Of a stretch of 64,000 bases of DNA, positions 1 through 64,000 are shown piece by piece (position 1 is the stretch's first letter; each line of letters opens with the position of its first letter). This DNA comes from Candidatus Bathyarchaeota archaeon (GTDB lineage: Archaea; Thermoproteota; Bathyarchaeia; Bathyarchaeales; Bathycorpusculaceae). Position numbers and translations under genes: made by a program. The stretch is taken from positions 806,001 through 870,000 of the forward strand of contig JAOZHS010000002.1 of assembly GCA_026014745.1 (NCBI GenBank), in the 5' to 3' direction. The notes under the pieces are model-generated. The model was not told where the DNA came from, made no database searches, and was given only the letters and a program-made list of their open reading frames with translations.

Positions 1-1
1 A

Positions 2-691
2 GTGGTGGAAGCACTCAAAAAATATGACCCCATGGAAATCCGCAACAGCCTCCCCGTTTACATTGGCTTAACCCTGCTAAAACCCAAGGGCATCAAAACG
101 GTCTTCACCGGCGACGCCCTAGACGAGCTTTTCGGTTACCCATGGCAGTTCCACCTCTCAGAGGAACAGTTTGCAATCAAACAGCAAGAAATGTGGGCGG
201 AAATGGGCTTTTCCTCGTTCCCGATGGCAGAATCTCTTGGCATGCAAATTAAGGCACCCTACCGCGACCCTGACTTCATGGATTGGGCAATGAAATTGCC
301 AATTAAATACAAGATTAACATGTACAACGGCGTCAAATACAGCAAATGGATTCTACGCAAAGCCTACGAAGACGTCATACCTAAAGACATCATCTGGAGA
401 CCCAAAGCACCCCTAGAAGCAGGCACCGGAACCGAAACATTACGCACATACTTCAACGACCTAGTAGAAGACAAAGAATTCAACGAAAAGAAAGCAGCAA
501 TCAAAGCAGAAGACGACGTCGAAATCCAAGACAAAGAACAACTGCTCTACTACGAAGTATTCCGCAAGAAATTTGGCAAACCCAAAGACGTGTTCCCCAA
601 AGTTGAAGGCGGCGTCCAATGCCCCAAATGCAAGAGCTACATTAAGACCAAAATCCAGTTCTGCAAAACCTGCGGAGCCTACCCAATCTAA
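2..691 (+). CDS. Asparagine synthase-like protein, C-terminal part (5' truncated)
   Basis: The reading frame is already open at the window edge, so the true start lies upstream. The visible 229 residues match the C-terminal half of the asparagine synthase (AANH/PP-loop ATPase) fold. The stretch TGDALDELFGYPWQF corresponds to the family motif around 'SDELFGGY' that lines the ATP/aspartate site; the SGGxDS P-loop would be upstream. The last ~25 residues form a rubredoxin-like zinc ribbon, CPKCKSYIKTKIQFCKTCG (two CxxC pairs), which ordinary AsnB lacks. This tail suggests a lineage-specific relative that amidates or adenylates an unknown substrate. Family assignment is good; exact substrate is not determinable from this fragment. 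Confidence 0.8.
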   Translation: MVEALKKYDPMEIRNSLPVYIGLTLLKPKGIKTVFTGDALDELFGYPWQFHLSEEQFAIKQQEMWAEMGFSSFPMAESLGMQIKAPYRDPDFMDWAMKLPIKYKINMYNGVKYSKWILRKAYEDVIPKDIIWRPKAPLEAGTGTETLRTYFNDLVEDKEFNEKKAAIKAEDDVEIQDKEQLLYYEVFRKKFGKPKDVFPKVEGGVQCPKCKSYIKTKIQFCKTCGAYPI

Positions 692-779
692 TCTTTCCTT
701 TTTCTTTGTTAATTTATCAAGTTTCTAGGCATTAGCGTTTTTAGTTAGGGTTTACTTTCCATAGGAGAGGACCCCTTTG

Positions 780-1886
780 ATGCCATCGATACCAACCGTG
801 TTGGAGGCTAGAGGCGCTTTTTTTGGTAAGCGATTCGTACGGTTGAGTTTGGTTTTGTTTCTGATACTTCTCTTATTGGGCACAGTCATGCAGGTATCGG
901 CGGAAACCTCACACTACACCGTCGTTAGCCAATGGGGCAGTTATGGGTCAGAAAATGGTCAATTTGATAAACCAAGCAGCATCGCAGTTGACCAAGCTGG
1001 CAACGTCTACATATGTGACTCCGCCAATAATCGTGTACAAAAATTCTCCAGCTACGGAACGTATGAGTTGCAATGGGGCAGCCCAGGTTCAGAGGAAGGT
1101 CAATTCAGCAATCCCTGCGCCATAGCGCTCGATAAGGAGACAAACGTCTACGTCGCTGACAACGGCAATAGTCGGGTGCAAAAGTTTTCTGCCAACGGAA
1201 CTTTTATGCTCGAATTCAAAAAAGACAAGCCAGATGCCTTTAGTCCCTGCGGCATCGCCTTAGACACTTCAGGCAACCTATATGTTTCTGACGCAGCCAA
1301 CAACTGCATCATCAAGTTCTCCAGCAACGGTACCTACCTAACGCGTTGGGGAAGCCAAGGTTCAAACCAAGGCCAACTCAACCATCCGATGGGACTTGCC
1401 GTCGATGCACAGGGTAACGTCATTGTTGCAGACACCCAAAATAACCGCATCCAAAAGTTCTCTGAAAACGGAACCTACCTCGGTCAATGGGGCAGTTTTG
1501 GCTCCAGTAACCTACAATTTAGCCGTCCCAGCGATGTCGCAGTCGACGCAAACGGATACCTGTACGTTGCTGACGCTGGAAATAACAGAATTCAGGTGCT
1601 CTCTTCAAACGGGGCATATTTGGAGCAGTTTGGCGAATACGGCTCTATCGAAGGCCAATTCAATGATCCTACAGGCGTGGACGTTGACACCGCTGGCAAT
1701 ACGCTCTACATAGCCGACACAAACAATAACCGTGTACAGGTTTTTGTGGCTTCATGTTTGACCTGCGCGCCAGAGCCGCCGTGGGCAGCAAGCATCCTTG
1801 TCATTTTTGGCATAGTCGCGGTGGCTTTGGCTGTAAAGTTTAGGTCCAGATTCCATAAGAATTGGCTTTTTTGGGAAAAACCTTAA
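780..1886 (+). CDS. Secreted/surface NHL-repeat beta-propeller protein
   Basis: The protein has an N-terminal signal-type hydrophobic segment ending near the VSAETS region, then about six repeats of ~45-50 residues. Each repeat follows the pattern 'WGS.GS..GQF..P..IAVD..GNVYVADT.NNR(V/I)QKFS', the NHL repeat, expected to close as a six-bladed propeller. A C-terminal transmembrane helix (around ASILVIFGIVAVALAV) and basic tail would anchor it outside the membrane. NHL propellers usually bind protein or glycan ligands; no catalytic residues are apparent. ATG 780 is preferred: GGAGAGG at 764-770 lies about 9 nt upstream; an in-frame TTG directly precedes it. Confidence 0.85.
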   Translation: MPSIPTVLEARGAFFGKRFVRLSLVLFLILLLLGTVMQVSAETSHYTVVSQWGSYGSENGQFDKPSSIAVDQAGNVYICDSANNRVQKFSSYGTYELQWGSPGSEEGQFSNPCAIALDKETNVYVADNGNSRVQKFSANGTFMLEFKKDKPDAFSPCGIALDTSGNLYVSDAANNCIIKFSSNGTYLTRWGSQGSNQGQLNHPMGLAVDAQGNVIVADTQNNRIQKFSENGTYLGQWGSFGSSNLQFSRPSDVAVDANGYLYVADAGNNRIQVLSSNGAYLEQFGEYGSIEGQFNDPTGVDVDTAGNTLYIADTNNNRVQVFVASCLTCAPEPPWAASILVIFGIVAVALAVKFRSRFHKNWLFWEKP

Positions 1887-1939
1887 TTCCCCATTTATGT
1901 ACTCTTCAAAAACACAATTACCTTGCAGAGTGACTATGT

Positions 1940-3010
1940 ATGGCTAAGCTTAGTGACTTAAAGTGGGCTATGGGATTAAGTATCTTTGCGGCAAGCTTCA
2001 TATTCGGATTTTTCCTCTTAGCAATCATTTTCCTACTCCAATACTATGTATTGGGCTTCGACATAATCACGGGGTTGCTCTTAGCCATAGGCGGCACATT
2101 ACTGTTCATACTCTTTGAATATGCAATTGGCCCCACCATAGTCAGCTTATCCATGCGTCTACATTACCTCAAACCGGGAGAAAACCCCTGGTTAGAAAAC
2201 ACCGTAAAAGAATTAGCTGCCAAAAGCAACCTTCCCATGCCAAAACTTGCCGTTGTCCCCGACAGAACGCCTAACGCCTTCACGTTTGGCCGAACCAGCA
2301 GCAGCGCGGTCTTAGCTGTCCATGAAGGATTACTGCGAAGCCTCAACCAAGACGAAATCCGCGGAGTAATCGCCCACGAATTAGGACACATCAAACATAA
2401 AGACTACATAGTCATGACCATACTCTCAGCATTACCCCTTATTGCCTATTGGGTTTCTCAGCTGGCGTTAACTGCAGGATGGCTAAGCGGAGGAACATCA
2501 CATAGACGAGGCAAAGAGGAAGGCAACGCCGGCGCCATACTGGTCGTGATAGGCATAATCTCCTTTGTGGTTTACATCGTGAGTTTTCTAGCCGTAATGC
2601 GCCTCAGCCGACTCCGTGAACATTTCGCAGATGCCTTTAGCGCATATCTCACAGGCAAACCCCGCAGCCTCGAAAGCGCACTGGCAAAAATCACCTACGG
2701 ATTATCCATTGCACCAAAAGCAAACGCATCAGCCCGAAGCTTCTACATCGAAGACCCCACGCAAGCTAAACAGGAAATCGGCGATATTATGAAAAATAAA
2801 AACAAATATGACCTCGACAACGACGGCGTCCTCGACGAGCGGGAACTGCAATTAGCGATGGAAAAAGAATCCAAAGACACATGGGCACAAATGAACAGTT
2901 TATTTGCTACTCATCCCGCCACATTCAAAAGAATTTTGCTCTTGCGTGAAATTGAGCAGGAAATGGACACAGGCAAATACAGCAGCGACAAAATGTACAC
3001 GCACGTCTAA
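1940..3010 (+). CDS. htpX: HtpX-like M48 membrane zinc metalloprotease with EF-hand insertion
   Basis: This 356-residue protein is an integral membrane protease of the M48 (HtpX/Ste24) family. Two N-terminal membrane helices (about residues 10-40 and 42-68) precede the zinc motif HELGH at 146-150; two more hydrophobic segments follow (157-180, 198-222). The third zinc ligand is expected at the Glu of 'RLREHFADAFSA' (about residue 227). HtpX enzymes degrade misfolded membrane proteins with the active site facing the cytoplasm. Unusually, residues 291-302 (DLDNDGVLDERE) match a canonical EF-hand calcium loop. The gene starts 53 bp after the NHL gene, so co-transcription is possible. Confidence 0.9.
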   Translation: MAKLSDLKWAMGLSIFAASFIFGFFLLAIIFLLQYYVLGFDIITGLLLAIGGTLLFILFEYAIGPTIVSLSMRLHYLKPGENPWLENTVKELAAKSNLPMPKLAVVPDRTPNAFTFGRTSSSAVLAVHEGLLRSLNQDEIRGVIAHELGHIKHKDYIVMTILSALPLIAYWVSQLALTAGWLSGGTSHRRGKEEGNAGAILVVIGIISFVVYIVSFLAVMRLSRLREHFADAFSAYLTGKPRSLESALAKITYGLSIAPKANASARSFYIEDPTQAKQEIGDIMKNKNKYDLDNDGVLDERELQLAMEKESKDTWAQMNSLFATHPATFKRILLLREIEQEMDTGKYSSDKMYTHV

Positions 3011-3067
3011 TCCCTTTTCTGTCTTTTTGAACAAAAATTAAAAAAAGAAAAGAGGGAAAACTCTTCT

Positions 3068-5557
3068 TTAGGGTTTTTTTCTTAGTAACAATATACCGAG
3101 TATTGCTATTGCAATGATTATGGCTATTGTTGAGACTGCAAAGTATAATTCAAATGGTGGTTGAGTTGGAACGATTTCGGGTTGCTGGGTTGCAGTTGGT
3201 ACTGGTTCATCAACGACAAATGAGCTTTCAGCATGCGATGGATAGTAAGATTTTGAGCCGCCAAAGGAGGCGTAAACTGTGTATGCGCCGGGTATGTCTG
3301 GTTTCCAGTTAAATGTGTAGAAGCCTGTTTCGTCAGATTTTGTGGTGCCTATGTTTCGGTAGTTGCCGTTAGAATCTAGCACATCGATGGTTACTTCTAC
3401 GCCGGTAGTGTTTGTAGGGAGGGGTTGCTGCATATACACGTATTCCATCCATCTGCTCTGGCTCTCATCTGAAATTGCGGGTACGCCATTTGGAAAACGA
3501 GTGGATGGTGCATTTTGTTTTGTGCCTGCCGAGATGTCAGTTACGGTTCCGCGGATTATTACAGATTGGTCCTGTTGAACGCCTGCATCTGGAGCATCTA
3601 CAGTGAGTGCCGTTGGACCTTTGCCGTAGCAATATACTTGTCCGTCATAGTTGTTGTATAATATGAGGTTGCCTTCTGCGATTGCGATGCCATTGTAGTT
3701 GTAGAAACCTAAAGCATCCCAAATTAATGACCCGTCAGTTGCGTTTAGACAGTAAACTTTTGCCCCTTTGAATAAGGGTGGATTATAGGCATGACCTGCT
3801 GTAACATAGAATTTTCCGTCAGCGGCTGCTGCAGGTTGATTGAGAGGGTATCCTTCATAGTTGACGTCTAATCCGCTGCTTCCCGTGAAGAAATCCCACA
3901 ACTTCTCGCCAGTCTGTAGGTCATAAGTGTGGACGTATCCGCCGTAGTCGATTCCAAACAATTTGCCTTCGCCAATTCTTGCTTGCCAAGAATAAACACC
4001 ATAAGCGGTTGGATATGCGTCAGTTGGACCCCAAACTTTCTTTCCATTGTTGATGTTGTATCCTTCCCATGTCATTGTTTCTGGGAAGAACATGGTATAG
4101 ATTCCGTTTCCTGCGGGACTGCCTTGCAATGTGTTCCAAGATATGCCGATGCCGTCGGGAAGCGTTCGGTTTACCGCCCATAATTCGCTGCCGTCTTTTG
4201 TGCTGTAACCAATTTCCATCTCTGAAGTGTAGGGAATTGACCAAGAATTAATTGTTGTAGCTAGAATTACGTCGGGAGTGATCTTTTTAATTGATTGCGT
4301 ATGTGGCTGATTGTAGGTTTTTACTGTTACATTAAACTCTATGCCTTTTGTCCAATCCATTGTTCTCTGCATCATGGGTCGCCATTGCCAAACGTTGCCG
4401 CCTGCCAAGACGCCGGGTTGCTGATAGTACATTATGGCTTTGGTTGAATTCCACTTAATCAACGTGTTAGCTTGACCGTTGAGTATGTAAACTAAGATTT
4501 CACCGTTTGGCCCAAAGACTGTTGTGCCTGTGGATGCATTAGCTAAACTAAATAGCCATTGTCCAGTCCAAGGATCATAGCAATTGTAGGTGGAACCAGT
4601 TGACCATAAGTAGGGGATAACGCCGAATTGGTTGGGTGAATTGTAGTCGTAATATTGACCAAAGGATATGCGGGTGTTGTTTTGCCACCAGAGTTGTTTT
4701 CCTGTGCGTAGGTCTAAGCAGACTGCGCCGCCGGTGCTAGCAGAAGTGCTCATCGGCAGATTCAAAATAAGTTTTCCATCAATCACGATTGGGCTGCTCA
4801 TTTTGGTTTCGTAGGCTAAGCCTGTGTAGTAGTTCCAATCAGTGTAGTTGCCTCCAACGACACCGCCTGGTGCTAAAGGATAAGTCCAAAGTATGTGACC
4901 AGACTCGGGGGCGGTTGTATAGGGGTTATAGTAGTTGTAGCCATCATAGTTGCTCATCAGCCAGTCACCAGCAATAATAGACCATTCAGGGTTCATACCG
5001 TAGATAGGTCGCGTCCAGTAATCTGTTGGGAGCGGAGTTACAGGCCAAGCTTCCACGGGATCCTGTTGCACAACAACTGTAACTACAGTACTGTTGCTAG
5101 GTTTATAGTAGTCGCCCACAAATGCTGCGTTACTTGTTCCGGTAACGGGATTGGGGTTTTTGCCAGCTATCGTTTGTCCAAGGAAAAACATCTGGAAGCT
5201 ATAGTTACCAACTATGTCTGGAGTGTAGTTTGTGTAAGCGGCGCCGACGTCGTCGGTTGTGAAGGGACCCAAAGTTTGAGTTTTGCCGTTTGGGTCAATG
5301 ACTGTTACTGTTAAGCCTTCCCAGCGATCTCCGAAAGCTACGTTGGCTGTTGGGGGTAGTTTATCGAGCCAAAAGTTTAGAATCAAGTCTTGTCCAACAC
5401 CGATTGGACTAGGTGTCACACTCAGAAAAGCGTATGTGGGGGTGTTCCATGGGGGGGTATGCGCATTAGCTGTTTGCACTGCAACCATTTCGATTATGAA
5501 ACTCATAGTCAGAATCAATAAAATTAAAAAAACCATTGTTTTTTTTATGTGTTTCAT
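3068..5557 (-). CDS. Secreted PQQ-type beta-propeller surface protein
   Basis: An 829-residue exported protein. It has a signal peptide (about residues 1-32, KKTMVFLILLILTMSFII then a small-residue cleavage region), an N-terminal Ig-like region with 'VTVIDPNGKTQTLGPFTTDDVG', a central PQQ/WD-like propeller with repeats such as 'GAVCLDLRTGKQLWW' and 'GAKVYCLNATDGSLIWDA', a second Ig-like domain near 700-790, then a Pro/Thr linker, a C-terminal membrane helix and the basic tail LLRKKP. Such proteins are common on archaeal surfaces. PQQ-type repeats do not imply PQQ binding and no enzymatic motif is seen; a ligand-binding or structural role is inferred. Confidence 0.8.
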   Translation of the reverse strand: MKHIKKTMVFLILLILTMSFIIEMVAVQTANAHTPPWNTPTYAFLSVTPSPIGVGQDLILNFWLDKLPPTANVAFGDRWEGLTVTVIDPNGKTQTLGPFTTDDVGAAYTNYTPDIVGNYSFQMFFLGQTIAGKNPNPVTGTSNAAFVGDYYKPSNSTVVTVVVQQDPVEAWPVTPLPTDYWTRPIYGMNPEWSIIAGDWLMSNYDGYNYYNPYTTAPESGHILWTYPLAPGGVVGGNYTDWNYYTGLAYETKMSSPIVIDGKLILNLPMSTSASTGGAVCLDLRTGKQLWWQNNTRISFGQYYDYNSPNQFGVIPYLWSTGSTYNCYDPWTGQWLFSLANASTGTTVFGPNGEILVYILNGQANTLIKWNSTKAIMYYQQPGVLAGGNVWQWRPMMQRTMDWTKGIEFNVTVKTYNQPHTQSIKKITPDVILATTINSWSIPYTSEMEIGYSTKDGSELWAVNRTLPDGIGISWNTLQGSPAGNGIYTMFFPETMTWEGYNINNGKKVWGPTDAYPTAYGVYSWQARIGEGKLFGIDYGGYVHTYDLQTGEKLWDFFTGSSGLDVNYEGYPLNQPAAAADGKFYVTAGHAYNPPLFKGAKVYCLNATDGSLIWDALGFYNYNGIAIAEGNLILYNNYDGQVYCYGKGPTALTVDAPDAGVQQDQSVIIRGTVTDISAGTKQNAPSTRFPNGVPAISDESQSRWMEYVYMQQPLPTNTTGVEVTIDVLDSNGNYRNIGTTKSDETGFYTFNWKPDIPGAYTVYASFGGSKSYYPSHAESSFVVDEPVPTATQQPEIVPTQPPFELYFAVSTIAIIIAIAILGILLLRKKP

Positions 5558-5587
5558 ATTTTTTTCTCTGCTAAATTTGTTTGGCTA

Positions 5588-5921
5588 AACAAGCTTCTTT
5601 GCGGTTGTATAGCCAACGAAATTTTTGTATCTTTAACACTTGTATATTAATTTACCTATCATACTAAATAATGAAAGTAAAAATAGCATCATATACCAAA
5701 AAAATAATGAATATTTGAAAGCTTAACCAACCAAACTTGCAGAAAAAACACTGCAAAACGGCGCAAACCCCACTGTGACCCATAGCTCATCGGTCAGGCT
5801 ACTTCCCATTTAAGCTCAATAACAGAACATGAATTATAGAGTCGCCTTAAAAATTACGAGGAAGTCACATAAACCTAATATCTGTGCGGCGTGGATTTAC
5901 TAAACCCGAAGGTTAAGGCAT
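5588..5921. other. Intergenic region, no gene seen
   Basis: This 334-bp AT-rich spacer separates two divergent genes. It must carry promoters for both. The A/T-rich stretch near 5640-5700 is the likeliest location, but no single TATA box stands out. No credible ORF, tRNA or box C/D pattern was found. Confidence 0.4.
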
Positions 5922-6128
5922 ATGGTGAATTACTGTCCTGAATGCGGCGGAGAAATGCAGTACATCTCTCTAACCAAACATTATGTCTGTAAAAGCTGCG
6001 GTTTATCCTGCACTGGACAAGAACTCAACGACCTGCATGACAAGAATAGACCCCTCGACGAGACAGAAGACGAAGTCCGACAGAACCGCCGCAAAGAGTA
6101 CCTCAAGTGGTACCTCAGCAAAAAATAA
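5922..6128 (+). CDS. Small zinc-ribbon protein
   Basis: A 68-residue protein with two CxxC pairs: CPECGG near residue 5 and CKSCGL near residue 23, forming one treble-clef or zinc-ribbon fold. A highly charged helical C-terminus follows (DETEDEVRQNRRKEYLKWY). Short zinc-ribbon proteins are numerous in these archaea and may act in nucleic-acid or protein contacts. The function is unknown. It starts with ATG and stands alone between two minus-strand genes, so it has its own promoter. Confidence 0.65.
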   Translation: MVNYCPECGGEMQYISLTKHYVCKSCGLSCTGQELNDLHDKNRPLDETEDEVRQNRRKEYLKWYLSKK

Positions 6129-6325
6129 ACTGCTCAATCAAGCAGTTCCGTTTTGTTAGATAATACTCTGTTTCAAAGAAACCAGTATAGAATAACTTGG
6201 TTATTGGCGCATGATTTTGGGGGCAGCCGATAATTAACGGATAGATGAATAAGTTATCAGTTCTTTCTTAAAGAGCATCCGCTATGCTTAAAATTTAAAA
6301 ATAAAAAAAGAAAAAGAAAAGGGGT

Positions 6326-6841
6326 TTAGAAAGCTCTGATTGTTGGTACTGAGCGCTTTGCTTTTACTACGTAGAATATTACGAATGCTGCTAAAGCTGC
6401 ACCTAACGCTGATAGCCCGCCGATTACGCTTTCGGGTAATACGAACAGGGTGTTGGATGCGATTGTAGCTACTGTTTGACCGTCAATGATGAATAGGTAG
6501 GCGCCAGGGGCTGGTGCGGTGATGACCATTGAGCCTGTTCCAGTGATTGTCCATTGGTAGGGTGCACCTAGGGCTACTGCGGTTGCAGGGTTGTCGCCTG
6601 AGGCGAGGTACATTGTTGCAGTTCCAGGTGTTACGGAACTACCAGCGATGTTTTGTACGATGTACCAAACCTTAACTTGGTCGCCGGGGTTGAATACGTT
6701 TTGTGGGTTACCTGACATATCGGTTGTCCAGACACTGGCTTTCTGAACGAGTGGTGCGGGTGAAGCGCTTGCAATTGCGGCAAATGCTGTGGCAGCAAGT
6801 AGCATGCAGAGCATAGCTAATACGATTCTGTTTGTTCGCAA
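6326..6841 (-). CDS. Small secreted protein with C-terminal sorting-like membrane helix
   Basis: A 171-residue exported protein. Residues 1-26 are a signal peptide (VLAMLCMLLAATAFAAIASA), followed by a beta-rich domain of about 100 residues and a C-terminal segment with a LPES motif, a Gly/Ala-rich membrane helix and a basic end (VKAKR). This tripartite C-terminus resembles archaeosortase/exosortase recognition tails, so it is a candidate substrate of the archaeosortase at 22862-24952; that link is an inference. Translation starts at TTG 6841, with GGAG (complement of 6850-6853) about 8 nt upstream. No family was recognised for the ectodomain. Confidence 0.65.
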   Translation of the reverse strand: MRTNRIVLAMLCMLLAATAFAAIASASPAPLVQKASVWTTDMSGNPQNVFNPGDQVKVWYIVQNIAGSSVTPGTATMYLASGDNPATAVALGAPYQWTITGTGSMVITAPAPGAYLFIIDGQTVATIASNTLFVLPESVIGGLSALGAALAAFVIFYVVKAKRSVPTIRAF

Positions 6842-6922
6842 ATTTGAATCTCCTTTCTTTATATCTGTAAATAGGACTAAGCGAACTCTTGCTTATATTG
6901 TGATATGCAAAACTCAAGAATA

Positions 6923-6958
6923 TTTTCTATACCTATATGGATAGCAACATATAGAAAA
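6923..6958. repeat. Inverted repeat upstream of the small secreted-protein gene
   Basis: Perfect 9-bp inverted arms, TTTTCTATA (6923-6931) and TATAGAAAA (6950-6958), flank an 18-nt spacer containing CCTATATGG. It lies between two minus-strand genes: about 80 bp upstream of the secreted-protein start and past the winged-helix gene's stop. It could be an operator or a transcription terminator structure. Confidence 0.4.
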
Positions 6959-7067
6959 ATAGCTTATGTCTTCTATAAACCTCAAATAAGGACACCCAAC
7001 CAAAAAAATATTCTCTAATTTGATAAAAAAAGCAAGTGCTAATTTTATTAATTCAACAAAAGCGACG

Positions 7068-7373
7068 TTAAGCTTCAAAAATAAAAGCCAACTTTTCTTT
7101 CTCCAAAGCTAAGGAATCTACAAGCTTTTGTGCTTCAATATTGCGTTGACGGAACTGGTGATAGTGACTAAGAAAGATCCGACCCTCAGGAGTCAATGTA
7201 TAGTGGTAAACATCCACATGCAACAGTCCAGCATCAATCGCAACCCCCAAATACTTTTCAAGAAGTGCGAAACTCAAATTTGCCTTTAACATAATGTTTG
7301 TTTTGCATGTTCCTGTTCCAGTAGCCTCTAAGACAGCTGCAATTATGCTTACACGGTCGCGTTTTTTTCCCAT
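7068..7373 (-). CDS. ArnR-like winged-helix DNA-binding protein
   Basis: This 101-residue protein matches the single winged-helix family seen in archaeal ArnR1-type regulators (HTH_45-like). Features are a first helix 'VSIIAAVLEAT', a recognition-helix region 'CKTNIMLKANLSFALLEKYL', a wing 'YTLTPEGRIFLSHY' and a C-terminal helical tail (FRQRNIEAQKLVDSLALEKEKL). It has a clear paralogue at 47672-47983 that keeps the same order of motifs. Expected to be a dimeric cytoplasmic transcription regulator. The target is unknown. Confidence 0.75.
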   Translation of the reverse strand: MGKKRDRVSIIAAVLEATGTGTCKTNIMLKANLSFALLEKYLGVAIDAGLLHVDVYHYTLTPEGRIFLSHYHQFRQRNIEAQKLVDSLALEKEKLAFIFEA

Positions 7374-7553
7374 AGTAGACCCTCTTTAAGCGAAGTTAAA
7401 ACAGCAAAGAGTCATGTTTTTTTCAGGTTTAAGAAATTTAAGCGTTATTCTCAAAACGAAAGATGCAAGGGTTGACTCTTATTCTCTGAATAACACATTT
7501 TTATATCAATTAGCAACCGCTATTTATCAGAATAGAAGAGGCAAAGGATTACC

Positions 7554-8369
7554 TTGACCGTCAACTTAGAAGTAATCTGCATCGGCAATGAACTTTTAAT
7601 TGGCAAAATCAAAGACACCAACGCACACTACATTGCTACTCATGCAACACAATTGGGCGCTAACGTGAAACGAGTAACCGTCATACAAGACATCATAGAA
7701 GAAATCGCAACCACCATTCAAGAAGCTCTCGCACGTAAACCCCACTTCTTAATAACCACCGGTGGTTTAGGACCCACATTTGATGACAAAACTTTTGAGG
7801 CTGTCGCAAAAGCCTTCAACCAGAAACTTGTCGTAAACCAAGAGGCTCTAGCATTAGTTAAGCAGAGGTATATCGAATATGCCAAGAAAAGGCAGCTAAC
7901 TACGGAATTTGAATTGACCCCGCCACGGTTAAAGATGGCGACGCTTCCAGAAAACGCATATCCTGTCAATAACCCTGTAGGTTCAGCCCCCGCAATCCGC
8001 GTTAACTACGAAGGCACCATTTTGTTTGTACTCCCCGGCGTGCCCCAAGAGGCGGAAGCCATTTTTGAATCAGTCATCGCGCCCCTGATTAGTCAAGGTG
8101 TGGGTAATAGCATATTTTGTGAACGGAGCCTGTTTGTGTTTATGGCTGAGTCACGACTAGCGCCACTAATCGACAGGGTCATGGCTGATAATTCAGGTGT
8201 TTACATAAAGTCGCATCCATTACCTTCTGAAAGTAAACCACGCGTTGAGCTCCATTTAACAATCACCGATACCCAAGATCAGCAGCCAGCCGAAAAATTG
8301 GTTAAGGCCAGCCAAGAAATTGCCAAACTGATTTTAGAGAATGGCGGGGAGCTTCAAGGGCAAGTTTAG
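7554..8369 (+). CDS. CinA-like MoCF-domain protein (nicotinamide-nucleotide amidase-related)
   Basis: The 271-residue protein carries a MoCF (MoaB/MogA-like) fold as in the CinA N-terminal domain. Markers are the start 'EVICIGNELLIGKIKDTNA', the loop TTGGLGPTFDD around residue 67 and 'GSAPAIRV...LPGVPQEAEAIF' near 145-185. It lacks the C-terminal amidase domain of bacterial CinA, like other archaeal stand-alone homologues. CinA N-domains act on nucleotides (ADP-ribose pyrophosphatase activity in bacterial examples), so a role in NAD by-product turnover is possible. The start is TTG 7554, preceded by a GAGG-containing purine stretch. Confidence 0.8.
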   Translation: MTVNLEVICIGNELLIGKIKDTNAHYIATHATQLGANVKRVTVIQDIIEEIATTIQEALARKPHFLITTGGLGPTFDDKTFEAVAKAFNQKLVVNQEALALVKQRYIEYAKKRQLTTEFELTPPRLKMATLPENAYPVNNPVGSAPAIRVNYEGTILFVLPGVPQEAEAIFESVIAPLISQGVGNSIFCERSLFVFMAESRLAPLIDRVMADNSGVYIKSHPLPSESKPRVELHLTITDTQDQQPAEKLVKASQEIAKLILENGGELQGQV

Positions 8370-8419
8370 CTGCCTCTGGGTGATTTGGGAATAAGATTTT
8401 AAGGTATCAATCATTTTTA

Positions 8420-9607
8420 GTGGCAAGTGCGTATATGAAGCCCCCGTACATTAAGGCGATAGGCGCAGTGGCAATCGTTGTGTTTCTACTTTCATGTTTA
8501 CCTCTTGGAGAAACACAGCAAACTCAAAGAGTAGTTTCATTTCAACTGCTCAACCGCCCCGAGGGAGATCAAACTTATCAACTTAACGTCACCATAACCC
8601 AAAGTCTCGTCAGCTACTATGCAGCTAAAAGCCATGCACTATTTTCGCCCAATGATTTCCCCAAGTACGTCACAGCCTATGCCCTAAAGCCCATAGCGGA
8701 CCGCCTCTGGCAAATCTATGACAACAAAGAGGACTTCGCCAACGGTGTTCTGATGCTGGTACACCAAATAACTTACAAAGAAATCGCCATGGGGAAGTAT
8801 CCTGCTGAAACACTTATGAATGGATATGGCGACTGCGATCTGTTTGCCTACATTGCCGCGTCAATTTTGGAAGCAGGCGGAATTGACACTGTGCTGATCT
8901 ACTATAAGGACCAAAAACATATGGAAATAGGCGTGGACATCGCTGGTGAACCCACTGATAGCCGAGTAGAGTTTTTTAGCGTCCAGTATCAAAATGTCTC
9001 TTACTATATTTGTGAATGCACAGGAACCCAGTGGCGAAACGGCTGGAGAGTTGGCGAATGTCCCAGTGAATTCCAAAACTCAACCGTACAAGTCGTGCCC
9101 CTGTCAAATATCGAGCAAACCGGGCCTGAACAAGTTACTGCTACCTTAAAAGAACTTGAGCCCAGCACCCTGACTCTGCAAACTTTAGGCAGCCTCATTC
9201 TGGAAGGGAACAGCTTAAACATAAAAGGCCAACTGCAGCCTCAGATTGCAAACCAAAACATAACCCTACAAGCAAAGACAGACACCCAAGACTGGACAAC
9301 CGTAGGCAGCGTACTAACAGACGCTGATGGCTCATTCCAGTATAGTTGGACGCCGCCCATGGGGTCAGTTAAGGTTCAAGCCAGTTGGTTAGGCAACAAA
9401 GAATACAATGGCGCCAAAAGCACCGAAAACAGCGCCACCGTCGTCCCCATGTATCTGCTGGCAGTTATCGGCACTGCAGTTGTTGGGGTTGGCGTGGTGA
9501 CTTTCACTTTTATTGTAACCCGACGCAGAAAACCCGACCTGCCACAGTCAACACAACCACCTGAACCCAATTCGGAAATACCTACGAATACTGACCTGCC
9601 AATTTAG
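8420..9607 (+). CDS. Exported transglutaminase-like protein with Ig domain and membrane anchor
   Basis: A 395-residue protein with an N-terminal signal/anchor (AIGAVAIVVFLLSCLPL), a transglutaminase-like core at about residues 90-200, an Ig-like domain at about 250-345, a membrane helix at about 350-373 and a Pro-rich tail. The Cys motif is NGYGDCDLFAYIAASILEAG, which matches the papain-like transglutaminase signature 'GDC...A..L..aGi'. The likely His lies in KHMEIGVDI. The role may be peptide bond cleavage or crosslinking at the cell surface. The frame opens at GTG 8420; an ATG at 8435 is an alternative. It follows the CinA-like gene by 50 bp. Confidence 0.75.
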   Translation: MASAYMKPPYIKAIGAVAIVVFLLSCLPLGETQQTQRVVSFQLLNRPEGDQTYQLNVTITQSLVSYYAAKSHALFSPNDFPKYVTAYALKPIADRLWQIYDNKEDFANGVLMLVHQITYKEIAMGKYPAETLMNGYGDCDLFAYIAASILEAGGIDTVLIYYKDQKHMEIGVDIAGEPTDSRVEFFSVQYQNVSYYICECTGTQWRNGWRVGECPSEFQNSTVQVVPLSNIEQTGPEQVTATLKELEPSTLTLQTLGSLILEGNSLNIKGQLQPQIANQNITLQAKTDTQDWTTVGSVLTDADGSFQYSWTPPMGSVKVQASWLGNKEYNGAKSTENSATVVPMYLLAVIGTAVVGVGVVTFTFIVTRRRKPDLPQSTQPPEPNSEIPTNTDLPI

Positions 9608-9618
9608 CGCCTAAAGCA

Positions 9619-10845
9619 CTATGCGGTTGCTTTGTGTCGGCTACTCCAAACGCCTATGATCACGAATACAGAAACTATTACCACTAAAACCGCCGCTAAA
9701 ACGGGCAGAGTTAGACATTCTGAAGTTGCGAGGCTTTGCGGTCCAGGTGGCTGGTTAGATTCGAGGGCAGATTGGGTGGGGGTTGCTGTTGTTAAGGTTA
9801 GCAAGGGGCTTGGCGAGGGGCTTAGCGTGGGTGTAGTTGTTGAAGCAGGTGTAGTAGCGTATGGGGTACCGTTTTCAGGTAAGTACTGCTCAGTTAGGGC
9901 GGTCGGGTACATGAGGGTGATGTAACCCCATTGCCCTGTGCGTCCACCGATTAGGTAGATGCTGTCGTTTAAGGTTACGGCTTTGGCGATAAGGCGGTCG
10001 GTTGGAGCCGCGGTTCCAGTTGACCAGCTGTCTGTGGCGGGGTTGTAGATGTCGGTGCGGTTTTCGTCAAAGAAGTAAATGCGCTTTGTTGCATTGACGC
10101 CTGTGGCTGCGGCGGCGGAGGCAGCGTAGTTTACGGGTGCTTTAGTTTTCACGGTCCAAGAATCTGCCGCAGGGTCATAAATCATGATAATGTATTGAAG
10201 GTAGACGTTGGGGTCTTCGCCCAAAACGTAGATTTTGCCATCCACCACGGCAGATGCCGAGCAACCGACATTAAGCGGGGCAGGCGTTTTAGTCGTCCAA
10301 GAGTTGGCAACGGGGTCATAAACCTCTGTTACGTTAAGAGTCACAAATAGGTCAGTCATGGTGTGCCCGCCTATAACGTAAATTTTGCCGTCCACCACGT
10401 TGGTAGCCGCGTTAAAACGGGGAGTGGGTAGTGCAGCGAGAGTGCTCCAAGTATCCAATACAGGGTCGTAGGCTTCGTTGGCTTTCAAGTCATAATATTC
10501 GGTTTCCCATTGCCCGTTGGCGCCGTTGTAGCCGCCGATGCAATAAATTTTGCCATCAACCACCCCGGTGCCAAAGTGTGCTCTTGCCGTTGGCATATCG
10601 GCTTTTTGAGTCCAGAGATTTTGTATGGGGTCATATTCTTCGGTGCAGTTCGACACAACAAAGGTCATGCCGGTGCCTGTGCCACAATTGCATGTTTCGC
10701 TGCCTTTATCTCCGCCGATGGCATAGATTCTGCCGTTTAAAGCCGCAACGCCGAGATAGGCGCGTGCATGATTCATGGATGCTTTTGTTGTCCACGATTC
10801 TGCTGAGGCAGAAGCAAACGAAACACTGCAAATCATGGTTATCAA
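9619..10845 (-). CDS. Kelch-repeat surface protein (start region apparently frameshifted)
   Basis: The 408-residue frame contains about six Kelch repeats with the signature 'Y.IGG......EVYDP..NSW..K...P' (for example GKIYVIGGHTM and EAYDPVLDTWSTL), giving a six-bladed propeller. A Thr/Pro/Ser linker, a C-terminal membrane helix and basic residues follow. The annotated start gives a short leader, MITMICSVSFASASA. Upstream codons in the same frame read GKNLLNLLAVCIL, which completes a normal signal peptide. They are reachable from ATG 10888 only if one T (complement of 10879) is skipped. The start is therefore either CTG at 10884 or affected by a 1-nt indel. It converges on the transglutaminase-like gene, 11 bp apart. 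Confidence 0.8.
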   Translation of the reverse strand: MITMICSVSFASASAESWTTKASMNHARAYLGVAALNGRIYAIGGDKGSETCNCGTGTGMTFVVSNCTEEYDPIQNLWTQKADMPTARAHFGTGVVDGKIYCIGGYNGANGQWETEYYDLKANEAYDPVLDTWSTLAALPTPRFNAATNVVDGKIYVIGGHTMTDLFVTLNVTEVYDPVANSWTTKTPAPLNVGCSASAVVDGKIYVLGEDPNVYLQYIIMIYDPAADSWTVKTKAPVNYAASAAAATGVNATKRIYFFDENRTDIYNPATDSWSTGTAAPTDRLIAKAVTLNDSIYLIGGRTGQWGYITLMYPTALTEQYLPENGTPYATTPASTTTPTLSPSPSPLLTLTTATPTQSALESNQPPGPQSLATSECLTLPVLAAVLVVIVSVFVIIGVWSSRHKATA

Positions 10846-10888
10846 GATGCAGACTGCGAGAAGGTTGAGGAGGTTTTTACCCAGTCAT

Positions 10889-11327
10889 ACCACCAAAGTA
10901 GCCTTGCAGGGTAGGTTTAAAATTCTTTTTTGTACAGATTCCCTGACAAGATTTAGTCAAGATTTCTAAACAAACTCAAACCAACCAAAAACGCCACATC
11001 CCCACAAACATGTCAATGGAGCGATTTCTAATTGAGCAGCTTGTGGTGCCTTAAGGAGTTCCAGCATGCCCTCACATGCATAAACAACGAATTCCATGTA
11101 TCCTTGTGTAAGAAAACGGCGCCTGCACACGCCAACAGACGCCAAAACACAAACAGAACACAAAATGCAACCCAGCCAACAAGCCATCATGTGACAGCCT
11201 AAAAACCGCCACACCCACACAAAAGAAAACAAAGAAAAAAGAGAACGAAGGGGCACCTAACGGGCTGTTCTGTGACAAACAAATTAACGAAAAAAAACAA
11301 ACAGATGACTAAAAAGGAAAAAGGAGG
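10889..11327. other. Intergenic region, no convincing gene
   Basis: A 439-bp spacer between two minus-strand genes. A minus-strand ORF of 96 codons (10966-11256) exists, but its product is rich in Cys, Trp and Phe with no domain pattern. The sequence has runs of short A/C-rich tracts on the plus strand. It must hold the metK terminator and the promoter for the Kelch gene. Nothing else stands out. Confidence 0.35.
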
Positions 11328-12500
11328 TTAGGCTTTTTTTGCTTTCTCAAGTTCTGCCTTGAGAATTGCAGCCTTGTCAGTTTTCTCCCAGGGGAAGCCT
11401 TCACGTCCAAAGTGACCGAAAGTTGCGGTTTGTTTATAGATTGGACGTAGCAAGTCAAGTTGGTCGATGATTGCTTTGGGTCGCATGTCAAAGTGTTTTT
11501 GGACTAAGGCGAGGATTTGCTCGTCGGAGAGTTTGCCTGTTTCAAAGGTATTGACTAACACGCTGATAGGTTGGGCAACTCCGATAGCGTAGCTGATTTG
11601 AACTTCGCATTGGTCAGCTAAGCCTGAGGCAACGACGTTTTTGGCTATATAGCGCGCCATATAGCAGCCGCTGCGGTCCACTTTGCTGGGGTCTTTGCCG
11701 CTGAAGCATCCGCCGCCGTGACTTCCTACGCCGCCGTAGGTGTCAACGATGATTTTTCTGCCAGTTAAACCAGAGTCAGCAAGAGTGCCGCCTATGACGA
11801 ATCTACCAGTGCCGTTAATGACGTATTTTATGTCGGGTGCAATCATTTCAGCTGGGATAACGTTTTTGATTACCTTCTCGATTATGTCGCTTTTGAGTTG
11901 AGCATCTTCAACTTTGCCGTTGTTTTGGGCGGCGATAACTACTGCTTTGACGCATTTTGGTTTGCCACAATCATATTCTACAGTGACTTGAGATTTACAG
12001 TCGGGACGCAGATAAGGCATGATGCCTTGCTTTCTGCAGTCAGCTAAACGCTTTACCAGTTTGTGGGCAAGCATAATGGGTAAGGGCATGAGTTCTTTAG
12101 TTTCGTTGGTTGCATAACCGAAAACCATGCCTTGGTCGCCTGCGCCTTGCTCGTGACCTTCTGTTTCGGTGACTCCCATGGAGATGTCTGGGCTCTGGGC
12201 AGTCAAAGAGACAAGAATGCCGCAGGTTTCCCAGTCTAGACCATCTTTAGCGTTATCGAAGCCAATTTCTTTGAGAGTACCACGAACAATCTTTGGGATA
12301 TCGATATAGGTTCGGGTGGTAATTTGACCAGTAATCATGACTGTACCCTGCATTACGAGGGTTTCGCAGTCAACTCGGGCTTTTGGGTCACTGGTGAAAA
12401 TACAGTCCAAAACGCTGTCAGAGATTTGGTCGGCGACTTTGTCTGGGTGACCTTCGCCGACTGATTCAGAAGTGAACAAGTATTTACCGTTTCTTTTCAT
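11328..12500 (-). CDS. metK: S-adenosylmethionine synthetase, bacterial type
   Basis: A complete 390-residue MetK. It catalyses ATP + methionine to S-adenosylmethionine, PPi and Pi. Visible hallmarks: [12 protein letters not shown] near residue 17 (ATP and Mg binding), [12 protein letters not shown] near 120 and the P-loop-like [16 protein letters not shown] near 265. The length fits bacterial MetK (about 385), not the divergent archaeal MAT family, suggesting ancient acquisition. A TATA-like AAATATATAT at 12518-12527 lies ~23 nt before the ATG, implying a leaderless or nearly leaderless transcript. Confidence 0.97.
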
Positions 12501-12517
12501 AGATATCGCTTTCTACC

Positions 12518-12527
12518 AAATATATAT
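12518..12527 (-). promoter_or_regulatory. Probable TATA box of metK
   Basis: The A/T run AAATATATAT centred ~23 nt upstream of the metK ATG matches archaeal TATA-box spacing for a leaderless transcript. No Shine-Dalgarno sequence is seen in the short gap, consistent with leaderless translation. Confidence 0.5.
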
Positions 12528-12653
12528 GATTGCTTATCCTAACTCAGCGGTTTTCTTAAAAGCATTATTGTCAAAAATATTCAAATAGGAATATTCATCC
12601 CACCGCTTGCATAAACAATTTAACCCGCGCAGACCAAAAAATGAGGCGAGAAC

Positions 12654-13031
12654 ATGAAAAGAATAATCCAGACTCCAAACGCACCCCAACCCGTCGGCCC
12701 CTACAACCAAGCCATCCAAGCAGACAGGTTCCTCTTCATTTCTGGACAACTACCTATTGACCCTAAAGAAAACAAAATCACAACAGACAACATCAGGTCG
12801 CAAACTCTACAGGTTATGGAAAACATAAAAGCCATCTTAGAAGAAGCAAAATACACCCTGCAAGATATCGTTCAAACTACAGTGTATCTATCGTCAATGG
12901 CCCTGTTTGATGACTTCAATCGTGAATACGCCAAATTCTTACCTAACAATTATCCAGCACGCGTCACCGTCGCCTGTGAACTCAAAAAGGGAGCGCTCCT
13001 TGAAGTTTCAGCGGTAGCTTACAAGACTTAA
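12654..13031 (+). CDS. ridA: RidA-family (YjgF/UK114) imine deaminase
   Basis: A 125-residue RidA protein. It hydrolyses reactive enamine/imine intermediates such as 2-aminoacrylate released by PLP enzymes, acting as a cytoplasmic homotrimer. Hallmarks: the N-terminal P-x-P-x-GPYNQAI element, FISGQLPIDP near residue 29, the helix QTLQVMENIKAILEEA, and the C-terminal PARVTVACELKKGALLEVSAVA containing the conserved catalytic Arg (PARVTV). The length equals the family norm. It is divergent from metK, with 153 bp between starts. Confidence 0.95.
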   Translation: MKRIIQTPNAPQPVGPYNQAIQADRFLFISGQLPIDPKENKITTDNIRSQTLQVMENIKAILEEAKYTLQDIVQTTVYLSSMALFDDFNREYAKFLPNNYPARVTVACELKKGALLEVSAVAYKT

Positions 13032-13082
13032 CTATCGCCAAATCGGCAAATTATAAAAACCCAGCCGCGCTTAGTATGAACG

Positions 13083-13718
13083 GTGCAGAATATGGTAATT
13101 TCGCTAAAAAAATTTATGCAGCAAATTTCGGCGAAAAAAGCGCCTGGACCCTCAACGTCATTTACCATATTTCACGTTTTCTATGCACTTGAGCTTTTAG
13201 CGAAGGCTCCCCTAGGAAGAAATAGACTTGCCGAAAAATTAAGCGTCGGCGACGGAGCAATCCGCACCATCATCAGCCGACTCCGCGAAGCCAACTTAAT
13301 TGAAACATCCAAAGAAGGCTGCAACCTAACACAGAAAGGCACGGAAGTTTGGCAGCAATTCCAAGAAATCTTCCCCAAACGCATGGAAGTCGCACGTTCA
13401 GAATTTAACCTCAACGAATACAACTATGCGTTTCTGGTAAAAAATAGTGGAGAAAAAGTGCAATCGGGAATCGATCAACGAGACGCAGCCATAATTGCAG
13501 GCGCCCGCAAAGCATTAGTTATCGTGTATAAAGAGGGGCATCTTCGCATCGAATCGGTAAGCAACAACATCGAAAAAGAATATCCTCACGCGGCAAAGCA
13601 AATCCTAAAGGACTTCGCGCCGCAAGAAAATGACGTAATTGTTATTGCAGGTGGAGATACAGCTTTGAAGGCGAAACGTGGCGCCTTCGCAGCGAGTTGG
13701 TCTCTGATTAATGTTTAA
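13083..13718 (+). CDS. Winged-helix regulator with DUF4443-type ligand domain
   Basis: A 211-residue protein with an N-terminal winged helix (about residues 30-95: 'LELLAKAPLGRNRLAEKLSV', 'GAIRTIISRLREANLIETS', 'CNLTQKGTEVW'). A C-terminal alpha/beta domain of about 110 residues follows, with GIDQRDAAIIAGARKALVIV and a closing VIVIAGGDTALKAKRGAFAA. This layout is the archaeal DUF4443 family. The Gly-rich end looks like a small-molecule or nucleotide pocket, so a metabolite-sensing repressor is inferred. The start is GTG 13083, 51 bp after ridA, so the two may be co-transcribed. Its stop overlaps the convergent GTPase gene by 4 nt. Confidence 0.75.
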   Translation: MQNMVISLKKFMQQISAKKAPGPSTSFTIFHVFYALELLAKAPLGRNRLAEKLSVGDGAIRTIISRLREANLIETSKEGCNLTQKGTEVWQQFQEIFPKRMEVARSEFNLNEYNYAFLVKNSGEKVQSGIDQRDAAIIAGARKALVIVYKEGHLRIESVSNNIEKEYPHAAKQILKDFAPQENDVIVIAGGDTALKAKRGAFAASWSLINV

Positions 13719-14476
13719 GTGGTGTATTTTTCGCCTTCGTTGAGGATACGTTCAAGTGTTGTGTTGATGTTTACCATGCCCTCATTGGTTTTTGACGAAA
13801 CAGGCATCAACAGGAACTTGAGTCCTAAGCGGTTGATTGCTTGCATCATGTTGCGACTAAAGAGGCGTTTGGTACCCTCCAGCTTCTCATCAATAGCATC
13901 CTCAAGAGCATGGGTATTAGCAGACCAAGTTGCGATGGCTTGAGCGTCTTTTTTGGGAATTAAATCCATCTTTGAAAGCACATGCAACTGCGGCGTAAAG
14001 AAACGATTATAGACAGCTGCTGAGAGAAACATGTTGGAGACATAATTGAGGGGGTTAATGCTAAAAACGGCGTCAAAGAGGTAAATGAGGGCTTTGGGTT
14101 CTTTGGTTAATTCGTTAACGATGTAGGGTCCGCTAGCGCGAAAGGCGAAAAGCTCCATTTGCCCCGGAGTATCCACCAAAACGATGTCAGCGTGAGCTTC
14201 CTCGATATCTCGAGTTAGGTTTTCAATTTCGTCTGCGATTAGGTCAGCAGCCATGATGAGGGCACCGTTGGGACCAAGATTATATTTTTCCATCAAGTCA
14301 CCTACGTCAACGTAGTTGCGGACATCAACGTCAGGTTGGTAGGGCAGTTTTAATGCGCCAGGGTCAAGGTTAACCACGGCGACGTCTTGTTTGCTCATTT
14401 TGAGCCATTCACTAAAAGCAGCAGTAAAAAGGGATTTGCCTGAACCGGCAGTTCCTATTATAAACGCTAAGGGCAT
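13715..14476 (-). CDS. GPN-loop GTPase
   Basis: A GPN-family GTPase, the archaeal relative of eukaryotic GPN1-3, which in eukaryotes assist RNA polymerase II assembly and nuclear import. Motifs in order: Walker A GTAGSGKS, the NLDPGA switch element, the family-defining LGPNGAL, G3 DTPGQMELFA and G4-like SKMDLI. The family normally begins directly before Walker A, so ATG 14476 (MPLAFIIGTAGSGKS) is chosen; a GGAG lies about 10 nt upstream. The frame is open to 14578, but the extra 34 residues look unstructured. In archaea it is a homodimer of uncertain cellular role. Confidence 0.93.
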   Translation of the reverse strand: MPLAFIIGTAGSGKSLFTAAFSEWLKMSKQDVAVVNLDPGALKLPYQPDVDVRNYVDVGDLMEKYNLGPNGALIMAADLIADEIENLTRDIEEAHADIVLVDTPGQMELFAFRASGPYIVNELTKEPKALIYLFDAVFSINPLNYVSNMFLSAAVYNRFFTPQLHVLSKMDLIPKKDAQAIATWSANTHALEDAIDEKLEGTKRLFSRNMMQAINRLGLKFLLMPVSSKTNEGMVNINTTLERILNEGEKYTT

Positions 14477-14663
14477 GTTTTGGGTCTCCGATAGGGGTTT
14501 GATTAACAATAAGTAAAATAATCTTTCGCCATCAGACTCGGGGGCAGCACAGTTGGGTAGCTCGTTGAGGGATGGCAAAAGTTGGATATGAATTCACAAC
14601 CCATAAAGAATATTAAGTAAGAATACACAAGTATACAGTCAGGAGTATTCAGGAGCTATAGCC

Positions 14664-14873
14664 TTGCCTCAAAATAAGAACATAGTTTCAGACCTTGATT
14701 GTACAGATAATTCAAACGCAATAGTTATAGAATTCAGCAGCCTGACGCAAGGAAACCCCACAAACAAACTTTCAAAAAAAGAAAAAACTGAACCTTTCAT
14801 GGGTTTAGAAGAATTATTCTGGCAGTGCTACGCAGTTTCCCCAAAAACCAATTCACACGAGACGCTCAAGTAA
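14664..14873 (+). CDS. Hypothetical small protein (uncertain)
   Basis: A 69-codon frame starting at TTG 14664, with CAGGAG about 9 nt upstream. The product is polar, with a Lys-rich middle (NKLSKKEKTEPF) and no recognisable domain. The only support is the plausible ribosome site. It may not be translated. Confidence 0.3.
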   Translation: MPQNKNIVSDLDCTDNSNAIVIEFSSLTQGNPTNKLSKKEKTEPFMGLEELFWQCYAVSPKTNSHETLK

Positions 14874-15030
14874 AACGCTCGTGACCCAAAGCAAAACATC
14901 ATTAAAGCATTCTCAGAAATTGGCCTCTTTGGCTTGAACTAAAACATCAACAGTTGACAGCTTTAACAGCCAATACGTGAGAAACACCAAAATAATGTTG
15001 ACACTTTTTCATGTTATTACTCAATTAACC

Positions 15031-15321
15031 CTACGAATTCTCTGACGTAGTGCCGCTCGTTTTTAGGGTTTGTCGAATAATTTTCTGGTATAGAAAAATG
15101 AAGTAGACGGCGGTAAATGCTGTGAGGACAAGTTCAAGCGAGAGAATGCAGAGATTGTTTTCAACTGCCCGAAAGTAGCCTTCTTGGAGGATAGATGTGA
15201 AAACGAGAATTTGAAGTAATATAGTGACGCCTAAGCAGCTTAAGCCTAAACTGTGTATCAATAAGCTTACTCTGTGGTGTAGTTTAGAGTTGGCAGTCAT
15301 GCACGCAATATTGTTTGGCAC
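15031..15321 (-). CDS. Small two-helix membrane protein
   Basis: A 96-residue predicted membrane protein. Two hydrophobic segments are visible: about residues 18-45 (LLIHSLGLSCLGVTILLQILVF, shortened here) and 58-82. The C-terminus is polar (IIRQTLKTSGTTSENS). No family was recognised. It opens at GTG 15321, or at ATG 15300 seven codons later; neither has a clear Shine-Dalgarno sequence. It lies in an accessory-looking stretch of short ORFs next to the attC-like repeat. Confidence 0.45.
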   Translation of the reverse strand: MPNNIACMTANSKLHHRVSLLIHSLGLSCLGVTILLQILVFTSILQEGYFRAVENNLCILSLELVLTAFTAVYFIFLYQKIIRQTLKTSGTTSENS

Positions 15322-15406
15322 GTTTTATGAGAATTATGAAGTTAAAAACAATATCAGAAAACCTAAAACGCAACGGTAAAACCCAAAGAAATACACGAAT
15401 AGCCTC

Positions 15407-15491
15407 GCGAACCAACGCCTAACGATGGGCAGAGCTTAGGGAATTCAAGCTTGGGAATTTGCTCGTGGCTTGGTGTTAAACGTTGGTTCGC
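15407..15491 (-). repeat. attC-like imperfect inverted repeat
   Basis: On the plus strand, GCCTAAC (15417-15423, fits RYYYAAC) and GTTAAAC (15475-15481, fits GTTRRRY) form outer R-like boxes. Inside them GGCAGAGC (15428-15435) pairs with GCTCGTGGC (15461-15469), with one extra base in the latter. Unpaired spacers of 4 and 5 nt separate the two stems. The centre can form its own hairpin from AATTC/GAATT. These are the four elements of an integron attC site in the usual order, over 65 nt. Unlike a normal attC, pairing continues outside the R boxes for 10 more bp (GCGAACCAAC/GTTGGTTCGC). No integrase gene is in the window. Confidence 0.45.
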
Positions 15492-15543
15492 AGAAGCCTG
15501 TGTTCCTCGCTTGACATCTGCGTTTCTCTCGGCAAGATAGAGT

Positions 15544-15816
15544 TCAGTCAAGCGCTCTTAAGAGTTTCACAAATAATCTATAGATTAGAAAAGAGAAAAC
15601 ATATTTGGAGATTATGTTGGCGCCCCGAGAAATGACTCTGAGCAGTGCTGCATTAACCATGCCACTTTTCCATGCCTTTCTATGACTAAACGTGGTGTTC
15701 TTTAATGCCTCCCTAAAGCATTCATAAGACTTCCAATCAATACGCTTGGAATAAAAAAGAGAAAAGGTTATCCTTTCTGATGTCTGATCCGAGAAATTAG
15801 AAGAGAAAACCGGCAT
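15544..15816 (-). CDS. Hypothetical small basic protein (uncertain)
   Basis: A 90-codon ATG frame, basic and aromatic, ending in a hydrophobic stretch (KYVFSFLIYRLFVKLL). No family was recognised and no well-spaced ribosome site is seen. Its stop lies about 50 bp before the attC-like repeat on the same strand, which is where a gene-cassette ORF would sit. That position is the main reason to list it. Confidence 0.25.
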   Translation of the reverse strand: MPVFSSNFSDQTSERITFSLFYSKRIDWKSYECFREALKNTTFSHRKAWKSGMVNAALLRVISRGANIISKYVFSFLIYRLFVKLLRALD

Positions 15817-15902
15817 ACCTCGTTTTCGGCATGTCTGCTATTAAGTCATTTTGTAATATCCCTCAAACGGTCATGGTGCTTTTGGCGGCAGTAACTTGTG
15901 TT

Positions 15903-16244
15903 TTACGTTCTTCGGTGACTCTTCAAATTAGCTTCCAACATCATCTTCCCTTTTTCAGTTAAAATAAAATGGCTTTTGCCATTAAAGGGAACACTACAAA
16001 TCATATCTTCAAACCACAATGCATCCAGCAGAGTGTCCAATGTTTCAGTGTTAATGTTTAGACCTATTTTGTTTTTTAACGCTTTATTGATTCCTTGTTT
16101 ACTAAGCGGCTTGCCCTCTGAAATCACACAAAGCAAAAGCAATTGAAAAACGTCAGTTAACTGTTTATTCTCAGGCAACCACCTTCTTTGAGAGCCATCC
16201 AATTTGATTTTTCTACCACTGACACATTGAGTCAATTTTTTCAA
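15903..16244 (-). CDS. Winged-helix protein, last gene of a ParA operon
   Basis: A 113-residue protein with a winged-helix-like pattern: helix 'DVFQLLLLCVISEGKPLS', a turn plus helix 'KQGINKALKNKIGLNI', helix 'TLDTLLDALWFEDMI', and the wing/strand 'SHFILTEKGKMMLEANL'. The start overlaps the end of the ParA-like gene by 32 bp, so the two are translationally linked. It may be the DNA-binding or effector partner of the ATPase. No named family was recognised. Confidence 0.6.
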   Translation of the reverse strand: MKKLTQCVSGRKIKLDGSQRRWLPENKQLTDVFQLLLLCVISEGKPLSKQGINKALKNKIGLNINTETLDTLLDALWFEDMICSVPFNGKSHFILTEKGKMMLEANLKSHRRT

Positions 16245-16998
16245 TAACCTCAGATATTTTCTTCACAAAGGGATGTTCGGGTAACTGGATGGCCAATAGT
16301 CCCATTCGGTTGGCTTGTAAAACTTCGCAGTAGCAAGGTATGTTGCAGATTACTTTTCTGCCAAGTGTCAACTCGACGAAGGTGATGTCTACATAATTTT
16401 GGTTTCTTCCTTCGGGGGAAAACTTGTTTAGAATAATGGCTGCTTTGCGGTCGATTTTTTCGTAGACTTCTTTTATCATTTCGCTTGTTCCGTACAAATC
16501 AACTATATCCGCACTTGTTATAATCAGACATATATCTGCAACCGCTAAGGCATTTAGAGAAGAATATTGTACGCCGGGGCTGTTGTCGATTATGCAGTAG
16601 TCGATTCCCTTTTTTTGGCAAAAAGACAAAAGGGAAAATAATTTTTTGACGACATTAACTTCCCAAGACCTGCTTTTATCGATCATGCTTTTGATAGCGC
16701 TGATTGATGGATTTGCTAAACCTACATAGAGACAACCTGGCGTTAGACCAAATCCTGCAGATATGTCAATGGGGACGTCACTATCTGAGCATTGGCCGTT
16801 AAAATAGTCATTTAGCCAGCAATTGATTGGTTCGCTTATGGCTTTAGAGAAAACTGTGCACAGGCTTGGAGCGCGAAAATCAAAGTCTAGTAAGAGCACT
16901 TTTTTTCCTCTGGAAGCAAGGGTTCCTGCTATGTTTGAGGCTATGACGGTTTTTCCGGTTCCGCCCCGAGATGAGTGAATTGCAATACATCTAGTCAT
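16213..16998 (-). CDS. ParA/MinD-like ATPase
   Basis: A 261-residue P-loop ATPase of the ParA/MinD (SIMIBI) class. The deviant Walker A reads SSRGGTGKT near residue 9, followed by 'VLLLDFDFRAPSL' (Walker A'-type) and 'YCIIDNSPGVQYSS' (Walker B/switch II). The usual first signature Lys (KGGxGKT) is Arg here. The family dimerises on ATP and positions DNA, protein clusters or pili. The size and lack of an N-terminal extension fit MinD-like archaeal proteins. It sits between two winged-helix genes in one operon: 2 bp after the upstream gene and overlapping the downstream one. A regulatory or partition role is inferred. Confidence 0.85.
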   Translation of the reverse strand: MTRCIAIHSSRGGTGKTVIASNIAGTLASRGKKVLLLDFDFRAPSLCTVFSKAISEPINCWLNDYFNGQCSDSDVPIDISAGFGLTPGCLYVGLANPSISAIKSMIDKSRSWEVNVVKKLFSLLSFCQKKGIDYCIIDNSPGVQYSSLNALAVADICLIITSADIVDLYGTSEMIKEVYEKIDRKAAIILNKFSPEGRNQNYVDITFVELTLGRKVICNIPCYCEVLQANRMGLLAIQLPEHPFVKKISEVIEKIDSMCQW

Positions 16999-17000
16999 TT

Positions 17001-17375
17001 TTAGTACCTCCGTTTTGAGGATTCTATTTTAAAGTAGACATCGTGAGATGCGCGTTCCTTGGCAACATAGCCTAGTCGAACTAATTCGTTGGCTAAAGCG
17101 CTCTCTAGAGCTCGTTTTCGACCAGTTTCTTTAGAAATTTCGCTTGCGGTTGCTCTTTTTAATTTGTATAGCGCCATTACGGTTTTTCGTAGAGATTGGG
17201 GTAACTCCATCAGGGTGAAAATATCGAGCTCAGAAGGGTTGGCTTCCTGAGAAACGGTTGTGCTCTTTTTTACGAGCAAGTCCATTTTTAGATTAAGTGC
17301 TTTTAGTTGTTTTAATATTTCTTCAAGTAATGGTCTGTCTGCTTGCTCTCCTGTCGTTTTATAGCTCCCTCCCAA
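17001..17375 (-). CDS. Coiled-coil winged-helix regulator, first gene of the ParA operon
   Basis: A 124-residue protein. Residues 12-40 form an amphipathic helix or short coiled coil (LLEEILKQLKALNLKMDLLV). Residues 55-120 form a winged helix: 'LPQSLRKTVMALYKLKRAT', 'ASEISKETGRKRALESALAN', 'ELVRLGYVAKERASHDVYFK'. The order resembles TrmB/MarR-like DNA readers. It stops 2 bp before the ParA-like gene starts, so it leads that operon and is a plausible autoregulator or DNA-site reader for the ATPase. Confidence 0.65.
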   Translation of the reverse strand: MGGSYKTTGEQADRPLLEEILKQLKALNLKMDLLVKKSTTVSQEANPSELDIFTLMELPQSLRKTVMALYKLKRATASEISKETGRKRALESALANELVRLGYVAKERASHDVYFKIESSKRRY

Positions 17376-17485
17376 GCAAGTGTATTTGTGTAGTTACAGA
17401 CATACGCATATAAAATTATGGCAGACAACCTGAAACAAAAAAGCGCCAGCAGTGTTAAAAATAGTCCGACACAATAAACAAAGAC

Positions 17486-18511
17486 ATGTCAAGTGCCGAG
17501 CAAAAAGGCTTAACTATACTTAGAGAATACGGTCAAGACATCGCCGACAAAGCAAGAAACATCCTCCTAGAAGACCCCTCACTCAACCAGATAGAAGAAC
17601 CCCTGCAATTCATAAAAACAAACTGGCTGGACCTAACACCTGCCCTGATGAGACTATCTTGCTTAGCTGTTGGAGGACAAAAAAACGACGTTGATGACGC
17701 TGCATTAGCCATGTGTTTAACAAACCTCAGTTTTACCACCTGGGACGACATCATAGACAATGCACGATACAAATCATTTAAACCCACAGTATATGGAAAA
17801 TTCGGTCAAGCCCAAGCATTAATACTTGGAGGACTCTCGACAGCTAAAGCATTTCTTATCTTCGCAGACGCAAAAATGGAAAACGGGAAAAAGACGGCAG
17901 TATCAAAAATAATGTGGCAACTTTGGACAAGTATGGCTACCGAAGAAACCAACAGCATAAAAATGCGCCAACAAGAAAACCAAACGAGCAAAGCCAAGTT
18001 ACTAAAAATTGAATCTGAATCCATTAATTTAGCTACAATAACAAAAATTGGAGCAATAATCGGCAATGGCTCCCTTGAAGAGCAGGAAGCTTTAGAAAAA
18101 TATGGTTGTGAACTCGGGATAATTTTGGCCCTAAAGCAGGATTTTCATGTGTCACTTAATTTCACCGTTGAGTTGGTTCAAAAAATAAATGAGAACCGGC
18201 TTCCTTACTCGTTCTTGTGGGCTCAGGAGCAATCTAATAGTCTTGCAGGGGCAATCCAAGGGTTGAAAAATAAACAGTCTGTTGACCCCTGTGTGCTCTC
18301 AGAATTAATTACAGTTTTTCTTTCTACAGGCGCATTTAGACATATTTCAAACATGATTGAAGAGCATACGCGCCAAGCGTTAGAGGCGATCAGTAAGATA
18401 AAAAGAACAGATGTCAGCACTGCTTTAGCGACATTTGCTGACATTCAGTCTCAGATTTTTTGGGAAAGTGTTGCTTCTAAATCCATTCAGGATATTTCTG
18501 TTGTGGAGTAG
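17486..18511 (+). CDS. Polyprenyl synthetase-like protein with degraded second Asp motif
   Basis: A 341-residue all-helical protein of the isoprenyl diphosphate synthase fold. The first aspartate-rich motif is intact (DDIID, residues 87-91), followed by the family's KPTVYGKFG at 99-107 and a helix LILGG. The second motif, normally DDxxD after 'YGxxLGxAFQ', reads QDFHV at 218-222 after YGCELGIILAL, so only one Asp remains. That site binds Mg and isopentenyl diphosphate, so ordinary chain elongation may be lost. It may be a terpene-cyclase-like or regulatory relative. Its 3' end overlaps a convergent small gene by 35 bp. Confidence 0.7.
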   Translation: MSSAEQKGLTILREYGQDIADKARNILLEDPSLNQIEEPLQFIKTNWLDLTPALMRLSCLAVGGQKNDVDDAALAMCLTNLSFTTWDDIIDNARYKSFKPTVYGKFGQAQALILGGLSTAKAFLIFADAKMENGKKTAVSKIMWQLWTSMATEETNSIKMRQQENQTSKAKLLKIESESINLATITKIGAIIGNGSLEEQEALEKYGCELGIILALKQDFHVSLNFTVELVQKINENRLPYSFLWAQEQSNSLAGAIQGLKNKQSVDPCVLSELITVFLSTGAFRHISNMIEEHTRQALEAISKIKRTDVSTALATFADIQSQIFWESVASKSIQDISVVE

Positions 18512-18710
18512 CCATATGCATTAATGTAGAGACGATTGCGCTGGTGTATTTCGAGGGTATTTTTGCTTTTCTGCATATTGTGACCAAAGATTTGTGGTCT
18601 TTTTTCTCTACCGCTTCTTCAACCTTTTTGCAGTATTCGGAGGATGCTAGAGATTGCAAATATCCTGAAAATTCATTTACTCTTATACCAAGGGTTTGCA
18701 TTTTAGCCAC
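18477..18710 (-). CDS. Small helical hypothetical protein
   Basis: A 77-residue, probably cytoplasmic protein rich in Lys, Ser and Glu, predicted mainly helical (YCKKVEEAVEKKDHKSLV, TICRKAKIPSKYTSAIVSTL). No domain was recognised. It converges on the polyprenyl synthase-like gene, overlapping its end by 35 bp, and diverges from the MFS gene. The regular helical pattern and clean ATG make it more likely real than chance. Confidence 0.5.
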   Translation of the reverse strand: MAKMQTLGIRVNEFSGYLQSLASSEYCKKVEEAVEKKDHKSLVTICRKAKIPSKYTSAIVSTLMHMATPQQKYPEWI

Positions 18711-18785
18711 CAGACGTGTTATATTGCATCATATCGCTTTTAAGCTTATTCAAGTAATTAGTAATGAGAAAGGGGAGGAAGCAGA

Positions 18786-19973
18786 ATGCTTGCACCACTA
18801 AAAATCGGCATCACAATCACATGGAAAAATTTTGTCGCCTGTACCTTCATGTTCTTTTACGTTCTAGCATCCTACTACGCATTCACCGTACTGGTTCCAA
18901 ACCTATTTATCAGCCCAGAAAACCGCATAATAGCTACCATAACCCTAACGTTTGATGTCGTAATCTCATTGCTTGTAGGGAGCTTTTTTATTGAGAAAAT
19001 AAACAAAATCTATCTGGCTTATTTTGCGTCGAGCATAATGATTATTTCTACTGCGCTTTTTTGTGTTGGAAGTGAAGTTTTATCTTTCATTATTGCAGGG
19101 CTGACCGCAGCAGTTATCGGTGTTAGCATCCTCTCCTTTTTTAAAAGCTTCAAAGACGTAACGTCACTAATTAACCGAGGGCGCATTGCGGGGCTAACCG
19201 CATTTATAGTGCTCCCTTTCGTTTTTCTGCTCGACCTATTCCCCAAAACTGTTTTTTACTTTTTTGGTTTAATATCAATCTTAAGCTTAGGATTGTTTAT
19301 CTGCACCGTACTAAACAAAAACCAACAAACTATCAATCAGCAGAATAATCGCGTTTATTTTGAAAAAAGAACCATCGCACTGTATTTGACACCTTGGATT
19401 TTGTTCTCTATTGTTAATGCAACGCTTGCAAAAATAATATCGATTGACGTAATGAAAACAGGTACACCCGAGTTCCACATCTTTTTGGTAGGGTTACAAG
19501 CCTTGGGCGTGAGCATCGGAACTTTGATAGCGGGCGTGCTTGCAGATTTTTCGGGCCGCCGAACAACCCTCGCAATCAGTTTAACTATCTACGGGCTTAG
19601 CGCGGTGATAGGCGGTATGTTGAGTGGGCAAATAATGCTTAGCGGGATGTATTTTTTGAATGGGCTTAGCTGGGGCATCCTTTTTGTTATCTATATCCTT
19701 GTGATTTTTGGCGACCTTTCACACAATGAAAATGCTGGAAAACTCTATGCCTTAGGCTTGGTACCGTACCTTACGGCGGCGGGGATAGGCGTCATATATC
19801 AGCCTGCATTGCCGTTAAGTCTTCAGACAATCTCTCTACTTACCTGTTTTATCATTTTTCTTTCAGTCATACCAATATTTCTCTCACCTGAACTTATGTC
19901 ACATGAGCTTTTAGAAAAGTACCGACTACAAGAACACTTGGAAAAAGTTAAAAAAATCCGCCCTCAAGGATAG
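18786..19973 (+). CDS. Major facilitator superfamily transporter
   Basis: A 395-residue polytopic membrane protein with about 11-12 hydrophobic segments. The MFS motif A appears in the central loop as GVLADFSGRRTTLAISL, matching 'GxxxDxxGRR'. An AGGGGAGG-type purine run lies upstream of ATG 18786, which fixes the start. No substrate clue is visible; the neighbouring polyprenyl synthase-like gene could hint at a lipophilic product, but this is speculative. Its 3' end overlaps the convergent asparagine synthetase gene by 10 bp. Confidence 0.8.
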   Translation: MLAPLKIGITITWKNFVACTFMFFYVLASYYAFTVLVPNLFISPENRIIATITLTFDVVISLLVGSFFIEKINKIYLAYFASSIMIISTALFCVGSEVLSFIIAGLTAAVIGVSILSFFKSFKDVTSLINRGRIAGLTAFIVLPFVFLLDLFPKTVFYFFGLISILSLGLFICTVLNKNQQTINQQNNRVYFEKRTIALYLTPWILFSIVNATLAKIISIDVMKTGTPEFHIFLVGLQALGVSIGTLIAGVLADFSGRRTTLAISLTIYGLSAVIGGMLSGQIMLSGMYFLNGLSWGILFVIYILVIFGDLSHNENAGKLYALGLVPYLTAAGIGVIYQPALPLSLQTISLLTCFIIFLSVIPIFLSPELMSHELLEKYRLQEHLEKVKKIRPQG

Positions 19974-20875
19974 ACTTCGTCAGGCAATCTGGGGAACGGG
20001 ACTGTTTGTTTGATTTCGGGGATTTTGCATATCCACTGGATAAACCGTTCGACGCCCAATGCAAACGCACTACAATGTTCAAGATTGTTTGGTATCATGC
20101 TTGATAGCCAAATGCTATTTTGTTTGTCCATTCCCGCTTCGGTGATTAATTGGGACATCTTGTTGCTGTCGGTTATTAGTTCTAAGCTGCTTGAGATTTC
20201 TCCAAACCCTTCGGGTGCAATCAGGTCAGCCGTGAGGGATAACTCATCTTGGGCGGGGTCTTGTTTAGCAAAAAATGTTTCAGGACCATAGGGGAATTTC
20301 CATATAAAAAACGGTTTTTCAAACTTGAAGCTGAGGTGCCGCTCCATTGCCCACGCTATTTCTTCGCCCCATTGTATATCAAAACCGTCTGCCTGAAGCA
20401 TTTCAATAGCTTCATCATAAGTTAACCTGCTAAAGGGCGCCTCTATTGTGGCTAAATTATTGGGCTTGTGCAAGCAAGATAGGGCTTCTTTTATTTCGGG
20501 CAAGGATTGACAGAGGTAGGCAATTAAGTTTTCTTGGATTTTGAGGTTTGCTAAAAAATCGTCAGTTTGTAGGGCTTCTAGTCTCCAGTATTCGGTTAAG
20601 TGTCTTTTGCTTGGTTGTTCTATGCGGAAGCCCGGTGTAAGGGTGTAAACGTTTCCTAAGGCGCCAGAAAAGGCTAAGCCGTACGGCAAAAAACCCTTTG
20701 TTAAACGCGCCCCTTTATCGTAGTATTTGACCTCAAAAGAATTGGACGATTGCGTAAGCGCAGGCACTATAATGGGGGATTGCACTTCAAGGTAGCCGTT
20801 ATTTTTGAACCAGTCTCTTGCTTGGGTGAGCAGAAACGCTCTTACTTTTACGAGGTTGATAGTATTCAAATCCAT
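19964..20875 (-). CDS. Archaeal asparagine synthetase A-like (class II aaRS core without anticodon domain)
   Basis: A 303-residue class II aminoacyl-tRNA synthetase catalytic core, closest in pattern to AspRS/AsnRS. Motif 2 is in 'PGFRIEQPSKRHLTEYWRLE' near residues 82-101; motif 3 is ALGVERFIQWICK near 272-284. The N-terminal OB-fold anticodon-binding domain is absent. Archaeal proteins of this build make asparagine from aspartate and ammonia via aspartyl-adenylate. A tRNA-independent asparagine synthetase is the best call; another AMP-ligase use is possible. Its 3' end overlaps the MFS gene by 10 bp. Confidence 0.8.
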   Translation of the reverse strand: MDLNTINLVKVRAFLLTQARDWFKNNGYLEVQSPIIVPALTQSSNSFEVKYYDKGARLTKGFLPYGLAFSGALGNVYTLTPGFRIEQPSKRHLTEYWRLEALQTDDFLANLKIQENLIAYLCQSLPEIKEALSCLHKPNNLATIEAPFSRLTYDEAIEMLQADGFDIQWGEEIAWAMERHLSFKFEKPFFIWKFPYGPETFFAKQDPAQDELSLTADLIAPEGFGEISSSLELITDSNKMSQLITEAGMDKQNSIWLSSMIPNNLEHCSAFALGVERFIQWICKIPEIKQTVPFPRLPDEVYP

Positions 20876-20943
20876 AAGAGGACATTAAACTTAAGGAAAG
20901 AGGATATTTAACTAATTATGCCCTTGAAAGTTTGTGCTGCTGT

Positions 20944-22143
20944 TTATTTATTGGGTAGCACTATTTTGAATTTTGTTCCTTTACCTTCTACACTTTCAAA
21001 ACTGATTTTCCCATTTAACGCCTCAACTAGTCGCTTCGCAACGGCTAAGCCTAATCCCTGCCCCTTTGACTTGGTGGTGGTCATGGGCGAAAAAACTTTT
21101 GATTTGATCTCTTCTGGGATGCCTACCCCCGTGTCAGCAACGATGATTATCACTGAGTTACCTCTGCGGTAGGTTGCTAAGTCTAACACGCCTCCAGTGG
21201 GCATGGCTTGAATTGCATTGTTTATCAGATTAGTCAAGACGCGTTTGATGTAGGTTGGGTCGGTTGATATTTTGATAAACGTGTTCGAGGAAATTACTAC
21301 GTCTATATTGTTAGGAATGCACATATCGTTGATTATGCTCGACATCAATTCGGATATGTCGAGGCGAGTGTATTCTGGGTAGAGTGCTTTTGAGTAATCC
21401 TGTAAGTCTAGCACAATCTTGTTTATGTAGCTGATATTTTGGTCAATGCCATCTAAACTCTCGTCTACTTCACTTTTTGTGGGACCTTCAGGCAAATTCG
21501 ATAGGGCATCTCTTAGCAAATAGACCTCGCTTACTATAGCTTGGAGGGGATTGCGTATATCGTGCCCAACCATGCCCGCGGTAGCGCCGATAGCGGCTAG
21601 ACGTTCTTTTTCTTGAAGTTGTCGGGTTCGTTCTTCAACAATTTTTTTAAGGTTATTGGTGTAGGTTTTGAGTTTAAGCTCGCTTTTGCGCAGTGCTTCT
21701 TCAGTCTTTTTGCGTTCGGTAATATCTCGGGTTATTCCTCTATACCCAAGTAGCTCCCCTTTGTCGTCAAAGTAGGGTTCCGCACTGGTTTCAACATAAA
21801 ATAATCGTCCATATGCATCGTAGGCGGCTGATACGTATCCTCTGATGGGCTGTTTACTCTTTGCATGTTCACTAAACGTTTCGATGGTTCGTTCGCTGTC
21901 GACTTGAGGCATCAACTCAAAAGGGGTTTTCCCAATCATGTCCGCAGGTTTGAACCCCCATAGTTTCTCAACCTGTGGACTGGCAAAGGTGCACCTCCCC
22001 GTTTGGTCAGTTTCCCACACAAAGTCACTTAGGGTCTCAACTAATGTTTGATATTTCCTCTGGGTACTCCTCAGAACCGCGGCAATTTTTTCAGAATTAT
22101 TTTGCTCATCAAGCGATACGTGACTATCCTCCACACATAACAC
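20944..22143 (-). CDS. PAS-domain sensor histidine kinase
   Basis: A 399-residue soluble kinase. A PAS fold spans about residues 30-145 (DFVWETDQTGRCTFASPQV to YRGITRDITERKKTEE). A short coiled coil leads to the HisKA helix with the phosphoacceptor His in MVGHDIRNPLQAIV near 193. The HATPase_c domain follows: N box NLINNAIQAM, G1 VADTGVGIPEE, G2 SKGQGLGLAVAKR. No transmembrane helix is seen, so it senses an internal signal. No response regulator gene is adjacent, making it an orphan kinase. A TATA-like ATATATAA lies ~50 bp upstream. Confidence 0.93.
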   Translation of the reverse strand: MLCVEDSHVSLDEQNNSEKIAAVLRSTQRKYQTLVETLSDFVWETDQTGRCTFASPQVEKLWGFKPADMIGKTPFELMPQVDSERTIETFSEHAKSKQPIRGYVSAAYDAYGRLFYVETSAEPYFDDKGELLGYRGITRDITERKKTEEALRKSELKLKTYTNNLKKIVEERTRQLQEKERLAAIGATAGMVGHDIRNPLQAIVSEVYLLRDALSNLPEGPTKSEVDESLDGIDQNISYINKIVLDLQDYSKALYPEYTRLDISELMSSIINDMCIPNNIDVVISSNTFIKISTDPTYIKRVLTNLINNAIQAMPTGGVLDLATYRRGNSVIIIVADTGVGIPEEIKSKVFSPMTTTKSKGQGLGLAVAKRLVEALNGKISFESVEGKGTKFKIVLPNK

Positions 22144-22451
22144 CTGCCTTAATGGTCACGCTAGAGCCCACAAAATCAATTCACAAAACAAATATATAAA
22201 ATAAAAAAAGCTAATCAACGCCTCGGTTGCTTGCTATTACACCTAATTTTTAAAGGAATAGCATCAACACACTCCGATTGTTTTCAATGCCACTGGCCGA
22301 GAAACCAGAAAAAACTATTCCGTAGGCTTTTAACTATCCGTGTTTTTGTGGCGGCGTAAAAGTTAGTATGTACTAAAAATTATCGCTATCTGCGTTGACC
22401 TTTCGCTAAATGTTAAATATGTTCAGGTGTCAAAATGAAGAGGGGTTGGTT
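22144..22451. other. Intergenic region between divergent genes
   Basis: A 308-bp AT-rich spacer. ATATATAA at 22193-22200 is the probable TATA box of the histidine kinase on the minus strand. The right half should hold the promoter of the small gene beginning at 22452. No RNA gene or repeat was seen. Confidence 0.35.
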
Positions 22452-22667
22452 ATGGAAAACAACAAGAAAGCGCTAGCAGTTATGGATGATTTAGGGTTAA
22501 AGGATGGGCAGCAAATAAACGAGGACGACCTGTTAACGGTTGTGAAAGCCTATTATGGCGATAAGTACCCCGAGGTAATGTCTGATCTGCTAAACAGCCC
22601 CTACTTCAAAACAGTTTATGTCGTTGACTTGAAAGCTCATCTTATTTTAGGCAAAAATCTACGCTAG
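22452..22667 (+). CDS. Small hypothetical cytoplasmic protein
   Basis: A 71-residue acidic protein (MENNKKALAVMDDLGL to LILGKNLR). The preferred start is ATG 22452, which has GAGGGG ending ~9 nt upstream; the frame extends 14 codons further. Helical N-half and a beta-rich end (TVYVVDLKAHLILG) are visible. No family was recognised. Confidence 0.5.
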   Translation: MENNKKALAVMDDLGLKDGQQINEDDLLTVVKAYYGDKYPEVMSDLLNSPYFKTVYVVDLKAHLILGKNLR

Positions 22668-22861
22668 CTGATTCTTAGGACAGCCCGCCCATCGCCCGAC
22701 AATAGCAGACATATTTTGAGACACAGAAAATAGCGGATTTATCACTCAAAAATCAACAGGAAAGTATCGTCTCTCTATTTTTCTAAACAAATATTGTTTT
22801 AGCTAACAGGTACACAAAAACAGCAATAGCTAAATAAAAAAGAAAGGATGGAAAAGGATCC

Positions 22862-24952
22862 TTAAAAATAGCGAGTTAGAAAAAAGCCAGTGGACTTAGG
22901 CAACCGACTTTGCCAAACCTGAACGGGTGAATCATTACGATTAGCTAAAGTCCGAGCAACTAATCCAGCTTTCTCAGCCGCATTTAGCTTCTCCATTACA
23001 GCTGCCTCTGACGTGGGCATGTTGGAAAGCTTTGAGTATTCCTCAGCGATAGCCTGAGTGGATTTCTGTTCGCCTACGGCTTCAACTGCTTTTATAAGAT
23101 ACTGTTCCGGTACAGGAAGTTTCTGATACATCGTCAGTAACGACATCTTTTCCTTTCGGTTAAGGAAAATTGAATAGATGATAATAAGCATCAAGACTGA
23201 TGCTGCGCCGATGGAGAGCAGCAGCCCATTTTGGCTAATGGCCAAGGAAACAACACTCCAACTGCGGATAGGTTGCCAGAAATCGTTGATTGCTTGTGCA
23301 ATGGGAAGCTCTTGAGCTTCACAAGAGCTGATTTCGTCTACAGATTGCGGGTACATTATTAGACTCATCATGACGCTCTTGGTTTGAGCTGTGCCGTTCA
23401 CATCGAATGTGGCAGTTTCAAACCAGTAGAGGACCACTTCCATTTGTCCTGAGCTGAGATATCGGAATGCAAAGTAACGCGCCATCAAAGGCGGGTTATC
23501 TTGAAGTTGGATATCTTGCAGATCTAGCTGCTCAACTGTTGCTTCTTCACCTTGACTCAGAGGGAAGTTAATCAGACATGTTTCCCAGCGGTGCTGCGAC
23601 GTGGAACTCTCAGCAATTTGAACAGCAACCCAGACAGCTGAAGCAGAGGAATTGGTTGGAGAATAACAATAAACCAAAGCTGCATCATTGCCCGAGGTCT
23701 GCTCAAAAGAGACATCACGATAAACATAATTTAGGTTATAGCCCTTAACGGCAGGTAAAGAAGAATTTGAAGGAGTAACCTGAGTACCTGAAGGCGCTTG
23801 AATCATAATTTCTGCAGGACCCTCAGTTAAAGCGAAGACGGGAGCCTGGATGGATAAAAGCGCGATTATTACCAAAACTACTCCAGCCACTTTTGCTATG
23901 TCGATTTTGTTTAGTCTAATTTTTGGAGTTTTGAAGATTTTGCCGCAGTTTGAACAAAATTCTAAGGTGAGGTTTTTTGGCGTAGGTGTGCATGCAGGGC
24001 AAATCTGTGGAGCGGGCGGTTTTTTGAAGACTTTTTCAGTTACGCCAAGCAGTATAAGGGTACCTATGAACATGAGCACGGTTGCGCCAAAGGTGTGGAA
24101 TACCTGAAGCGCTAAATCTTCGCCCCAATTGTAAGCGATTCCTAGAATGGTGGTTATTCGGGTGATGTTTAACCCTATGATTAAGGGGATACCTAGTATG
24201 AGGATTATTAGCTTGTTAAGCAGTTTGCCTTTTGTTATATAGGCGATAAAAACTGCAAAAATCATAAAGCCAATTATGCTGTAGATTCCTGAGCAAGCCA
24301 CACTAACATTGAATGGTAAAGATGTGCCGTCGGGTCTGAGAATAGTAATCATTGGACCATAATCACTTGAAGACAACGTGGCATTAAAACCGAAAACGTT
24401 AGCAAGACCATTAGATGCTATCGCGCTTAGATTGGCAAGAGCCGAACCTACACCGTAGAGGATTTCTGAGGGAGGTGGCGTTAGGAATATTAGAAAAGCC
24501 ACAGGAAACAGCATCTGTTTGAGCATCTGAGTGTTAAATAAGATGAGAATCAATCCGGCAGCAAAGAAAGGCAAAGTAATCACATGATATTCTAAAGGCG
24601 TAAAGGTATAACTGCCGTACCAATACAACAGAACGGAAACTGCGGATAAAGTTATGCCGACAAGTAAACCTGAATATTTCAAGAAGCCATGCTTATTCTC
24701 AGTCTCGTTTGAATAGATAGAGGCGCCAAGCATTTTCCGTTTTCGATAAATGAAGTAAGTGAAAATGAATGGAATCGCCAATATATGGAAAGTTGATTCA
24801 TCGCTGATGGCGCCTTTAAAGACCAGCGTTAGATCTTGAAAATAGAATGCAAGAAGCGCCAAGGCCAACACGGACACCTTTAAGGCGACAACTAACCGAT
24901 GTTGATTCAGTGGCGATGCCATCTTGGCGGATGAAAGTTTAGCATCTTGCAT
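22862..24952 (-). CDS. Archaeosortase/exosortase-family protein with zinc ribbon and EpsI-like domain
   Basis: A 696-residue polytopic protein. Residues ~20-305 form the exosortase/archaeosortase core with about eight membrane helices and the expected catalytic triad: Cys220 in VACSGIYS, Arg265 in LNITRITTI, His286 in FHTFGATV. A zinc ribbon (Cys318, 321, 333, 336) follows, then a membrane helix (355-375), an extracellular domain of ~180 residues resembling the exosortase-associated EpsI/DUF3485 fold, another helix and a cytoplasmic helical tail. The family cleaves C-terminal sorting signals of surface proteins and probably attaches them to lipid or glycan. It sits at the downstream edge of the glycan island. 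Confidence 0.85.
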   Translation of the reverse strand: MQDAKLSSAKMASPLNQHRLVVALKVSVLALALLAFYFQDLTLVFKGAISDESTFHILAIPFIFTYFIYRKRKMLGASIYSNETENKHGFLKYSGLLVGITLSAVSVLLYWYGSYTFTPLEYHVITLPFFAAGLILILFNTQMLKQMLFPVAFLIFLTPPPSEILYGVGSALANLSAIASNGLANVFGFNATLSSSDYGPMITILRPDGTSLPFNVSVACSGIYSIIGFMIFAVFIAYITKGKLLNKLIILILGIPLIIGLNITRITTILGIAYNWGEDLALQVFHTFGATVLMFIGTLILLGVTEKVFKKPPAPQICPACTPTPKNLTLEFCSNCGKIFKTPKIRLNKIDIAKVAGVVLVIIALLSIQAPVFALTEGPAEIMIQAPSGTQVTPSNSSLPAVKGYNLNYVYRDVSFEQTSGNDAALVYCYSPTNSSASAVWVAVQIAESSTSQHRWETCLINFPLSQGEEATVEQLDLQDIQLQDNPPLMARYFAFRYLSSGQMEVVLYWFETATFDVNGTAQTKSVMMSLIMYPQSVDEISSCEAQELPIAQAINDFWQPIRSWSVVSLAISQNGLLLSIGAASVLMLIIIYSIFLNRKEKMSLLTMYQKLPVPEQYLIKAVEAVGEQKSTQAIAEEYSKLSNMPTSEAAVMEKLNAAEKAGLVARTLANRNDSPVQVWQSRLPKSTGFFLTRYF

Positions 24953-25183
24953 AAGGTCAACCTGTCTTACCTTAAATCTTAGTATTAGCGTTTCTTTTAT
25001 GCTTAGCGTATTGCCAATATAGTATTCTATAACTAACTATAGGACTAAGTCCCAAACATGTCAAAACCGAAAATAGAGACAAAATGTACTTGAAGATCCT
25101 AAAAAATGGACATACAACTAAACAGCTTGTATACACGCATATGAGTAACTGGTTTATCTTGACAAATTTAATGTTCATAAAAT

Positions 25184-27004
25184 TCAAAGTGCAGATTTAC
25201 GGTTGTTAAAGCGGCACATCCACTGCATATACCTTAAAGGAACCATAAATAACTTGGAAAGCGCTCCTAAGCCCGAAACCATAGACTTAAAGTTCCCAAT
25301 ATCAGTCTCGTTTATAGCGCCCAAAAGTGGAGCAGTTGACAAATATGTCACCAAGAAAATTATTAAGCCGCCGAAAAGCGATAATAAATAAGGCAGACTA
25401 ACAAACGTGACAAAAACATAAGCCACGGCCGAAGCAATCAATGAAGATACAAGAATTTTGAAGGAAATCTTGAAGTCAGCATGCACCTTATAGGTTTTCC
25501 AACACCAATAACTAGCCCAAGCAGCATTTATTGCTGTCGAAAAGAAGTTTCCAAGAATACCCGCAACAACTGCATGAACTGGACCGCCAAAGGAGTAAAA
25601 GTAACCAACCGCGACCAATGCAAGAGGCAAACCCACAGCTAGCATAACCAAACTTTGTTTCATGAGTTGGCGGGTTTGCCGAAGACCCGTTTGGAAACTT
25701 GACAAAGTATAGAAGCCAATTACAACAAGCAGGCTAGTCAAGCAGGATAGTGAAAGGAAAAGAGGTGCATAGGGATATTTGGGGACTGGACTTATTGCGG
25801 TTAGGCCTTGCAGAAAGCCAACTTGGGGGAACAACAGATTGATTGCAGGCGTTGACAGCGTTATCAAAAGCAAAGAGGCAGGCACCAGAAGTATGGACAT
25901 ATATTTTACGGCAGAAGAAAAAACTGTCTTGAGAAGTTCGGGTTCACGTTCTGGATTAATTTTTGAAAAGACTGGAAACAGTGTGTTGGAGACGGGTAGA
26001 ATGATGAAGGTTGTTAATATAACAAAGTATGTTGATACATAGTAATTGCCCATCATTTCTTTGCCTGCATAAACCGCCATGGTAAAAGCGAAAACTTGCG
26101 GCAAAACCCCAAAAACAATTGCCGAAACCGTAAGGGGCAACCCATAACTCAGCATAGGCCTCAAAGTTGCCTTGATATTACAGCGACCAGTTTTACATTT
26201 ACCCAAGGGTCTGAACAAAGAAAAATACACAATAAGAATCGCGATGATGCCACCGGCGACAAATGAAGCCATAGCAGCATAAATGGCGCCTAGCACACCA
26301 AACCCAATAACAATCAAGAGCGGACCTAAAGCGGTTTTTACGAGCGCCTGAAGAATCAGGGTTAAACTGTTAAGTTTCATTCGCTCAAACCCAAGGAAAA
26401 TGCCGCTACCGGCAGCGAAAAGTGCACCTCCAAATATTGAAAAAGACATCACCGATATGTAGAAAGAAAGCTCTGAAACGTCGCTAGGGCTGAGCAAGTA
26501 AGCTAACGGTTGCGCAACTGCAAAGCAAACCACGGACAAAACGATGCCACTAATGAGCTCGAAGAGCACACCGGCGTAAATTAGGTCATGTGCATCATAG
26601 TCTTTGCCAGTGGCTCTTAAGCGAGCTATCTGCTGAGTTAATGCAGAATTCACACCCCAGTCCCTAAAGAAACCGATAATAGTTGAAGGAATGAGAGCCA
26701 TCCCGTATAAGCCGACTTGATCAGCGTTAAGCAACGCAGCCAAAACAAAGGTGCCAATAGCCATTATAATTGATGACCCAGCGACACCTATCATAAGCTG
26801 TAAACTACTTGTCGCTGAAGACTTACCTATCGCTAAAGCCTTATCCAAGCCACACCATGACCAAACGTTTCGGTTTATAGAATTAATCTGATTTTTATAC
26901 GCTTTGTGTATTCCCAATATATTCCAAAGGTTAACATACAATCGTTCGAATATACTGCAACCGAGAATGCAATAGCATTCGCTAGCAACTAATAAAATTG
27001 CCAA
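25184..27004 (-). CDS. Oligosaccharide flippase (Wzx/MATE-type)
   Basis: A 606-residue membrane protein with about 14 hydrophobic helices in the polysaccharide-biosynthesis flippase (MOP) fold. Typical features: an opening helix 'SSLQLMIGVAGSSIIMAIGTF', 'RDWGVNSALTQQIARLRATG' after helix 2, and paired helices throughout. It would flip lipid-linked glycan across the membrane. The first ~52 residues are not membrane-like and look unrelated to the family, so the real start may be TTG 26848 (LDKALAIGKSSA). Neighbours are the archaeosortase downstream and an unknown membrane protein upstream. Confidence 0.88.
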   Translation of the reverse strand: MAILLVASECYCILGCSIFERLYVNLWNILGIHKAYKNQINSINRNVWSWCGLDKALAIGKSSATSSLQLMIGVAGSSIIMAIGTFVLAALLNADQVGLYGMALIPSTIIGFFRDWGVNSALTQQIARLRATGKDYDAHDLIYAGVLFELISGIVLSVVCFAVAQPLAYLLSPSDVSELSFYISVMSFSIFGGALFAAGSGIFLGFERMKLNSLTLILQALVKTALGPLLIVIGFGVLGAIYAAMASFVAGGIIAILIVYFSLFRPLGKCKTGRCNIKATLRPMLSYGLPLTVSAIVFGVLPQVFAFTMAVYAGKEMMGNYYVSTYFVILTTFIILPVSNTLFPVFSKINPEREPELLKTVFSSAVKYMSILLVPASLLLITLSTPAINLLFPQVGFLQGLTAISPVPKYPYAPLFLSLSCLTSLLVVIGFYTLSSFQTGLRQTRQLMKQSLVMLAVGLPLALVAVGYFYSFGGPVHAVVAGILGNFFSTAINAAWASYWCWKTYKVHADFKISFKILVSSLIASAVAYVFVTFVSLPYLLSLFGGLIIFLVTYLSTAPLLGAINETDIGNFKSMVSGLGALSKLFMVPLRYMQWMCRFNNRKSAL

Positions 27005-27134
27005 AAAGCCTGTTTAAGCCAGCCAAGAGGAAGAAACAAAATAGCTCTTGATTCTGGTCTACCTTTATCTATTTTAAAAACAGCGGTTTTTAAAAATAAC
27101 GCCAAACTTCAAGCAGACATTTTTTTGTGATGAC

Positions 27135-28502
27135 TTAATTTGTCGTGGGCTTTTGGATGTTATAAATTAAGAACAGTTTTCGGTGTCCAGTTGCGCATTC
27201 AGGGATAATATCAGTTACTTTTATTTCGCCTAACCAATCAGCCACTGTCTTAAACCCTGATTTTGTTAGGTAAAAGGTTAAGTCGTAGTCTTTCGAAGTT
27301 GCAGGAGACGATGGGTCAAAGATTTTAGTGATGTACTCTACAGAGGCAACATCGGATTCAAGCGTTGACTCGGATGTTTTACAAACTTCGACGAATTCTA
27401 AGAAGCCAACGGTTACGTCTCCGCCATCAGTATAACCTTCAATTCGGTAGGAGGGAGATTGTGGAATTTCAGCAGGAACAAGCAGCACAGTATCGCCAGA
27501 TTTCTTAAAATGCGTAAGAGAATCAGAAGGAACATTGATTTCAAAAGCAGTAGGTTGGCTATCGGCGTTTTCCGCAGGTAGAGCAGACAAATCCTCGCTT
27601 TCGGGAATTTCAATTGACTCTTGAGGAGGAGGCGAAACTTCAGGAGGCTGAGAGACCGCTGTGGACGTTAATTCTGGAAGAGGCGAAAGGGTAAGGGGTG
27701 CGTTAGGAATGACTTTTGGAATTACAAAGTCCACATCATTAATCATTTGATATTCTATCGTTATAGTTTTGTTTTCCTGATTTACAGTTTCATTTTGAAT
27801 GATAACGGGTTTGCCAGTTACTTTTGCCAAAGCACAAGCTATTGCGCTTGAAAAAAGACAACCCATTTGAGTATGTATGTGAGGGTAGTCCACCGAAGTT
27901 TTTTTGCAGATACTCTCGAAAACAGTGTCAGTAATTATTGCCGAGACTGTATTCCCACTATAGGATAGCTCAATAGTCTTAGCTACTTCAAGATTATCTA
28001 CAAGAAGCTTAGGAAGTGCATCCGCAAATTGTTTTAAATCCAGTCTTGTAAAAGAAGTGTTTAATTCTTTCTCAAATAATTGAGAAAGCTCAAAGCCTGA
28101 GGGAGTAATAAACAACCCGTCCTTATTAGGGTGGGGTGAAGTCACATCCGCTATAGGCGTTGATGGCGTTTGGCTCTTCCCAGAAATAAAAATTAAGCTT
28201 GATTCTGAATTGTCCAAATTCTTGGGGGGGAGATAAATTCCTTTTTCTGCAGAACCGAAATCAGAAAGTACACGTTCAATATTTTGATTATTGCAATTGG
28301 CCATTGATTCGGCAAGCGTTAATGGCAAGTGTTTAACTGGGGTTAAATAAAAAAGTATGGCGCCCCAAAAGGCGACGGCTGTTCCCAAAATCGCTAAGAA
28401 AGATGAGCCTGAAAATGCGGAAACGACAACTATCATTATGCCTAAAGTGATTAGGAGATATTTGCTTATTTGGTTCAGGGTCCATTTTTTTTGTTTAGGC
28501 AT
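27135..28502 (-). CDS. Membrane-anchored protein of unknown function in glycan island
   Basis: A 455-residue protein with two N-terminal membrane helices (about 11-32 and 34-56), a mostly cytoplasmic alpha/beta region (150-260) with the conserved-looking CLFSSAIACALAKVTGKPV, a Pro/Ser/Glu-rich linker (280-335) and a C-terminal alpha/beta domain ending in 'TDIIPECATGHRKLFLIYN'. The alpha/beta region resembles small ligand-binding domains (such as V4R-like), but I could not place it with confidence. Its place between flippase and epimerase suggests a regulatory or assembly role in surface glycan export. Confidence 0.6.
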   Translation of the reverse strand: MPKQKKWTLNQISKYLLITLGIMIVVVSAFSGSSFLAILGTAVAFWGAILFYLTPVKHLPLTLAESMANCNNQNIERVLSDFGSAEKGIYLPPKNLDNSESSLIFISGKSQTPSTPIADVTSPHPNKDGLFITPSGFELSQLFEKELNTSFTRLDLKQFADALPKLLVDNLEVAKTIELSYSGNTVSAIITDTVFESICKKTSVDYPHIHTQMGCLFSSAIACALAKVTGKPVIIQNETVNQENKTITIEYQMINDVDFVIPKVIPNAPLTLSPLPELTSTAVSQPPEVSPPPQESIEIPESEDLSALPAENADSQPTAFEINVPSDSLTHFKKSGDTVLLVPAEIPQSPSYRIEGYTDGGDVTVGFLEFVEVCKTSESTLESDVASVEYITKIFDPSSPATSKDYDLTFYLTKSGFKTVADWLGEIKVTDIIPECATGHRKLFLIYNIQKPTTN

Positions 28503-28651
28503 ATTCCCATACCTTTTCGTAACTTCTTTATTACAGTTTTCTCCTGATTTAAAGGGGTAGTTCTAAAATTGACTTATTGCAACAACCGATAACAAGAGCA
28601 ATTAACGCAAGAAGAATTCTTTTTTACACCATTCACAAGAAAGAGGAAAAA

Positions 28652-29611
28652 TTAACTGCTAAGCAAACCATTCCAACTTAGCAAGTCCCTGAGCCCGCGA
28701 GGCAGCAAAAATTGTGGTTTGTAACCTAAAAGCTCATTTGCCTTAGAAATATTGGCGTAGCTGCATCGAATTTCGCCTGGTCGGTACGGTAAATAAGATA
28801 TTTGGGAGTTTGCCCCCGTCAATCTCAACATAGTTTGCGCAAGCTCCTCGATCGAGGTCGCTACACCTGATCCAACATTGAAAATCTCGCCGAGTACTGT
28901 AGAACTTTCATACGCTAGCACAATTGAATTCACTATGTCTTCAACGTAGACGAAGTCTCTAGTTTGCGAGCCATCACCATAGATGACTAGTGACTGCTTT
29001 GATTTGATGCGGTCCATGAACTTGGTGATGACGCCACTGTAATCATTTAATCCTTGCCGAGCCCCATAGACATTAAAAAATCGCAGAACAACTGAATTCA
29101 ACAGATGCTCAGCGTTAAGCCGAAGGCACTCCTTCTCGATGACCCGTTTGGATTCAGCGTAAGGCGAAATAGGATTTGTCGGATGATGTTCATCTAAGGG
29201 TAAATAGGTGGGGTCACCATAAACTGCGCAGGAAGAAACAAAAACAAATTTCTTAACCGAATGGCTAACGCATTCCTCCAGCAAAATACGGGAGCCATCG
29301 ATATTGACTTTATTGTTGAAATCTGGGTCTGCAACAGAAAATGGTACACTTGTTTGGGCAGCAAGATGAATAACGCAATCAGCATCAGTGACACATTGTT
29401 TAACAGTCATTTGATCCGTTATGTCGCCTTTAACAAAATCAACTAAACCGGACCTCAGAACAGAACTAAGGTTCTCTAATTTACCAGTATACAAGTTGTC
29501 CAAAATTACAACTCGATAACCAAGTTCCACTAATCTAGAAACAAGATGACTGCCAATAAAACCAGCACCACCAGTCACCAAAATGGTGCTATCTTTAGTT
29601 GAGTTTTTCAT
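28652..29611 (-). CDS. NAD-dependent nucleotide-sugar epimerase (GalE-like SDR)
   Basis: A 319-residue extended short-chain dehydrogenase. It has the Rossmann motif GGAGFIGSHL at residues 14-23, the catalytic Tyr-Lys pair in SPYAESKRVIEKE near 150 and the catalytic Ser/Thr in VFVSSCAVYGDP near 125. The family interconverts or dehydrates NDP-sugars; UDP-glucose/UDP-GlcNAc 4-epimerase is the likeliest, but 4,6-dehydratase cannot be excluded. It would supply sugar donors to the neighbouring glycosyltransferases. The protein is near family length. Confidence 0.92.
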   Translation of the reverse strand: MKNSTKDSTILVTGGAGFIGSHLVSRLVELGYRVVILDNLYTGKLENLSSVLRSGLVDFVKGDITDQMTVKQCVTDADCVIHLAAQTSVPFSVADPDFNNKVNIDGSRILLEECVSHSVKKFVFVSSCAVYGDPTYLPLDEHHPTNPISPYAESKRVIEKECLRLNAEHLLNSVVLRFFNVYGARQGLNDYSGVITKFMDRIKSKQSLVIYGDGSQTRDFVYVEDIVNSIVLAYESSTVLGEIFNVGSGVATSIEELAQTMLRLTGANSQISYLPYRPGEIRCSYANISKANELLGYKPQFLLPRGLRDLLSWNGLLSS

Positions 29612-29745
29612 TTTAGAGCCTAACCCGAGATAACTAAGTTTTAGCTATTTCTGGAATTACTTAATTATTATGTTTTTCTTCGCCCTACTTGCGGTATAAG
29701 GTCTCAGACAAATCGAGAACTGTACTTATGTTGAACAGTAGTAGT

Positions 29746-29814
29746 GTAACGCACTAAAACAGAAAAGGATTATTTATCGCACACCTTATGACTCGATAAA
29801 TCAGGTTGCGTTAC
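29746..29814 (+). promoter_or_regulatory. Nested inverted repeats in the leader of the secreted glycosidase gene
   Basis: Two perfect 8-bp inverted repeats are nested. The outer pair is GTAACGCA (29746-29753) with TGCGTTAC (29807-29814); the inner pair is ATTTATCG (29772-29779) with CGATAAAT (29794-29801). The outer right arm ends 1 nt before ATG 29816, so in RNA it would occupy the ribosome-binding region. It could act as a translation-control hairpin or as paired operator sites. Confidence 0.45.
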
Positions 29815-29815
29815 C

Positions 29816-30853
29816 ATGGACAGATTTAAGAAATTATTCTTAATCACTTTAGTCTTGGTAATGGCTTGTCCAATAAGTCAAATTTCGTGGGCGTCTGCCC
29901 AAACATCGACGAGTAGCCAAATTTCTACACATGGGACAATAGTAACCAACACCGGAGGGAGCATCATTGTTCCAACAGTACAAGTACATACAGGCACCCT
30001 TGCTGTCCATCTAATAAACAATCAAAACGTTATGTACTCTTCTTGGAGCGTCGCACGCCCATACGTGAAGTACGCGCTAGTTCAAGGGGGAGGAAATCTA
30101 TCGGAAGATGGAAGTATTACTCCAGTTTTCTACAACGATGTAAGCTTGGGGTCGCTCGAAAACTATTTCGCACTTGCACAGAGTTACAACGTCAACCTTA
30201 TTCTAGATTTAGCTATTGTCAACCTTCAAAATGTAAGTGACCAAGCAATACTGAACTTATTAACGAAACTATCAGCCATAGCTGGCGGTCATACGCTCAT
30301 CTTTGACATCGGGTGGGAGTACAACTTCCCTAATTACATGACCCCGTGGGGTGATGATAAAGGCCACTCATTCTATATTCCGCCAGATGTTTACAACACC
30401 AAAATGGCTCTTGTCCATACCTATATACAGCAAAACCACTTAGACAATCTTCTGCTAGCCAGCCACGCTAACATGTTAATTAGCACAGAGAAAGCTGGAG
30501 AATGGCATAGCAACCCAAACTTTGATGGAATTGTAGAATACTTGGACGGGATGCGCCAGGCAGATGTTGTAGGTTTCTCTCACTATAACGACAACCTTAA
30601 CCAAAGCTGGAGTCGGGCTCAAGCAATCTACAATATGATAGGCACATCAAAGCCCTGCATATTCTTCGAGTATGCACCAACAAGCCCATGGCAAACAGGT
30701 CTAATAGTTACGCCTCAATTTGTGAACGACTCATATGCTATGTTAAAAACATACACGTTCATCAAAGGCATGATTTGGTATTTTGGACCTTACTGCACGA
30801 ATGAAACCTTAGTAGCCATAAGTCAAAACGCGAAGATATTTGAAGGCGTATAA
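29816..30853 (+). CDS. Secreted TIM-barrel glycosidase-like protein
   Basis: A 345-residue exported protein with a signal peptide (KLFLITLVLVMACPISQISW) and no C-terminal anchor. The ~270-residue core has the alternating helix/strand pattern of a TIM barrel, with strand motifs 'VNLILDLAIVN' and 'HTLIFDIGWEYNF' (candidate acid/base Glu) and 'KPCIFFEYAP' (candidate nucleophile Glu). Two Glu on strands 4 and 7 are the clan A glycoside hydrolase arrangement. It is the only plus-strand gene in the glycan island, suggesting independent regulation. Surface-polysaccharide trimming is inferred. Confidence 0.6.
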   Translation: MDRFKKLFLITLVLVMACPISQISWASAQTSTSSQISTHGTIVTNTGGSIIVPTVQVHTGTLAVHLINNQNVMYSSWSVARPYVKYALVQGGGNLSEDGSITPVFYNDVSLGSLENYFALAQSYNVNLILDLAIVNLQNVSDQAILNLLTKLSAIAGGHTLIFDIGWEYNFPNYMTPWGDDKGHSFYIPPDVYNTKMALVHTYIQQNHLDNLLLASHANMLISTEKAGEWHSNPNFDGIVEYLDGMRQADVVGFSHYNDNLNQSWSRAQAIYNMIGTSKPCIFFEYAPTSPWQTGLIVTPQFVNDSYAMLKTYTFIKGMIWYFGPYCTNETLVAISQNAKIFEGV

Positions 30854-30992
30854 AGAGGCTAAGATAATTTAAGATAAAAAAACAAGCAACGCAGCAATAA
30901 AACATGGATTACCATTAAATGCGCAAGAGTATTTTGAGAGATAGCGTTTTTCTAAGGACTGCGCATACACAAAGCAATTACGCATAGCAGAA

Positions 30993-31604
30993 TTAGAGAT
31001 GTGCCAGACTATAATATTGAATAATTAGCGCTATTACGGAAAAGATTACAGTCAGCCCAAGTAAACTTAGCATCAGGGGCACTAACGTTATCCCCCATGG
31101 CGAGTAATTTAAAAACAGACACACCAGCGGAGCTATAACTAAGCTAATGGCAATACTGAGCGCAACTTGTTCGGTTCTTTTTAAGGTAGTTTCAGAAGAG
31201 CTTTTGTTTTCGCCTCTTTCAAGATGTAACGCCTTAACGCAAGCAAACCCAGGTAAAAAGGAAATAATTAGAATACCCAACCCATACCGAAGATACACAA
31301 CAAGGAAGAAATCGCTAGGTATAAATGCAACTATTGTTGCGACCATAGATAGCAGAATGGTCACCCAAAACCATGTTGCGTTCTCCGATAAAAAATGGTC
31401 CCATAATGTAAGAAATCGGCCCTTTTTCTGATCGAAAAATATTTCTCTCTCATTTTCAATGATCTCGAACATAATTTCATCTGAAATTGAGTATTTCAGC
31501 TTCATTATGTCTAAAAGTTGCTGAACTGTAGCGGGCTTTTCAGCTTTAACAAAGTGAAGCATTAGTTTCTTTATTTGTTCTCTATCGTTCACAGATTCAG
31601 GCAT
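30993..31604 (-). CDS. DUF1616-type membrane protein (helical N-domain plus transmembrane part)
   Basis: A 203-residue protein. The first ~60 residues are helical and resemble a small winged-helix or effector domain (REQIKKLMLHFVKAEKPATVQ). Four membrane helices follow (about 73-90, 98-118, 145-165, 172-198). The motif 'YLRYGLGILIISFLPGFACVKALHLER' (here in part) and 'NYSPWGITLVPL' are those of DUF1616. Full-length DUF1616 proteins continue into an exported beta domain; here that domain appears as a separate gene at 39926-40513. Confidence 0.7.
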   Translation of the reverse strand: MPESVNDREQIKKLMLHFVKAEKPATVQQLLDIMKLKYSISDEIMFEIIENEREIFFDQKKGRFLTLWDHFLSENATWFWVTILLSMVATIVAFIPSDFFLVVYLRYGLGILIISFLPGFACVKALHLERGENKSSSETTLKRTEQVALSIAISLVIAPLVCLFLNYSPWGITLVPLMLSLLGLTVIFSVIALIIQYYSLAHL

Positions 31605-31617
31605 TTCATCATCTACG

Positions 31618-31851
31618 TTAGGTAATATTTGCGATAAAGCTTATGACTCTAAAGATAAACACCACCGAGAATACGATGCTCAACAGCAGCGCTAAGTATC
31701 TCAGTCTTCTTTTGTTTATTGTAAGATTGATACTACGGTAGTATGGAGATAACAGTTCTGATAGTGCAAGAATCACAATAGCACTTACCGCTATTAAGAC
31801 ACTAAAGTCAGTAAAATCTAATGGTGGAATTTGGATAGTAATTTCCCTCAC
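31618..31851 (-). CDS. Small two-helix membrane protein
   Basis: A 77-residue protein with two membrane helices (about 18-36 and 50-72) separated by a polar, basic loop (YYRSINLTINKRRLRYL). It lies 13 bp upstream of the DUF1616-like gene and is probably co-transcribed. No family was recognised; it could be a partner of the DUF1616 membrane domain. Confidence 0.6.
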   Translation of the reverse strand: MREITIQIPPLDFTDFSVLIAVSAIVILALSELLSPYYRSINLTINKRRLRYLALLLSIVFSVVFIFRVISFIANIT

Positions 31852-32028
31852 ATAATCTTACATGCAATGCATGTGAAACTTATTCCAAGCATACTTTTCA
31901 ATACTTCAAGGGGCTCTAACCAACTACGACAATACAACCTTATCGCAGCGCCAATTTTCAACATCTAAATAATTACCAGTCTCTCGATAGAAGTATCAAA
32001 TATATTCCGTTGCTTAATCGCCAATTGC

Positions 32029-33192
32029 TTAAACCTTTTTTAAACCAGATTTTACCATCAGAAAGCTATCAGCAAAGCTTACATGAGGTTTAAGGAAAAT
32101 TTCAACGGCATCAGGATACCCGCGCACTTTTAAAGTCTTAAAGAAATCTTCCCTTTGGGGAGACTTATAAATGGATTGTTCAGCGACTCGCGGATTTTCC
32201 TTTTTAACCTGATCAAGCGAAATGTTATGTTTTTTTACATTTTCAAGGGTATTAATCAAATCTTTACCTTTTGAATTGTTGATTAAAACTACCGACAAAC
32301 CCCGTTTGTCAAAAAGATTCTTGGGCGCTCCCCAAAAGTCACCAAGCGTGATATCAGATATTCTTGGAACTTTCGCAAAAGGGCAGTTATAGCATGATTC
32401 CCGAAGGTAAATGTTTCTTAAATATCCCACCATGAAAGAATCGCGTCTGTGAAGCTTAAAATACTCTGAATCGTCGGCAAACCGTGCTTTAGAACCGAAG
32501 TTTTCCCAACTAAGACGCTTATCCCGAAAGCTGTATTCTACCAGTCGAGAAGCCTTTTTGAGAGACAAATATGACAAGTATTCTTCAAAAACTAGTTGCG
32601 ATCCAACACCATGACAGATGACATCACACAAATATAGTTTCTGAACACCTTGCGCAGTGCTTTCTTTTTCTACGAGATTTTTCAAGGCGGCAGTTTGGCA
32701 GGGGGTACCACAAAAAAGAGTTGGCCTTTTTTCCTTTAATGAGTTTAAGACATCTAAGTAAGCGTTACCTATTTGACTTTGAACATATTTTGAACCTCTT
32801 AGAAGTGCCAAGTTCTCATCTGTTTCCGCACAGATGTGCCTTAAATTAAAATTTTCATCAAAAGCTGCCCCAAAAACCAAGCCATTATTATCAATAATTT
32901 GCCTTGCCAGCTCCGAAAAGATGCCTCCAGAGGAGCTCTGAAGCCTTAATTCATCATTTTGCGATGAGGCTGCAATAACTTGAGGGACAGAGGGGTTTTC
33001 TTCAGGCAGATTAAGTATAGGACAATAGTGTTGACAAATCCCGCAAAGTGTGCATTTGTTTTTATCAATATTCGGAAGCAAAAAGCCCTCATCATTTAAT
33101 GACGTTGAAATGGCGTGTGATGGACAAGAACTTTGACAAGCATAGCAGCCAGCGCATCTATTCTTGCCTATTTCTTCTATCGCAGGCTTCAA
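32029..33192 (-). CDS. Ferredoxin-FrhB-like (coenzyme F420 hydrogenase beta-type) protein
   Basis: A 387-residue predicted iron-sulfur flavoprotein. The N-terminus holds two [4Fe-4S] clusters: CAGCYACQSSCP near residue 14 and CTLCGICQHYCP near 47. FrhB N- and C-domains follow, with the family motif 'GTPCQTAAL' near 165 and 'CYNCPFAKVPRISDITLGDF' near 265. FrhB relatives transfer electrons between F420H2 or a flavin and a substrate. It overlaps the pyruvyltransferase gene by 4 bp, a pairing repeatedly seen in surface-polysaccharide clusters, so a redox step on a sugar or pyruvate group is inferred. Confidence 0.85.
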   Translation of the reverse strand: MKPAIEEIGKNRCAGCYACQSSCPSHAISTSLNDEGFLLPNIDKNKCTLCGICQHYCPILNLPEENPSVPQVIAASSQNDELRLQSSSGGIFSELARQIIDNNGLVFGAAFDENFNLRHICAETDENLALLRGSKYVQSQIGNAYLDVLNSLKEKRPTLFCGTPCQTAALKNLVEKESTAQGVQKLYLCDVICHGVGSQLVFEEYLSYLSLKKASRLVEYSFRDKRLSWENFGSKARFADDSEYFKLHRRDSFMVGYLRNIYLRESCYNCPFAKVPRISDITLGDFWGAPKNLFDKRGLSVVLINNSKGKDLINTLENVKKHNISLDQVKKENPRVAEQSIYKSPQREDFFKTLKVRGYPDAVEIFLKPHVSFADSFLMVKSGLKKV

Positions 33193-34442
33193 TTCTCCAA
33201 CTCCTTAAGTGTATCGGCCATTGAATCAATTTGAGTTAAGGCCCTTTCCTTGTTGCACTTCACAGCAGACAGGATCCGTGCAATAATATTCTCGTAGTTA
33301 TCAAGTAAATAATTGACGCGCCCAGAGAGTATATTTACGACTTCACCTGAATCCCAAAGACTGGGAATATCTGCATCTATAACAAGTTCGTCTAAATTGA
33401 GACCTCTTTTAATAACCCCATCGAATTTATCGCTGGAAGATATTGATAAGGCGGGCTTACCCATTTGCAAAGTTGAGACCGCAGCGTGCATCCTACCAGT
33501 TATTGTGAACAAACCATTTCCGAGAATGCTTCGCGCTTCGCTCGGCAAGAGAACATCATTTATGAAGACAAATCTGTCTTGAAGGCTTTTTTCCATTCTT
33601 TCTTTAATTTGAGCTATTATTTTTCGGTCATCATGGCTCGCAGTCAAAACGTGAGGCAACAGTACTAATTTGTAGCTTTCCAAACGAGTCATTGTAGCGA
33701 CATTCTCCAAAATACGCACCCAACAGCGGACATAATTCTCGCGCTTAGAAGTGTAAAAATGGCTTAGACCCGAGACAACTATCGTTACATATGAGTTGCT
33801 TTTTATTCCGTATTTTTTAAGAGGCGCATTCATCCAATTTAGGTTTGATTGTTTAGGTAAATCTAAAAAAGCAAGGTCCCTTGTTTCAATAACATTCTGG
33901 CAATGGAGAACGTTAAGCGCATAATTATATGACGCTCGGTCCCTTGCATAGATATGGCATTTACTTAACAGCGGTCCGACAATTAACTTGCGCCAAGAGT
34001 AGAAAGGACCTATCGTTTGACCAGCAAAAAACACAGGAGTTCGGGAAGATAATAAGCGTACTTTGGCTAAATTCAAAGCTATGTCACCGCCGTAATAATA
34101 CTCGCCCAGATTATCACCGCCGACATCAATAACACAGGTTGGAGTTAATGAAAGGATATTTATGGCTGACAAGAAGGCGCCCCTAACTTCCTTCATCGCT
34201 TCTTTGAGTTTTTGACCTTTATGATGAACCCTCTTCGTTGGCATCCAAAGGATTTTTGGTGTGTTGCCTGTTTCATCGGTTAGCCGTTTAATATCATTTT
34301 CTTTTAAAGCATCAACTATAAAAGAAATATTTGGACCCATCTTTTTAGAAAGATAATAAATTAGATTTATGCACATCATCGCCGAACCATAGTTTTGTGT
34401 GTCATTAGCACTTAAGATAACAATTTTTACCAATTGAGCCAC
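33189..34442 (-). CDS. Polysaccharide pyruvyl transferase family protein
   Basis: A 417-residue protein with the GT-B-like fold of the polysaccharide pyruvyltransferase family (CsaB/WcaK type). Visible features: 'NDTQNYGSAMMCINLIYYL' at the start, 'VIDVGGDNLGEYY' near residue 108, 'FAGQTIGPF' near 140, 'DLAFLDLP' near 190, and 'TGRMHAAVSTLQMGKPALSI' near 320 with the conserved His. It would ketalise a sugar with pyruvate from phosphoenolpyruvate, giving the glycan negative charge and often a protein-binding epitope. It is translationally coupled to the FrhB-like gene. Confidence 0.87.
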   Translation of the reverse strand: MAQLVKIVILSANDTQNYGSAMMCINLIYYLSKKMGPNISFIVDALKENDIKRLTDETGNTPKILWMPTKRVHHKGQKLKEAMKEVRGAFLSAINILSLTPTCVIDVGGDNLGEYYYGGDIALNLAKVRLLSSRTPVFFAGQTIGPFYSWRKLIVGPLLSKCHIYARDRASYNYALNVLHCQNVIETRDLAFLDLPKQSNLNWMNAPLKKYGIKSNSYVTIVVSGLSHFYTSKRENYVRCWVRILENVATMTRLESYKLVLLPHVLTASHDDRKIIAQIKERMEKSLQDRFVFINDVLLPSEARSILGNGLFTITGRMHAAVSTLQMGKPALSISSSDKFDGVIKRGLNLDELVIDADIPSLWDSGEVVNILSGRVNYLLDNYENIIARILSAVKCNKERALTQIDSMADTLKELEN

Positions 34443-34574
34443 CTTAGCGTGTTTTGTAAAGTTTATTTTATTTTGATCTTTTGAGATTATCCGAAAATTG
34501 AAGAGGGCAAAATGGCTTTTGGATACACAACAATACTGAGGACGAACATATTGTTTTTAAAAGCTATACAAGAA

Positions 34575-35495
34575 CTAAAGATATTGCACATCTATCATTG
34601 CTGCATAATTCATCGCTATCTTGTAAGCGTTTGTTCCAAGACAGGCAAGGGTGAAAGAGAAATAACCGCGAAGGCTGCCGTGGTTATAGTTAATAGCTCG
34701 ACTGTAGCACCACCTTGCTTTTGCCTTAAAACCAGATTTTAGGTAATAGCTTCCAAGGGACATAAACCATTTGTACAGAATCTCATTTCGATTGGGTGCC
34801 TTCAATACTTCTTTCAAGTTCTTTTTCATTATGCGATGAAGGGCATCAATACTATAGGAATATTTCTTGCTAAGTTGATGCCTATGTACTCGGTAATAGA
34901 CCAAGGGCTCATTTATTTGGGCAAGACTAAACTGTTTACTTAAGCGAATGACAAAATCCCAATCCTCCGCTGCCTTCAGATTTTCGTCAAAGCTCAGTTC
35001 ATCAATGCAAGCACGTTTCAAAAGTAGACCTGAACAATTCCCCAGAATATTTTCAGCTAAAAGAGAATAATACAAATTTTGAAAAGTTTGAGGCTTTCGA
35101 AGAAGTGCAACTTTCCGGGATTCATCAATGAGAACATAGTAAGAGGATTCAAAAACTCCGTCAAAATCACTTTGACTTTTCAAGATGTCATACTGGACCT
35201 GAAGCTTATGGGGCAACCACATATCATCGTCATCCAAGAAAGCAATAAAGTCACCTTTAGCTTTTGTTAGCCCCAAGTTTCTTGCTGCACAAACGCCTTT
35301 GTCAGATTTAAGGAAAAAATAATTCAACCTAGGATCTTTAAAAGAGGAAACAATCTCTTTTGTATTATCCGTTGAGGCAGAATCAATTATCAAAACTTCG
35401 AAATCTTTGAAGGACTGCAACAGGATACTCTGGATTGCATTATTCAATAAGCGAGAACGATTTTTAGTCGGAATTACAACCGAGACAGCAGGCAT
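34575..35495 (-). CDS. Family 2 glycosyltransferase
   Basis: A 306-residue GT-A enzyme of family 2. It has the N-terminal VSVVIPTKNRSRLLNNAIQS, the nucleotide-sugar region 'DFEVLIIDSASTDNTKEIV' and the metal-binding DDDD cluster (FIAFLDDDDMWLPHK near 88-102). A later 'AAEDWDFVIRLSK' holds the probable catalytic Asp/Glu. The C-terminal 60 residues are helical and basic. It transfers a sugar from an NDP donor to a growing glycan; donor and acceptor are unknown. Confidence 0.92.
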   Translation of the reverse strand: MPAVSVVIPTKNRSRLLNNAIQSILLQSFKDFEVLIIDSASTDNTKEIVSSFKDPRLNYFFLKSDKGVCAARNLGLTKAKGDFIAFLDDDDMWLPHKLQVQYDILKSQSDFDGVFESSYYVLIDESRKVALLRKPQTFQNLYYSLLAENILGNCSGLLLKRACIDELSFDENLKAAEDWDFVIRLSKQFSLAQINEPLVYYRVHRHQLSKKYSYSIDALHRIMKKNLKEVLKAPNRNEILYKWFMSLGSYYLKSGFKAKARWCYSRAINYNHGSLRGYFSFTLACLGTNAYKIAMNYAAMIDVQYL

Positions 35496-35653
35496 ATGAT
35501 AGCTCCTTTATCTTAATTATGTTTACCAATCAAGCATGTTTACTTTAAGGGCCAATTCACAAAAGCAAACATACCAAAACCTTTCACTATTCAAAGGGAC
35601 AGCACGCTGGATCTTTGCCGCCCTCAAGGTCCCACGCAGTATATAGTTAGTTC

Positions 35654-37402
35654 TCAACCTTTAGCATGCCCTAAAAGCATGTAAGACTCTCCGTTCGTGT
35701 AAACGACACTTGAATTGTAAACAGTCTCAAGTATAATGTCAGTCGTGCGATAAGGAGCCAATTCATCTATTATACCAGCCTTCCCAGGTGTATGAACCAT
35801 CAAAACGCTGTACGCCATATAAGGTGCCGTCGGATCAAGAGGATAATACTTCACTAAATGTTCAGCCACAAAACTATAGTTTGCCACCTGCAATAATTGC
35901 TCGTGTGTGTTCAAATCTGCGGCTATTCTACCAGAGCTAAAATGGGTGATTGCAAAATTCGCTATTTGCCTTTGATACACAGAGTTAACGGCATTTGCAT
36001 ACCCAATAGGCACTTCAGAGGACAAATCTGGATACACTGAATTAGCAGACGCTATTAAAGGCTGGCAACTGTAGACTTGAATCACTGCAGTAAACATTAT
36101 TAATATTACAAATAGCCCCGATAACCACTTTCTTTTCTTGTAAAATTTGGCTATGAAAAAGCCGACAAAAATAGGGAACAGAAGAGATTCGAATGCAAGC
36201 GCTCGAGTAGGGCCGAATTTTAGCACGACACCCAAAAAAATGAAAACGACCAACAAAATTCCCACGACAATGATGAAACGAGCACGGTCATTCAATTTTT
36301 TTCTTTCCTTTAGTAACAAAAGCAAACCAAATAAAGTGAGAACCAGAAGGACTAAGACCGCGCCATAATAAACTGAAAAGGTTCTTACTGCACCAAAAAA
36401 GTCGTGCTCCAACAGGGTATAGAAAGTTGGAGAAATTGACTCTGAGGAAGGAGTAGTACCACTAGGTACACCCACAAAAAATGTCCGCAAAACGTTTGTA
36501 AGAGCAGGGTAACTCATAAACAAAAGCCAAGCACAAGTTATTGCGATAGTTATAAAAATGATATTATTACGGAAACAAGATTTTAGATTGAGCCTCTGGA
36601 GGGCGTTAAACGGAAATCTTTGGACTATTAAAAAGGTGATCAGGATCAATGATAAAAGTATAGAGGAGGCGGAGTGAGCGGCCGCCAAAGCAACGGCGAA
36701 GAAAAAGGCAAGCAAGAGATATCGTCTATCGTTTCCCTTTATCAAGGAAATAAAAGTGTAGAATATAATTAGAACGAGCAGAAGGCCAATTGTAGATCCA
36801 GTGATTTCATACTGGACTATTGAAAATGGAATAGAGGATAAGAGCAGAGCAAACTTTGTTACGCTTTCTCCTGAAGGAAGGGCAAGTTTCTTTACTATTA
36901 AATAGGTAAAAAGCGGATAAAGGGGGGCTAAAAGGAGGGGTATATACTTCATTGCATCGACAACAGGCACATTTAGTATAATTGAAAACGCCGAGAATAA
37001 CAAATGAAATAACGGCGCCCCACTATAGTCAGGCGCAATAGAAGAAGAAAATGGCGCTATGTGTCCTGTTGTAATAACAGTATTGGCTAAGTTGTATTGA
37101 AAACTTTGATCTTGATAGACGCCTTGGAACCAGACATATTTTAGGATAGGAACAGATAGAAAAACCACTCTGCCTATACTCGCAATTGCGACAAGCCAAC
37201 CTTCTTCGCGCTCAGAAAAGAAGGCTATTAAAAAAATAATAGCAAACGCTAAAAAGGGAATCTCTAGACCTTCAAGAATCCAGCTATCTTGATAATCCCT
37301 AGTCAAGGCTACTATATTTGCGATAAGTACAACTACCGCAACTATCAGAAGCAACCTCAGGATTAGAGGACGACTTATAGAAAACTTCTTCACAGCCATC
37401 AT
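35654..37402 (-). CDS. GT-C-type membrane glycosyltransferase
   Basis: A 582-residue polytopic protein with about 12 membrane helices in the first 460 residues and an extracytoplasmic C-terminal domain of ~120 residues. The loop after the third helix contains 'YQDQSFQYNLANTVITTGH', with an acidic residue where GT-C enzymes keep a catalytic Asp, and 'PDYSGAPLFHLLFSAF'. The topology matches dolichyl-phosphate-sugar-dependent GT-C or DUF2206-like proteins. It probably adds a lipid-linked sugar outside the membrane. It overlaps the upstream glycosyltransferase gene by 4 bp. Confidence 0.75.
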   Translation of the reverse strand: MMAVKKFSISRPLILRLLLIVAVVVLIANIVALTRDYQDSWILEGLEIPFLAFAIIFLIAFFSEREEGWLVAIASIGRVVFLSVPILKYVWFQGVYQDQSFQYNLANTVITTGHIAPFSSSIAPDYSGAPLFHLLFSAFSIILNVPVVDAMKYIPLLLAPLYPLFTYLIVKKLALPSGESVTKFALLLSSIPFSIVQYEITGSTIGLLLVLIIFYTFISLIKGNDRRYLLLAFFFAVALAAAHSASSILLSLILITFLIVQRFPFNALQRLNLKSCFRNNIIFITIAITCAWLLFMSYPALTNVLRTFFVGVPSGTTPSSESISPTFYTLLEHDFFGAVRTFSVYYGAVLVLLVLTLFGLLLLLKERKKLNDRARFIIVVGILLVVFIFLGVVLKFGPTRALAFESLLFPIFVGFFIAKFYKKRKWLSGLFVILIMFTAVIQVYSCQPLIASANSVYPDLSSEVPIGYANAVNSVYQRQIANFAITHFSSGRIAADLNTHEQLLQVANYSFVAEHLVKYYPLDPTAPYMAYSVLMVHTPGKAGIIDELAPYRTTDIILETVYNSSVVYTNGESYMLLGHAKG

Positions 37403-38589
37403 TTTTCAATCATGCCGGCGATAATGTTCACATACCGTGCGCTCGCATTTTTGAGGTTGAACTTTTGGTCTACTTTGAGGATGTTTCTTTCACTAATGGT
37501 GTTCAAAGTTTGCTGATTGCAAGCACAAAGTTCACTTAGTGCGTTCAAAAATGAGTCTTTTTCTGGTGGTACGAGCAAACCATTAAGTTTATTCTCAAGT
37601 GCTTCTGAAAGCCCGCCCACATCGGTGGAAATTGGAATTGAGCCACAAGCCATGGCTTCTAACAGTACAGTGGGCAAGTTTTCATACAAAGAGGTAATGA
37701 GCAGAAAATCGCATAATGAGTATATTTCGGGCAGCACAGAGTTGTTGACATAACCAAGGAAAAGTACCCGATCTTGCTCCAATCGTCGAGCATAACTTCT
37801 AGCGTAGAGATGATCGGGTCCCATTCCTACAACGACGAATTTAACATTAATTTTCTTGGATGCCGCCATCACGTCAAATAAGAGTTCAAAGTTTTTGGCC
37901 CCTCCAACGGGAAGTTGAGCAACAAAAACAGCAAGGCGACTGTTTCCCTTAAACTCCAGAAGCTTTCGTGCGAGTTCAGGATTGGTGAAAGAGTCTCTTT
38001 TGAAGAAAACAGTAGTGTCTACGAAGTTTGGGACAACTTCGATTTTTGATTCATCAATGTTATAGTAATCTATTATCATCCGCTTTGTGTATTCGCTTAC
38101 GGCAATAGCACAATCAGCATTTTGAAGCATTTTCTTTTCTGAAGCTGTTAAAAACTTGCCAACCGGTGATAAGGTGAGTTTATCCTCTACACCCATTTTG
38201 CCATATTTTCTTAATGTTTCAAACGCAGGAAGAACAGCATGACTAATGGTCAATTCAGGTATGGCTGTGTTACTTATTTTTGGAATATGCGGATAAAATG
38301 GAGGTAAAGTTCTAATAATGAGCTTAGGCTCAGGCTGAGAACGTAGACGTAGAGAGGAAAGCAAGTCAAAGAAGGGGTTAAACAAACTGAACCCAAGAAA
38401 AGGCTCCGCAATCTCGTCGATTTTCAGGTTCGGGTGTGGAGCATTTTTGGCCAAGGCGCCTTTGTTTGCGTGGATTTGGACTTTAAAGCCTTCATCGAGC
38501 AGAAAATTCACAATACGCCTTGTGTGGCCACCTATTCCTCCAGCACCGAACTCAGGCGAGACAACAAGTAAGTTGGATTCTATACGCAT
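37399..38589 (-). CDS. Family 4 glycosyltransferase
   Basis: A GT-B glycosyltransferase of about 396 residues, starting at ATG 38589 with AAGGAG about 9 nt upstream; the frame stays open 24 codons further, into the upstream gene. It has the N-terminal 'VVSPEFGAGGIGGHTRRIVNFL' (shortened: GAGGIGGH loop) and a C-terminal domain with 'VFVAQLPVGGAKNFELLFDV', 'VLFLGYV', and the donor-binding 'ENLPTVLLEAMACGSIPI' containing the ExxxxxxxE motif. Retaining transfer from an NDP-sugar is expected. It is coupled to the GT-C gene by a 4-bp overlap. Confidence 0.92.
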   Translation of the reverse strand: MRIESNLLVVSPEFGAGGIGGHTRRIVNFLLDEGFKVQIHANKGALAKNAPHPNLKIDEIAEPFLGFSLFNPFFDLLSSLRLRSQPEPKLIIRTLPPFYPHIPKISNTAIPELTISHAVLPAFETLRKYGKMGVEDKLTLSPVGKFLTASEKKMLQNADCAIAVSEYTKRMIIDYYNIDESKIEVVPNFVDTTVFFKRDSFTNPELARKLLEFKGNSRLAVFVAQLPVGGAKNFELLFDVMAASKKINVKFVVVGMGPDHLYARSYARRLEQDRVLFLGYVNNSVLPEIYSLCDFLLITSLYENLPTVLLEAMACGSIPISTDVGGLSEALENKLNGLLVPPEKDSFLNALSELCACNQQTLNTISERNILKVDQKFNLKNASARYVNIIAGMIEK

Positions 38590-38627
38590 TTTTGTTTTTC
38601 TCCTTATCGTATAGTACCCTTTCGCCA

Positions 38628-39842
38628 TCAGCCTTGCCGGACATCTTCGATTTTCTCCCATTTATAGTCGGGGCCGTGGAAAAGCAGGATTAGCAAACCA
38701 GCAAACATGACAAATTGCATTAATATGAAGTCCAAGATAACACCAGCCATACGTAGACTTCCTCCCTGCTGGGATTGCCCCAACGTCACGGTAGTTGTCA
38801 ACGAATCCTTCTTGAACAAAGCAAAAAGGACAAGAGTAGCTAGAATGGCAGATAACAGGGGCACTAAAATAATCAGAGAGTTGAATGAAAATAATATGGC
38901 AACTATAAAACTAACAGAGCAAATCACTGTCAGTAAAGGCGCAACAACATTAATGAAAAACTCGAAAGGCAGTATTACCGATGAGAAATAGCTGTATTGC
39001 TTCTTGAACATCATGCCTGCAAAATTAAACAAAGCTTGCTGGTTGCCTTGGCTTCGTCGAATTTTTTGCTTGAGTCGGGATTTACGGCCGATTGATGAGT
39101 TTTCATAAAAGGATACACTGTCGTCGTAAATCGCTCGAAGTCCCTTCTTTCTAACACGAAGAGTCAACTGCATATCGTCACATATGCTGTTAGGGGGTAT
39201 TACTTCCAGTAGTTCCTTTCGGTAAGCAGCGAATTCACTCTCGCACATCACTACAGAGTCCATATTCGTTTCGCCCATTCTAAGAATATTGTAGAAGCTT
39301 CGGTACCCTTGCTCTTCTTGCGTTACAGCAGACTGGTCAGGGTTACGCATAACCTGTATGCCTGACACAGCTCCAACGGTTTCATCACCAAAATTGGTAA
39401 CTATTCTTTTCACTGCATCTGGGTCAACCGAGACATCGGCGTCTGTTAGAATAACTATATCACCTTTGCAAAATGGAAAAGCGTAATTTAACGCTGAGGC
39501 TTTACCCATACGTTTGCTTTGGGTTAAAATATCAACCTTGTTATGGGTTGTTTCGACAAAGGTTTGTACAGCTTCAACTGTTCCATCGTTCGAGGCGCTA
39601 TCAACTACCATAATCTGCAATTTCTCAGGAGGATAGTCAATCTCAAAGGTGTTCTTTAGTTTACGAGATATGACTTTTACCTCGTTATACGTTGTAATTA
39701 TTACTGAAACGGTCGGTAAGAAGTCCTTCTTGTTTACAGGGCATCGCTTGCGAGAGTAATATACCATCAGGGCAAAGAAAGCGGAAAAACCTGCCAAAAG
39801 TAAAAAGAAGGTTGAATAGAATATTATTTCAGCTATTGACAA
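38628..39842 (-). CDS. Membrane-bound family 2 glycosyltransferase
   Basis: A 404-residue processive-type GT2. A signal-anchor helix (residues 5-26) precedes the GT-A domain with VSVIITTYNEVKVISRKL near 45, DSASNDGT near 80, the DADV metal site (IVILTDADVSVDPDA near 130) and a later ICDDMQLTLRVRKKG. Then a Q(R)RxRW-like 'IRRSQGNQQ' and three or four C-terminal helices. This layout is that of hyaluronan/cellulose-synthase-like enzymes. It may polymerise a homopolymer or add a lipid-linked first sugar. Confidence 0.9.
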   Translation of the reverse strand: MSIAEIIFYSTFFLLLAGFSAFFALMVYYSRKRCPVNKKDFLPTVSVIITTYNEVKVISRKLKNTFEIDYPPEKLQIMVVDSASNDGTVEAVQTFVETTHNKVDILTQSKRMGKASALNYAFPFCKGDIVILTDADVSVDPDAVKRIVTNFGDETVGAVSGIQVMRNPDQSAVTQEEQGYRSFYNILRMGETNMDSVVMCESEFAAYRKELLEVIPPNSICDDMQLTLRVRKKGLRAIYDDSVSFYENSSIGRKSRLKQKIRRSQGNQQALFNFAGMMFKKQYSYFSSVILPFEFFINVVAPLLTVICSVSFIVAILFSFNSLIILVPLLSAILATLVLFALFKKDSLTTTVTLGQSQQGGSLRMAGVILDFILMQFVMFAGLLILLFHGPDYKWEKIEDVRQG

Positions 39843-39925
39843 TTATTTTAACCCCTATTTTTTGTAGAAGCAATCAATTTTTGTTACTTGCTTAATCTGA
39901 TATTTCGGTTGAAGGTTTATTGACA

Positions 39926-40513
39926 CTAAGCAATATTCATATAGAGACCCACGTAACGTGAGTTAAATTCAAGAGCGTTAGAGCTACCGTTAAAGAGCCA
40001 TAACTCAAAGTATAACTCACAAGAGAGGCCATGTTTTGTCGAGTCCGTCGAGACTGGCTTATCCAATTGGACACTAAGCCCATTAATCACTATACTCTTA
40101 ATTGCGGGTTCTGAGAAAGAGACTTCCTTTACAGAGAAATTGAAAGGTAACTCTCGAGTTTCCCCATCATTGATAACAAAGCGGAATTCATAAAGAGGCT
40201 GTTGTGAGCTAGGAACACCCGTTTGAACGTTCGGCAAGGCATCAGAATAGTTGCGTACTTTAGCGTAAAGCACATAGTATCCTGTTGACTGCAGGTGGTT
40301 GGTTATACCGATAAAAAGAGAATAATCGTCCCCAACGGTTACAGTTAATGGGTAGTCGAGGATAGTATGTTCAGGTCCAAGAAGATAAAGCTCTGAAAAC
40401 TGAATTTCCCTCGACGTATGTTCTAAGATAGCAGAGAAAAGAGGACCTGAAATTAGAAGAATGCCTATCAGACCTATCGCACAGAAAACCCATTTCAAAT
40501 GAATTAGCTTCAT
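39926..40513 (-). CDS. DUF1616-type exported beta domain
   Basis: A 195-residue protein with an N-terminal signal anchor (VFCAIGLIGILLISGPLFSA) and a beta-sandwich ectodomain. The phrase 'FSELYLLGPEHTILDYPLTVTVGDDYSLFIGITNH' (quoted in parts: YLLGPEHTILDYPLTV, GITNH) is the C-terminal module of DUF1616. The membrane module usually fused to it is encoded separately at 30993-31604. It may recognise or present the exported glycan. It lies between glycosyltransferase genes in the same direction. Confidence 0.7.
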   Translation of the reverse strand: MKLIHLKWVFCAIGLIGILLISGPLFSAILEHTSREIQFSELYLLGPEHTILDYPLTVTVGDDYSLFIGITNHLQSTGYYVLYAKVRNYSDALPNVQTGVPSSQQPLYEFRFVINDGETRELPFNFSVKEVSFSEPAIKSIVINGLSVQLDKPVSTDSTKHGLSCELYFELWLFNGSSNALEFNSRYVGLYMNIA

Positions 40514-40558
40514 CTGCCGATATCGACCTTGATATGATTATTAATTAGAGTGGTGATG

Positions 40559-41773
40559 CTAGTTTTTGGCTGTTAACTCACGGTAAACCAAAGAAAGTTT
40601 TAACCCCACAACGCTTAACGATGCCTTTGATACAACAGACATGCGCCCAGTTGACCCTATTTCATCCAATTTGTTGCTTTGAAGTAAATCAATTATTTTC
40701 TTAACCCACAGGTCAGCGTCAGCCATTGCGGGTAAAGTTATTCCGTGCTTGTTATTTTCTATTATCTCATCCACTGAGAGCACGCTACTAGCAACAACAG
40801 GAAGCCCACAGGACATTGCCTCGAGAACCGTGAGCGGGGGTTCTACTGCAAATGAACCATCAAGTCCCATAAACAAAAACAAGTCCGAGGCGTTGTAAAC
40901 TAAACGTTTCTCTTCATCGGTCAAATTTCTATTCTCAACTTTGATTAGATTTCCTAAACCAAGCCGTTGCGCTTGATTACATATAGATGAGGCGTACTGT
41001 TTGTTAACCAATCCAGGGGGAGAAAAAACGCGTAGAGAAAACGCCACCCCTTCTTTTCGTAACCCTTTAAGTATTGATAAAACCCGGTCCTGTGGAAACC
41101 TTTGACGAGTTAGATTACCGATATAAAGTATCACTCGCTCATTTTGAGGGATTCCTAGGGCTGCTCGAGCTACTTGTTTAGGTATTGGCTGATAAAAAGC
41201 TGTATCAGTAGGAGGCACAATTACCCGGAGTTTATTATTAGGTATTCCGCTGGAGTCCTGTAGATTCTTGGAAATTGCTTGTGATGTTACAATGAACATA
41301 TCAGACATTCTTAGAAGCGAACTGAACACGTTCGCCTGTTCCTTCATGTACACATGGGTAACTACGGGAAAGTTGCTGGCTTTCTTGGCTAAGAGTCGTG
41401 AATACCTAAAGCAGTTTGTTATATTTATAACGGGTTTCTTTTCTGACAGGTGTTTTTCAGCCGAAAGGAAAGATGGCAAAGGGCATGTCTCGAGAAAACT
41501 CGTCAGTATCAAAGACTGTTTATTACGCACTCCGATTGCGTCTTCACGACTAACCAAGGGCATTTTTTTTTCAGCATAAAGAAAACCACTAGGAAGTGTA
41601 GGCTTTTTTTGTCCACACGTTCCATATCGGTAGTTAAAAATTACAGAGGGGATATTTTGAGCTTTTAGGCAATCAAGCAGTGATCTTAGAATTCGTATGT
41701 GACCTTCATTATAAGGTTCGTTGAAGCATCGTGCATAAAAAACTGGTAAATAGTCCACGGACATAGAACTCAC
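40559..41773 (-). CDS. Family 4 glycosyltransferase
   Basis: A 404-residue GT-B enzyme. The N-domain starts with 'VFYARCFNEPYNEGHIRILRSLL' (in part), and the C-domain carries 'VILYIGNLTRQRFPQDRVLS' near 215 and the donor site EPPLTVLEAMSCGLPVVASS near 315-334, which has the ExxxxxxxE signature. Predicted to transfer a sugar from an NDP donor on the cytoplasmic side. It overlaps the upstream nucleotidyltransferase-kinase gene by 4 bp, indicating translational coupling. Confidence 0.9.
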   Translation of the reverse strand: MSSMSVDYLPVFYARCFNEPYNEGHIRILRSLLDCLKAQNIPSVIFNYRYGTCGQKKPTLPSGFLYAEKKMPLVSREDAIGVRNKQSLILTSFLETCPLPSFLSAEKHLSEKKPVINITNCFRYSRLLAKKASNFPVVTHVYMKEQANVFSSLLRMSDMFIVTSQAISKNLQDSSGIPNNKLRVIVPPTDTAFYQPIPKQVARAALGIPQNERVILYIGNLTRQRFPQDRVLSILKGLRKEGVAFSLRVFSPPGLVNKQYASSICNQAQRLGLGNLIKVENRNLTDEEKRLVYNASDLFLFMGLDGSFAVEPPLTVLEAMSCGLPVVASSVLSVDEIIENNKHGITLPAMADADLWVKKIIDLLQSNKLDEIGSTGRMSVVSKASLSVVGLKLSLVYRELTAKN

Positions 41774-43557
41774 TGCAAATGAGGAGAATAGTATTCAAAG
41801 AGAGCGTGAGACAGTATTTGCTTAGCGTTACCTTCCAAAGACCCATTTGAGTCTACAACAAACAACTGCGCACTACAGAGTCGCCGATCTTTACCGAAAG
41901 CATCGTTGACACTTTGACCCTTGTTTTGCATATAAAATCTTATCAAAGGTACAGGAGTTAACAGTTCAAACGTTTTCTGAATTGTCGGAGCAATTTCTGT
42001 TTGAGCATCTTTCTGAGCATCAAAGAAGGTATCCTGAATATACCTATCACAAATAACCACTTTACCACGAGCCAACAATAACCGAACACGAAGATTAAGC
42101 TTCAAAGCATGATCAAAAATTGCAAGGTAACCCCACATCAGTCCTAGAGGTTTCATGCCTAAAGCAGTAACCCGTTTTTCAGCATAATACTCGTTTTCTG
42201 TGGCCTCACTTTGACCAAACAAAAACTTCCTCGCAATACGCAAAACTGGTTCAAGTATCATACCTGTTCCGCGTGACCACATGTAAGTAACATCAATGCC
42301 CCTTGACTTAAGCTGCTCGTATAAACGAAGGGCATGAGTTGTTTTTCCTGTCCCATCGTCCCCTGAAAAGCAAATCACAAAAGAAGGAGCAATTTTTTCG
42401 CCAACAAGCCGCCTCTTTACATAGTCTCCAGCGATGGCATAAACCGATCTTGTTTTGTAAGCAAACGTTATTTTGGGATCTTTTCGTATTTTACTAACAT
42501 AATTTCGAGCAATTGTAGGAACAGAAATCGGGATAGGCAGACGCTGTTTTTTTGCAAAGGCATCATTAAGCGAGTTTGTTATTTCTTTAGCCTTTGAGTT
42601 CACTTGCTCTTTTTTTGGTCTGATACTTTCAGCGTCTGGGAGCAGAGGCAAGGAGTATATTTGTGAGGTAAGATAATTCTGGCTTTGCAGCATCGCATAG
42701 AAAGGCGCAACCCAGTTATCTTCAGTAACCCAATTGTCTATGTATGCCCAATCAATTTTCGGTTGAGCGTTTAAAGCATCAATTGTATAAAGTAGATCGC
42801 CCAGCCTGAACTCATGATTCTCAAAAAAAGCGTGCGCAGCAGTAATTAGCAGATGGTGCTCTGAAGAGGGAAAGCTGAAGGTTTCGCCCATAACTTTTAG
42901 GTCTTGTTTTTCTCTCCAGATATCTTCGCATTTGAGAAATTCAATGCCATCCCACGCCATTCTACTATGCAGATGAATTGCCATCTTATCTTCTGCGTTC
43001 TTGGCTTTTCGGAAAAGCCGTTTGTAGCCTTCTTTAACCCAAGTTAATTCTACATACCCCAAGCTTTCAAGAATCTTTACGGTATTTGACAGGTCACTGT
43101 CCTTTACTAAAACATCAAAGTTATCGCTATCCAGCGGAAAATGGTTCCTGGATTTTAAAAAAATGAGTTCGATGCCTTGAACCTTTAGAGCGGCATTGAT
43201 TTCTAGAAGCCCGCGTCGTAGAAATTGAACTTCCTCATACGCTTCAGAGAAAAAGGGTTGTTCGTTTACAATTTTTTTAAGGATTTGACGTTTTTCCTGT
43301 GGAAAAGCCTCGTCGTCAATGCGATTTAGTGTTCTATACAGAATCTTATTCTTAAGCATCACAGAATAGAGACGACTATACTCGAGACCCGAGAGTAGTT
43401 TTTCTCGAATTTGAGGAGGCAGTTCAAGATAGGGATTTGATAAGTGAGCTGCAAAAGTGAAGTAGTCTTTATCGTCAAACATGAGAATCTTCTCGCTTTT
43501 AAGATAAAGTTTTAGCTGGTCATACGCTCCAGAAAAACGCGCAGTCCTATCCGCCAT
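41770..43557 (-). CDS. Fusion of nucleotidyltransferase-like and thymidylate-kinase-like domains
   Basis: A 595-residue two-domain protein. Residues ~40-330 match the uncharacterised nucleotidyltransferase family (NTP_transf_5-like), with 'IELIFLKSRNHFPLDSDNFDVLV' near 138-160. Residues ~390-595 are a P-loop kinase of the thymidylate-kinase fold with Walker A SGDDGTGKTT near 397 and the DRYIQDTFFDAQ substrate motif near 530. Such fusions occur in polysaccharide clusters, where they may phosphorylate a sugar or lipid rather than dTMP. The start overlaps the GT2 gene by 46 bp; ATG 43482 is an alternative. Confidence 0.75.
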   Translation of the reverse strand: MADRTARFSGAYDQLKLYLKSEKILMFDDKDYFTFAAHLSNPYLELPPQIREKLLSGLEYSRLYSVMLKNKILYRTLNRIDDEAFPQEKRQILKKIVNEQPFFSEAYEEVQFLRRGLLEINAALKVQGIELIFLKSRNHFPLDSDNFDVLVKDSDLSNTVKILESLGYVELTWVKEGYKRLFRKAKNAEDKMAIHLHSRMAWDGIEFLKCEDIWREKQDLKVMGETFSFPSSEHHLLITAAHAFFENHEFRLGDLLYTIDALNAQPKIDWAYIDNWVTEDNWVAPFYAMLQSQNYLTSQIYSLPLLPDAESIRPKKEQVNSKAKEITNSLNDAFAKKQRLPIPISVPTIARNYVSKIRKDPKITFAYKTRSVYAIAGDYVKRRLVGEKIAPSFVICFSGDDGTGKTTHALRLYEQLKSRGIDVTYMWSRGTGMILEPVLRIARKFLFGQSEATENEYYAEKRVTALGMKPLGLMWGYLAIFDHALKLNLRVRLLLARGKVVICDRYIQDTFFDAQKDAQTEIAPTIQKTFELLTPVPLIRFYMQNKGQSVNDAFGKDRRLCSAQLFVVDSNGSLEGNAKQILSHALFEYYSPHLQ

Positions 43558-44219
43558 AAGGCCGTTCCAAGTTTCAAGTTAGCTCGTCCGCCTTGTCGTT
43601 TTGGCTCAAAATACGCGATTTCTTTGACGCCAATACCTCTTTTGAGGGCACGGCAGATTATTTGGGCGTCCAGTGACCAGTTGTCTGAGTTGGGGTTGAG
43701 GCAGTCCCAGACGGGTTTGCTCAATAGATAATAGCCGTTAGTGATGTCTGTAACGTTATTCCAGAAAAGTATGTTAACTACGGTGACGGCAATCCGGTTT
43801 CCTAGGTAGTGTGATACTGTGTGCTCTTCACTCCAACCCAAAGGTGGAAAACGTGTAGCTGCCACAATAGAGTTTGGTTTGTAAGCTTCAAGAAGTTTAG
43901 GGAGGTATCTTGGGTCATGGTTACCATCGCCGTCAATCATACATACCAAATTATAGTTAGCAATGCTAACGCCTTTTCTGACGGCAAAGCCACGACCGCG
44001 GCGTTTAACTTCAAGCGGAACGACTTTTACGGAGTATTTTTCGCCTGCAGACATCGCGACGCCTAAGGTATCGTCCTCGCTGAAGTCGGCAACGATTACC
44101 TCGCTTTTTAGCGGCAACTTGTTTAGCACTAAACTAAGGCCGCGGATTATTTCGGCGATGGATTCAGCTTCGTTTCGGGTTGCCATGACAAGAGATAAGC
44201 CGTTTACCAATGAAGTCAA
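43512..44219 (-). CDS. Dolichol-phosphate mannosyltransferase-like family 2 glycosyltransferase
   Basis: A 235-residue soluble GT-A enzyme like DPM1. It has LVMATRNEAESIAEII near residue 10, a DFSEDDTLGVA nucleotide-binding region, and the metal site CMIDGDGNHDPRYLPKL near 94 with the D-x-D motif. 'NRIAVTVVNILFWNNVTDITNGYYLL' (in part NVTDITNGY) is the DPM signature loop. It lacks C-terminal membrane helices. Probably makes a dolichyl-phosphate-sugar for the GT-C enzymes. The 3' end overlaps the next gene. Confidence 0.9.
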   Translation of the reverse strand: MTSLVNGLSLVMATRNEAESIAEIIRGLSLVLNKLPLKSEVIVADFSEDDTLGVAMSAGEKYSVKVVPLEVKRRGRGFAVRKGVSIANYNLVCMIDGDGNHDPRYLPKLLEAYKPNSIVAATRFPPLGWSEEHTVSHYLGNRIAVTVVNILFWNNVTDITNGYYLLSKPVWDCLNPNSDNWSLDAQIICRALKRGIGVKEIAYFEPKRQGGRANLKLGTALWRIGLRVFLERMTS

Positions 44220-44277
44220 CTCGGTAAAACATTTGAAGACGACATAGAAAAAGGAGCGTGAAGCTGACTTGTGTGGC

Positions 44278-45396
44278 TTAGGCGCCTTTGTTCTTTTGGA
44301 TTTGTTTTATTGCGTTGCATACGTAGTCTATTTGTGCGTCGGTCAACGTATTGCTTGAGGGCAAGCAAAGACCTTTGTCGCATAGCTCGTCAGCCACTGG
44401 GAAGTCTCCTTTGATTAAACCCATTTGTTTGAATATTGGTTGCTTGTGCATTGGAATGAAGAATGGCCGTGTTTCGATGTCTTGCTTTGCGAGTTCCTCA
44501 GCTAGTTTGTCTCTACTTACGCCGAATTCGTCTTGGATGAGAATAGAATATAACCAGTAGATGTTTTTAGCCCAGTCAGCCTCTGGTGGCAGGGTAATTC
44601 CGGTTACAGCTTTTAAGAGGGAGTTGTATTTTTTGGCGTGCGCCCGTCTGGCCTCAATGTATCGGTTGATTCTTTCCATTTGGGCTACTCCGATGGCTGC
44701 TTGCATGTTAGTCATTCGATAATTGTATCCAATCATATAATGGAGGTAGCGTTTTTCTTTGCTATGTGCAAGGTCGCGGAGAAGCCTGAGGTCTTCGGCT
44801 ACAGCGTCGTTATTGGTTACGCACATTCCGCCTTCGCCTGTTGTAATGATTTTATTGGTGTAGAAGCTATAGCAGCCAATGTCGCCTAAGCATCCAACGA
44901 CTTTGCCTTTGTAGAGGGCGCCATGTGCTTCGGCTGCGTCTTCTATGACATAGAGATTGTGTTTTTTTGCTAATTTTAAAAGTGGGTCCATGTCTACTGG
45001 ATGACCGTAGATGTGGACGGGCATTATTGCTTTCGTTCGCGGGGTGATTTTTGCCTCGATTGCTTCAACGTCCATGTTCCAGGTGTAGGGTTCGGAGTCC
45101 ACAAAAACTGGTGTGGCACCGGCAAGGATAACTGGGTTGGGGCTTGCTATCATGGTCAGAGTGGGTATGATTACTTCGTCGCCTTTTCCAATTCCTAAGG
45201 CTAAGGTTGCCATGTGGAGGGCGGCGGTTCCGTTTGCCACGGTTATTCCATGTTTGGCTTCAACGAATTTGCTGAATTTCTCTTCGAAGTCAATAATATA
45301 GCTGCCTCGCGAGGATATCCAGTTTGTTTGGATGCAATTTGTCACATATTTAATTTCATTCCCAGTTACATCTGGTTCACAAATTGGTATTTTCAT
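44278..45396 (-). CDS. DegT/DnrJ/EryC1/StrS-family sugar aminotransferase
   Basis: A 372-residue PLP enzyme of full family length. PLP-binding features: GTAALHMATLALGIG near residue 56, the Asp in VIEDAAEAHGA (Asp153) and the Schiff-base Lys182 in CYSFYTNKIITTGEGG. The family transaminates NDP-keto-sugars to amino sugars, for example forming 4-amino-4,6-dideoxy or 3-amino sugars. The cupin at 47236-47649 could make the matching keto sugar. It lies in the same direction as the glycosyltransferases. Confidence 0.95.
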   Translation of the reverse strand: MKIPICEPDVTGNEIKYVTNCIQTNWISSRGSYIIDFEEKFSKFVEAKHGITVANGTAALHMATLALGIGKGDEVIIPTLTMIASPNPVILAGATPVFVDSEPYTWNMDVEAIEAKITPRTKAIMPVHIYGHPVDMDPLLKLAKKHNLYVIEDAAEAHGALYKGKVVGCLGDIGCYSFYTNKIITTGEGGMCVTNNDAVAEDLRLLRDLAHSKEKRYLHYMIGYNYRMTNMQAAIGVAQMERINRYIEARRAHAKKYNSLLKAVTGITLPPEADWAKNIYWLYSILIQDEFGVSRDKLAEELAKQDIETRPFFIPMHKQPIFKQMGLIKGDFPVADELCDKGLCLPSSNTLTDAQIDYVCNAIKQIQKNKGA

Positions 45397-45430
45397 ATGG
45401 TTACCTCCCGTATAATCTTAGTTTTTGGTT

Positions 45431-46450
45431 TTATTGTGCAGTATTTTTTTTGACATTTAGGACGTATTTGTCGGCGTCCATCATTCCATTAAGGTTCAAG
45501 TTGATGTTTTCGTCTTTTCGATCACAGACGCGACATTTCATGTCATCGACGAGCATGGTCTGCATTTGGTGTCGTTTTGGAGAGTTCCAAATATCCCAAA
45601 ATGGTTGCTGCGAAATGTTTCCCCAAATAAGGTGACTATATTCTTTTAATGCCACCTGCGGGCAAGGAAAGACGTTTCCAGCCTTGTCGATTGTGGCGTT
45701 AAAACGTTGAGCCCAACAGTATTTGAAGTTCGGGTCATGCTCGCAATTCTTGAAATTAAGCATAGTGATTTTCCCGTTTCGCCAGTTATGCAAGAGTTCA
45801 AAGATGGTTTCTATTTTTTGGGGGGTCAAGTAGTTTACTGGTTGAGCAACGTTCGGGACCTGCGGGATGGAGAATTTTAGCACATCAGCGTGTTCCTCGA
45901 AGAGGTCAACGAATGCTTCAATTTGTTCTGGAGAGGAATTGTTGGCCATTAATAGGTAGGCTATGTTGATTTTTAATTTTGAATTATTTTTTGTCTTGGC
46001 CGCGTGTAGCTTTTTAACTTTTTGCAGGAGCTTTTGGTGAGTATCGCTTGATGGGGCTAACCCATGTAAATTGTTGTAAATGTCAGCTGTGGCGGAGTTG
46101 ACGCTTATTGTGATGTAACTACCTTCACTAGAAGTAGCGTTAAGTTCTTGGATAACTTCGTCAGTTAGAAAATAAGCCTTGGTGTGAACCCCAAAGTTTA
46201 GTTTTCTTTCTTTTATAGCGTGAATTAATTGAGCAAAATGAGAATAACTTAATGGATCGCTTCTTATTCCAGATATTTCTATGAATGGAGGATACTCCAA
46301 GAGTTCATCGAGTAATCTGGCATAATCTTTGATGCTTAACGTTCCTTCACAAAGCATTTGTTCTTTACCATAGCAGAACGTACAGTCAAGAGGTCCACAA
46401 TGGGAACCTGGGTGCAATTCTAATTGAAGGGGAACATCATTATTCTTCAT
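45431..46450 (-). CDS. Radical SAM protein with SPASM-like domain and CX4CX2C cluster motif
   Basis: A 339-residue radical SAM protein. The cluster motif is GSHCGPLDCTFCYG (residues 17-30), reading CX4CX2C rather than the canonical CX3CX2C. A TIM-barrel pattern follows. The C-terminus has a SPASM-like auxiliary-cluster set: CWAQRF, GNVFPCPQVAL and KCRVCDRKD near 247-320. SPASM enzymes modify peptides or carbohydrates. Co-location with DegT and the cupin suggests sugar or surface-peptide modification; the substrate is unknown. It lies 34 bp upstream of the aminotransferase. Confidence 0.8.
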   Translation of the reverse strand: MKNNDVPLQLELHPGSHCGPLDCTFCYGKEQMLCEGTLSIKDYARLLDELLEYPPFIEISGIRSDPLSYSHFAQLIHAIKERKLNFGVHTKAYFLTDEVIQELNATSSEGSYITISVNSATADIYNNLHGLAPSSDTHQKLLQKVKKLHAAKTKNNSKLKINIAYLLMANNSSPEQIEAFVDLFEEHADVLKFSIPQVPNVAQPVNYLTPQKIETIFELLHNWRNGKITMLNFKNCEHDPNFKYCWAQRFNATIDKAGNVFPCPQVALKEYSHLIWGNISQQPFWDIWNSPKRHQMQTMLVDDMKCRVCDRKDENINLNLNGMMDADKYVLNVKKNTAQ

Positions 46451-46710
46451 AAGACGCTCTATTAGCGCGCCAACATAGTTGAATTTAAAAGATATTGGTA
46501 ATACCTCCGTTAATATGAATAATAATACTGCTGTTTGCTTGCCTCAAATGTGACAATAGTAATCCTAAGACTGCATTGAGTACCACAATTTGTCTCCTAT
46601 CATTAAAGATAACAAACGCCAAGTCGCTTAAACTATATATGCATTATTCCCGCTGATTTTCTATTTAATAATTTCGAAGGCTATAGAGAAAATAGTCGGG
46701 CGATAGAGTA

Positions 46711-47211
46711 CTATAGAAAAAACTGCACGGGACGTAATCTCAGGATTTTATTTATATGCCGGCGTTTTACATTTCGCCAGATTATGAATAAGCTAACAAG
46801 AAAAATCGCTATGCCAGCAACCGAGTAAATTACGCTTAATTGAGCATTAGTTGCGTTAGCAGCCGTTGCCGAACTCTTCAGAGCTAAGGCCTCTTCTTCA
46901 ACTTGGTTAACAATAGCCAGTGCATCGTTGCTTTTTGTTATTGAAACCTCAAAATCACCCGTACGATAAGCGTTTTGAGCTTCGGCTAAGTAGGTTGCTG
47001 CAGTGTTAAGCTGAAGGGTTATTGTAGAAACATTCGCTCCAGCACTTTCAGCATCGCTTAAAGCCTGATAAGCATGAGAAATCGCAGAGTCTGCGGCGCT
47101 AAGACTTTCTGTGGCTTGGCTGGCGGTTACTTGCGCCGTTACGGGGAACGCCACAAGGGGCATAGAAGCACAAATCATCAAAAGGACAAGCCAGCAAATT
47201 TGCCTGTTCAA
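46711..47211 (-). CDS. Small membrane-anchored secreted helical protein
   Basis: A 166-residue exported protein: signal peptide (ICWLVLLMICASMPLVAFPV), a helical middle rich in Ala, Ser and Thr (about 30-125, heptad-like, possible coiled coil), a membrane helix (AQLSVIYSVAGIAIFLVSLF) and a short basic cytoplasmic end. The start is TTG 47211. It follows the cupin gene by 24 bp. No family was recognised. Confidence 0.6.
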   Translation of the reverse strand: MNRQICWLVLLMICASMPLVAFPVTAQVTASQATESLSAADSAISHAYQALSDAESAGANVSTITLQLNTAATYLAEAQNAYRTGDFEVSITKSNDALAIVNQVEEEALALKSSATAANATNAQLSVIYSVAGIAIFLVSLFIIWRNVKRRHINKILRLRPVQFFL

Positions 47212-47235
47212 TTATTCCACCCGTATGGCAATGGA

Positions 47236-47649
47236 TTATACGAAGGTTTGTTTGAAAGTATCTGGGATTAGCGCATTATAATCATGTGAAGAGAAAGAGG
47301 CCATGACAAATACTTGAGCGCTGTTGTTTTTTAGCCAATGGGAAACCATAGGCGGTATTTCAAGTACGCATAGGTTTTGAAAGCCAGCCACCACTGGAAC
47401 GACTTCTAAGTCGTCTTGCCGAGGTTGTTGTTTATCGGTCCACAAAAAAGAGGCGGAACCACTTAAGGGTAACAGCCATTCGGTTTTTATTTTATGATAA
47501 TGTCCGCCGCGTTCTTCCCCAGGATTTACCGAATGAATACAGATGTCCTCGATGGATTTTCCGTTAAAAACGTCTGATTTCTGGAGGCCTAGAACGTCAA
47601 AACCTCGTGAATCTTGTTTGTAGGATAACGGTATTACTTTGATTGGCAA
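47236..47649 (-). CDS. WxcM-like cupin, probable sugar-nucleotide isomerase/modifier
   Basis: A 137-residue cupin like the C-terminal domain of WxcM and FdtA, enzymes that isomerise dTDP-4-keto-6-deoxyhexoses. Features: GEERGGHYHKIKTEWLLPLS (His-rich active site at ~45-64), 'SASFLWTD' and 'EIPPMVSHWLKNNS'. In FdtA-type pathways the product is 3-keto sugar, then aminated by a DegT-family enzyme such as the one at 44278-45396. A cytoplasmic homodimer is expected. Confidence 0.8.
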   Translation of the reverse strand: MPIKVIPLSYKQDSRGFDVLGLQKSDVFNGKSIEDICIHSVNPGEERGGHYHKIKTEWLLPLSGSASFLWTDKQQPRQDDLEVVPVVAGFQNLCVLEIPPMVSHWLKNNSAQVFVMASFSSHDYNALIPDTFKQTFV

Positions 47650-47671
47650 TGGGCATCACGAAGGACAGCTT

Positions 47672-47983
47672 TTATGTTAGAATTTTTACAAGTTCTTGGT
47701 ACTCATCATCTAAGGCAACGAATAATTCCTGGGCGCTAATGTATCTTCTCTGAAATTGTTCATATTTTCTTAGAAATTCTTGGCCTTGGATTGTTAAAAA
47801 GTAGTTTTTGTCCTGCAGCTTTACTAGGTTTAGATCAACGGCTTTTTTTAGATATTTTTCGAGGAGGTTGAAGTTCAGATTTGCTTGAATCATAATCCGT
47901 GTTTTGCAAACGCCTTGATAGTTGGAACAGACATTTAGAATAGCAGCGACTATTTTCAAACTATCACGATTTTTACGTGTCAA
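47672..47983 (-). CDS. ArnR-like winged-helix DNA-binding protein (paralogue)
   Basis: A 103-residue winged helix, paralogous to the protein at 7068-7373: 'KIVAAILNVCSNYQGVCKTR', 'IMIQANLNFNLLEKYLKKAV', the wing 'YFLTIQGQEFLRKYEQFQRR' and a similar helical tail. It stops 22 bp before the cupin gene starts, so it probably heads or regulates the surface-glycan transcription unit. Perfect inverted repeats just upstream are candidate autoregulatory sites. Confidence 0.75.
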   Translation of the reverse strand: MTRKNRDSLKIVAAILNVCSNYQGVCKTRIMIQANLNFNLLEKYLKKAVDLNLVKLQDKNYFLTIQGQEFLRKYEQFQRRYISAQELFVALDDEYQELVKILT

Positions 47984-48014
47984 AAATTACACCTCAAGCA
48001 TAAAAATCAAACCT

Positions 48015-48028
48015 ATAGTAGACACTAT
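48015..48028. repeat. Inverted repeat ATAGT-N4-ACTAT
   Basis: A perfect 14-bp inverted repeat, ~32-45 bp upstream of the winged-helix start, in the position where an operator would overlap the promoter. TAGTAGAC also occurs directly upstream of the paralogue at 7374. Candidate binding site of the winged-helix protein. Confidence 0.35.
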
Positions 48029-48131
48029 CCAATCCCTTCCTGACAGAAGTGGATACGAATAGTTAAAAGAGCAAGTTGATAGACGCTCTTTTACTGGAGT
48101 ACGACATGGAAAACTTTTAAGTATTTTCCAT

Positions 48132-48151
48132 ATAAACTATTTATAGTTTAT
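48132..48151. repeat. Inverted repeat with 9-bp perfect arms
   Basis: ATAAACTAT (48132-48140) and ATAGTTTAT (48143-48151) are perfect inverted arms separated by TT. It lies ~150 bp upstream of the winged-helix gene. It shares the ATAGT/ACTAT core with the repeat at 48015-48028, so a dimeric regulator may bind both. Confidence 0.4.
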
Positions 48152-48467
48152 TCTTAAAAAATAAAGACCTGCAAAGAAGATTCAGGCTCAACCATTCAAA
48201 CCCCAACCGAGCATTTATAGCGAGACCTTAACGCCTTGTAGGATAAAAAGTAATCAGGCGATTTGAGCGCCACGATATTTTTGCAGCAGTTTAACGCTAA
48301 CTGAGCTCTCAGGCTGTTGATTTTAGTGTTCCTGAGTTTACGGAGCATAGCGAAAAGATACCCAGTTAGTTCTTTACGGAAACAATTTGTATTTCGAACT
48401 TCAGTAACTGCAGAGAGATCCAAAAAAAGACGATTTCTGACAAATAGTTTCAGCGTCTGCCATTAAT

Positions 48468-49532
48468 CTACACCAAAATTGAATCTACCGTCAGGTTTAG
48501 TACAATCTCAGCGATATCGCTTGCATATTCTGCGGTTCGTCTTATGCTCTCTATAATAAGGCGCAAAGTGGCGGCGTCTTCAAGGTCTATTTGAGAACAT
48601 GCGACGGCAGCTCGTTCTAAGACATCAAGTTCTTTCATGCTTGCCAGAATGGTATCTGCGGTGTTATAGTCCTGCTTAAAAAGGGACTCAATGGCGGCAT
48701 CAAACATTTTGAGGGAGATTTTGCTCATTTCTTCAAGTTTTATCTCCATGTCAGGATTAATTTTATGTTTAAGCGCCAACGTGTTTGTTGCTATTTTAAC
48801 AGCGTGATCTGCAGTTCGCTCCACAGCCGTTGTTACGAGACGATAGCCAAGGCAGTCCCTGCCGTTTGAGAGACCGATTTCTTTTATTATGCGGGGGTTC
48901 TGGATAGCAGATTTTAGCAATCGGTTCACGTAGAGATTGAAACGGTCAACTTCATTGTCGGTGGAGATTACTTCTTTTGTAAGTAAATTATCATTTGTTC
49001 TAAGACCACAGATTGCGTCGTTATGCATAGATATTGTGATTATGCTCATGCGCCTAAGAGCACTTTGGATTGTTAACTCGGGATAACTTAAGAGAACTTG
49101 CAATGCTAACTGCGAAGATGTATCGCTCACTATTTCGGTCCCAACTAGCATGCGTCTAACGAAGTTTTTCATGTCATGTCTTTGTTTTGTTAAAAATTGC
49201 TTGTCTGTTTTGATATGTATAGAATTGTAGCCGGCTAAATAGGCGGATACGATTTTTCTTCGGATTGTCTCTATATCGTCATTTGAAGAAACTTTGATTG
49301 AAGCCTTATCTGAATGTTTTTCGACGGCTATGTTTGATCCAAGAGGGATTATGGTTAATAATCCGTCTTCTTCTTCGCGGAGTTTTATGAAGCTGCCTTT
49401 TTTTAGTTGATTTTGTGCTATCCAACCTTTGGGCAAAGATATAATGTAGGTGGAGCCACCAGTGAACTGTACTTTTCTTGTTTCAGCTTCCTCTTTGACC
49501 TGCACAAGCGTTCCATTCCTTATCGCTAACAA
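48468..49532 (-). CDS. AbrB-PhoU fusion phosphate-response regulator
   Basis: A 354-residue protein. The N-terminus is a SpoVT/AbrB-type swapped-hairpin DNA-binding domain (RKVQFTGGSTYIISLPKGWI, about 20-60). Two PhoU helical-bundle repeats follow, with the family motifs VERTADHAVKIA near 240 and IRRTAEYASDIAEIVL near 330 that bind metal clusters. Archaeal AbrB-PhoU fusions are thought to control phosphate uptake genes. No pst genes are adjacent; the next genes are for polyphosphate, so it may control that island. The frame begins at TTG 49532; GTG 49505 with AAGGA upstream is an alternative. A TATA-like TTATATAATAA lies near 49551-49562. Confidence 0.9.
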   Translation of the reverse strand: MLAIRNGTLVQVKEEAETRKVQFTGGSTYIISLPKGWIAQNQLKKGSFIKLREEEDGLLTIIPLGSNIAVEKHSDKASIKVSSNDDIETIRRKIVSAYLAGYNSIHIKTDKQFLTKQRHDMKNFVRRMLVGTEIVSDTSSQLALQVLLSYPELTIQSALRRMSIITISMHNDAICGLRTNDNLLTKEVISTDNEVDRFNLYVNRLLKSAIQNPRIIKEIGLSNGRDCLGYRLVTTAVERTADHAVKIATNTLALKHKINPDMEIKLEEMSKISLKMFDAAIESLFKQDYNTADTILASMKELDVLERAAVACSQIDLEDAATLRLIIESIRRTAEYASDIAEIVLNLTVDSILV

Positions 49533-49797
49533 GTATGTTGCTAGCTGTTTATTATATAATAAATTCCTTGCCTATAGAAACGCCAACCGATAACATAGTC
49601 TATGCTGAATATTGTTGAGATCTATAATAACTGTTAAGCCCCAAATTGAACCCAACGGAGACCAACCCGCTACCTTAACCGTTAACAAATAGTCATTACA
49701 TAGGACAGCCCTTAACTTTTTTCTATATATTTTTTGTTTTATACTAAGGATTTTCTTAAATCCCTACATACCCAAGGTTAGGATGGAGACGTGTAAT

Positions 49798-49992
49798 ATG
49801 CAAAAGTTTGAGACACCCCTAACCTTTGTTTGTCCGGTTTGTAAGGGAAGTTTTCAGTTCGACCAAGTTGAAGAATATCAACTGGTGCCTTGTCCAATCT
49901 GTGGAATCGACTTCATAACCGTGCGCCGAGAACAAAAGATCGTCATAGAATCTACTGAACTCGAAAACGTCCTAACCGCAACATTTAGGTGA
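49798..49992 (+). CDS. Small zinc-ribbon protein (first of a tandem pair)
   Basis: About 64 residues with a four-Cys zinc ribbon: FVCPVCKGSF and VPCPICGIDF, joined by ~18 residues, then EQKIVIESTELENV. ATG 49798 is preferred because GGAG lies 9 nt upstream; an in-frame ATG at 49783 is an alternative. A TATA-like CTATATATT lies near 49722-49730. The next gene encodes a shorter relative 7 bp downstream. The function is unknown. Confidence 0.6.
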   Translation: MQKFETPLTFVCPVCKGSFQFDQVEEYQLVPCPICGIDFITVRREQKIVIESTELENVLTATFR

Positions 49993-49999
49993 GCAAGAC

Positions 50000-50155
50000 T
50001 TGAAAGTTAAGTGTGTAGGCTGTAGCAAAAAATTCGATGTCACACCCGAAATCTTTTCGAACCACGAAATCGTGTTCTGCCCTATTTGCGGCCTTGATCA
50101 TCAAGTATTAAAGAAAACCAGCCGCATCATAGTTGAATCAATACAACTCGCCTAA
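50000..50155 (+). CDS. Very small zinc-ribbon protein (second of the tandem pair)
   Basis: A 51-residue ORF starting at TTG 50000, 7 bp after the preceding stop. It has CVGCSKKF near the start and FCPICGLD near residue 26-33, then RIIVESIQLA, matching the KIVIESTEL end of its neighbour. The conserved layout of both Cys pairs and the C-terminus shows that the two genes are tandem paralogues, supporting translation. Confidence 0.6.
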   Translation: MKVKCVGCSKKFDVTPEIFSNHEIVFCPICGLDHQVLKKTSRIIVESIQLA

Positions 50156-50212
50156 ACACAATCTTTCTTTGAAAACACAAAACCTTAACCGCGCGGCGGG
50201 TAATGTTTTTTT

Positions 50213-50740
50213 ATGGATGAAGTGGAAGTCAAAATTTTAGAGGTTAACCGAGAGAAAATCAGTCGCCTCCTTGAAGGTTTGGGCGCCAAAAAAATCTTTG
50301 AAGGCGATATCCAAACGTTGTTTTTTGATTTTTCTGACCAAAGAATAGTGAAAGCAAAAGACGTGCTTCGCCTGCGCAGGCAACAAGACAAAACCGAGTT
50401 AACGTACAAAAAAGTCCAATTCACTCAAAACGCCAAAGTGGCAAGAGAAATCTCAGTAAATGTCTCTGACCTTGAAGGTATGCAAGAAATTTTGGGACTT
50501 TTAGGCTTAAGAGTTACTGAGTGTATGCAGAAGCGTAGAGTCAGCTATCGAGTTGGTAGTGCACAGTTTGATTTTGATAAATATAGCGGCAAATATGGGT
50601 TTATTCCCGAATTTTTAGAAATTGAAGCACAAAACGTTGAGGAAATTCATCGTTATGCTGAGGCGTTGGGTTTTCGAGTTGAGGATTGCCTGCCGTGGTC
50701 GACTCGGGAGCTAATCCGTCATTATACCCACAAAAAATAG
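50213..50740 (+). CDS. CYTH-domain protein (triphosphate tunnel metalloenzyme)
   Basis: A 175-residue CYTH protein, close to class IV adenylate cyclase (CyaB) in size. The signature EVEVKI at residues 3-8 (ExExK) opens the tunnel fold, with later 'DVLRLRRQQDKTELTYKKVQ' (in part LRLRRQQDKTELTYKK) and 'FDFDKYSGKYGFIPEFLEIEAQN' providing the basic and acidic tunnel residues. CYTH enzymes act on triphosphates or polyphosphate. Its place beside ppk1 favours a (tri)polyphosphatase over cyclase activity, but that is an inference. Confidence 0.88.
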   Translation: MDEVEVKILEVNREKISRLLEGLGAKKIFEGDIQTLFFDFSDQRIVKAKDVLRLRRQQDKTELTYKKVQFTQNAKVAREISVNVSDLEGMQEILGLLGLRVTECMQKRRVSYRVGSAQFDFDKYSGKYGFIPEFLEIEAQNVEEIHRYAEALGFRVEDCLPWSTRELIRHYTHKK

Positions 50741-50750
50741 AAAAACCATG

Positions 50751-51221
50751 TTAAGAAGTTGGTTTGGCTTTAGTTGGTTTGCTTGCACGTGCGGGTTTGG
50801 GCGTTTTGGGGGTTTTTGTGGCGGGTTGAGGTGCTGGTGTTGCTTTTTTGTTTAGGTTCCAAGCGGGGTATTGGCCGTATTCTTTTTTGAAGTCATCGAG
50901 CAATTGTTGCTGGGCAACTTTGGGGTTGTCGCTTTCCATGCAGCCGACAGCGATTTTTTCCAGGTAGCCTTCATCCAATAGCATGCTGTTGATTTTTCGG
51001 GTGGTTTTTCCTCCGTATCCTGCTATGTAGCCGCCGAAGATTCGTTTAGCGGGTTTTTTGGTTTTGCCGATGTAGAGTATGTCGGAAGTGGGTTTTTCTG
51101 TGAGGGTTGTGTCGACGAGCACTAGAACGCTGTTTTTGTTGGAGGACAGGCCTGAGAATGTAAGCTCTTTTAGCGAAAGGAACGTTTTAAAGCCGTTTTC
51201 TTTGAGAGTAAGCGAGTTCAT
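50751..51221 (-). CDS. GIY-YIG-like protein with Lys/Pro-rich tail
   Basis: A 156-residue protein. The core (about 30-120) has a GIY-YIG-type pattern: 'VLVLVDTTL', then DILYIGKTKKPAKRIFGG with the YIG and conserved Arg, later 'QLLDDFKKEYGQYPAWN'. A basic, low-complexity tail follows (PKTPKPARASKPTKAKPTS), like histone H1 tails. The nuclease fold call is from the pattern only; catalytic Glu/Asn are not certain. The palindrome TTCCTATATAGGAA overlaps its probable TATA box. It converges with the CYTH gene. Confidence 0.55.
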   Translation of the reverse strand: MNSLTLKENGFKTFLSLKELTFSGLSSNKNSVLVLVDTTLTEKPTSDILYIGKTKKPAKRIFGGYIAGYGGKTTRKINSMLLDEGYLEKIAVGCMESDNPKVAQQQLLDDFKKEYGQYPAWNLNKKATPAPQPATKTPKTPKPARASKPTKAKPTS

Positions 51222-51254
51222 GTCTCTTATTTAAGTTTGCGGCTGATTTAACCC

Positions 51255-51280
51255 TTCCTATATAGGAAACATACATGTAT
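51255..51280. promoter_or_regulatory. Two adjacent palindromes at the GIY-YIG/ppk1 divergent promoter
   Basis: TTCCTATATAGGAA (51255-51268, perfect 14-bp palindrome) and ATACATGTAT (51271-51280, perfect 10-bp palindrome) lie back to back. The first contains the TATA box of the minus-strand GIY-YIG-like gene, so a bound protein would block it. ppk1 begins ~220 bp to the right. Confidence 0.4.
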
Positions 51281-51498
51281 ATAGTCTATTTTCGGAGCAC
51301 TTAAGACCGCACTTGTTGTAAAAAGTGACGGTGGTTGAGACGAAAAAGGAAATCCTGCTTTTTAGATACGAGACATATGTAGTTCCAAGACCAAGATGTA
51401 GCGAAATTGAGTTCTTGAGGAAAAACAAACGCTAAATCCACCTAATACACAAAAAGAACAGGTAGATTCATTGATAAAGGACAATATGGGATATTATA

Positions 51499-53697
51499 GT
51501 GGATACCAGCTGGGAAATTGCGATAACTAGAGGTAATAGGCGGTTGTTATCGGATGATTTTGATTCTGAGAGCAGGAACCTGCAATCAAATGACAGTATG
51601 CTAGATAACCCGAGCTTTTACCTCAACCGAGAACTCAGCTGGGTAAGATTCAACGCGCGTATCCTTGAAGAAGCCCGCGACCAATGGCATCCTCTGCTAG
51701 AGAGAGTTAAATTCATAGCGATATGTGGCAGCAACCTAGACGAGTTCTTCATGACGCGAGTCGCTAGGCTCATTAAAAAAATTAACAAAAAATCCAATGA
51801 AAGATCCATGGATGGCATGACATCTATGGAGCAAATCTACGCCACACGCAAAGAAATACTCCCACTAATCAAGAGCCATGCAGATTGCTGGAATAATGAG
51901 CTTGTACCAGCATTATCAAAAGAGGACATTTTCGTAAAAAAATTCTCCGAGTTACCAGACAAAATGAAGCAAAACCTGCGGGAGTTCTTCCGATGCGAAG
52001 TTGTCCCAAAAATGGTTATCCCTGCTTTGGGCTTTAACAGTGAAGCAATTGAGAACCTCCGCGTGAATTTGTACGTTTCTGGCTTTAGCAGCGTTGAATC
52101 TTGCTGCGTGTTGGATGTTCCCGTTGACAAATTTGGGCGGCTTATCCGAGTTACACGCAACGAATACCGACCCCACACAAATGTGGAAACGATAAGCATG
52201 GAACACGATTACGTCTTCTTGGAAGATTTAATCGCAAACAACTTAGACCTGCTGTTTCCAAACGAAAAAACCCTAACCGCATACCCATTCAGAGTTACTC
52301 GTAACGGCGAAATAGAGATAATAATGGATGAATCAGCCGATTTCTTGAACTCCCTAAAAGTGGGTCTCGCTCACAGAAAAACAGGGTTCCCCTCAAGAAT
52401 AGAGTTCGAGAAGAGCATGCCAAAACCCATTCGGGAAGTCATAGCGTCGCATCTTCGGTTGCCAAAGTATTTGCTCTATGAAGTGGAATCGCCTTTGGGA
52501 CTGGTAGATTTGTGGCAGCTGCTTAAAATAAATCGCCCAGACCTTAAAGATAAAACGTTTCTGCCGTCAATTCTGCCCTTGCTTACGCAGGAGAAGAACC
52601 TGTTCAAGACTATCTCTAAACGCGATATCGTGCTCTATCATCCCTATGATAGTTTTGAAGTGATCGTTGATTTACTCAAAGAAGCCGCAACGGACGATAA
52701 TGTCACAGAAATCTGCATAACAATGTATCGGATGGATGCAAAGTCACCTGTCGTGGATGCTCTAATGACGGCGGCTCAAAAGGGCAAAAAAGTAACGGCG
52801 ATTATTGAGTTAAAAGCCAAATTTGACGAAGAAAACAACATACTCCTTGTTGCAAGGCTTCGGGAAGCAGGTGTCAACACAGTTTACAATTTTCCCAACC
52901 TCAAGGTACACGCTAAGTTATGCCTTATTGTGCGTAAAGAAAAGAAACAAATCGTGCGGTACTCGCATATTGGTTCGGGTAACTATAATGCGGTTACTGC
53001 TAAAATCTATGGCGACATAGGCTATTTGACTGCAAATCCAGAGGTAGGTCTTGAACTTGAGGATCTCTTTAACATATTAGTCAATGGTCTCCAAGAAAAA
53101 GAATTCAAACATTTACTCGTGGCGCCAAAGACGCTCAAAAGCGAGATTCTCAAAAGGATTGAACGCGAAATCGCGTTTCACCGCAAAACGGGCAAGGGCT
53201 ACTTAGCATTTAAACTCAATAACCTAGAAGAGAAAGACATCATAAAAGCGCTCTACAGGGCGTCCATGGAGGGTATAAAGATTGATTTGAACGTGAGGGC
53301 GCTGTGCTGTCTGAAGCCAGGGATAAAGGGGGTCAGCGATAATATCTCGGTAATTTCAATTGTGGGCAGGTTTTTGGAGCACGCCCGCATCTATTACTTC
53401 CAAGATGGAGAAGATAGTGAAGTCCTTCTTGGCAGTTCAGATTTGATGTTTCGTAACTTAAACGAACGCGTCGAGGTTCTCTTCAGTGTTCCTGACCCTC
53501 AAGTGCGCACGGCTATTCTTGATAATATGCTAAAAATTCACTTAAAAGACAACGTTAAAGCCAGAAGACTCCTTTCCGACGGCACTTATGAGAGGGTTAT
53601 CCCCAGAGAAGGCGAAAGAAGTGTTAATTCTCAGTTTTGGCTAATTCAAAACAGAGGCACCTGGCATGAGTACGCCCTATACATCCCAGAAACTTGA
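51499..53697 (+). CDS. ppk1: Polyphosphate kinase 1
   Basis: A 732-residue PPK1, which reversibly makes polyphosphate from ATP. Domains in order: N-terminal (FYLNRELSWVRFNARIL near 36), head, and two phospholipase-D-like C-terminal domains. The autophosphorylated His lies in 'NLKVHAKLCLIVRKE' and the second conserved His in 'GRFLEHARIYYFQDG', close to the E. coli His435/His592 positions. The frame starts at GTG 51499; the family begins at about Met34, so ATG 51598 is possible. Its 3' end overlaps the CHAD-fusion gene by 32 bp, indicating one operon. Confidence 0.96.
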   Translation: MDTSWEIAITRGNRRLLSDDFDSESRNLQSNDSMLDNPSFYLNRELSWVRFNARILEEARDQWHPLLERVKFIAICGSNLDEFFMTRVARLIKKINKKSNERSMDGMTSMEQIYATRKEILPLIKSHADCWNNELVPALSKEDIFVKKFSELPDKMKQNLREFFRCEVVPKMVIPALGFNSEAIENLRVNLYVSGFSSVESCCVLDVPVDKFGRLIRVTRNEYRPHTNVETISMEHDYVFLEDLIANNLDLLFPNEKTLTAYPFRVTRNGEIEIIMDESADFLNSLKVGLAHRKTGFPSRIEFEKSMPKPIREVIASHLRLPKYLLYEVESPLGLVDLWQLLKINRPDLKDKTFLPSILPLLTQEKNLFKTISKRDIVLYHPYDSFEVIVDLLKEAATDDNVTEICITMYRMDAKSPVVDALMTAAQKGKKVTAIIELKAKFDEENNILLVARLREAGVNTVYNFPNLKVHAKLCLIVRKEKKQIVRYSHIGSGNYNAVTAKIYGDIGYLTANPEVGLELEDLFNILVNGLQEKEFKHLLVAPKTLKSEILKRIEREIAFHRKTGKGYLAFKLNNLEEKDIIKALYRASMEGIKIDLNVRALCCLKPGIKGVSDNISVISIVGRFLEHARIYYFQDGEDSEVLLGSSDLMFRNLNERVEVLFSVPDPQVRTAILDNMLKIHLKDNVKARRLLSDGTYERVIPREGERSVNSQFWLIQNRGTWHEYALYIPET

Positions 53698-55987
53698 CTT
53701 AAACCCCAGCTACTGCAAGTTCGGAGCTCAAATTCTGCTGGACCTGCTAAATGGCTTTAACCAAAACATAGGCGGGGTCATAGAAAACAAGGATGTAGAA
53801 TGCGTTCACAAAACGCGTGTAATCTCTCGACGTCTGCGAGCCGCGTTGCCGCTGTTTAGGTTTTGTTTTCCAGCCAAAAAATTTGATAAGTGGACCAAAG
53901 AAATCAAAAAAGTAACCCAGCGCCTAGGCAACGCACGAGACCTAGATGTCCAAATTGCCTTTATAGAAGAGTACCTAAAAAAGAATCCCCTCGAAAAAGC
54001 AGGGATAGACAGCATACTAAAAGACCATCAAGAACTGCGGGAAAGCCTGCAGCCCTTGGTAGTTAAAGAGTTAAACAAGCTTTTATCATCAGACATTTTA
54101 GATGACATAAGCAGCTTTTGCAAAGACCTCATTGAACAACAAGCCGCCGCCACCTTTGACGCGAACCAGGTGCTTGAAAAGAGCCATTGGCATGCATCGT
54201 TTAGGCTAGACGAGTTTCTATCGCTACAACGATACGTGCATTTACCCAACGAGAACCTAAAACATCATGAAATGCGCATTGCAGCCAAAAGACTTCGCTA
54301 TACTATGGAGTTTTTTGCGCCCCTCTACAAGTCGCAGCTTAAAGAGGAAATAGAAACCATAAAAAAATACCAAGACATACTCGGCGAAAAACATGATAAC
54401 GAAGTCTGGCTCGACTATATCCCTAAATTCATAGAAAAAACAGTTGCCAAAAACAAAACAGACCCAAAACAAACCGCATTTAAGTCTGCGGTGAACAAGT
54501 TTCAAACTTACGTCAAAACTCAGAGGCAACAACACTATAAGGAATTTGTAGGGTTGTGGGACCAAAACCAGCAAAGCGGCTTCTTTGATAGGTTAAGAGA
54601 TGCAACTAAAGCGGGAACAACTTTGTCGGAGAAAAAAATTCAACAAACTCTAACTAACCCCCATGCCGCCATCGCCGTAATTTCTGACGTGCACGCAAAT
54701 CTGCAAGCGTTACAGCGGGTGTTTGAGGATGCAGAAGAACGGGGTGTGACGGTATTTCTAAACGCGGGCGATTCTGTGGGATATGGTGCCAACCCCAGTG
54801 AAGTGGTGGCGTGTCTTTGTGAAAAAAATGTGCTTAGCGTCGTGGGTAACTATGATTTGGAGGTTCTTGAGGGCAAATCTAAGCCTAAAGGCGAAAAGAA
54901 GCTGGCGTTAAAATACACCCAAAAGCAACTCAGCAAAGCCTGCGCAAGCTACCTCAACTCGCTACCTCGCGAAATTCACCTTGAAGTGGGGGACAAGAAA
55001 CTGTTTGTCACACATGGCAGCCCCGAATCCATCGAAGAACACCTCTACCATGACACCCCAATTGAGCGTCTCAAGATTTTGGCTGAAGACGCCAAAGCCG
55101 AAGTAATCATAGTTGGGCATTCTCATGAACAGTTCCAACGAGAAGCTGACAAAACATGGTTTGTTAATCCGGGCAGCGTAGGCCGACCCGACGATGGTGA
55201 CCCCAAAGCGGCATATGCTATTTTGTGGTTTGACCCCTTCAAAGTGGAGTTGATTCGCTTAAGCTATGATGTAGACGCTGCGGCTCAGGCTCTACGGGAG
55301 GGGGGGCTACCCGAGAGCTACTCGCAGATGCTACTACGCGGCGTGTCAATAGACACAGTAAACAAAGAGGACCAAACAAATCAGGAAGCCACTGACAAAA
55401 ACTGCAAACAAACCCTGGCTGCCGCAGAGGAATTCTCCAAGCAGCACTGGCCCGACTGTGAACACTACAAGCAGGTTACAAAGTTAGCTTTACAATTCTT
55501 TGATGGCTTAGGAAAGCTGCACAAGTTTGGTAGTCGAGAACGCTGCTGGCTGGAATGCGCGTCTCTGCTTCATGACGTCGGCTTAGCCCAAGCACGCGGA
55601 GCCCACCATAAAACAACCGCACAACTTATCCTCAATGACACCACTCTGCCTTTTACTTCAAAGGACCGCAGAGTCATAGCAAGCATCGCGCGCTATCATC
55701 GCAAAGGTTTACCTAAACCGAGTCATTACAACCTCTTGGGGTTAGACAAAGAAACGGTTCACAAAATTGAGGTGCTGGCGAGTTTTCTGCGTTTAGCCGA
55801 CGGCTTAGATTATACGCATGAAGCAAATGTGGAGTCGCTAAGTTTCAGGGTTGGAGTTAAACGGGTCACGGTGGAAGGCACGGCGAAGATGAAGTCGGTG
55901 CTTGAGGAGCAGGCTTTTAATAAGAAAAAAGATTTGTTTGAAAAGGTCTTTAATACATTGTTGGTGCTGCGATGGAAACAAAAGTGA
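53666..55987 (+). CDS. CHAD - metallophosphoesterase - HD fusion protein
   Basis: A 773-residue three-domain protein. Residues ~15-330 are a CHAD domain, the helical polyphosphate-binding module, with His48 in VHKTRVISRRLRAA and a second half RIAAKRLRYTMEFFAP. Residues ~333-560 are a YfcE/MJ0936-type metallophosphoesterase: DVHAN (341-345), AGDSVG (367-372), GNYD (394-397), THG (449-451), GHSH (484-487). Residues ~585-773 are an HD domain (LLHDVG near 634, ARYHRKG near 675), which resembles the C-terminal HD of the adjacent Ppx. It overlaps both ppk1 (32 bp) and ppx (16 bp). A polyP-targeted hydrolase is inferred. Confidence 0.9.
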   Translation: MSTPYTSQKLDLNPSYCKFGAQILLDLLNGFNQNIGGVIENKDVECVHKTRVISRRLRAALPLFRFCFPAKKFDKWTKEIKKVTQRLGNARDLDVQIAFIEEYLKKNPLEKAGIDSILKDHQELRESLQPLVVKELNKLLSSDILDDISSFCKDLIEQQAAATFDANQVLEKSHWHASFRLDEFLSLQRYVHLPNENLKHHEMRIAAKRLRYTMEFFAPLYKSQLKEEIETIKKYQDILGEKHDNEVWLDYIPKFIEKTVAKNKTDPKQTAFKSAVNKFQTYVKTQRQQHYKEFVGLWDQNQQSGFFDRLRDATKAGTTLSEKKIQQTLTNPHAAIAVISDVHANLQALQRVFEDAEERGVTVFLNAGDSVGYGANPSEVVACLCEKNVLSVVGNYDLEVLEGKSKPKGEKKLALKYTQKQLSKACASYLNSLPREIHLEVGDKKLFVTHGSPESIEEHLYHDTPIERLKILAEDAKAEVIIVGHSHEQFQREADKTWFVNPGSVGRPDDGDPKAAYAILWFDPFKVELIRLSYDVDAAAQALREGGLPESYSQMLLRGVSIDTVNKEDQTNQEATDKNCKQTLAAAEEFSKQHWPDCEHYKQVTKLALQFFDGLGKLHKFGSRERCWLECASLLHDVGLAQARGAHHKTTAQLILNDTTLPFTSKDRRVIASIARYHRKGLPKPSHYNLLGLDKETVHKIEVLASFLRLADGLDYTHEANVESLSFRVGVKRVTVEGTAKMKSVLEEQAFNKKKDLFEKVFNTLLVLRWKQK

Positions 55988-57558
55988 AAACATCAAGTCA
56001 TGTTGTGGGGTTCGTGGACATCGGCACCAACGCAGTACGCCTCTTAGTCGTGCGAATCAACCCCAACCTAAGCTACACAATTATCAGCCAAGAAAAAGAA
56101 GTCGTCCGCCTCGGCGAACAAGAATTCAAAGACAACCTGCTACACCCCGACGCCATGGAACGCGCCATTTTTGTTTGCAAAAAATTTGTTGACTTAGCCA
56201 AAACCTATTCCGCAACAAAAATCGTTGCTGTGGGAACCTCGGCGATTCGAGAAGCAACTAATCAAGCTGAGTTTTTGGCGAGGCTTGAGGAGGAAACGGG
56301 TCTTCATGTGCGGGTTATTTCCGGAGAAGATGAGGCGCGGCTGATTTGTTTAGGGGTCTCAAGCGGCTTAGACATTGGGAATGAGAAGGCGATTTTCATA
56401 GATTTAGGCGGCGGCAGCACGGAAGTCGCCATCGGCAATCAATACGAATGCTTCTACGTGAATAGCATGCGATTGGGGGCGATTAGGTTGACGGCGCAGT
56501 TCATTGGGGAAGGCTGGACGGCGCCTGTGGGGATTAACGTTTACAAGCAAATCAAGCATTACGCGGTTAGTCGGGTGCATGCGGTTAAAAGCAGAGTGCT
56601 GCAGTATGGTGCACGGTTGGCGTGGGGTTCCTCGGGCACTATAATTAACCTTGCGGAAATTGCGAATAAACTGTTTAAGAAGAGCAACAGTCGTGAAGAT
56701 GCGCTTTCATTGTCTAGAAAGAACCTCAAAAAACTTGCGCCCATTATGTGTTCGCTGTCTTTGGAGGAGCGTAGGAAGCTTCCAGCGATTAATCCTGAAC
56801 GCGCCGACATAATCATTGCTGGGGCAGCTATCGTGGAGGCGGCGATGGAGGAGTTTGGGTTAGAAGAAATCTACATTAGTCACAAAGAGCTTCGCGATGG
56901 CTTATTGGTGGAGTATCTTTCTAATTTTGAGGGTTTTCGTGAACTGCAAAGGACCCCCACACGCAACCGCAGTGTGCTTCATCTGGGGCGGTCATGTAAT
57001 TTTGATGAGAAGCATTCAGAGACCGTGGCTTCGTTAGCTTTGCAACTCTTTGACAGCGCTAAACAAAATAAACTGCACGATTTAGGAGGCAATGAACGGG
57101 ACCTGCTTAAGCACGCGGCGATGTTGCATGATGTGGGGGACTTTTTGTCTTTTAGCAACCATCACCTACATTCAGACTACATCATCAGCAACGCGGAGCT
57201 TTTGGGGTTTGACCGTAAAGAAATAGAGATAATGGCTTGTGTGGCTCGGTTTCATCGTAAAAAGCTGCCGACACGAAAGATTTTGAAGGCTCGTGAACTC
57301 GATGAGTATAGTAAGTGGGTGGTGGTTGTTTTGTCGACGTTTCTGCGGTTTGCTGAGAAGCTTGATCGGAGTCATTCGGGGTCAGTGAAGAAGGCGGAGT
57401 TTATTTTGGAAGATGACAAGTCCGTGCTGCTAGAGTTTTACTCTGACTCTGACTGCAGCTTTGAAGAGTGGAGTATTATCCAAAATAAGCAGGCGTTCTA
57501 TGAAGCCTTCAAAAAACAGCTTGACGTGCACTGCGAAGTTACGCCCAGCGCCAGTTAA
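55972..57558 (+). CDS. ppx: Exopolyphosphatase (Ppx/GppA family) with HD domain
   Basis: A 528-residue Ppx/GppA protein, near E. coli Ppx length (513). The actin-like ATPase fold shows phosphate-1 VDIGTNAVRLLVVRI near residue 16, GEDEARLICLGV near 120 and phosphate-2 IDLGGGSTEVAIG near 143. The C-terminal HD domain (about 330-500) has AAMLHDVGDF and VARFHRKKLP. The family removes terminal phosphates from polyP, or acts on pppGpp. Operon position after ppk1 and the CHAD fusion favours polyP. Start overlaps the fusion gene by 16 bp; its stop is 1 bp from convergent ppk2. Confidence 0.95.
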   Translation: METKVKTSSHVVGFVDIGTNAVRLLVVRINPNLSYTIISQEKEVVRLGEQEFKDNLLHPDAMERAIFVCKKFVDLAKTYSATKIVAVGTSAIREATNQAEFLARLEEETGLHVRVISGEDEARLICLGVSSGLDIGNEKAIFIDLGGGSTEVAIGNQYECFYVNSMRLGAIRLTAQFIGEGWTAPVGINVYKQIKHYAVSRVHAVKSRVLQYGARLAWGSSGTIINLAEIANKLFKKSNSREDALSLSRKNLKKLAPIMCSLSLEERRKLPAINPERADIIIAGAAIVEAAMEEFGLEEIYISHKELRDGLLVEYLSNFEGFRELQRTPTRNRSVLHLGRSCNFDEKHSETVASLALQLFDSAKQNKLHDLGGNERDLLKHAAMLHDVGDFLSFSNHHLHSDYIISNAELLGFDRKEIEIMACVARFHRKKLPTRKILKARELDEYSKWVVVVLSTFLRFAEKLDRSHSGSVKKAEFILEDDKSVLLEFYSDSDCSFEEWSIIQNKQAFYEAFKKQLDVHCEVTPSAS

Positions 57559-57559
57559 G

Positions 57560-58450
57560 TTATTCTTTTTGTAGTTCGGCTCTTGCCTGTTTGAGTGCGT
57601 CTTTTTGTGGTTTGCTTAGGACGGGGTAGGATAGGTGGAGTTTTTTGATTTGTTTAACCAGAACTTCGGAAACTACGGCATGCATGACCCATTTCTTATC
57701 GGCAGGCACCACATACCAAGGCGCCCACTCCGTGTTGGTTTGGTTTAGCATTTCCTCATAGGCATCCATATAGTCATTCCATTTGGAGCGTTCTGCGAGG
57801 TCGCCTAGGGAGAACTTCCATTCTTTGTCGGGGTCGTCGAGGCGTTTTAGGAGGCGGCGTTTTTGTTGTTTTTTGGAGAGGTTGAGGTAGAATTTGAGGA
57901 CTATGGTTCCGTTGCGTACGAGGTGTTGTTCAAAGTTGTTTATGTCTTGGTAGCGGTTTACCCAAAAGTCGTCGCCGTTGTTGGCTGGGGGGAGTTGTTG
58001 CTTTGCGAGGATTTCGGGGCGGACTTTGACTATGAGGACGTCTTCGTAGTAGCTTCGGTTGAAGATGCCGATGCTGCCCCGCTCGGGGAGTGCTTTGTTG
58101 TGTCGCCATAGAAAATCGTGGTCGAGTTCTTCTTCGGTGGGGGTTTTGAAGCTGGTAACTCGGCATCCCTGCGGATTAACGCCAGACATGACGTGGCGGA
58201 TGGTTCCGTCTTTTCCCGCAGCATCCATCCCCTGCAGAATAATCAGCATCGCATACGTGTTGCTTGCCCAAAGCAGCTCCTGCATACCAATGAGTTCCTG
58301 TTTGTTAGCGTCAAGGACAGCGGCGGCGTGTTGATGGAGGGTTTGTTTGTTTTCTTTTTTTGCCCATTTCGGAACCCAACCTGCGTCATAGTCGGTTAGG
58401 TTGATTTTTTTGCCCAAGGGAACGCGTAGGCTCTCAGAATCCATCGACAT
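57560..58450 (-). CDS. ppk2: Polyphosphate kinase 2 family
   Basis: A 296-residue PPK2, which uses polyphosphate to phosphorylate nucleoside mono- or diphosphates (or the reverse). The P-loop reads LQGMDAAGKDGTIRHVM near residue 73; the lid and base residues are in GIFNRSYYEDVLIVKVRPE near 128; 'GCRVTSFKTPTEEELDHDF' links them. The single-domain length fits the nucleotide-phosphorylating PPK2 classes; the nucleotide cannot be told from sequence. It converges on ppx and is likely a consumer of polyP made by PPK1. Confidence 0.95.
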   Translation of the reverse strand: MSMDSESLRVPLGKKINLTDYDAGWVPKWAKKENKQTLHQHAAAVLDANKQELIGMQELLWASNTYAMLIILQGMDAAGKDGTIRHVMSGVNPQGCRVTSFKTPTEEELDHDFLWRHNKALPERGSIGIFNRSYYEDVLIVKVRPEILAKQQLPPANNGDDFWVNRYQDINNFEQHLVRNGTIVLKFYLNLSKKQQKRRLLKRLDDPDKEWKFSLGDLAERSKWNDYMDAYEEMLNQTNTEWAPWYVVPADKKWVMHAVVSEVLVKQIKKLHLSYPVLSKPQKDALKQARAELQKE

Positions 58451-58456
58451 ACAAAC

Positions 58457-58500
58457 ACCCTAAAAGGAGTTGGTTGACGTGGTTAATACCTTTTTAGGGT
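58457..58500 (-). promoter_or_regulatory. Hairpin just upstream of ppk2
   Basis: ACCCTAAAAGG (58457-58467) and CCTTTTTAGGGT (58489-58500) are inverted arms, differing by one extra T, around a 21-nt loop. The proximal arm ends 6 nt before the ppk2 ATG and covers the AGGGTG that would serve as its ribosome site. It could act as a translational hairpin or a regulator-binding operator. Confidence 0.4.
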
Positions 58501-58737
58501 TTGCACCCCAGACCAGTCGCCGATTCTACTGGATTTCAACATACTTTTGAGCTTGTTTTCCATCAATACCGACCTACCCCTCTTAGGCAGAGTAGACCCC
58601 TCCTCTATCGCTTCAGCATACCTTGGATATTAGGATCCAAATAGATTCGTTGAGCAACAAAAGAAAGCAACCGACCAATGTCGCCTCTCTTGGGAAGGCA
58701 TTTAAGGTTGAACTGTAAAAAATCAGCGGTGAAACAA

Positions 58738-59679
58738 ATGAAGCATACAAGGGCTTTACTGCTAACCATCGCTGTTTTGGCGTTTTTGGCTGTGCAACCC
58801 GTTTTGGCTTGGAGTAACGGCGGCTACAGCAGCGACCCCGCAAATCCCGACTATGGCACCCATGACTGGATTGCCCAACACGCCCTCGACTACCTGCCGC
58901 AGCAAGAAAAACAATACATCCTCGACAACTTATCCGTCTACCTCTACGGCACGGAGTTGCCCGACAACAATCAAGCCGCCGACAAGATAGGCGACACCAC
59001 CAAGCACCACATCTACTTCTACGCCAACCAAACGCTGCAAGACGATGCCGCAGGGCAGAGAGCAAGCCAAGAATACCAAAAAGCCCTTGACGCTCTCAAA
59101 AACCAAAAATACGCTGTCGCCGCAAAAGAAGCAGGCATCATGACCCACTACATTGCAGATATGGCTGTGTTTGGTCATTTGATGGGTGCTAAAACGGCGT
59201 GGGGAGCTGAAGTTCATCATTCGGATTATGAAACCTACGTAAATCGCAGAACCGAAACCTACGAATCAAGTTTCACAAGTTACCTGCAGTATGACGGTTC
59301 CTTGAGCAGTCTTTCGGCTTATGATGGAGCAGAAACGCTTGCGTTTGATACGACGTTTGGCGGTGCAAGCAACTATAGCTGTGTTTGGATGGATGCGAAC
59401 TATGATTGGAGCAACACCCTCTTTAGCGATAGATGTAGGGAATCGTTGAATTTGGCTGTTAACGCCGTCGCTGATGTGCTTCATACGCTTTATGTGGAGG
59501 CACAACCCGTTCCCACTGCAACGGCAAGTCCGCCTCCGACAGTCACCCCAACCGCTACAGCAACAAATCAAGCCGAAGCCTCAATCGGTCCTGAGGTTCC
59601 AATCGCGATAACTGCATCCGCAGCCACCGTAGTAGCAGCAACTGCACTCATCTACAAAAAAAGACGACAAAAAAAGTAA
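58738..59679 (+). CDS. Secreted zinc-dependent phospholipase C-like protein
   Basis: A 313-residue exported protein. The signal peptide ends at QPVLA, and the mature protein begins with Trp (WSNGGY), as in zinc phospholipase C, where Trp1 is a zinc ligand. Further ligands appear in 'YGTHDWIAQHAL', 'DTTKHHIYFY', 'MTHYIADMAVFGHL' and 'EVHHSDYE', all matching the trinuclear zinc site. A Pro/Thr linker and C-terminal membrane helix with a basic tail (IYKKRRQKK) anchor it. ATG 58738, with GGTGA 10 nt upstream, is chosen over an upstream in-frame ATG. It may hydrolyse phospholipids or nucleic acids. Confidence 0.88.
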   Translation: MKHTRALLLTIAVLAFLAVQPVLAWSNGGYSSDPANPDYGTHDWIAQHALDYLPQQEKQYILDNLSVYLYGTELPDNNQAADKIGDTTKHHIYFYANQTLQDDAAGQRASQEYQKALDALKNQKYAVAAKEAGIMTHYIADMAVFGHLMGAKTAWGAEVHHSDYETYVNRRTETYESSFTSYLQYDGSLSSLSAYDGAETLAFDTTFGGASNYSCVWMDANYDWSNTLFSDRCRESLNLAVNAVADVLHTLYVEAQPVPTATASPPPTVTPTATATNQAEASIGPEVPIAITASAATVVAATALIYKKRRQKK

Positions 59680-59686
59680 TCAAAAG

Positions 59687-59920
59687 TTAGGATTTGAGGT
59701 CTTTGGATGCGCCTTGCAGGCAGTAGTACATTTGGCTAAGCTGCACTTTTTTATATATTGGGCAACTGGTGCAGATGCAGCCAGCGGCTTGCGCGGTCTC
59801 GGCGGCTTTGCCTCGGGCACAGAAAAGAACACTGCTTAGCTTGGATTTCATGAAGGTTGGACAGTCAGGGCAGATACATTGCTTTGCGTTTTCTTCAGTA
59901 TTAGCTACAGGTTTCCCCAA
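59687..59920 (-). CDS. DUF2769-type cysteine-rich small protein
   Basis: A 77-residue protein with two copies of a Cys pattern: CICPDCPTFM ... FCARG and CICTSCPIYK ... YCLQG. This duplicated C-x-C-x2-C-P with a later Cys is the DUF2769 layout, seen in methanogens and relatives. Each unit probably binds a metal ion or iron-sulfur cluster. It starts at TTG 59920, 19 bp after the previous gene stop, in one operon with it. Confidence 0.75.
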   Translation of the reverse strand: MGKPVANTEENAKQCICPDCPTFMKSKLSSVLFCARGKAAETAQAAGCICTSCPIYKKVQLSQMYYCLQGASKDLKS

Positions 59921-59939
59921 GGGTTCACGTACCTTCTGA

Positions 59940-60365
59940 TTAGATGACCCATTCGTAGATGGTTATGTTAAAGTCCTGCCACATGGGGTCTGATGCTTCA
60001 AAGGTAACCAGTGCCGCGACGCCGTTTAGCCAGTCGAGTTTCTCAGACATAGTCATGAAGCTCCATAGCCCCACGCTTTTGCCTTTGCCCTCCACCATCT
60101 TGGCGAGGTCTAAGCCTTTGAGCACGCCCATTTCGCCTGTGCTTAAACGGAATACGCCTTGGTCTTTAGCGGCGCCCAAGCCTTTGGGGGGAGTCATGCC
60201 TTTGGCTGTGACGGTTATGAAGCAGTCCACGCCTTGCGCGGGTCCAAAACCCTTCATTTGCGCTGTCCAGGAGTAGATTTGTTTGACGCCTGCCATTTCG
60301 ACGGATTTGATGAAGCTTGCGCCACTTTTGCCTTTGCCTTCAAACAGTTTTTGACCTAAAACCAA
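59940..60365 (-). CDS. Conserved-looking hypothetical beta-rich protein
   Basis: A 141-residue cytoplasmic protein with many Gly and Lys residues and alternating beta strands (QIYSWTAQMKGFGPAQ, GVFRLSTGEMGVL, AALVTFEASDPMWQDF). The layout suggests a small beta-barrel of lipocalin-like or DUF-type. It starts at TTG 60365 with GGTGA about 10 nt upstream. It is in an operon with the DUF2769 gene. I did not recognise a named family. Confidence 0.6.
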   Translation of the reverse strand: MVLGQKLFEGKGKSGASFIKSVEMAGVKQIYSWTAQMKGFGPAQGVDCFITVTAKGMTPPKGLGAAKDQGVFRLSTGEMGVLKGLDLAKMVEGKGKSVGLWSFMTMSEKLDWLNGVAALVTFEASDPMWQDFNITIYEWVI

Positions 60366-60448
60366 ATTTTTTCACCACAAAAAGGAGCTTTTGCAGCCTT
60401 TAATTGGTATGTGATTGGTGCTAGTCAGCTACAAAAGGGGTTGTTGAT

Positions 60449-60688
60449 TTAATTTGTTAAGCTGTTTACGAGTTTGTTGATTTGGGGCGGCAAAAAGAAT
60501 GCTGCGGGGAATGCTGCTGTAAAGCCGATTGTCCATGAGGTTAGCCAGCCGAGGACTTGGAAGCCTGCGATGCCGTTGAAGATTAGGCCCATTAGTAAGG
60601 ACATGGCGCCGGCCATGATTAGGGCCATTAGTAGTGCGCTCATGAGCCGTTTTTTGGTGGGTGAGTTTGTTGTTGATATGTTGTACAC
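60449..60688 (-). CDS. DUF2798-type two-helix membrane protein
   Basis: A 79-residue membrane protein with two helices (about 15-38 and 44-66) and the closing PPQINKLVNSLTN. Its 'LMSALLMALIMAGAMSLLMG' (in part) and 'FPAAFFLPPQINKLV' match DUF2798. It starts at GTG 60688, with AGAGGA just upstream. It is divergent from the Rrf2 regulator gene across two inverted repeats, so it is the likely regulated target. Confidence 0.7.
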   Translation of the reverse strand: MYNISTTNSPTKKRLMSALLMALIMAGAMSLLMGLIFNGIAGFQVLGWLTSWTIGFTAAFPAAFFLPPQINKLVNSLTN

Positions 60689-60698
60689 TTCCTCTTTT

Positions 60699-60719
60699 TT
60701 GTAATTATATAAGTTACAA
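60699..60719. promoter_or_regulatory. Candidate operator 1 (TTGTAA ... TTACAA)
   Basis: Inverted repeat with perfect 6-bp arms TTGTAA (60699-60704) and TTACAA (60714-60719) and an A/T-rich centre. It lies just upstream of the DUF2798 gene, whose ribosome site starts 10 bp away. The centre TTATATAA could be that gene's TATA box, so binding would repress it. Confidence 0.5.
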
Positions 60720-60732
60720 ACTAATATAAATC

Positions 60733-60751
60733 TGTAACGCTAACACTTACA
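60733..60751. promoter_or_regulatory. Candidate operator 2 (TGTAA ... TTACA)
   Basis: Inverted repeat TGTAA (60733-60737) and TTACA (60747-60751) with the same half-site as operator 1. It lies directly upstream of the TATA-like TTTTATATC (60755-60763) of the Rrf2 gene. Autoregulation by the Rrf2 protein is the simplest reading. Confidence 0.5.
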
Positions 60752-60795
60752 AAGTTTTATATCATCAAAACACCAAATACCTCACGGTAACCAAT

Positions 60796-61272
60796 ATGCG
60801 CACCAGCACACGATTCCCCATAGCCGTCCACACCCTAATGATAATCGCAGCATTCACAAACCAACAAAAAGTAAACAGCGACCTCATCTCACAAAGCACA
60901 GGCGTAAACCCAGTCATCATCCGAAACATCTTCACCCAACTCAAAAAAGCAAACCTCATATCCGTATCCCCCGGCCCCGGCGGCACCACCCTAACAAAAA
61001 AACCCCAACAAATCACCCTCTGGGACATATTCACAGCAGTGGAAACCAAAAAAACCGAAGACATCTTCAGATTCCACGGCAACGTTTCCCCAAACTGCCC
61101 CATCGGCAGCAACGTCCATGAGCTACTCTATTCGCATCTAGATGATGCCGTTGAGGCACTAAAAAAGGAGCTATCCAGCGTCACAATCGCCGACCTAATC
61201 AAAGAACTGCGCCAAAAAATTCCTGATTTACCTGAACACTCCAGTGAGTGCGGCCAAGAGGGCAGTTTATGA
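60796..61272 (+). CDS. Rrf2-family transcriptional regulator
   Basis: A 158-residue Rrf2 protein. The winged helix spans residues 1-85: 'RFPIAVHTLMIIAAF', 'VNSDLISQSTGVNPVIIRNI', 'FTQLKKANLISVSPGPGGTTL' (wing). A dimerisation helix (about 85-155) follows. The region that binds an Fe-S cluster in IscR/NsrR holds only one Cys here (NCPIGSNV) plus a C-terminal Cys, so it may be a non-cluster YwnA-like type. It probably binds the two TTGTAA/TTACAA repeats at 60699-60751. It ends 6 bp past the start of the overlapping convergent stop of the next gene. Confidence 0.88.
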   Translation: MRTSTRFPIAVHTLMIIAAFTNQQKVNSDLISQSTGVNPVIIRNIFTQLKKANLISVSPGPGGTTLTKKPQQITLWDIFTAVETKKTEDIFRFHGNVSPNCPIGSNVHELLYSHLDDAVEALKKELSSVTIADLIKELRQKIPDLPEHSSECGQEGSL

Positions 61273-61821
61273 TTTTGGCGGCTTGCCTTTGACAAACCCA
61301 ACGATTACTAAAACGACACCAACCACGAGTATGCCAAAGCTGATTGCTACAAAAACAATTGAAGAGCTAAATTGAGAGATCAAGGGATTTACGACTGTAA
61401 CGTCTCTATAGGCAACTTCGTTGGATCGGTAGACCCAAGTTGAAATAAAACCAGTGTCTGTGGAGTCGCTGGTGTAGATAAAATCATAGTTTTGGCTTAC
61501 TGGAACAGTCCAATTTTTGTCTACAGCATTAACACCAGAAAAAGTTAGGTAAGTTGTCGAGCCACTTCTAATACTCAAATCGAATGTTGGGTCGGCTTCG
61601 CTAAAGATTAACGCAGAAATACCCATTAAATCGCCTTCATTCAAACTAGCTTGCAGAGTAACATTAGGCGATAAAGGAATGGGGAAATTGTCGTTGATAA
61701 CACACGCTGAATCTGGAACGTAAGGTGAGCTTATAGTTGAAGTAAAAATAATAGGCGAAGCTACTAGTAAAACCCCAATTATTAAGATTAATGCGCCTAA
61801 ACTAACGATTAATTTTTTCAA
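61267..61821 (-). CDS. Membrane-anchored exported protein
   Basis: A 184-residue protein with an N-terminal signal anchor (IVSLGALILIIGVLLVASPI), a ~110-residue beta-sandwich ectodomain (TLQASLNEGDLMGISALIF, STTYLTFSGV) and a C-terminal helix (SSSIVFVAISFGILVVGVVL) with a basic end (GKPPKS). No family was recognised. It converges on the Rrf2 gene, overlapping by 6 bp. Confidence 0.6.
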   Translation of the reverse strand: MKKLIVSLGALILIIGVLLVASPIIFTSTISSPYVPDSACVINDNFPIPLSPNVTLQASLNEGDLMGISALIFSEADPTFDLSIRSGSTTYLTFSGVNAVDKNWTVPVSQNYDFIYTSDSTDTGFISTWVYRSNEVAYRDVTVVNPLISQFSSSIVFVAISFGILVVGVVLVIVGFVKGKPPKS

Positions 61822-61933
61822 GCATCTCGGCTCCAGTTTTTATTTCTTGAATAGCTTTTAAGATTTGTTAATTTTTGATAAACAAACCAAAGCAAACTCT
61901 TAATAATCAAACAGGTTTGCGAAGAAGAAGGGT

Positions 61934-62009
61934 TGGTGCGGTTGCCGGGATTTGAACCCGGGTGGCCAGCTTGGGAAGCTGGAGTCCTACCGAGCTAGAC
62001 TACAACCGC
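61934..62009 (-). tRNA. tRNA-Gly (anticodon CCC), CCA encoded
   Basis: The minus strand folds into a full cloverleaf: acceptor GCGGTTG/CAACCGC, D arm with GTC/GAC, anticodon stem CCAGC/GCTGG around loop TTCCCAA (anticodon CCC, glycine), T arm CCGGG-TTCAAAT-CCCGG, discriminator A and an encoded CCA at 61934-61936. There is no intron. A TATA-like GATATAACG (62036-62044) lies ~30 nt upstream, as expected of an archaeal tRNA promoter. Confidence 0.97.
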
Positions 62010-62035
62010 ACAATGCTGTGTTGTGGGTCTGCGCC

Positions 62036-62044
62036 GATATAACG
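62036..62044 (-). promoter_or_regulatory. Probable TATA box of tRNA-Gly
   Basis: On the minus strand CGTTATATC lies ~30 nt upstream of the mature tRNA 5' end, the usual distance for an archaeal TATA element. Confidence 0.5.
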
Positions 62045-62054
62045 GTTTTTGTGT

Positions 62055-62918
62055 CTACCTTAGAAGCCGTTCAGCATCCACAATGTAGCCGCAGCCTGTC
62101 AATTCACGTATCAACGCCAGCTTCCAGCTGTCACGGTCATCGAGGGGAGCGAATTTTACGCCTTCAAACTCGATGGGAAACGCAAAGTTGGGGCTTTCCC
62201 GATAGAGAGCAAGCACCCGCTCCTTGCCAAGCTTGCCCAACAAAAACCCAAACATAAACAGCACATCCTGCCGCGGCGTCCGCTCACGCTTCGTAGCTTC
62301 TTCACCCTTAGGATAAACATAAATGTCGGGCGAGAGCAAAACCACCGCAAACCCCACATCAGCATACTCCTTGTAGCGGTCTACGAGTTTTTTGCCCTGA
62401 GCAGGTTCTTCACTCATCACCACGGAGGCTAGGCCGAGTTTTCGTAGCGCCGCAGTCATGGTTTGTTTCATGGTCTCGTCCGCGCCTGAAACGACGATTA
62501 TTCGGCGGGGTGTGCCATTTGGAGTTGGAACGGGTGCTGGTTGAGTTTGAGCGGCTGTGGGGGTTTTTTGGGTTGGGGCGATGAATTCTTCGGTGCAGAT
62601 GTATGCGCCTTTGACTTTGCCTTTTAAGATGTTGTCGATGACGTATTTTTTGTCTTTCGCAACCACGATGCTTTCGAGGTTGGGTAAACGTAGTTGGTCG
62701 GCGGTTTGGTAGGACCAGAATATGATGACTTTTGTGACTTTTATTGGGGTGAGGAGGCGTCCCATTAGCCAGAAGGGTTCACCGTTGGCAAAGGGTTCTT
62801 GGAATGACCCTATGAGTTCGGCGCGGGATATGTTGAAGCGGAAACCCGACTTGTCAGGCTCACTGTACTCGATATAGACGTGGTATTTAGGATTAGGCAC
62901 TGTAATCAGGATAGACAC
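62055..62918 (-). CDS. TIR-like nucleotide-binding domain protein (CAP12/PycTIR type), catalytic Glu replaced
   Basis: A 287-residue protein. The N-terminal ~105 residues are a beta-rich domain of unknown family (FNISRAELIGSFQEPF, PFWLMGRLLTPIKVTKVII). A Pro/Thr/Ala linker (about 112-137) leads to a TIR-like fold: RRIIVVSGADETMKQTMTA, GFAVVLLSPDIYVY, TPRQDVLFMFGFLLGKLGKERV. Relatives are defence effectors that cleave NAD. The expected Glu in 'NVLFELG' is Met here (DVLFMFG), so NADase activity is doubtful. No cyclase is adjacent. It is next to tRNA-Gly. Confidence 0.75.
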   Translation of the reverse strand: MSILITVPNPKYHVYIEYSEPDKSGFRFNISRAELIGSFQEPFANGEPFWLMGRLLTPIKVTKVIIFWSYQTADQLRLPNLESIVVAKDKKYVIDNILKGKVKGAYICTEEFIAPTQKTPTAAQTQPAPVPTPNGTPRRIIVVSGADETMKQTMTAALRKLGLASVVMSEEPAQGKKLVDRYKEYADVGFAVVLLSPDIYVYPKGEEATKRERTPRQDVLFMFGFLLGKLGKERVLALYRESPNFAFPIEFEGVKFAPLDDRDSWKLALIRELTGCGYIVDAERLLR

Positions 62919-63047
62919 TTGTGTCGAAAACTAAAAACCCTTCCCCCAAAAAACCATGCAGAGGCACATAGCAGTCGCCCAAGCAAGGGTGCAAAGCAAA
63001 ATCGTTATCAGACACATCGACACTTTTAGCGTGCAAGGAGATTAGTG

Positions 63048-64000
63048 ATGCCCAAAACCTACACTTACACAGATGCAGGCGTCAACCGAGCGCAGCGCCA
63101 CGAATCCAAAAAAGCCCTCACAACACTCAAAGAAACCTACAAGCACATAGGCTTTGGCGGCATAATGCGCCTACCCTTCGGCAACCTCTTCCCCATCGAC
63201 CCAGACACGTTTTTGGACCTCCAAATAGAGGGCGTCGGCACCAAAGTCTTAGTCGCCGAACTGGTCGACAAATATGACACCATCGGAGTAGACGCTGTAG
63301 CCATGGTGGTAAACGACGTTATTCGCAGCGGCGCAAAACCCCTAGCGCTTGCCGACAACATTCATGCGGTAGCCAGTGAACCCAAACTCGTCAACGCATG
63401 GCTCAAAGGCATAATCGCAGGCGCCGAAGAATCCGAGTGCCCCATCGTGAATGGCGAAACTGGAGATGTTGCAGAAATTATCCGCGGCATCAAACCCAAC
63501 TCAGGCTTTGATATGGTTGCTTCCTGCATTGGCAAGGTGGAGCGCCAAGACATCATCACTGGGGAGAGCATCAAACCCGGCGACCCCATCATCGGACTGC
63601 CCAGCAGCGGCGTGCACAGCAACGGCATCACGCTGGTCAGAAAAATCCTGTTTAAACAGTGGGGCGGCAAATACGACCCAACCGACATCCCCGAAGGCTT
63701 GGAGCGGGAAGTTGGGTTGGAAGTGTTGGAGCCCACAAAAATCTACGTCAAACCCCTCATGCAACTCGCGCGGGAAGTCAAAATCAAAGGCGCCGTCCAC
63801 ATCACAGGCGACTCCTACACCAAATTCAACAACCTCACAGCCTACTCACCCGGCATCGGCTTCAAATTTGACAACTTCCACCCGCAACCCATCTTCGCCG
63901 TTATCCAGAGGACAGCGGCTGAACTTGGCTACACCATCACCGACGAGGAAATGTTTAAGACATTTAACATGGGCTGGGGCTTCGGCATCATCATCGACAA
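63048..64000 (+). CDS. purM: Phosphoribosylformylglycinamidine cyclo-ligase (3' truncated)
   Basis: The frame starts at ATG 63048, with AAGGAG 7 nt upstream, and remains open to the window edge (317 codons). This is PurM (AIR synthetase), the fifth step of purine synthesis, closing FGAM to AIR with ATP. Visible landmarks: IEGVGTKVLVAELVDKYDTI near 63, DAVAMVVNDVIRSGAKPLAL near 85, GLPSSGVHSNGITLVRK near 184 and NMGWGFGIIID at the edge. The C-terminal ~20-30 residues lie outside the window. Confidence 0.93.
   Translation, partial: MPKTYTYTDAGVNRAQRHESKKALTTLKETYKHIGFGGIMRLPFGNLFPIDPDTFLDLQIEGVGTKVLVAELVDKYDTIGVDAVAMVVNDVIRSGAKPLALADNIHAVASEPKLVNAWLKGIIAGAEESECPIVNGETGDVAEIIRGIKPNSGFDMVASCIGKVERQDIITGESIKPGDPIIGLPSSGVHSNGITLVRKILFKQWGGKYDPTDIPEGLEREVGLEVLEPTKIYVKPLMQLAREVKIKGAVHITGDSYTKFNNLTAYSPGIGFKFDNFHPQPIFAVIQRTAAELGYTITDEEMFKTFNMGWGFGIIID

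Follow-up and report, generated by a model that had tools for sequence, protein, structure and literature searches.

The window, a stretch of 64,000 nucleotides from a contig of a Candidatus Bathyarchaeota archaeon, contains a reading frame for which an earlier reading, made from the sequence alone, had proposed an archaeosortase fused to a zinc ribbon and an EpsI-like ectodomain. The locus raises the question whether this chain is a sorting enzyme, which proteins it would act on and what the additional domains contribute. We consider it quite probable that the fused protein processes the substrates of a C-terminal sorting system for surface proteins. Its parts are:

22862..24952, (-) strand: sortase reading frame, 696 residues, ATG start (reading-frame call, profile matches, full-length relatives)
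24041..24862, (-) strand: exosortase core with eight transmembrane (TM) helices, residues 31–304 (PF09721, alignment, topology prediction)
24293–24295, 24158–24160 and 24095–24097, (-) strand: codons of the core residues C220, R265 and H286, whose predicted position is the outer face of the membrane
23945..24001, (-) strand: putative cytoplasmic zinc-ribbon motif CxxC-x11-CxxC, residues 318–336 (conserved Cys, weak Pfam matches)
23834..23890, (-) strand: TM helix leading into the ectodomain, residues 355–373 (averaged hydropathy)
23228..23824, (-) strand: EpsI/DUF3485-like ectodomain, residues ~377–575 (remote profile matches, invariant columns)
23576–23593, (-) strand: ectodomain motif H454-x-W-E-x-C459; a further motif of this domain, Y509-W510, lies outside these positions
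23168..23224, (-) strand: last TM helix, residues 577–595 (averaged hydropathy)
22901..23155, (-) strand: winged-helix-like cytoplasmic tail of Orc1/Cdc6-type pattern, residues 600–684 (weak but consistent wHTH matches, column pattern, low-confidence helical model)

As judged by profiles and alignment, the 696-residue frame is a genuine exosortase/archaeosortase, as had been proposed. Residues 31–304 match Exosortase_EpsH (PF09721) with E=1.2e-33 and 117 bits (cut-off 25.7) in the HMM search, and residues 215–308 carry the exosortase/archaeosortase signature TIGR04178 with 61.1 bits (cut-off 23). The highest NCBIfam subfamily scores were those of XrtW, XrtD and XrtA, which are bacterial-type 8-TM exosortases; none of the named NCBIfam subfamilies XrtA–XrtY and ArtA–ArtF reached its cut-off with the window protein. 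Since all subfamily scores are far below the cut-offs, the protein is regarded as a superfamily member outside every named subfamily. A whole-genome search (2.7-Mb genome) found the fused sortase as a single copy. The same genome also encodes a second, unfused archaeosortase of 351 residues (C1:75695-76744, locus L045; TIGR04178, 55 bits) of a kind that is common in the order.

The catalytic set Cys220, Arg265 and His286, which the sequence-only reading had placed at exosortase positions, is conserved in an alignment of 31 relatives: C220 and R265 are each present in 31/31 sequences and H286 in 30/31, with Glu in the remaining one. Tens of genomes from the same order encode full-length relatives with 31–65% identity, the named ones being MAGs labelled Nitrososphaerota archaeon, and one further full-length relative was found in a genome from another family group of the class. 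The sortases of two congeners (G114, G125) are ~30% identical to that of the window and keep the catalytic, zinc-ribbon and ectodomain motifs. Because relatives are found in tens of genomes and the motifs are kept at ~30% identity, the architecture is an established one, neither a single fusion nor an assembly error, and at the level of sequence comparison the four-part chain is an order-level architecture. Literature searches for archaeosortase together with Bathyarchaeia, or with the EpsI domain, found nothing. The sequence-only reading had mentioned neither the order-wide conservation nor the winged-helix-like tail nor the C-terminal tags, one of which lies within the window.

The topology was predicted from averaged hydropathy and positive-inside counts over the alignment. 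Three regions are predicted to be inside: the loop past the C220 helix (25 Lys+Arg per 100 residues), the stretch with the zinc ribbon (19 per 100) and the final 98 residues (18 per 100), the last in agreement with the cytoplasmic tail read from the sequence. The loop before H286, with 0.2 Lys+Arg and 11 Asp+Glu per 100, and the ectodomain, with 6.5 Lys+Arg per 100 and the highest density of N-glycosylation sequons, are predicted to be outside. C220, R265 and H286 would all be located near the outer face of this multi-spanning protein.

The four zinc-ribbon cysteines that had been noticed after the core, C318, C321, C333 and C336, form two CxxC knuckles of predicted cytoplasmic location and are near-invariant (retained in 30–31 of the 31 relatives). 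Pfam zinc-ribbon models are below cut-off for the window protein and match weakly in many family members. The role that had been suggested for the zinc ribbon, a link between sorting and a further partner, is unproven; the best genomic candidate for such a partner is the adjacent gene at 27135–28502. Farther on, the C-terminal 85 residues display an Orc1/Cdc6-type winged-helix column pattern with D-x-P-x-x-x-W at its end. Weak winged-helix matches were obtained with the consensus (Cdc6_C, E=0.007; Orc1/Cdc6 family, 0.011; Lrs14, 0.017), several unrelated winged-helix models being among the top weak matches. An AlphaFold model of the tail has helices where they are expected, at low confidence (pLDDT 55); the model of the whole chain, with three sequences as input, has a pLDDT of 39. 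The assignment of the tail as a winged helix is thus suggestive.

For the ectodomain, the proposed EpsI-like character was supported by the relatives but not by the window protein itself. With the latter alone, DUF3485 (PF11984) gave no match at E<=1, whereas the G054 orthologue matches at the correct position with E=1.8e-4 and the consensus of the closest clade with E=2e-5 (24.8 bits, missing the cut-off of 26.1; profile positions 3–155 of 203). At E<=1 four of the 31 family members match DUF3485, and the G054 orthologue provides the only match at E<=1e-3 among 250 genomes of the phylum. EpsI_fam (TIGR02914) is the only NCBIfam match of the clade consensus and a weak one (E=0.039, 13.4 vs 42.8 bits). 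H454, E457, Y509 and W510 are invariant in the 31 relatives, W456 and C459 near-invariant. We take the ectodomain as a presumable remote EpsI homologue, with a match below the curated cut-off but specific. A PDB sequence search returned nothing for the ectodomain consensus and only chance-level matches for the full profile. Plasmid records searched for exosortase/EpsI relatives contained no match at 1e-3; with the consensus, matches were of XrtE type or weak (E 4–5). The paper that defined EpsI gives no known function for it and describes it as either fused to 8TM proteins or located next to them (PMC1569441).

The sortase gene ends a polysaccharide cluster whose genes mostly run in the same direction, and exosortases have been tied to such loci before (PMC1569441). 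Its neighbours in the window are:

25184..27004, (-) strand: Wzx-type polysaccharide flippase directly upstream of the sortase (PF01943, E 2.7e-26)
27135..28502, (-) strand: conserved partner gene (locus survey, alignment, profile)
28652..45396, (-) strand: polysaccharide locus with epimerase, pyruvyl transferase, GT1/GT2 glycosyltransferases, DegT aminotransferase and DUF1616 halves (Pfam)

The partner protein consists of two TM helices and a cytoplasmic-looking domain with a GCPLSSAIACALAKATGKP-type motif. Of 21 sortase loci, 15 have a member of its family at or near the sortase; high scorers of the partner profile are mostly sortase-linked, and remoter paralogues are also found in sortase-less genomes. 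The protein from the window has a C-terminal extension of ~190 residues which is absent in the other 11 homologues aligned. DUF1616 is split in this locus, with 30993–31604 and 39926–40513 (both (-) strand) matching its N- and C-terminal halves; by eye, a helical, winged-helix-like domain can be recognised at the N terminus of the former. Immediately downstream of the sortase gene, a PAS histidine kinase is encoded at 20944–22143 ((-) strand); of the 21 sortase loci, only 2 contain a member of its family. This protein is matched by PrsK (TIGR02916), the model of the PEP-CTERM kinase, but generic kinase models score higher. Beside the sortases of distant relatives, up to three copies are found of genes for small, N-terminally anchored secreted proteins that appear TasA/camelysin-like by eye (L057-L067, e.g. 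L062:5092-6229).

Candidate substrates were first sighted in other genomes, where secreted proteins adjoining the sortase end in VPE-x, a hydrophobic helix and basic residues. Twelve such tails, one of them from the window, were combined in profile A2. The sequence-only reading had pointed to a genome survey for C-terminal sorting tails, and the search of the own genome with A2 yielded 19 tailed proteins at E<=3e-5. The tails are located at the extreme C terminus, with the PE 27–39 residues before the end. Their consensus is xFVVPEYxLGALxALxACFAAFxxFK-(K/R), and a comparison of 21 tails showed PE in all 21, a Y in 15 and, within the helix, a Cys in 12. The residues inside the helix are patterned beyond mere hydrophobicity. 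Where the start of a tailed protein lies within the DNA read, a signal peptide is present in most cases. Among the tailed proteins are metallophosphatase-like, molybdopterin-oxidoreductase-like, NosD-type beta-helix, Ig-like and choice-of-anchor types. Choice-of-anchor domains owe their name to proteins whose surface anchors vary; one candidate substrate contains a choice-of-anchor R domain above cut-off. The candidate in the window is:

6326..6841, (-) strand: candidate substrate, secreted, 171 residues, with the tail FVLPESVIGGLSALGAALAAFVIFYVVKAKR at 6356–6448

This tail, which is one of the rows in both profiles, scores E 1.6e-12 with A2 and 1.1e-12 with profile A3. None of the NCBIfam sorting-signal models (PEP-, PEF-, PGF-, PEFG- and Loki-CTERM) covers the tail family. 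A CTERM cut-off was passed by one of nine tailed proteins (Loki-CTERM, 21.0 vs 19.9), and at E<=1 Loki-CTERM matches 2 of 17 tails and PEFG-CTERM 1 of 17. An idealised consensus tail is below the CTERM cut-offs and clears by a narrow margin that of the LPXTG anchor, an unrelated model (16.3 vs 15.9 bits, E 0.012). We conclude that the FVVPEY tails form a previously unmodelled family of sorting tags outside the NCBIfam library, which is probably recognised by the fused sortase. In another genome (G053), a protein encoded at L103:8413-9078 ((-) strand) ends in SAVPEPSTILLALALFAGLSLYTSRKK, a tail that resembles bacterial PEP-CTERM.

The distribution of enzyme and tails was compared with A3, which consists of 17 tails from the own genome only; it was applied to the 151 genomes of the order that had also been searched for the sortase. 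Within the genus, tails were found in 9/9 sortase-positive and 0/21 sortase-negative genomes (Fisher p=7e-8), and within the order in 19/38 vs 4/113 (p=2.7e-10); since the genomes are related, these p-values overstate independence. Most of the remaining sortase-positive genomes have a related tail, VPE[LVI]...ALGxxAxKRKK. When a second tail profile, A5, which is partly seeded from sortase-adjacent genes, was added, the order-wide counts were 34/38 vs 9/113 (p=4e-21). In these comparisons G112 is scored as sortase-positive on a 54-residue fragment. The exceptions are nine genomes with tails in which no sortase was detected and four of the reverse kind. Two of the nine are explained: in G124 the contig begins within the partner gene, and G067 contains a C-terminal sortase fragment. 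Outside the order, similar tails occur mainly in one distant genus (g141), with 3–5 per genome. One of these shares its locus with a partner homologue, with DUF1616 genes and with neighbours that look flippase-like and glycosyltransferase-like by eye; no sortase of the fused family was seen in the stretches of g141 that were read. The tails in L091-L094 of this genus are of the type VVPESILGAITAVTAPLAAL.

Three other readings have to be weighed against a processing enzyme for these tails. The VPEY tails might be processed by the second archaeosortase (C1:75695-76744), which is present in the genome and common in the order, while the fused sortase serves something else. However, the second enzyme occurs in 7/9 tail-positive and 10/21 tail-negative genomes of the genus (p=0.23), and order-wide its association with the tails reaches p=0.11 with the own-tail profile and 0.01 with the combined ones, compared with 2.7e-10 and 4e-21 for the fused sortase. 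As its distribution does not track the tails, the second archaeosortase is disfavoured as the tail enzyme, and we regard this reading as very improbable. It is also improbable that the tails are ordinary TM anchors and that the protein serves to polymerise or export polysaccharide rather than acting on proteins. The polysaccharide locus and the adjoining Wzx flippase would suit such a role, and a flippase or polymerase was the initial guess for EpsH (PMC1569441). Yet the tails have an invariant PE and a helix patterned beyond hydrophobicity and are missing from sortase-less congeners, and the sortase family conserves the Cys-Arg-His set.

A further reading takes the protein mainly as a membrane-tethered regulator, with an ectodomain that detects tagged proteins or glycan, a zinc ribbon and winged helix that target DNA, and sortase activity as a secondary function. 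It is consistent with a winged-helix-like tail conserved in almost all members and with similar N-terminal domains, seen by eye, in the neighbouring DUF1616 proteins. On the other hand, the catalytic residues rank with the best-conserved positions of the sortase, k-mers upstream of nine substrate genes revealed no shared motif that survives multiple testing, and winged helices can bind proteins too. We therefore hold a mainly regulatory role to be unlikely. A sortase that doubles as a one-component sensor is a somewhat less doubtful variant, which we put forward tentatively: the EpsI-like ectodomain or the active site would sense tagged proteins or the glycan acceptor, and the zinc ribbon and winged helix would relay this to transcription or to glycan machinery at the inner face.

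For the processing enzyme, which we prefer, the following course is proposed. Tagged proteins would be exported via Sec. Their tripartite tail, consisting of [FV]VxPE[YS], the patterned hydrophobic helix (GALxALxACFAAF) and basic residues, would be presented so that the VPE is recognised at the outer face, where C220 presumably cleaves near the V-P-E motif. By analogy to what ArtA is thought to do with PGF-CTERM, the new C terminus may be passed to a lipid or glycan carrier. The EpsI-like ectodomain could assist in handling the substrate or the acceptor. The zinc ribbon and the winged helix would be inner-face modules for docking, either to the partner or to glycan machinery, or for signalling.

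With an enzyme–tag pair defined for this uncultured archaeal lineage, sequence analysis suffices to list its surface-fixed proteins. The fused chain sets the EpsI-like domain in a fixed topology beside the catalytic core, and the two inner-face modules suggest that anchoring is coupled to cytoplasmic events. If the sensor reading were true, anchoring of surface proteins and gene control would be coupled in one chain.

Several known systems resemble the one described here. The best NCBIfam scores of the core belong to XrtW (NF038142; 74.7 bits, cut-off 425) and XrtD (TIGR04152; 67.7 bits, cut-off 400), whose models are 494 and 486 positions long; the core alone aligns, but the C-terminal half of the models does not. 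Loki-CTERM (NF033507) and PEFG-CTERM (TIGR04296) are likewise short archaeal C-terminal sorting tails, and the consensus of the tails described here is below the cut-off of Loki-CTERM. Archaeosortase A of Haloferax processes tripartite PGF-CTERM tails with lipid attachment (PMC7157517). It shares with our protein the archaeal origin, the superfamily and tripartite C-terminal tails; in contrast, no ArtA match is listed for the window protein, the tail motif is another one and additional domains are fused. A parallel in layout can be drawn to the PEP-CTERM/EpsH system with EpsI (TIGR02602, TIGR02914; Haft 2006, PMC1569441). Both have an 8-TM core with Cys-Arg-His, an EpsI region on the C-terminal side, a polysaccharide locus and tripartite tails found by phylogenetic profile. 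The system described here differs in being archaeal, in the zinc ribbon between the core and the EpsI-like domain, in the winged-helix-like tail that follows, and in its tag, which is VPEY with GALxALxACFAAF instead of PEP-CTERM.
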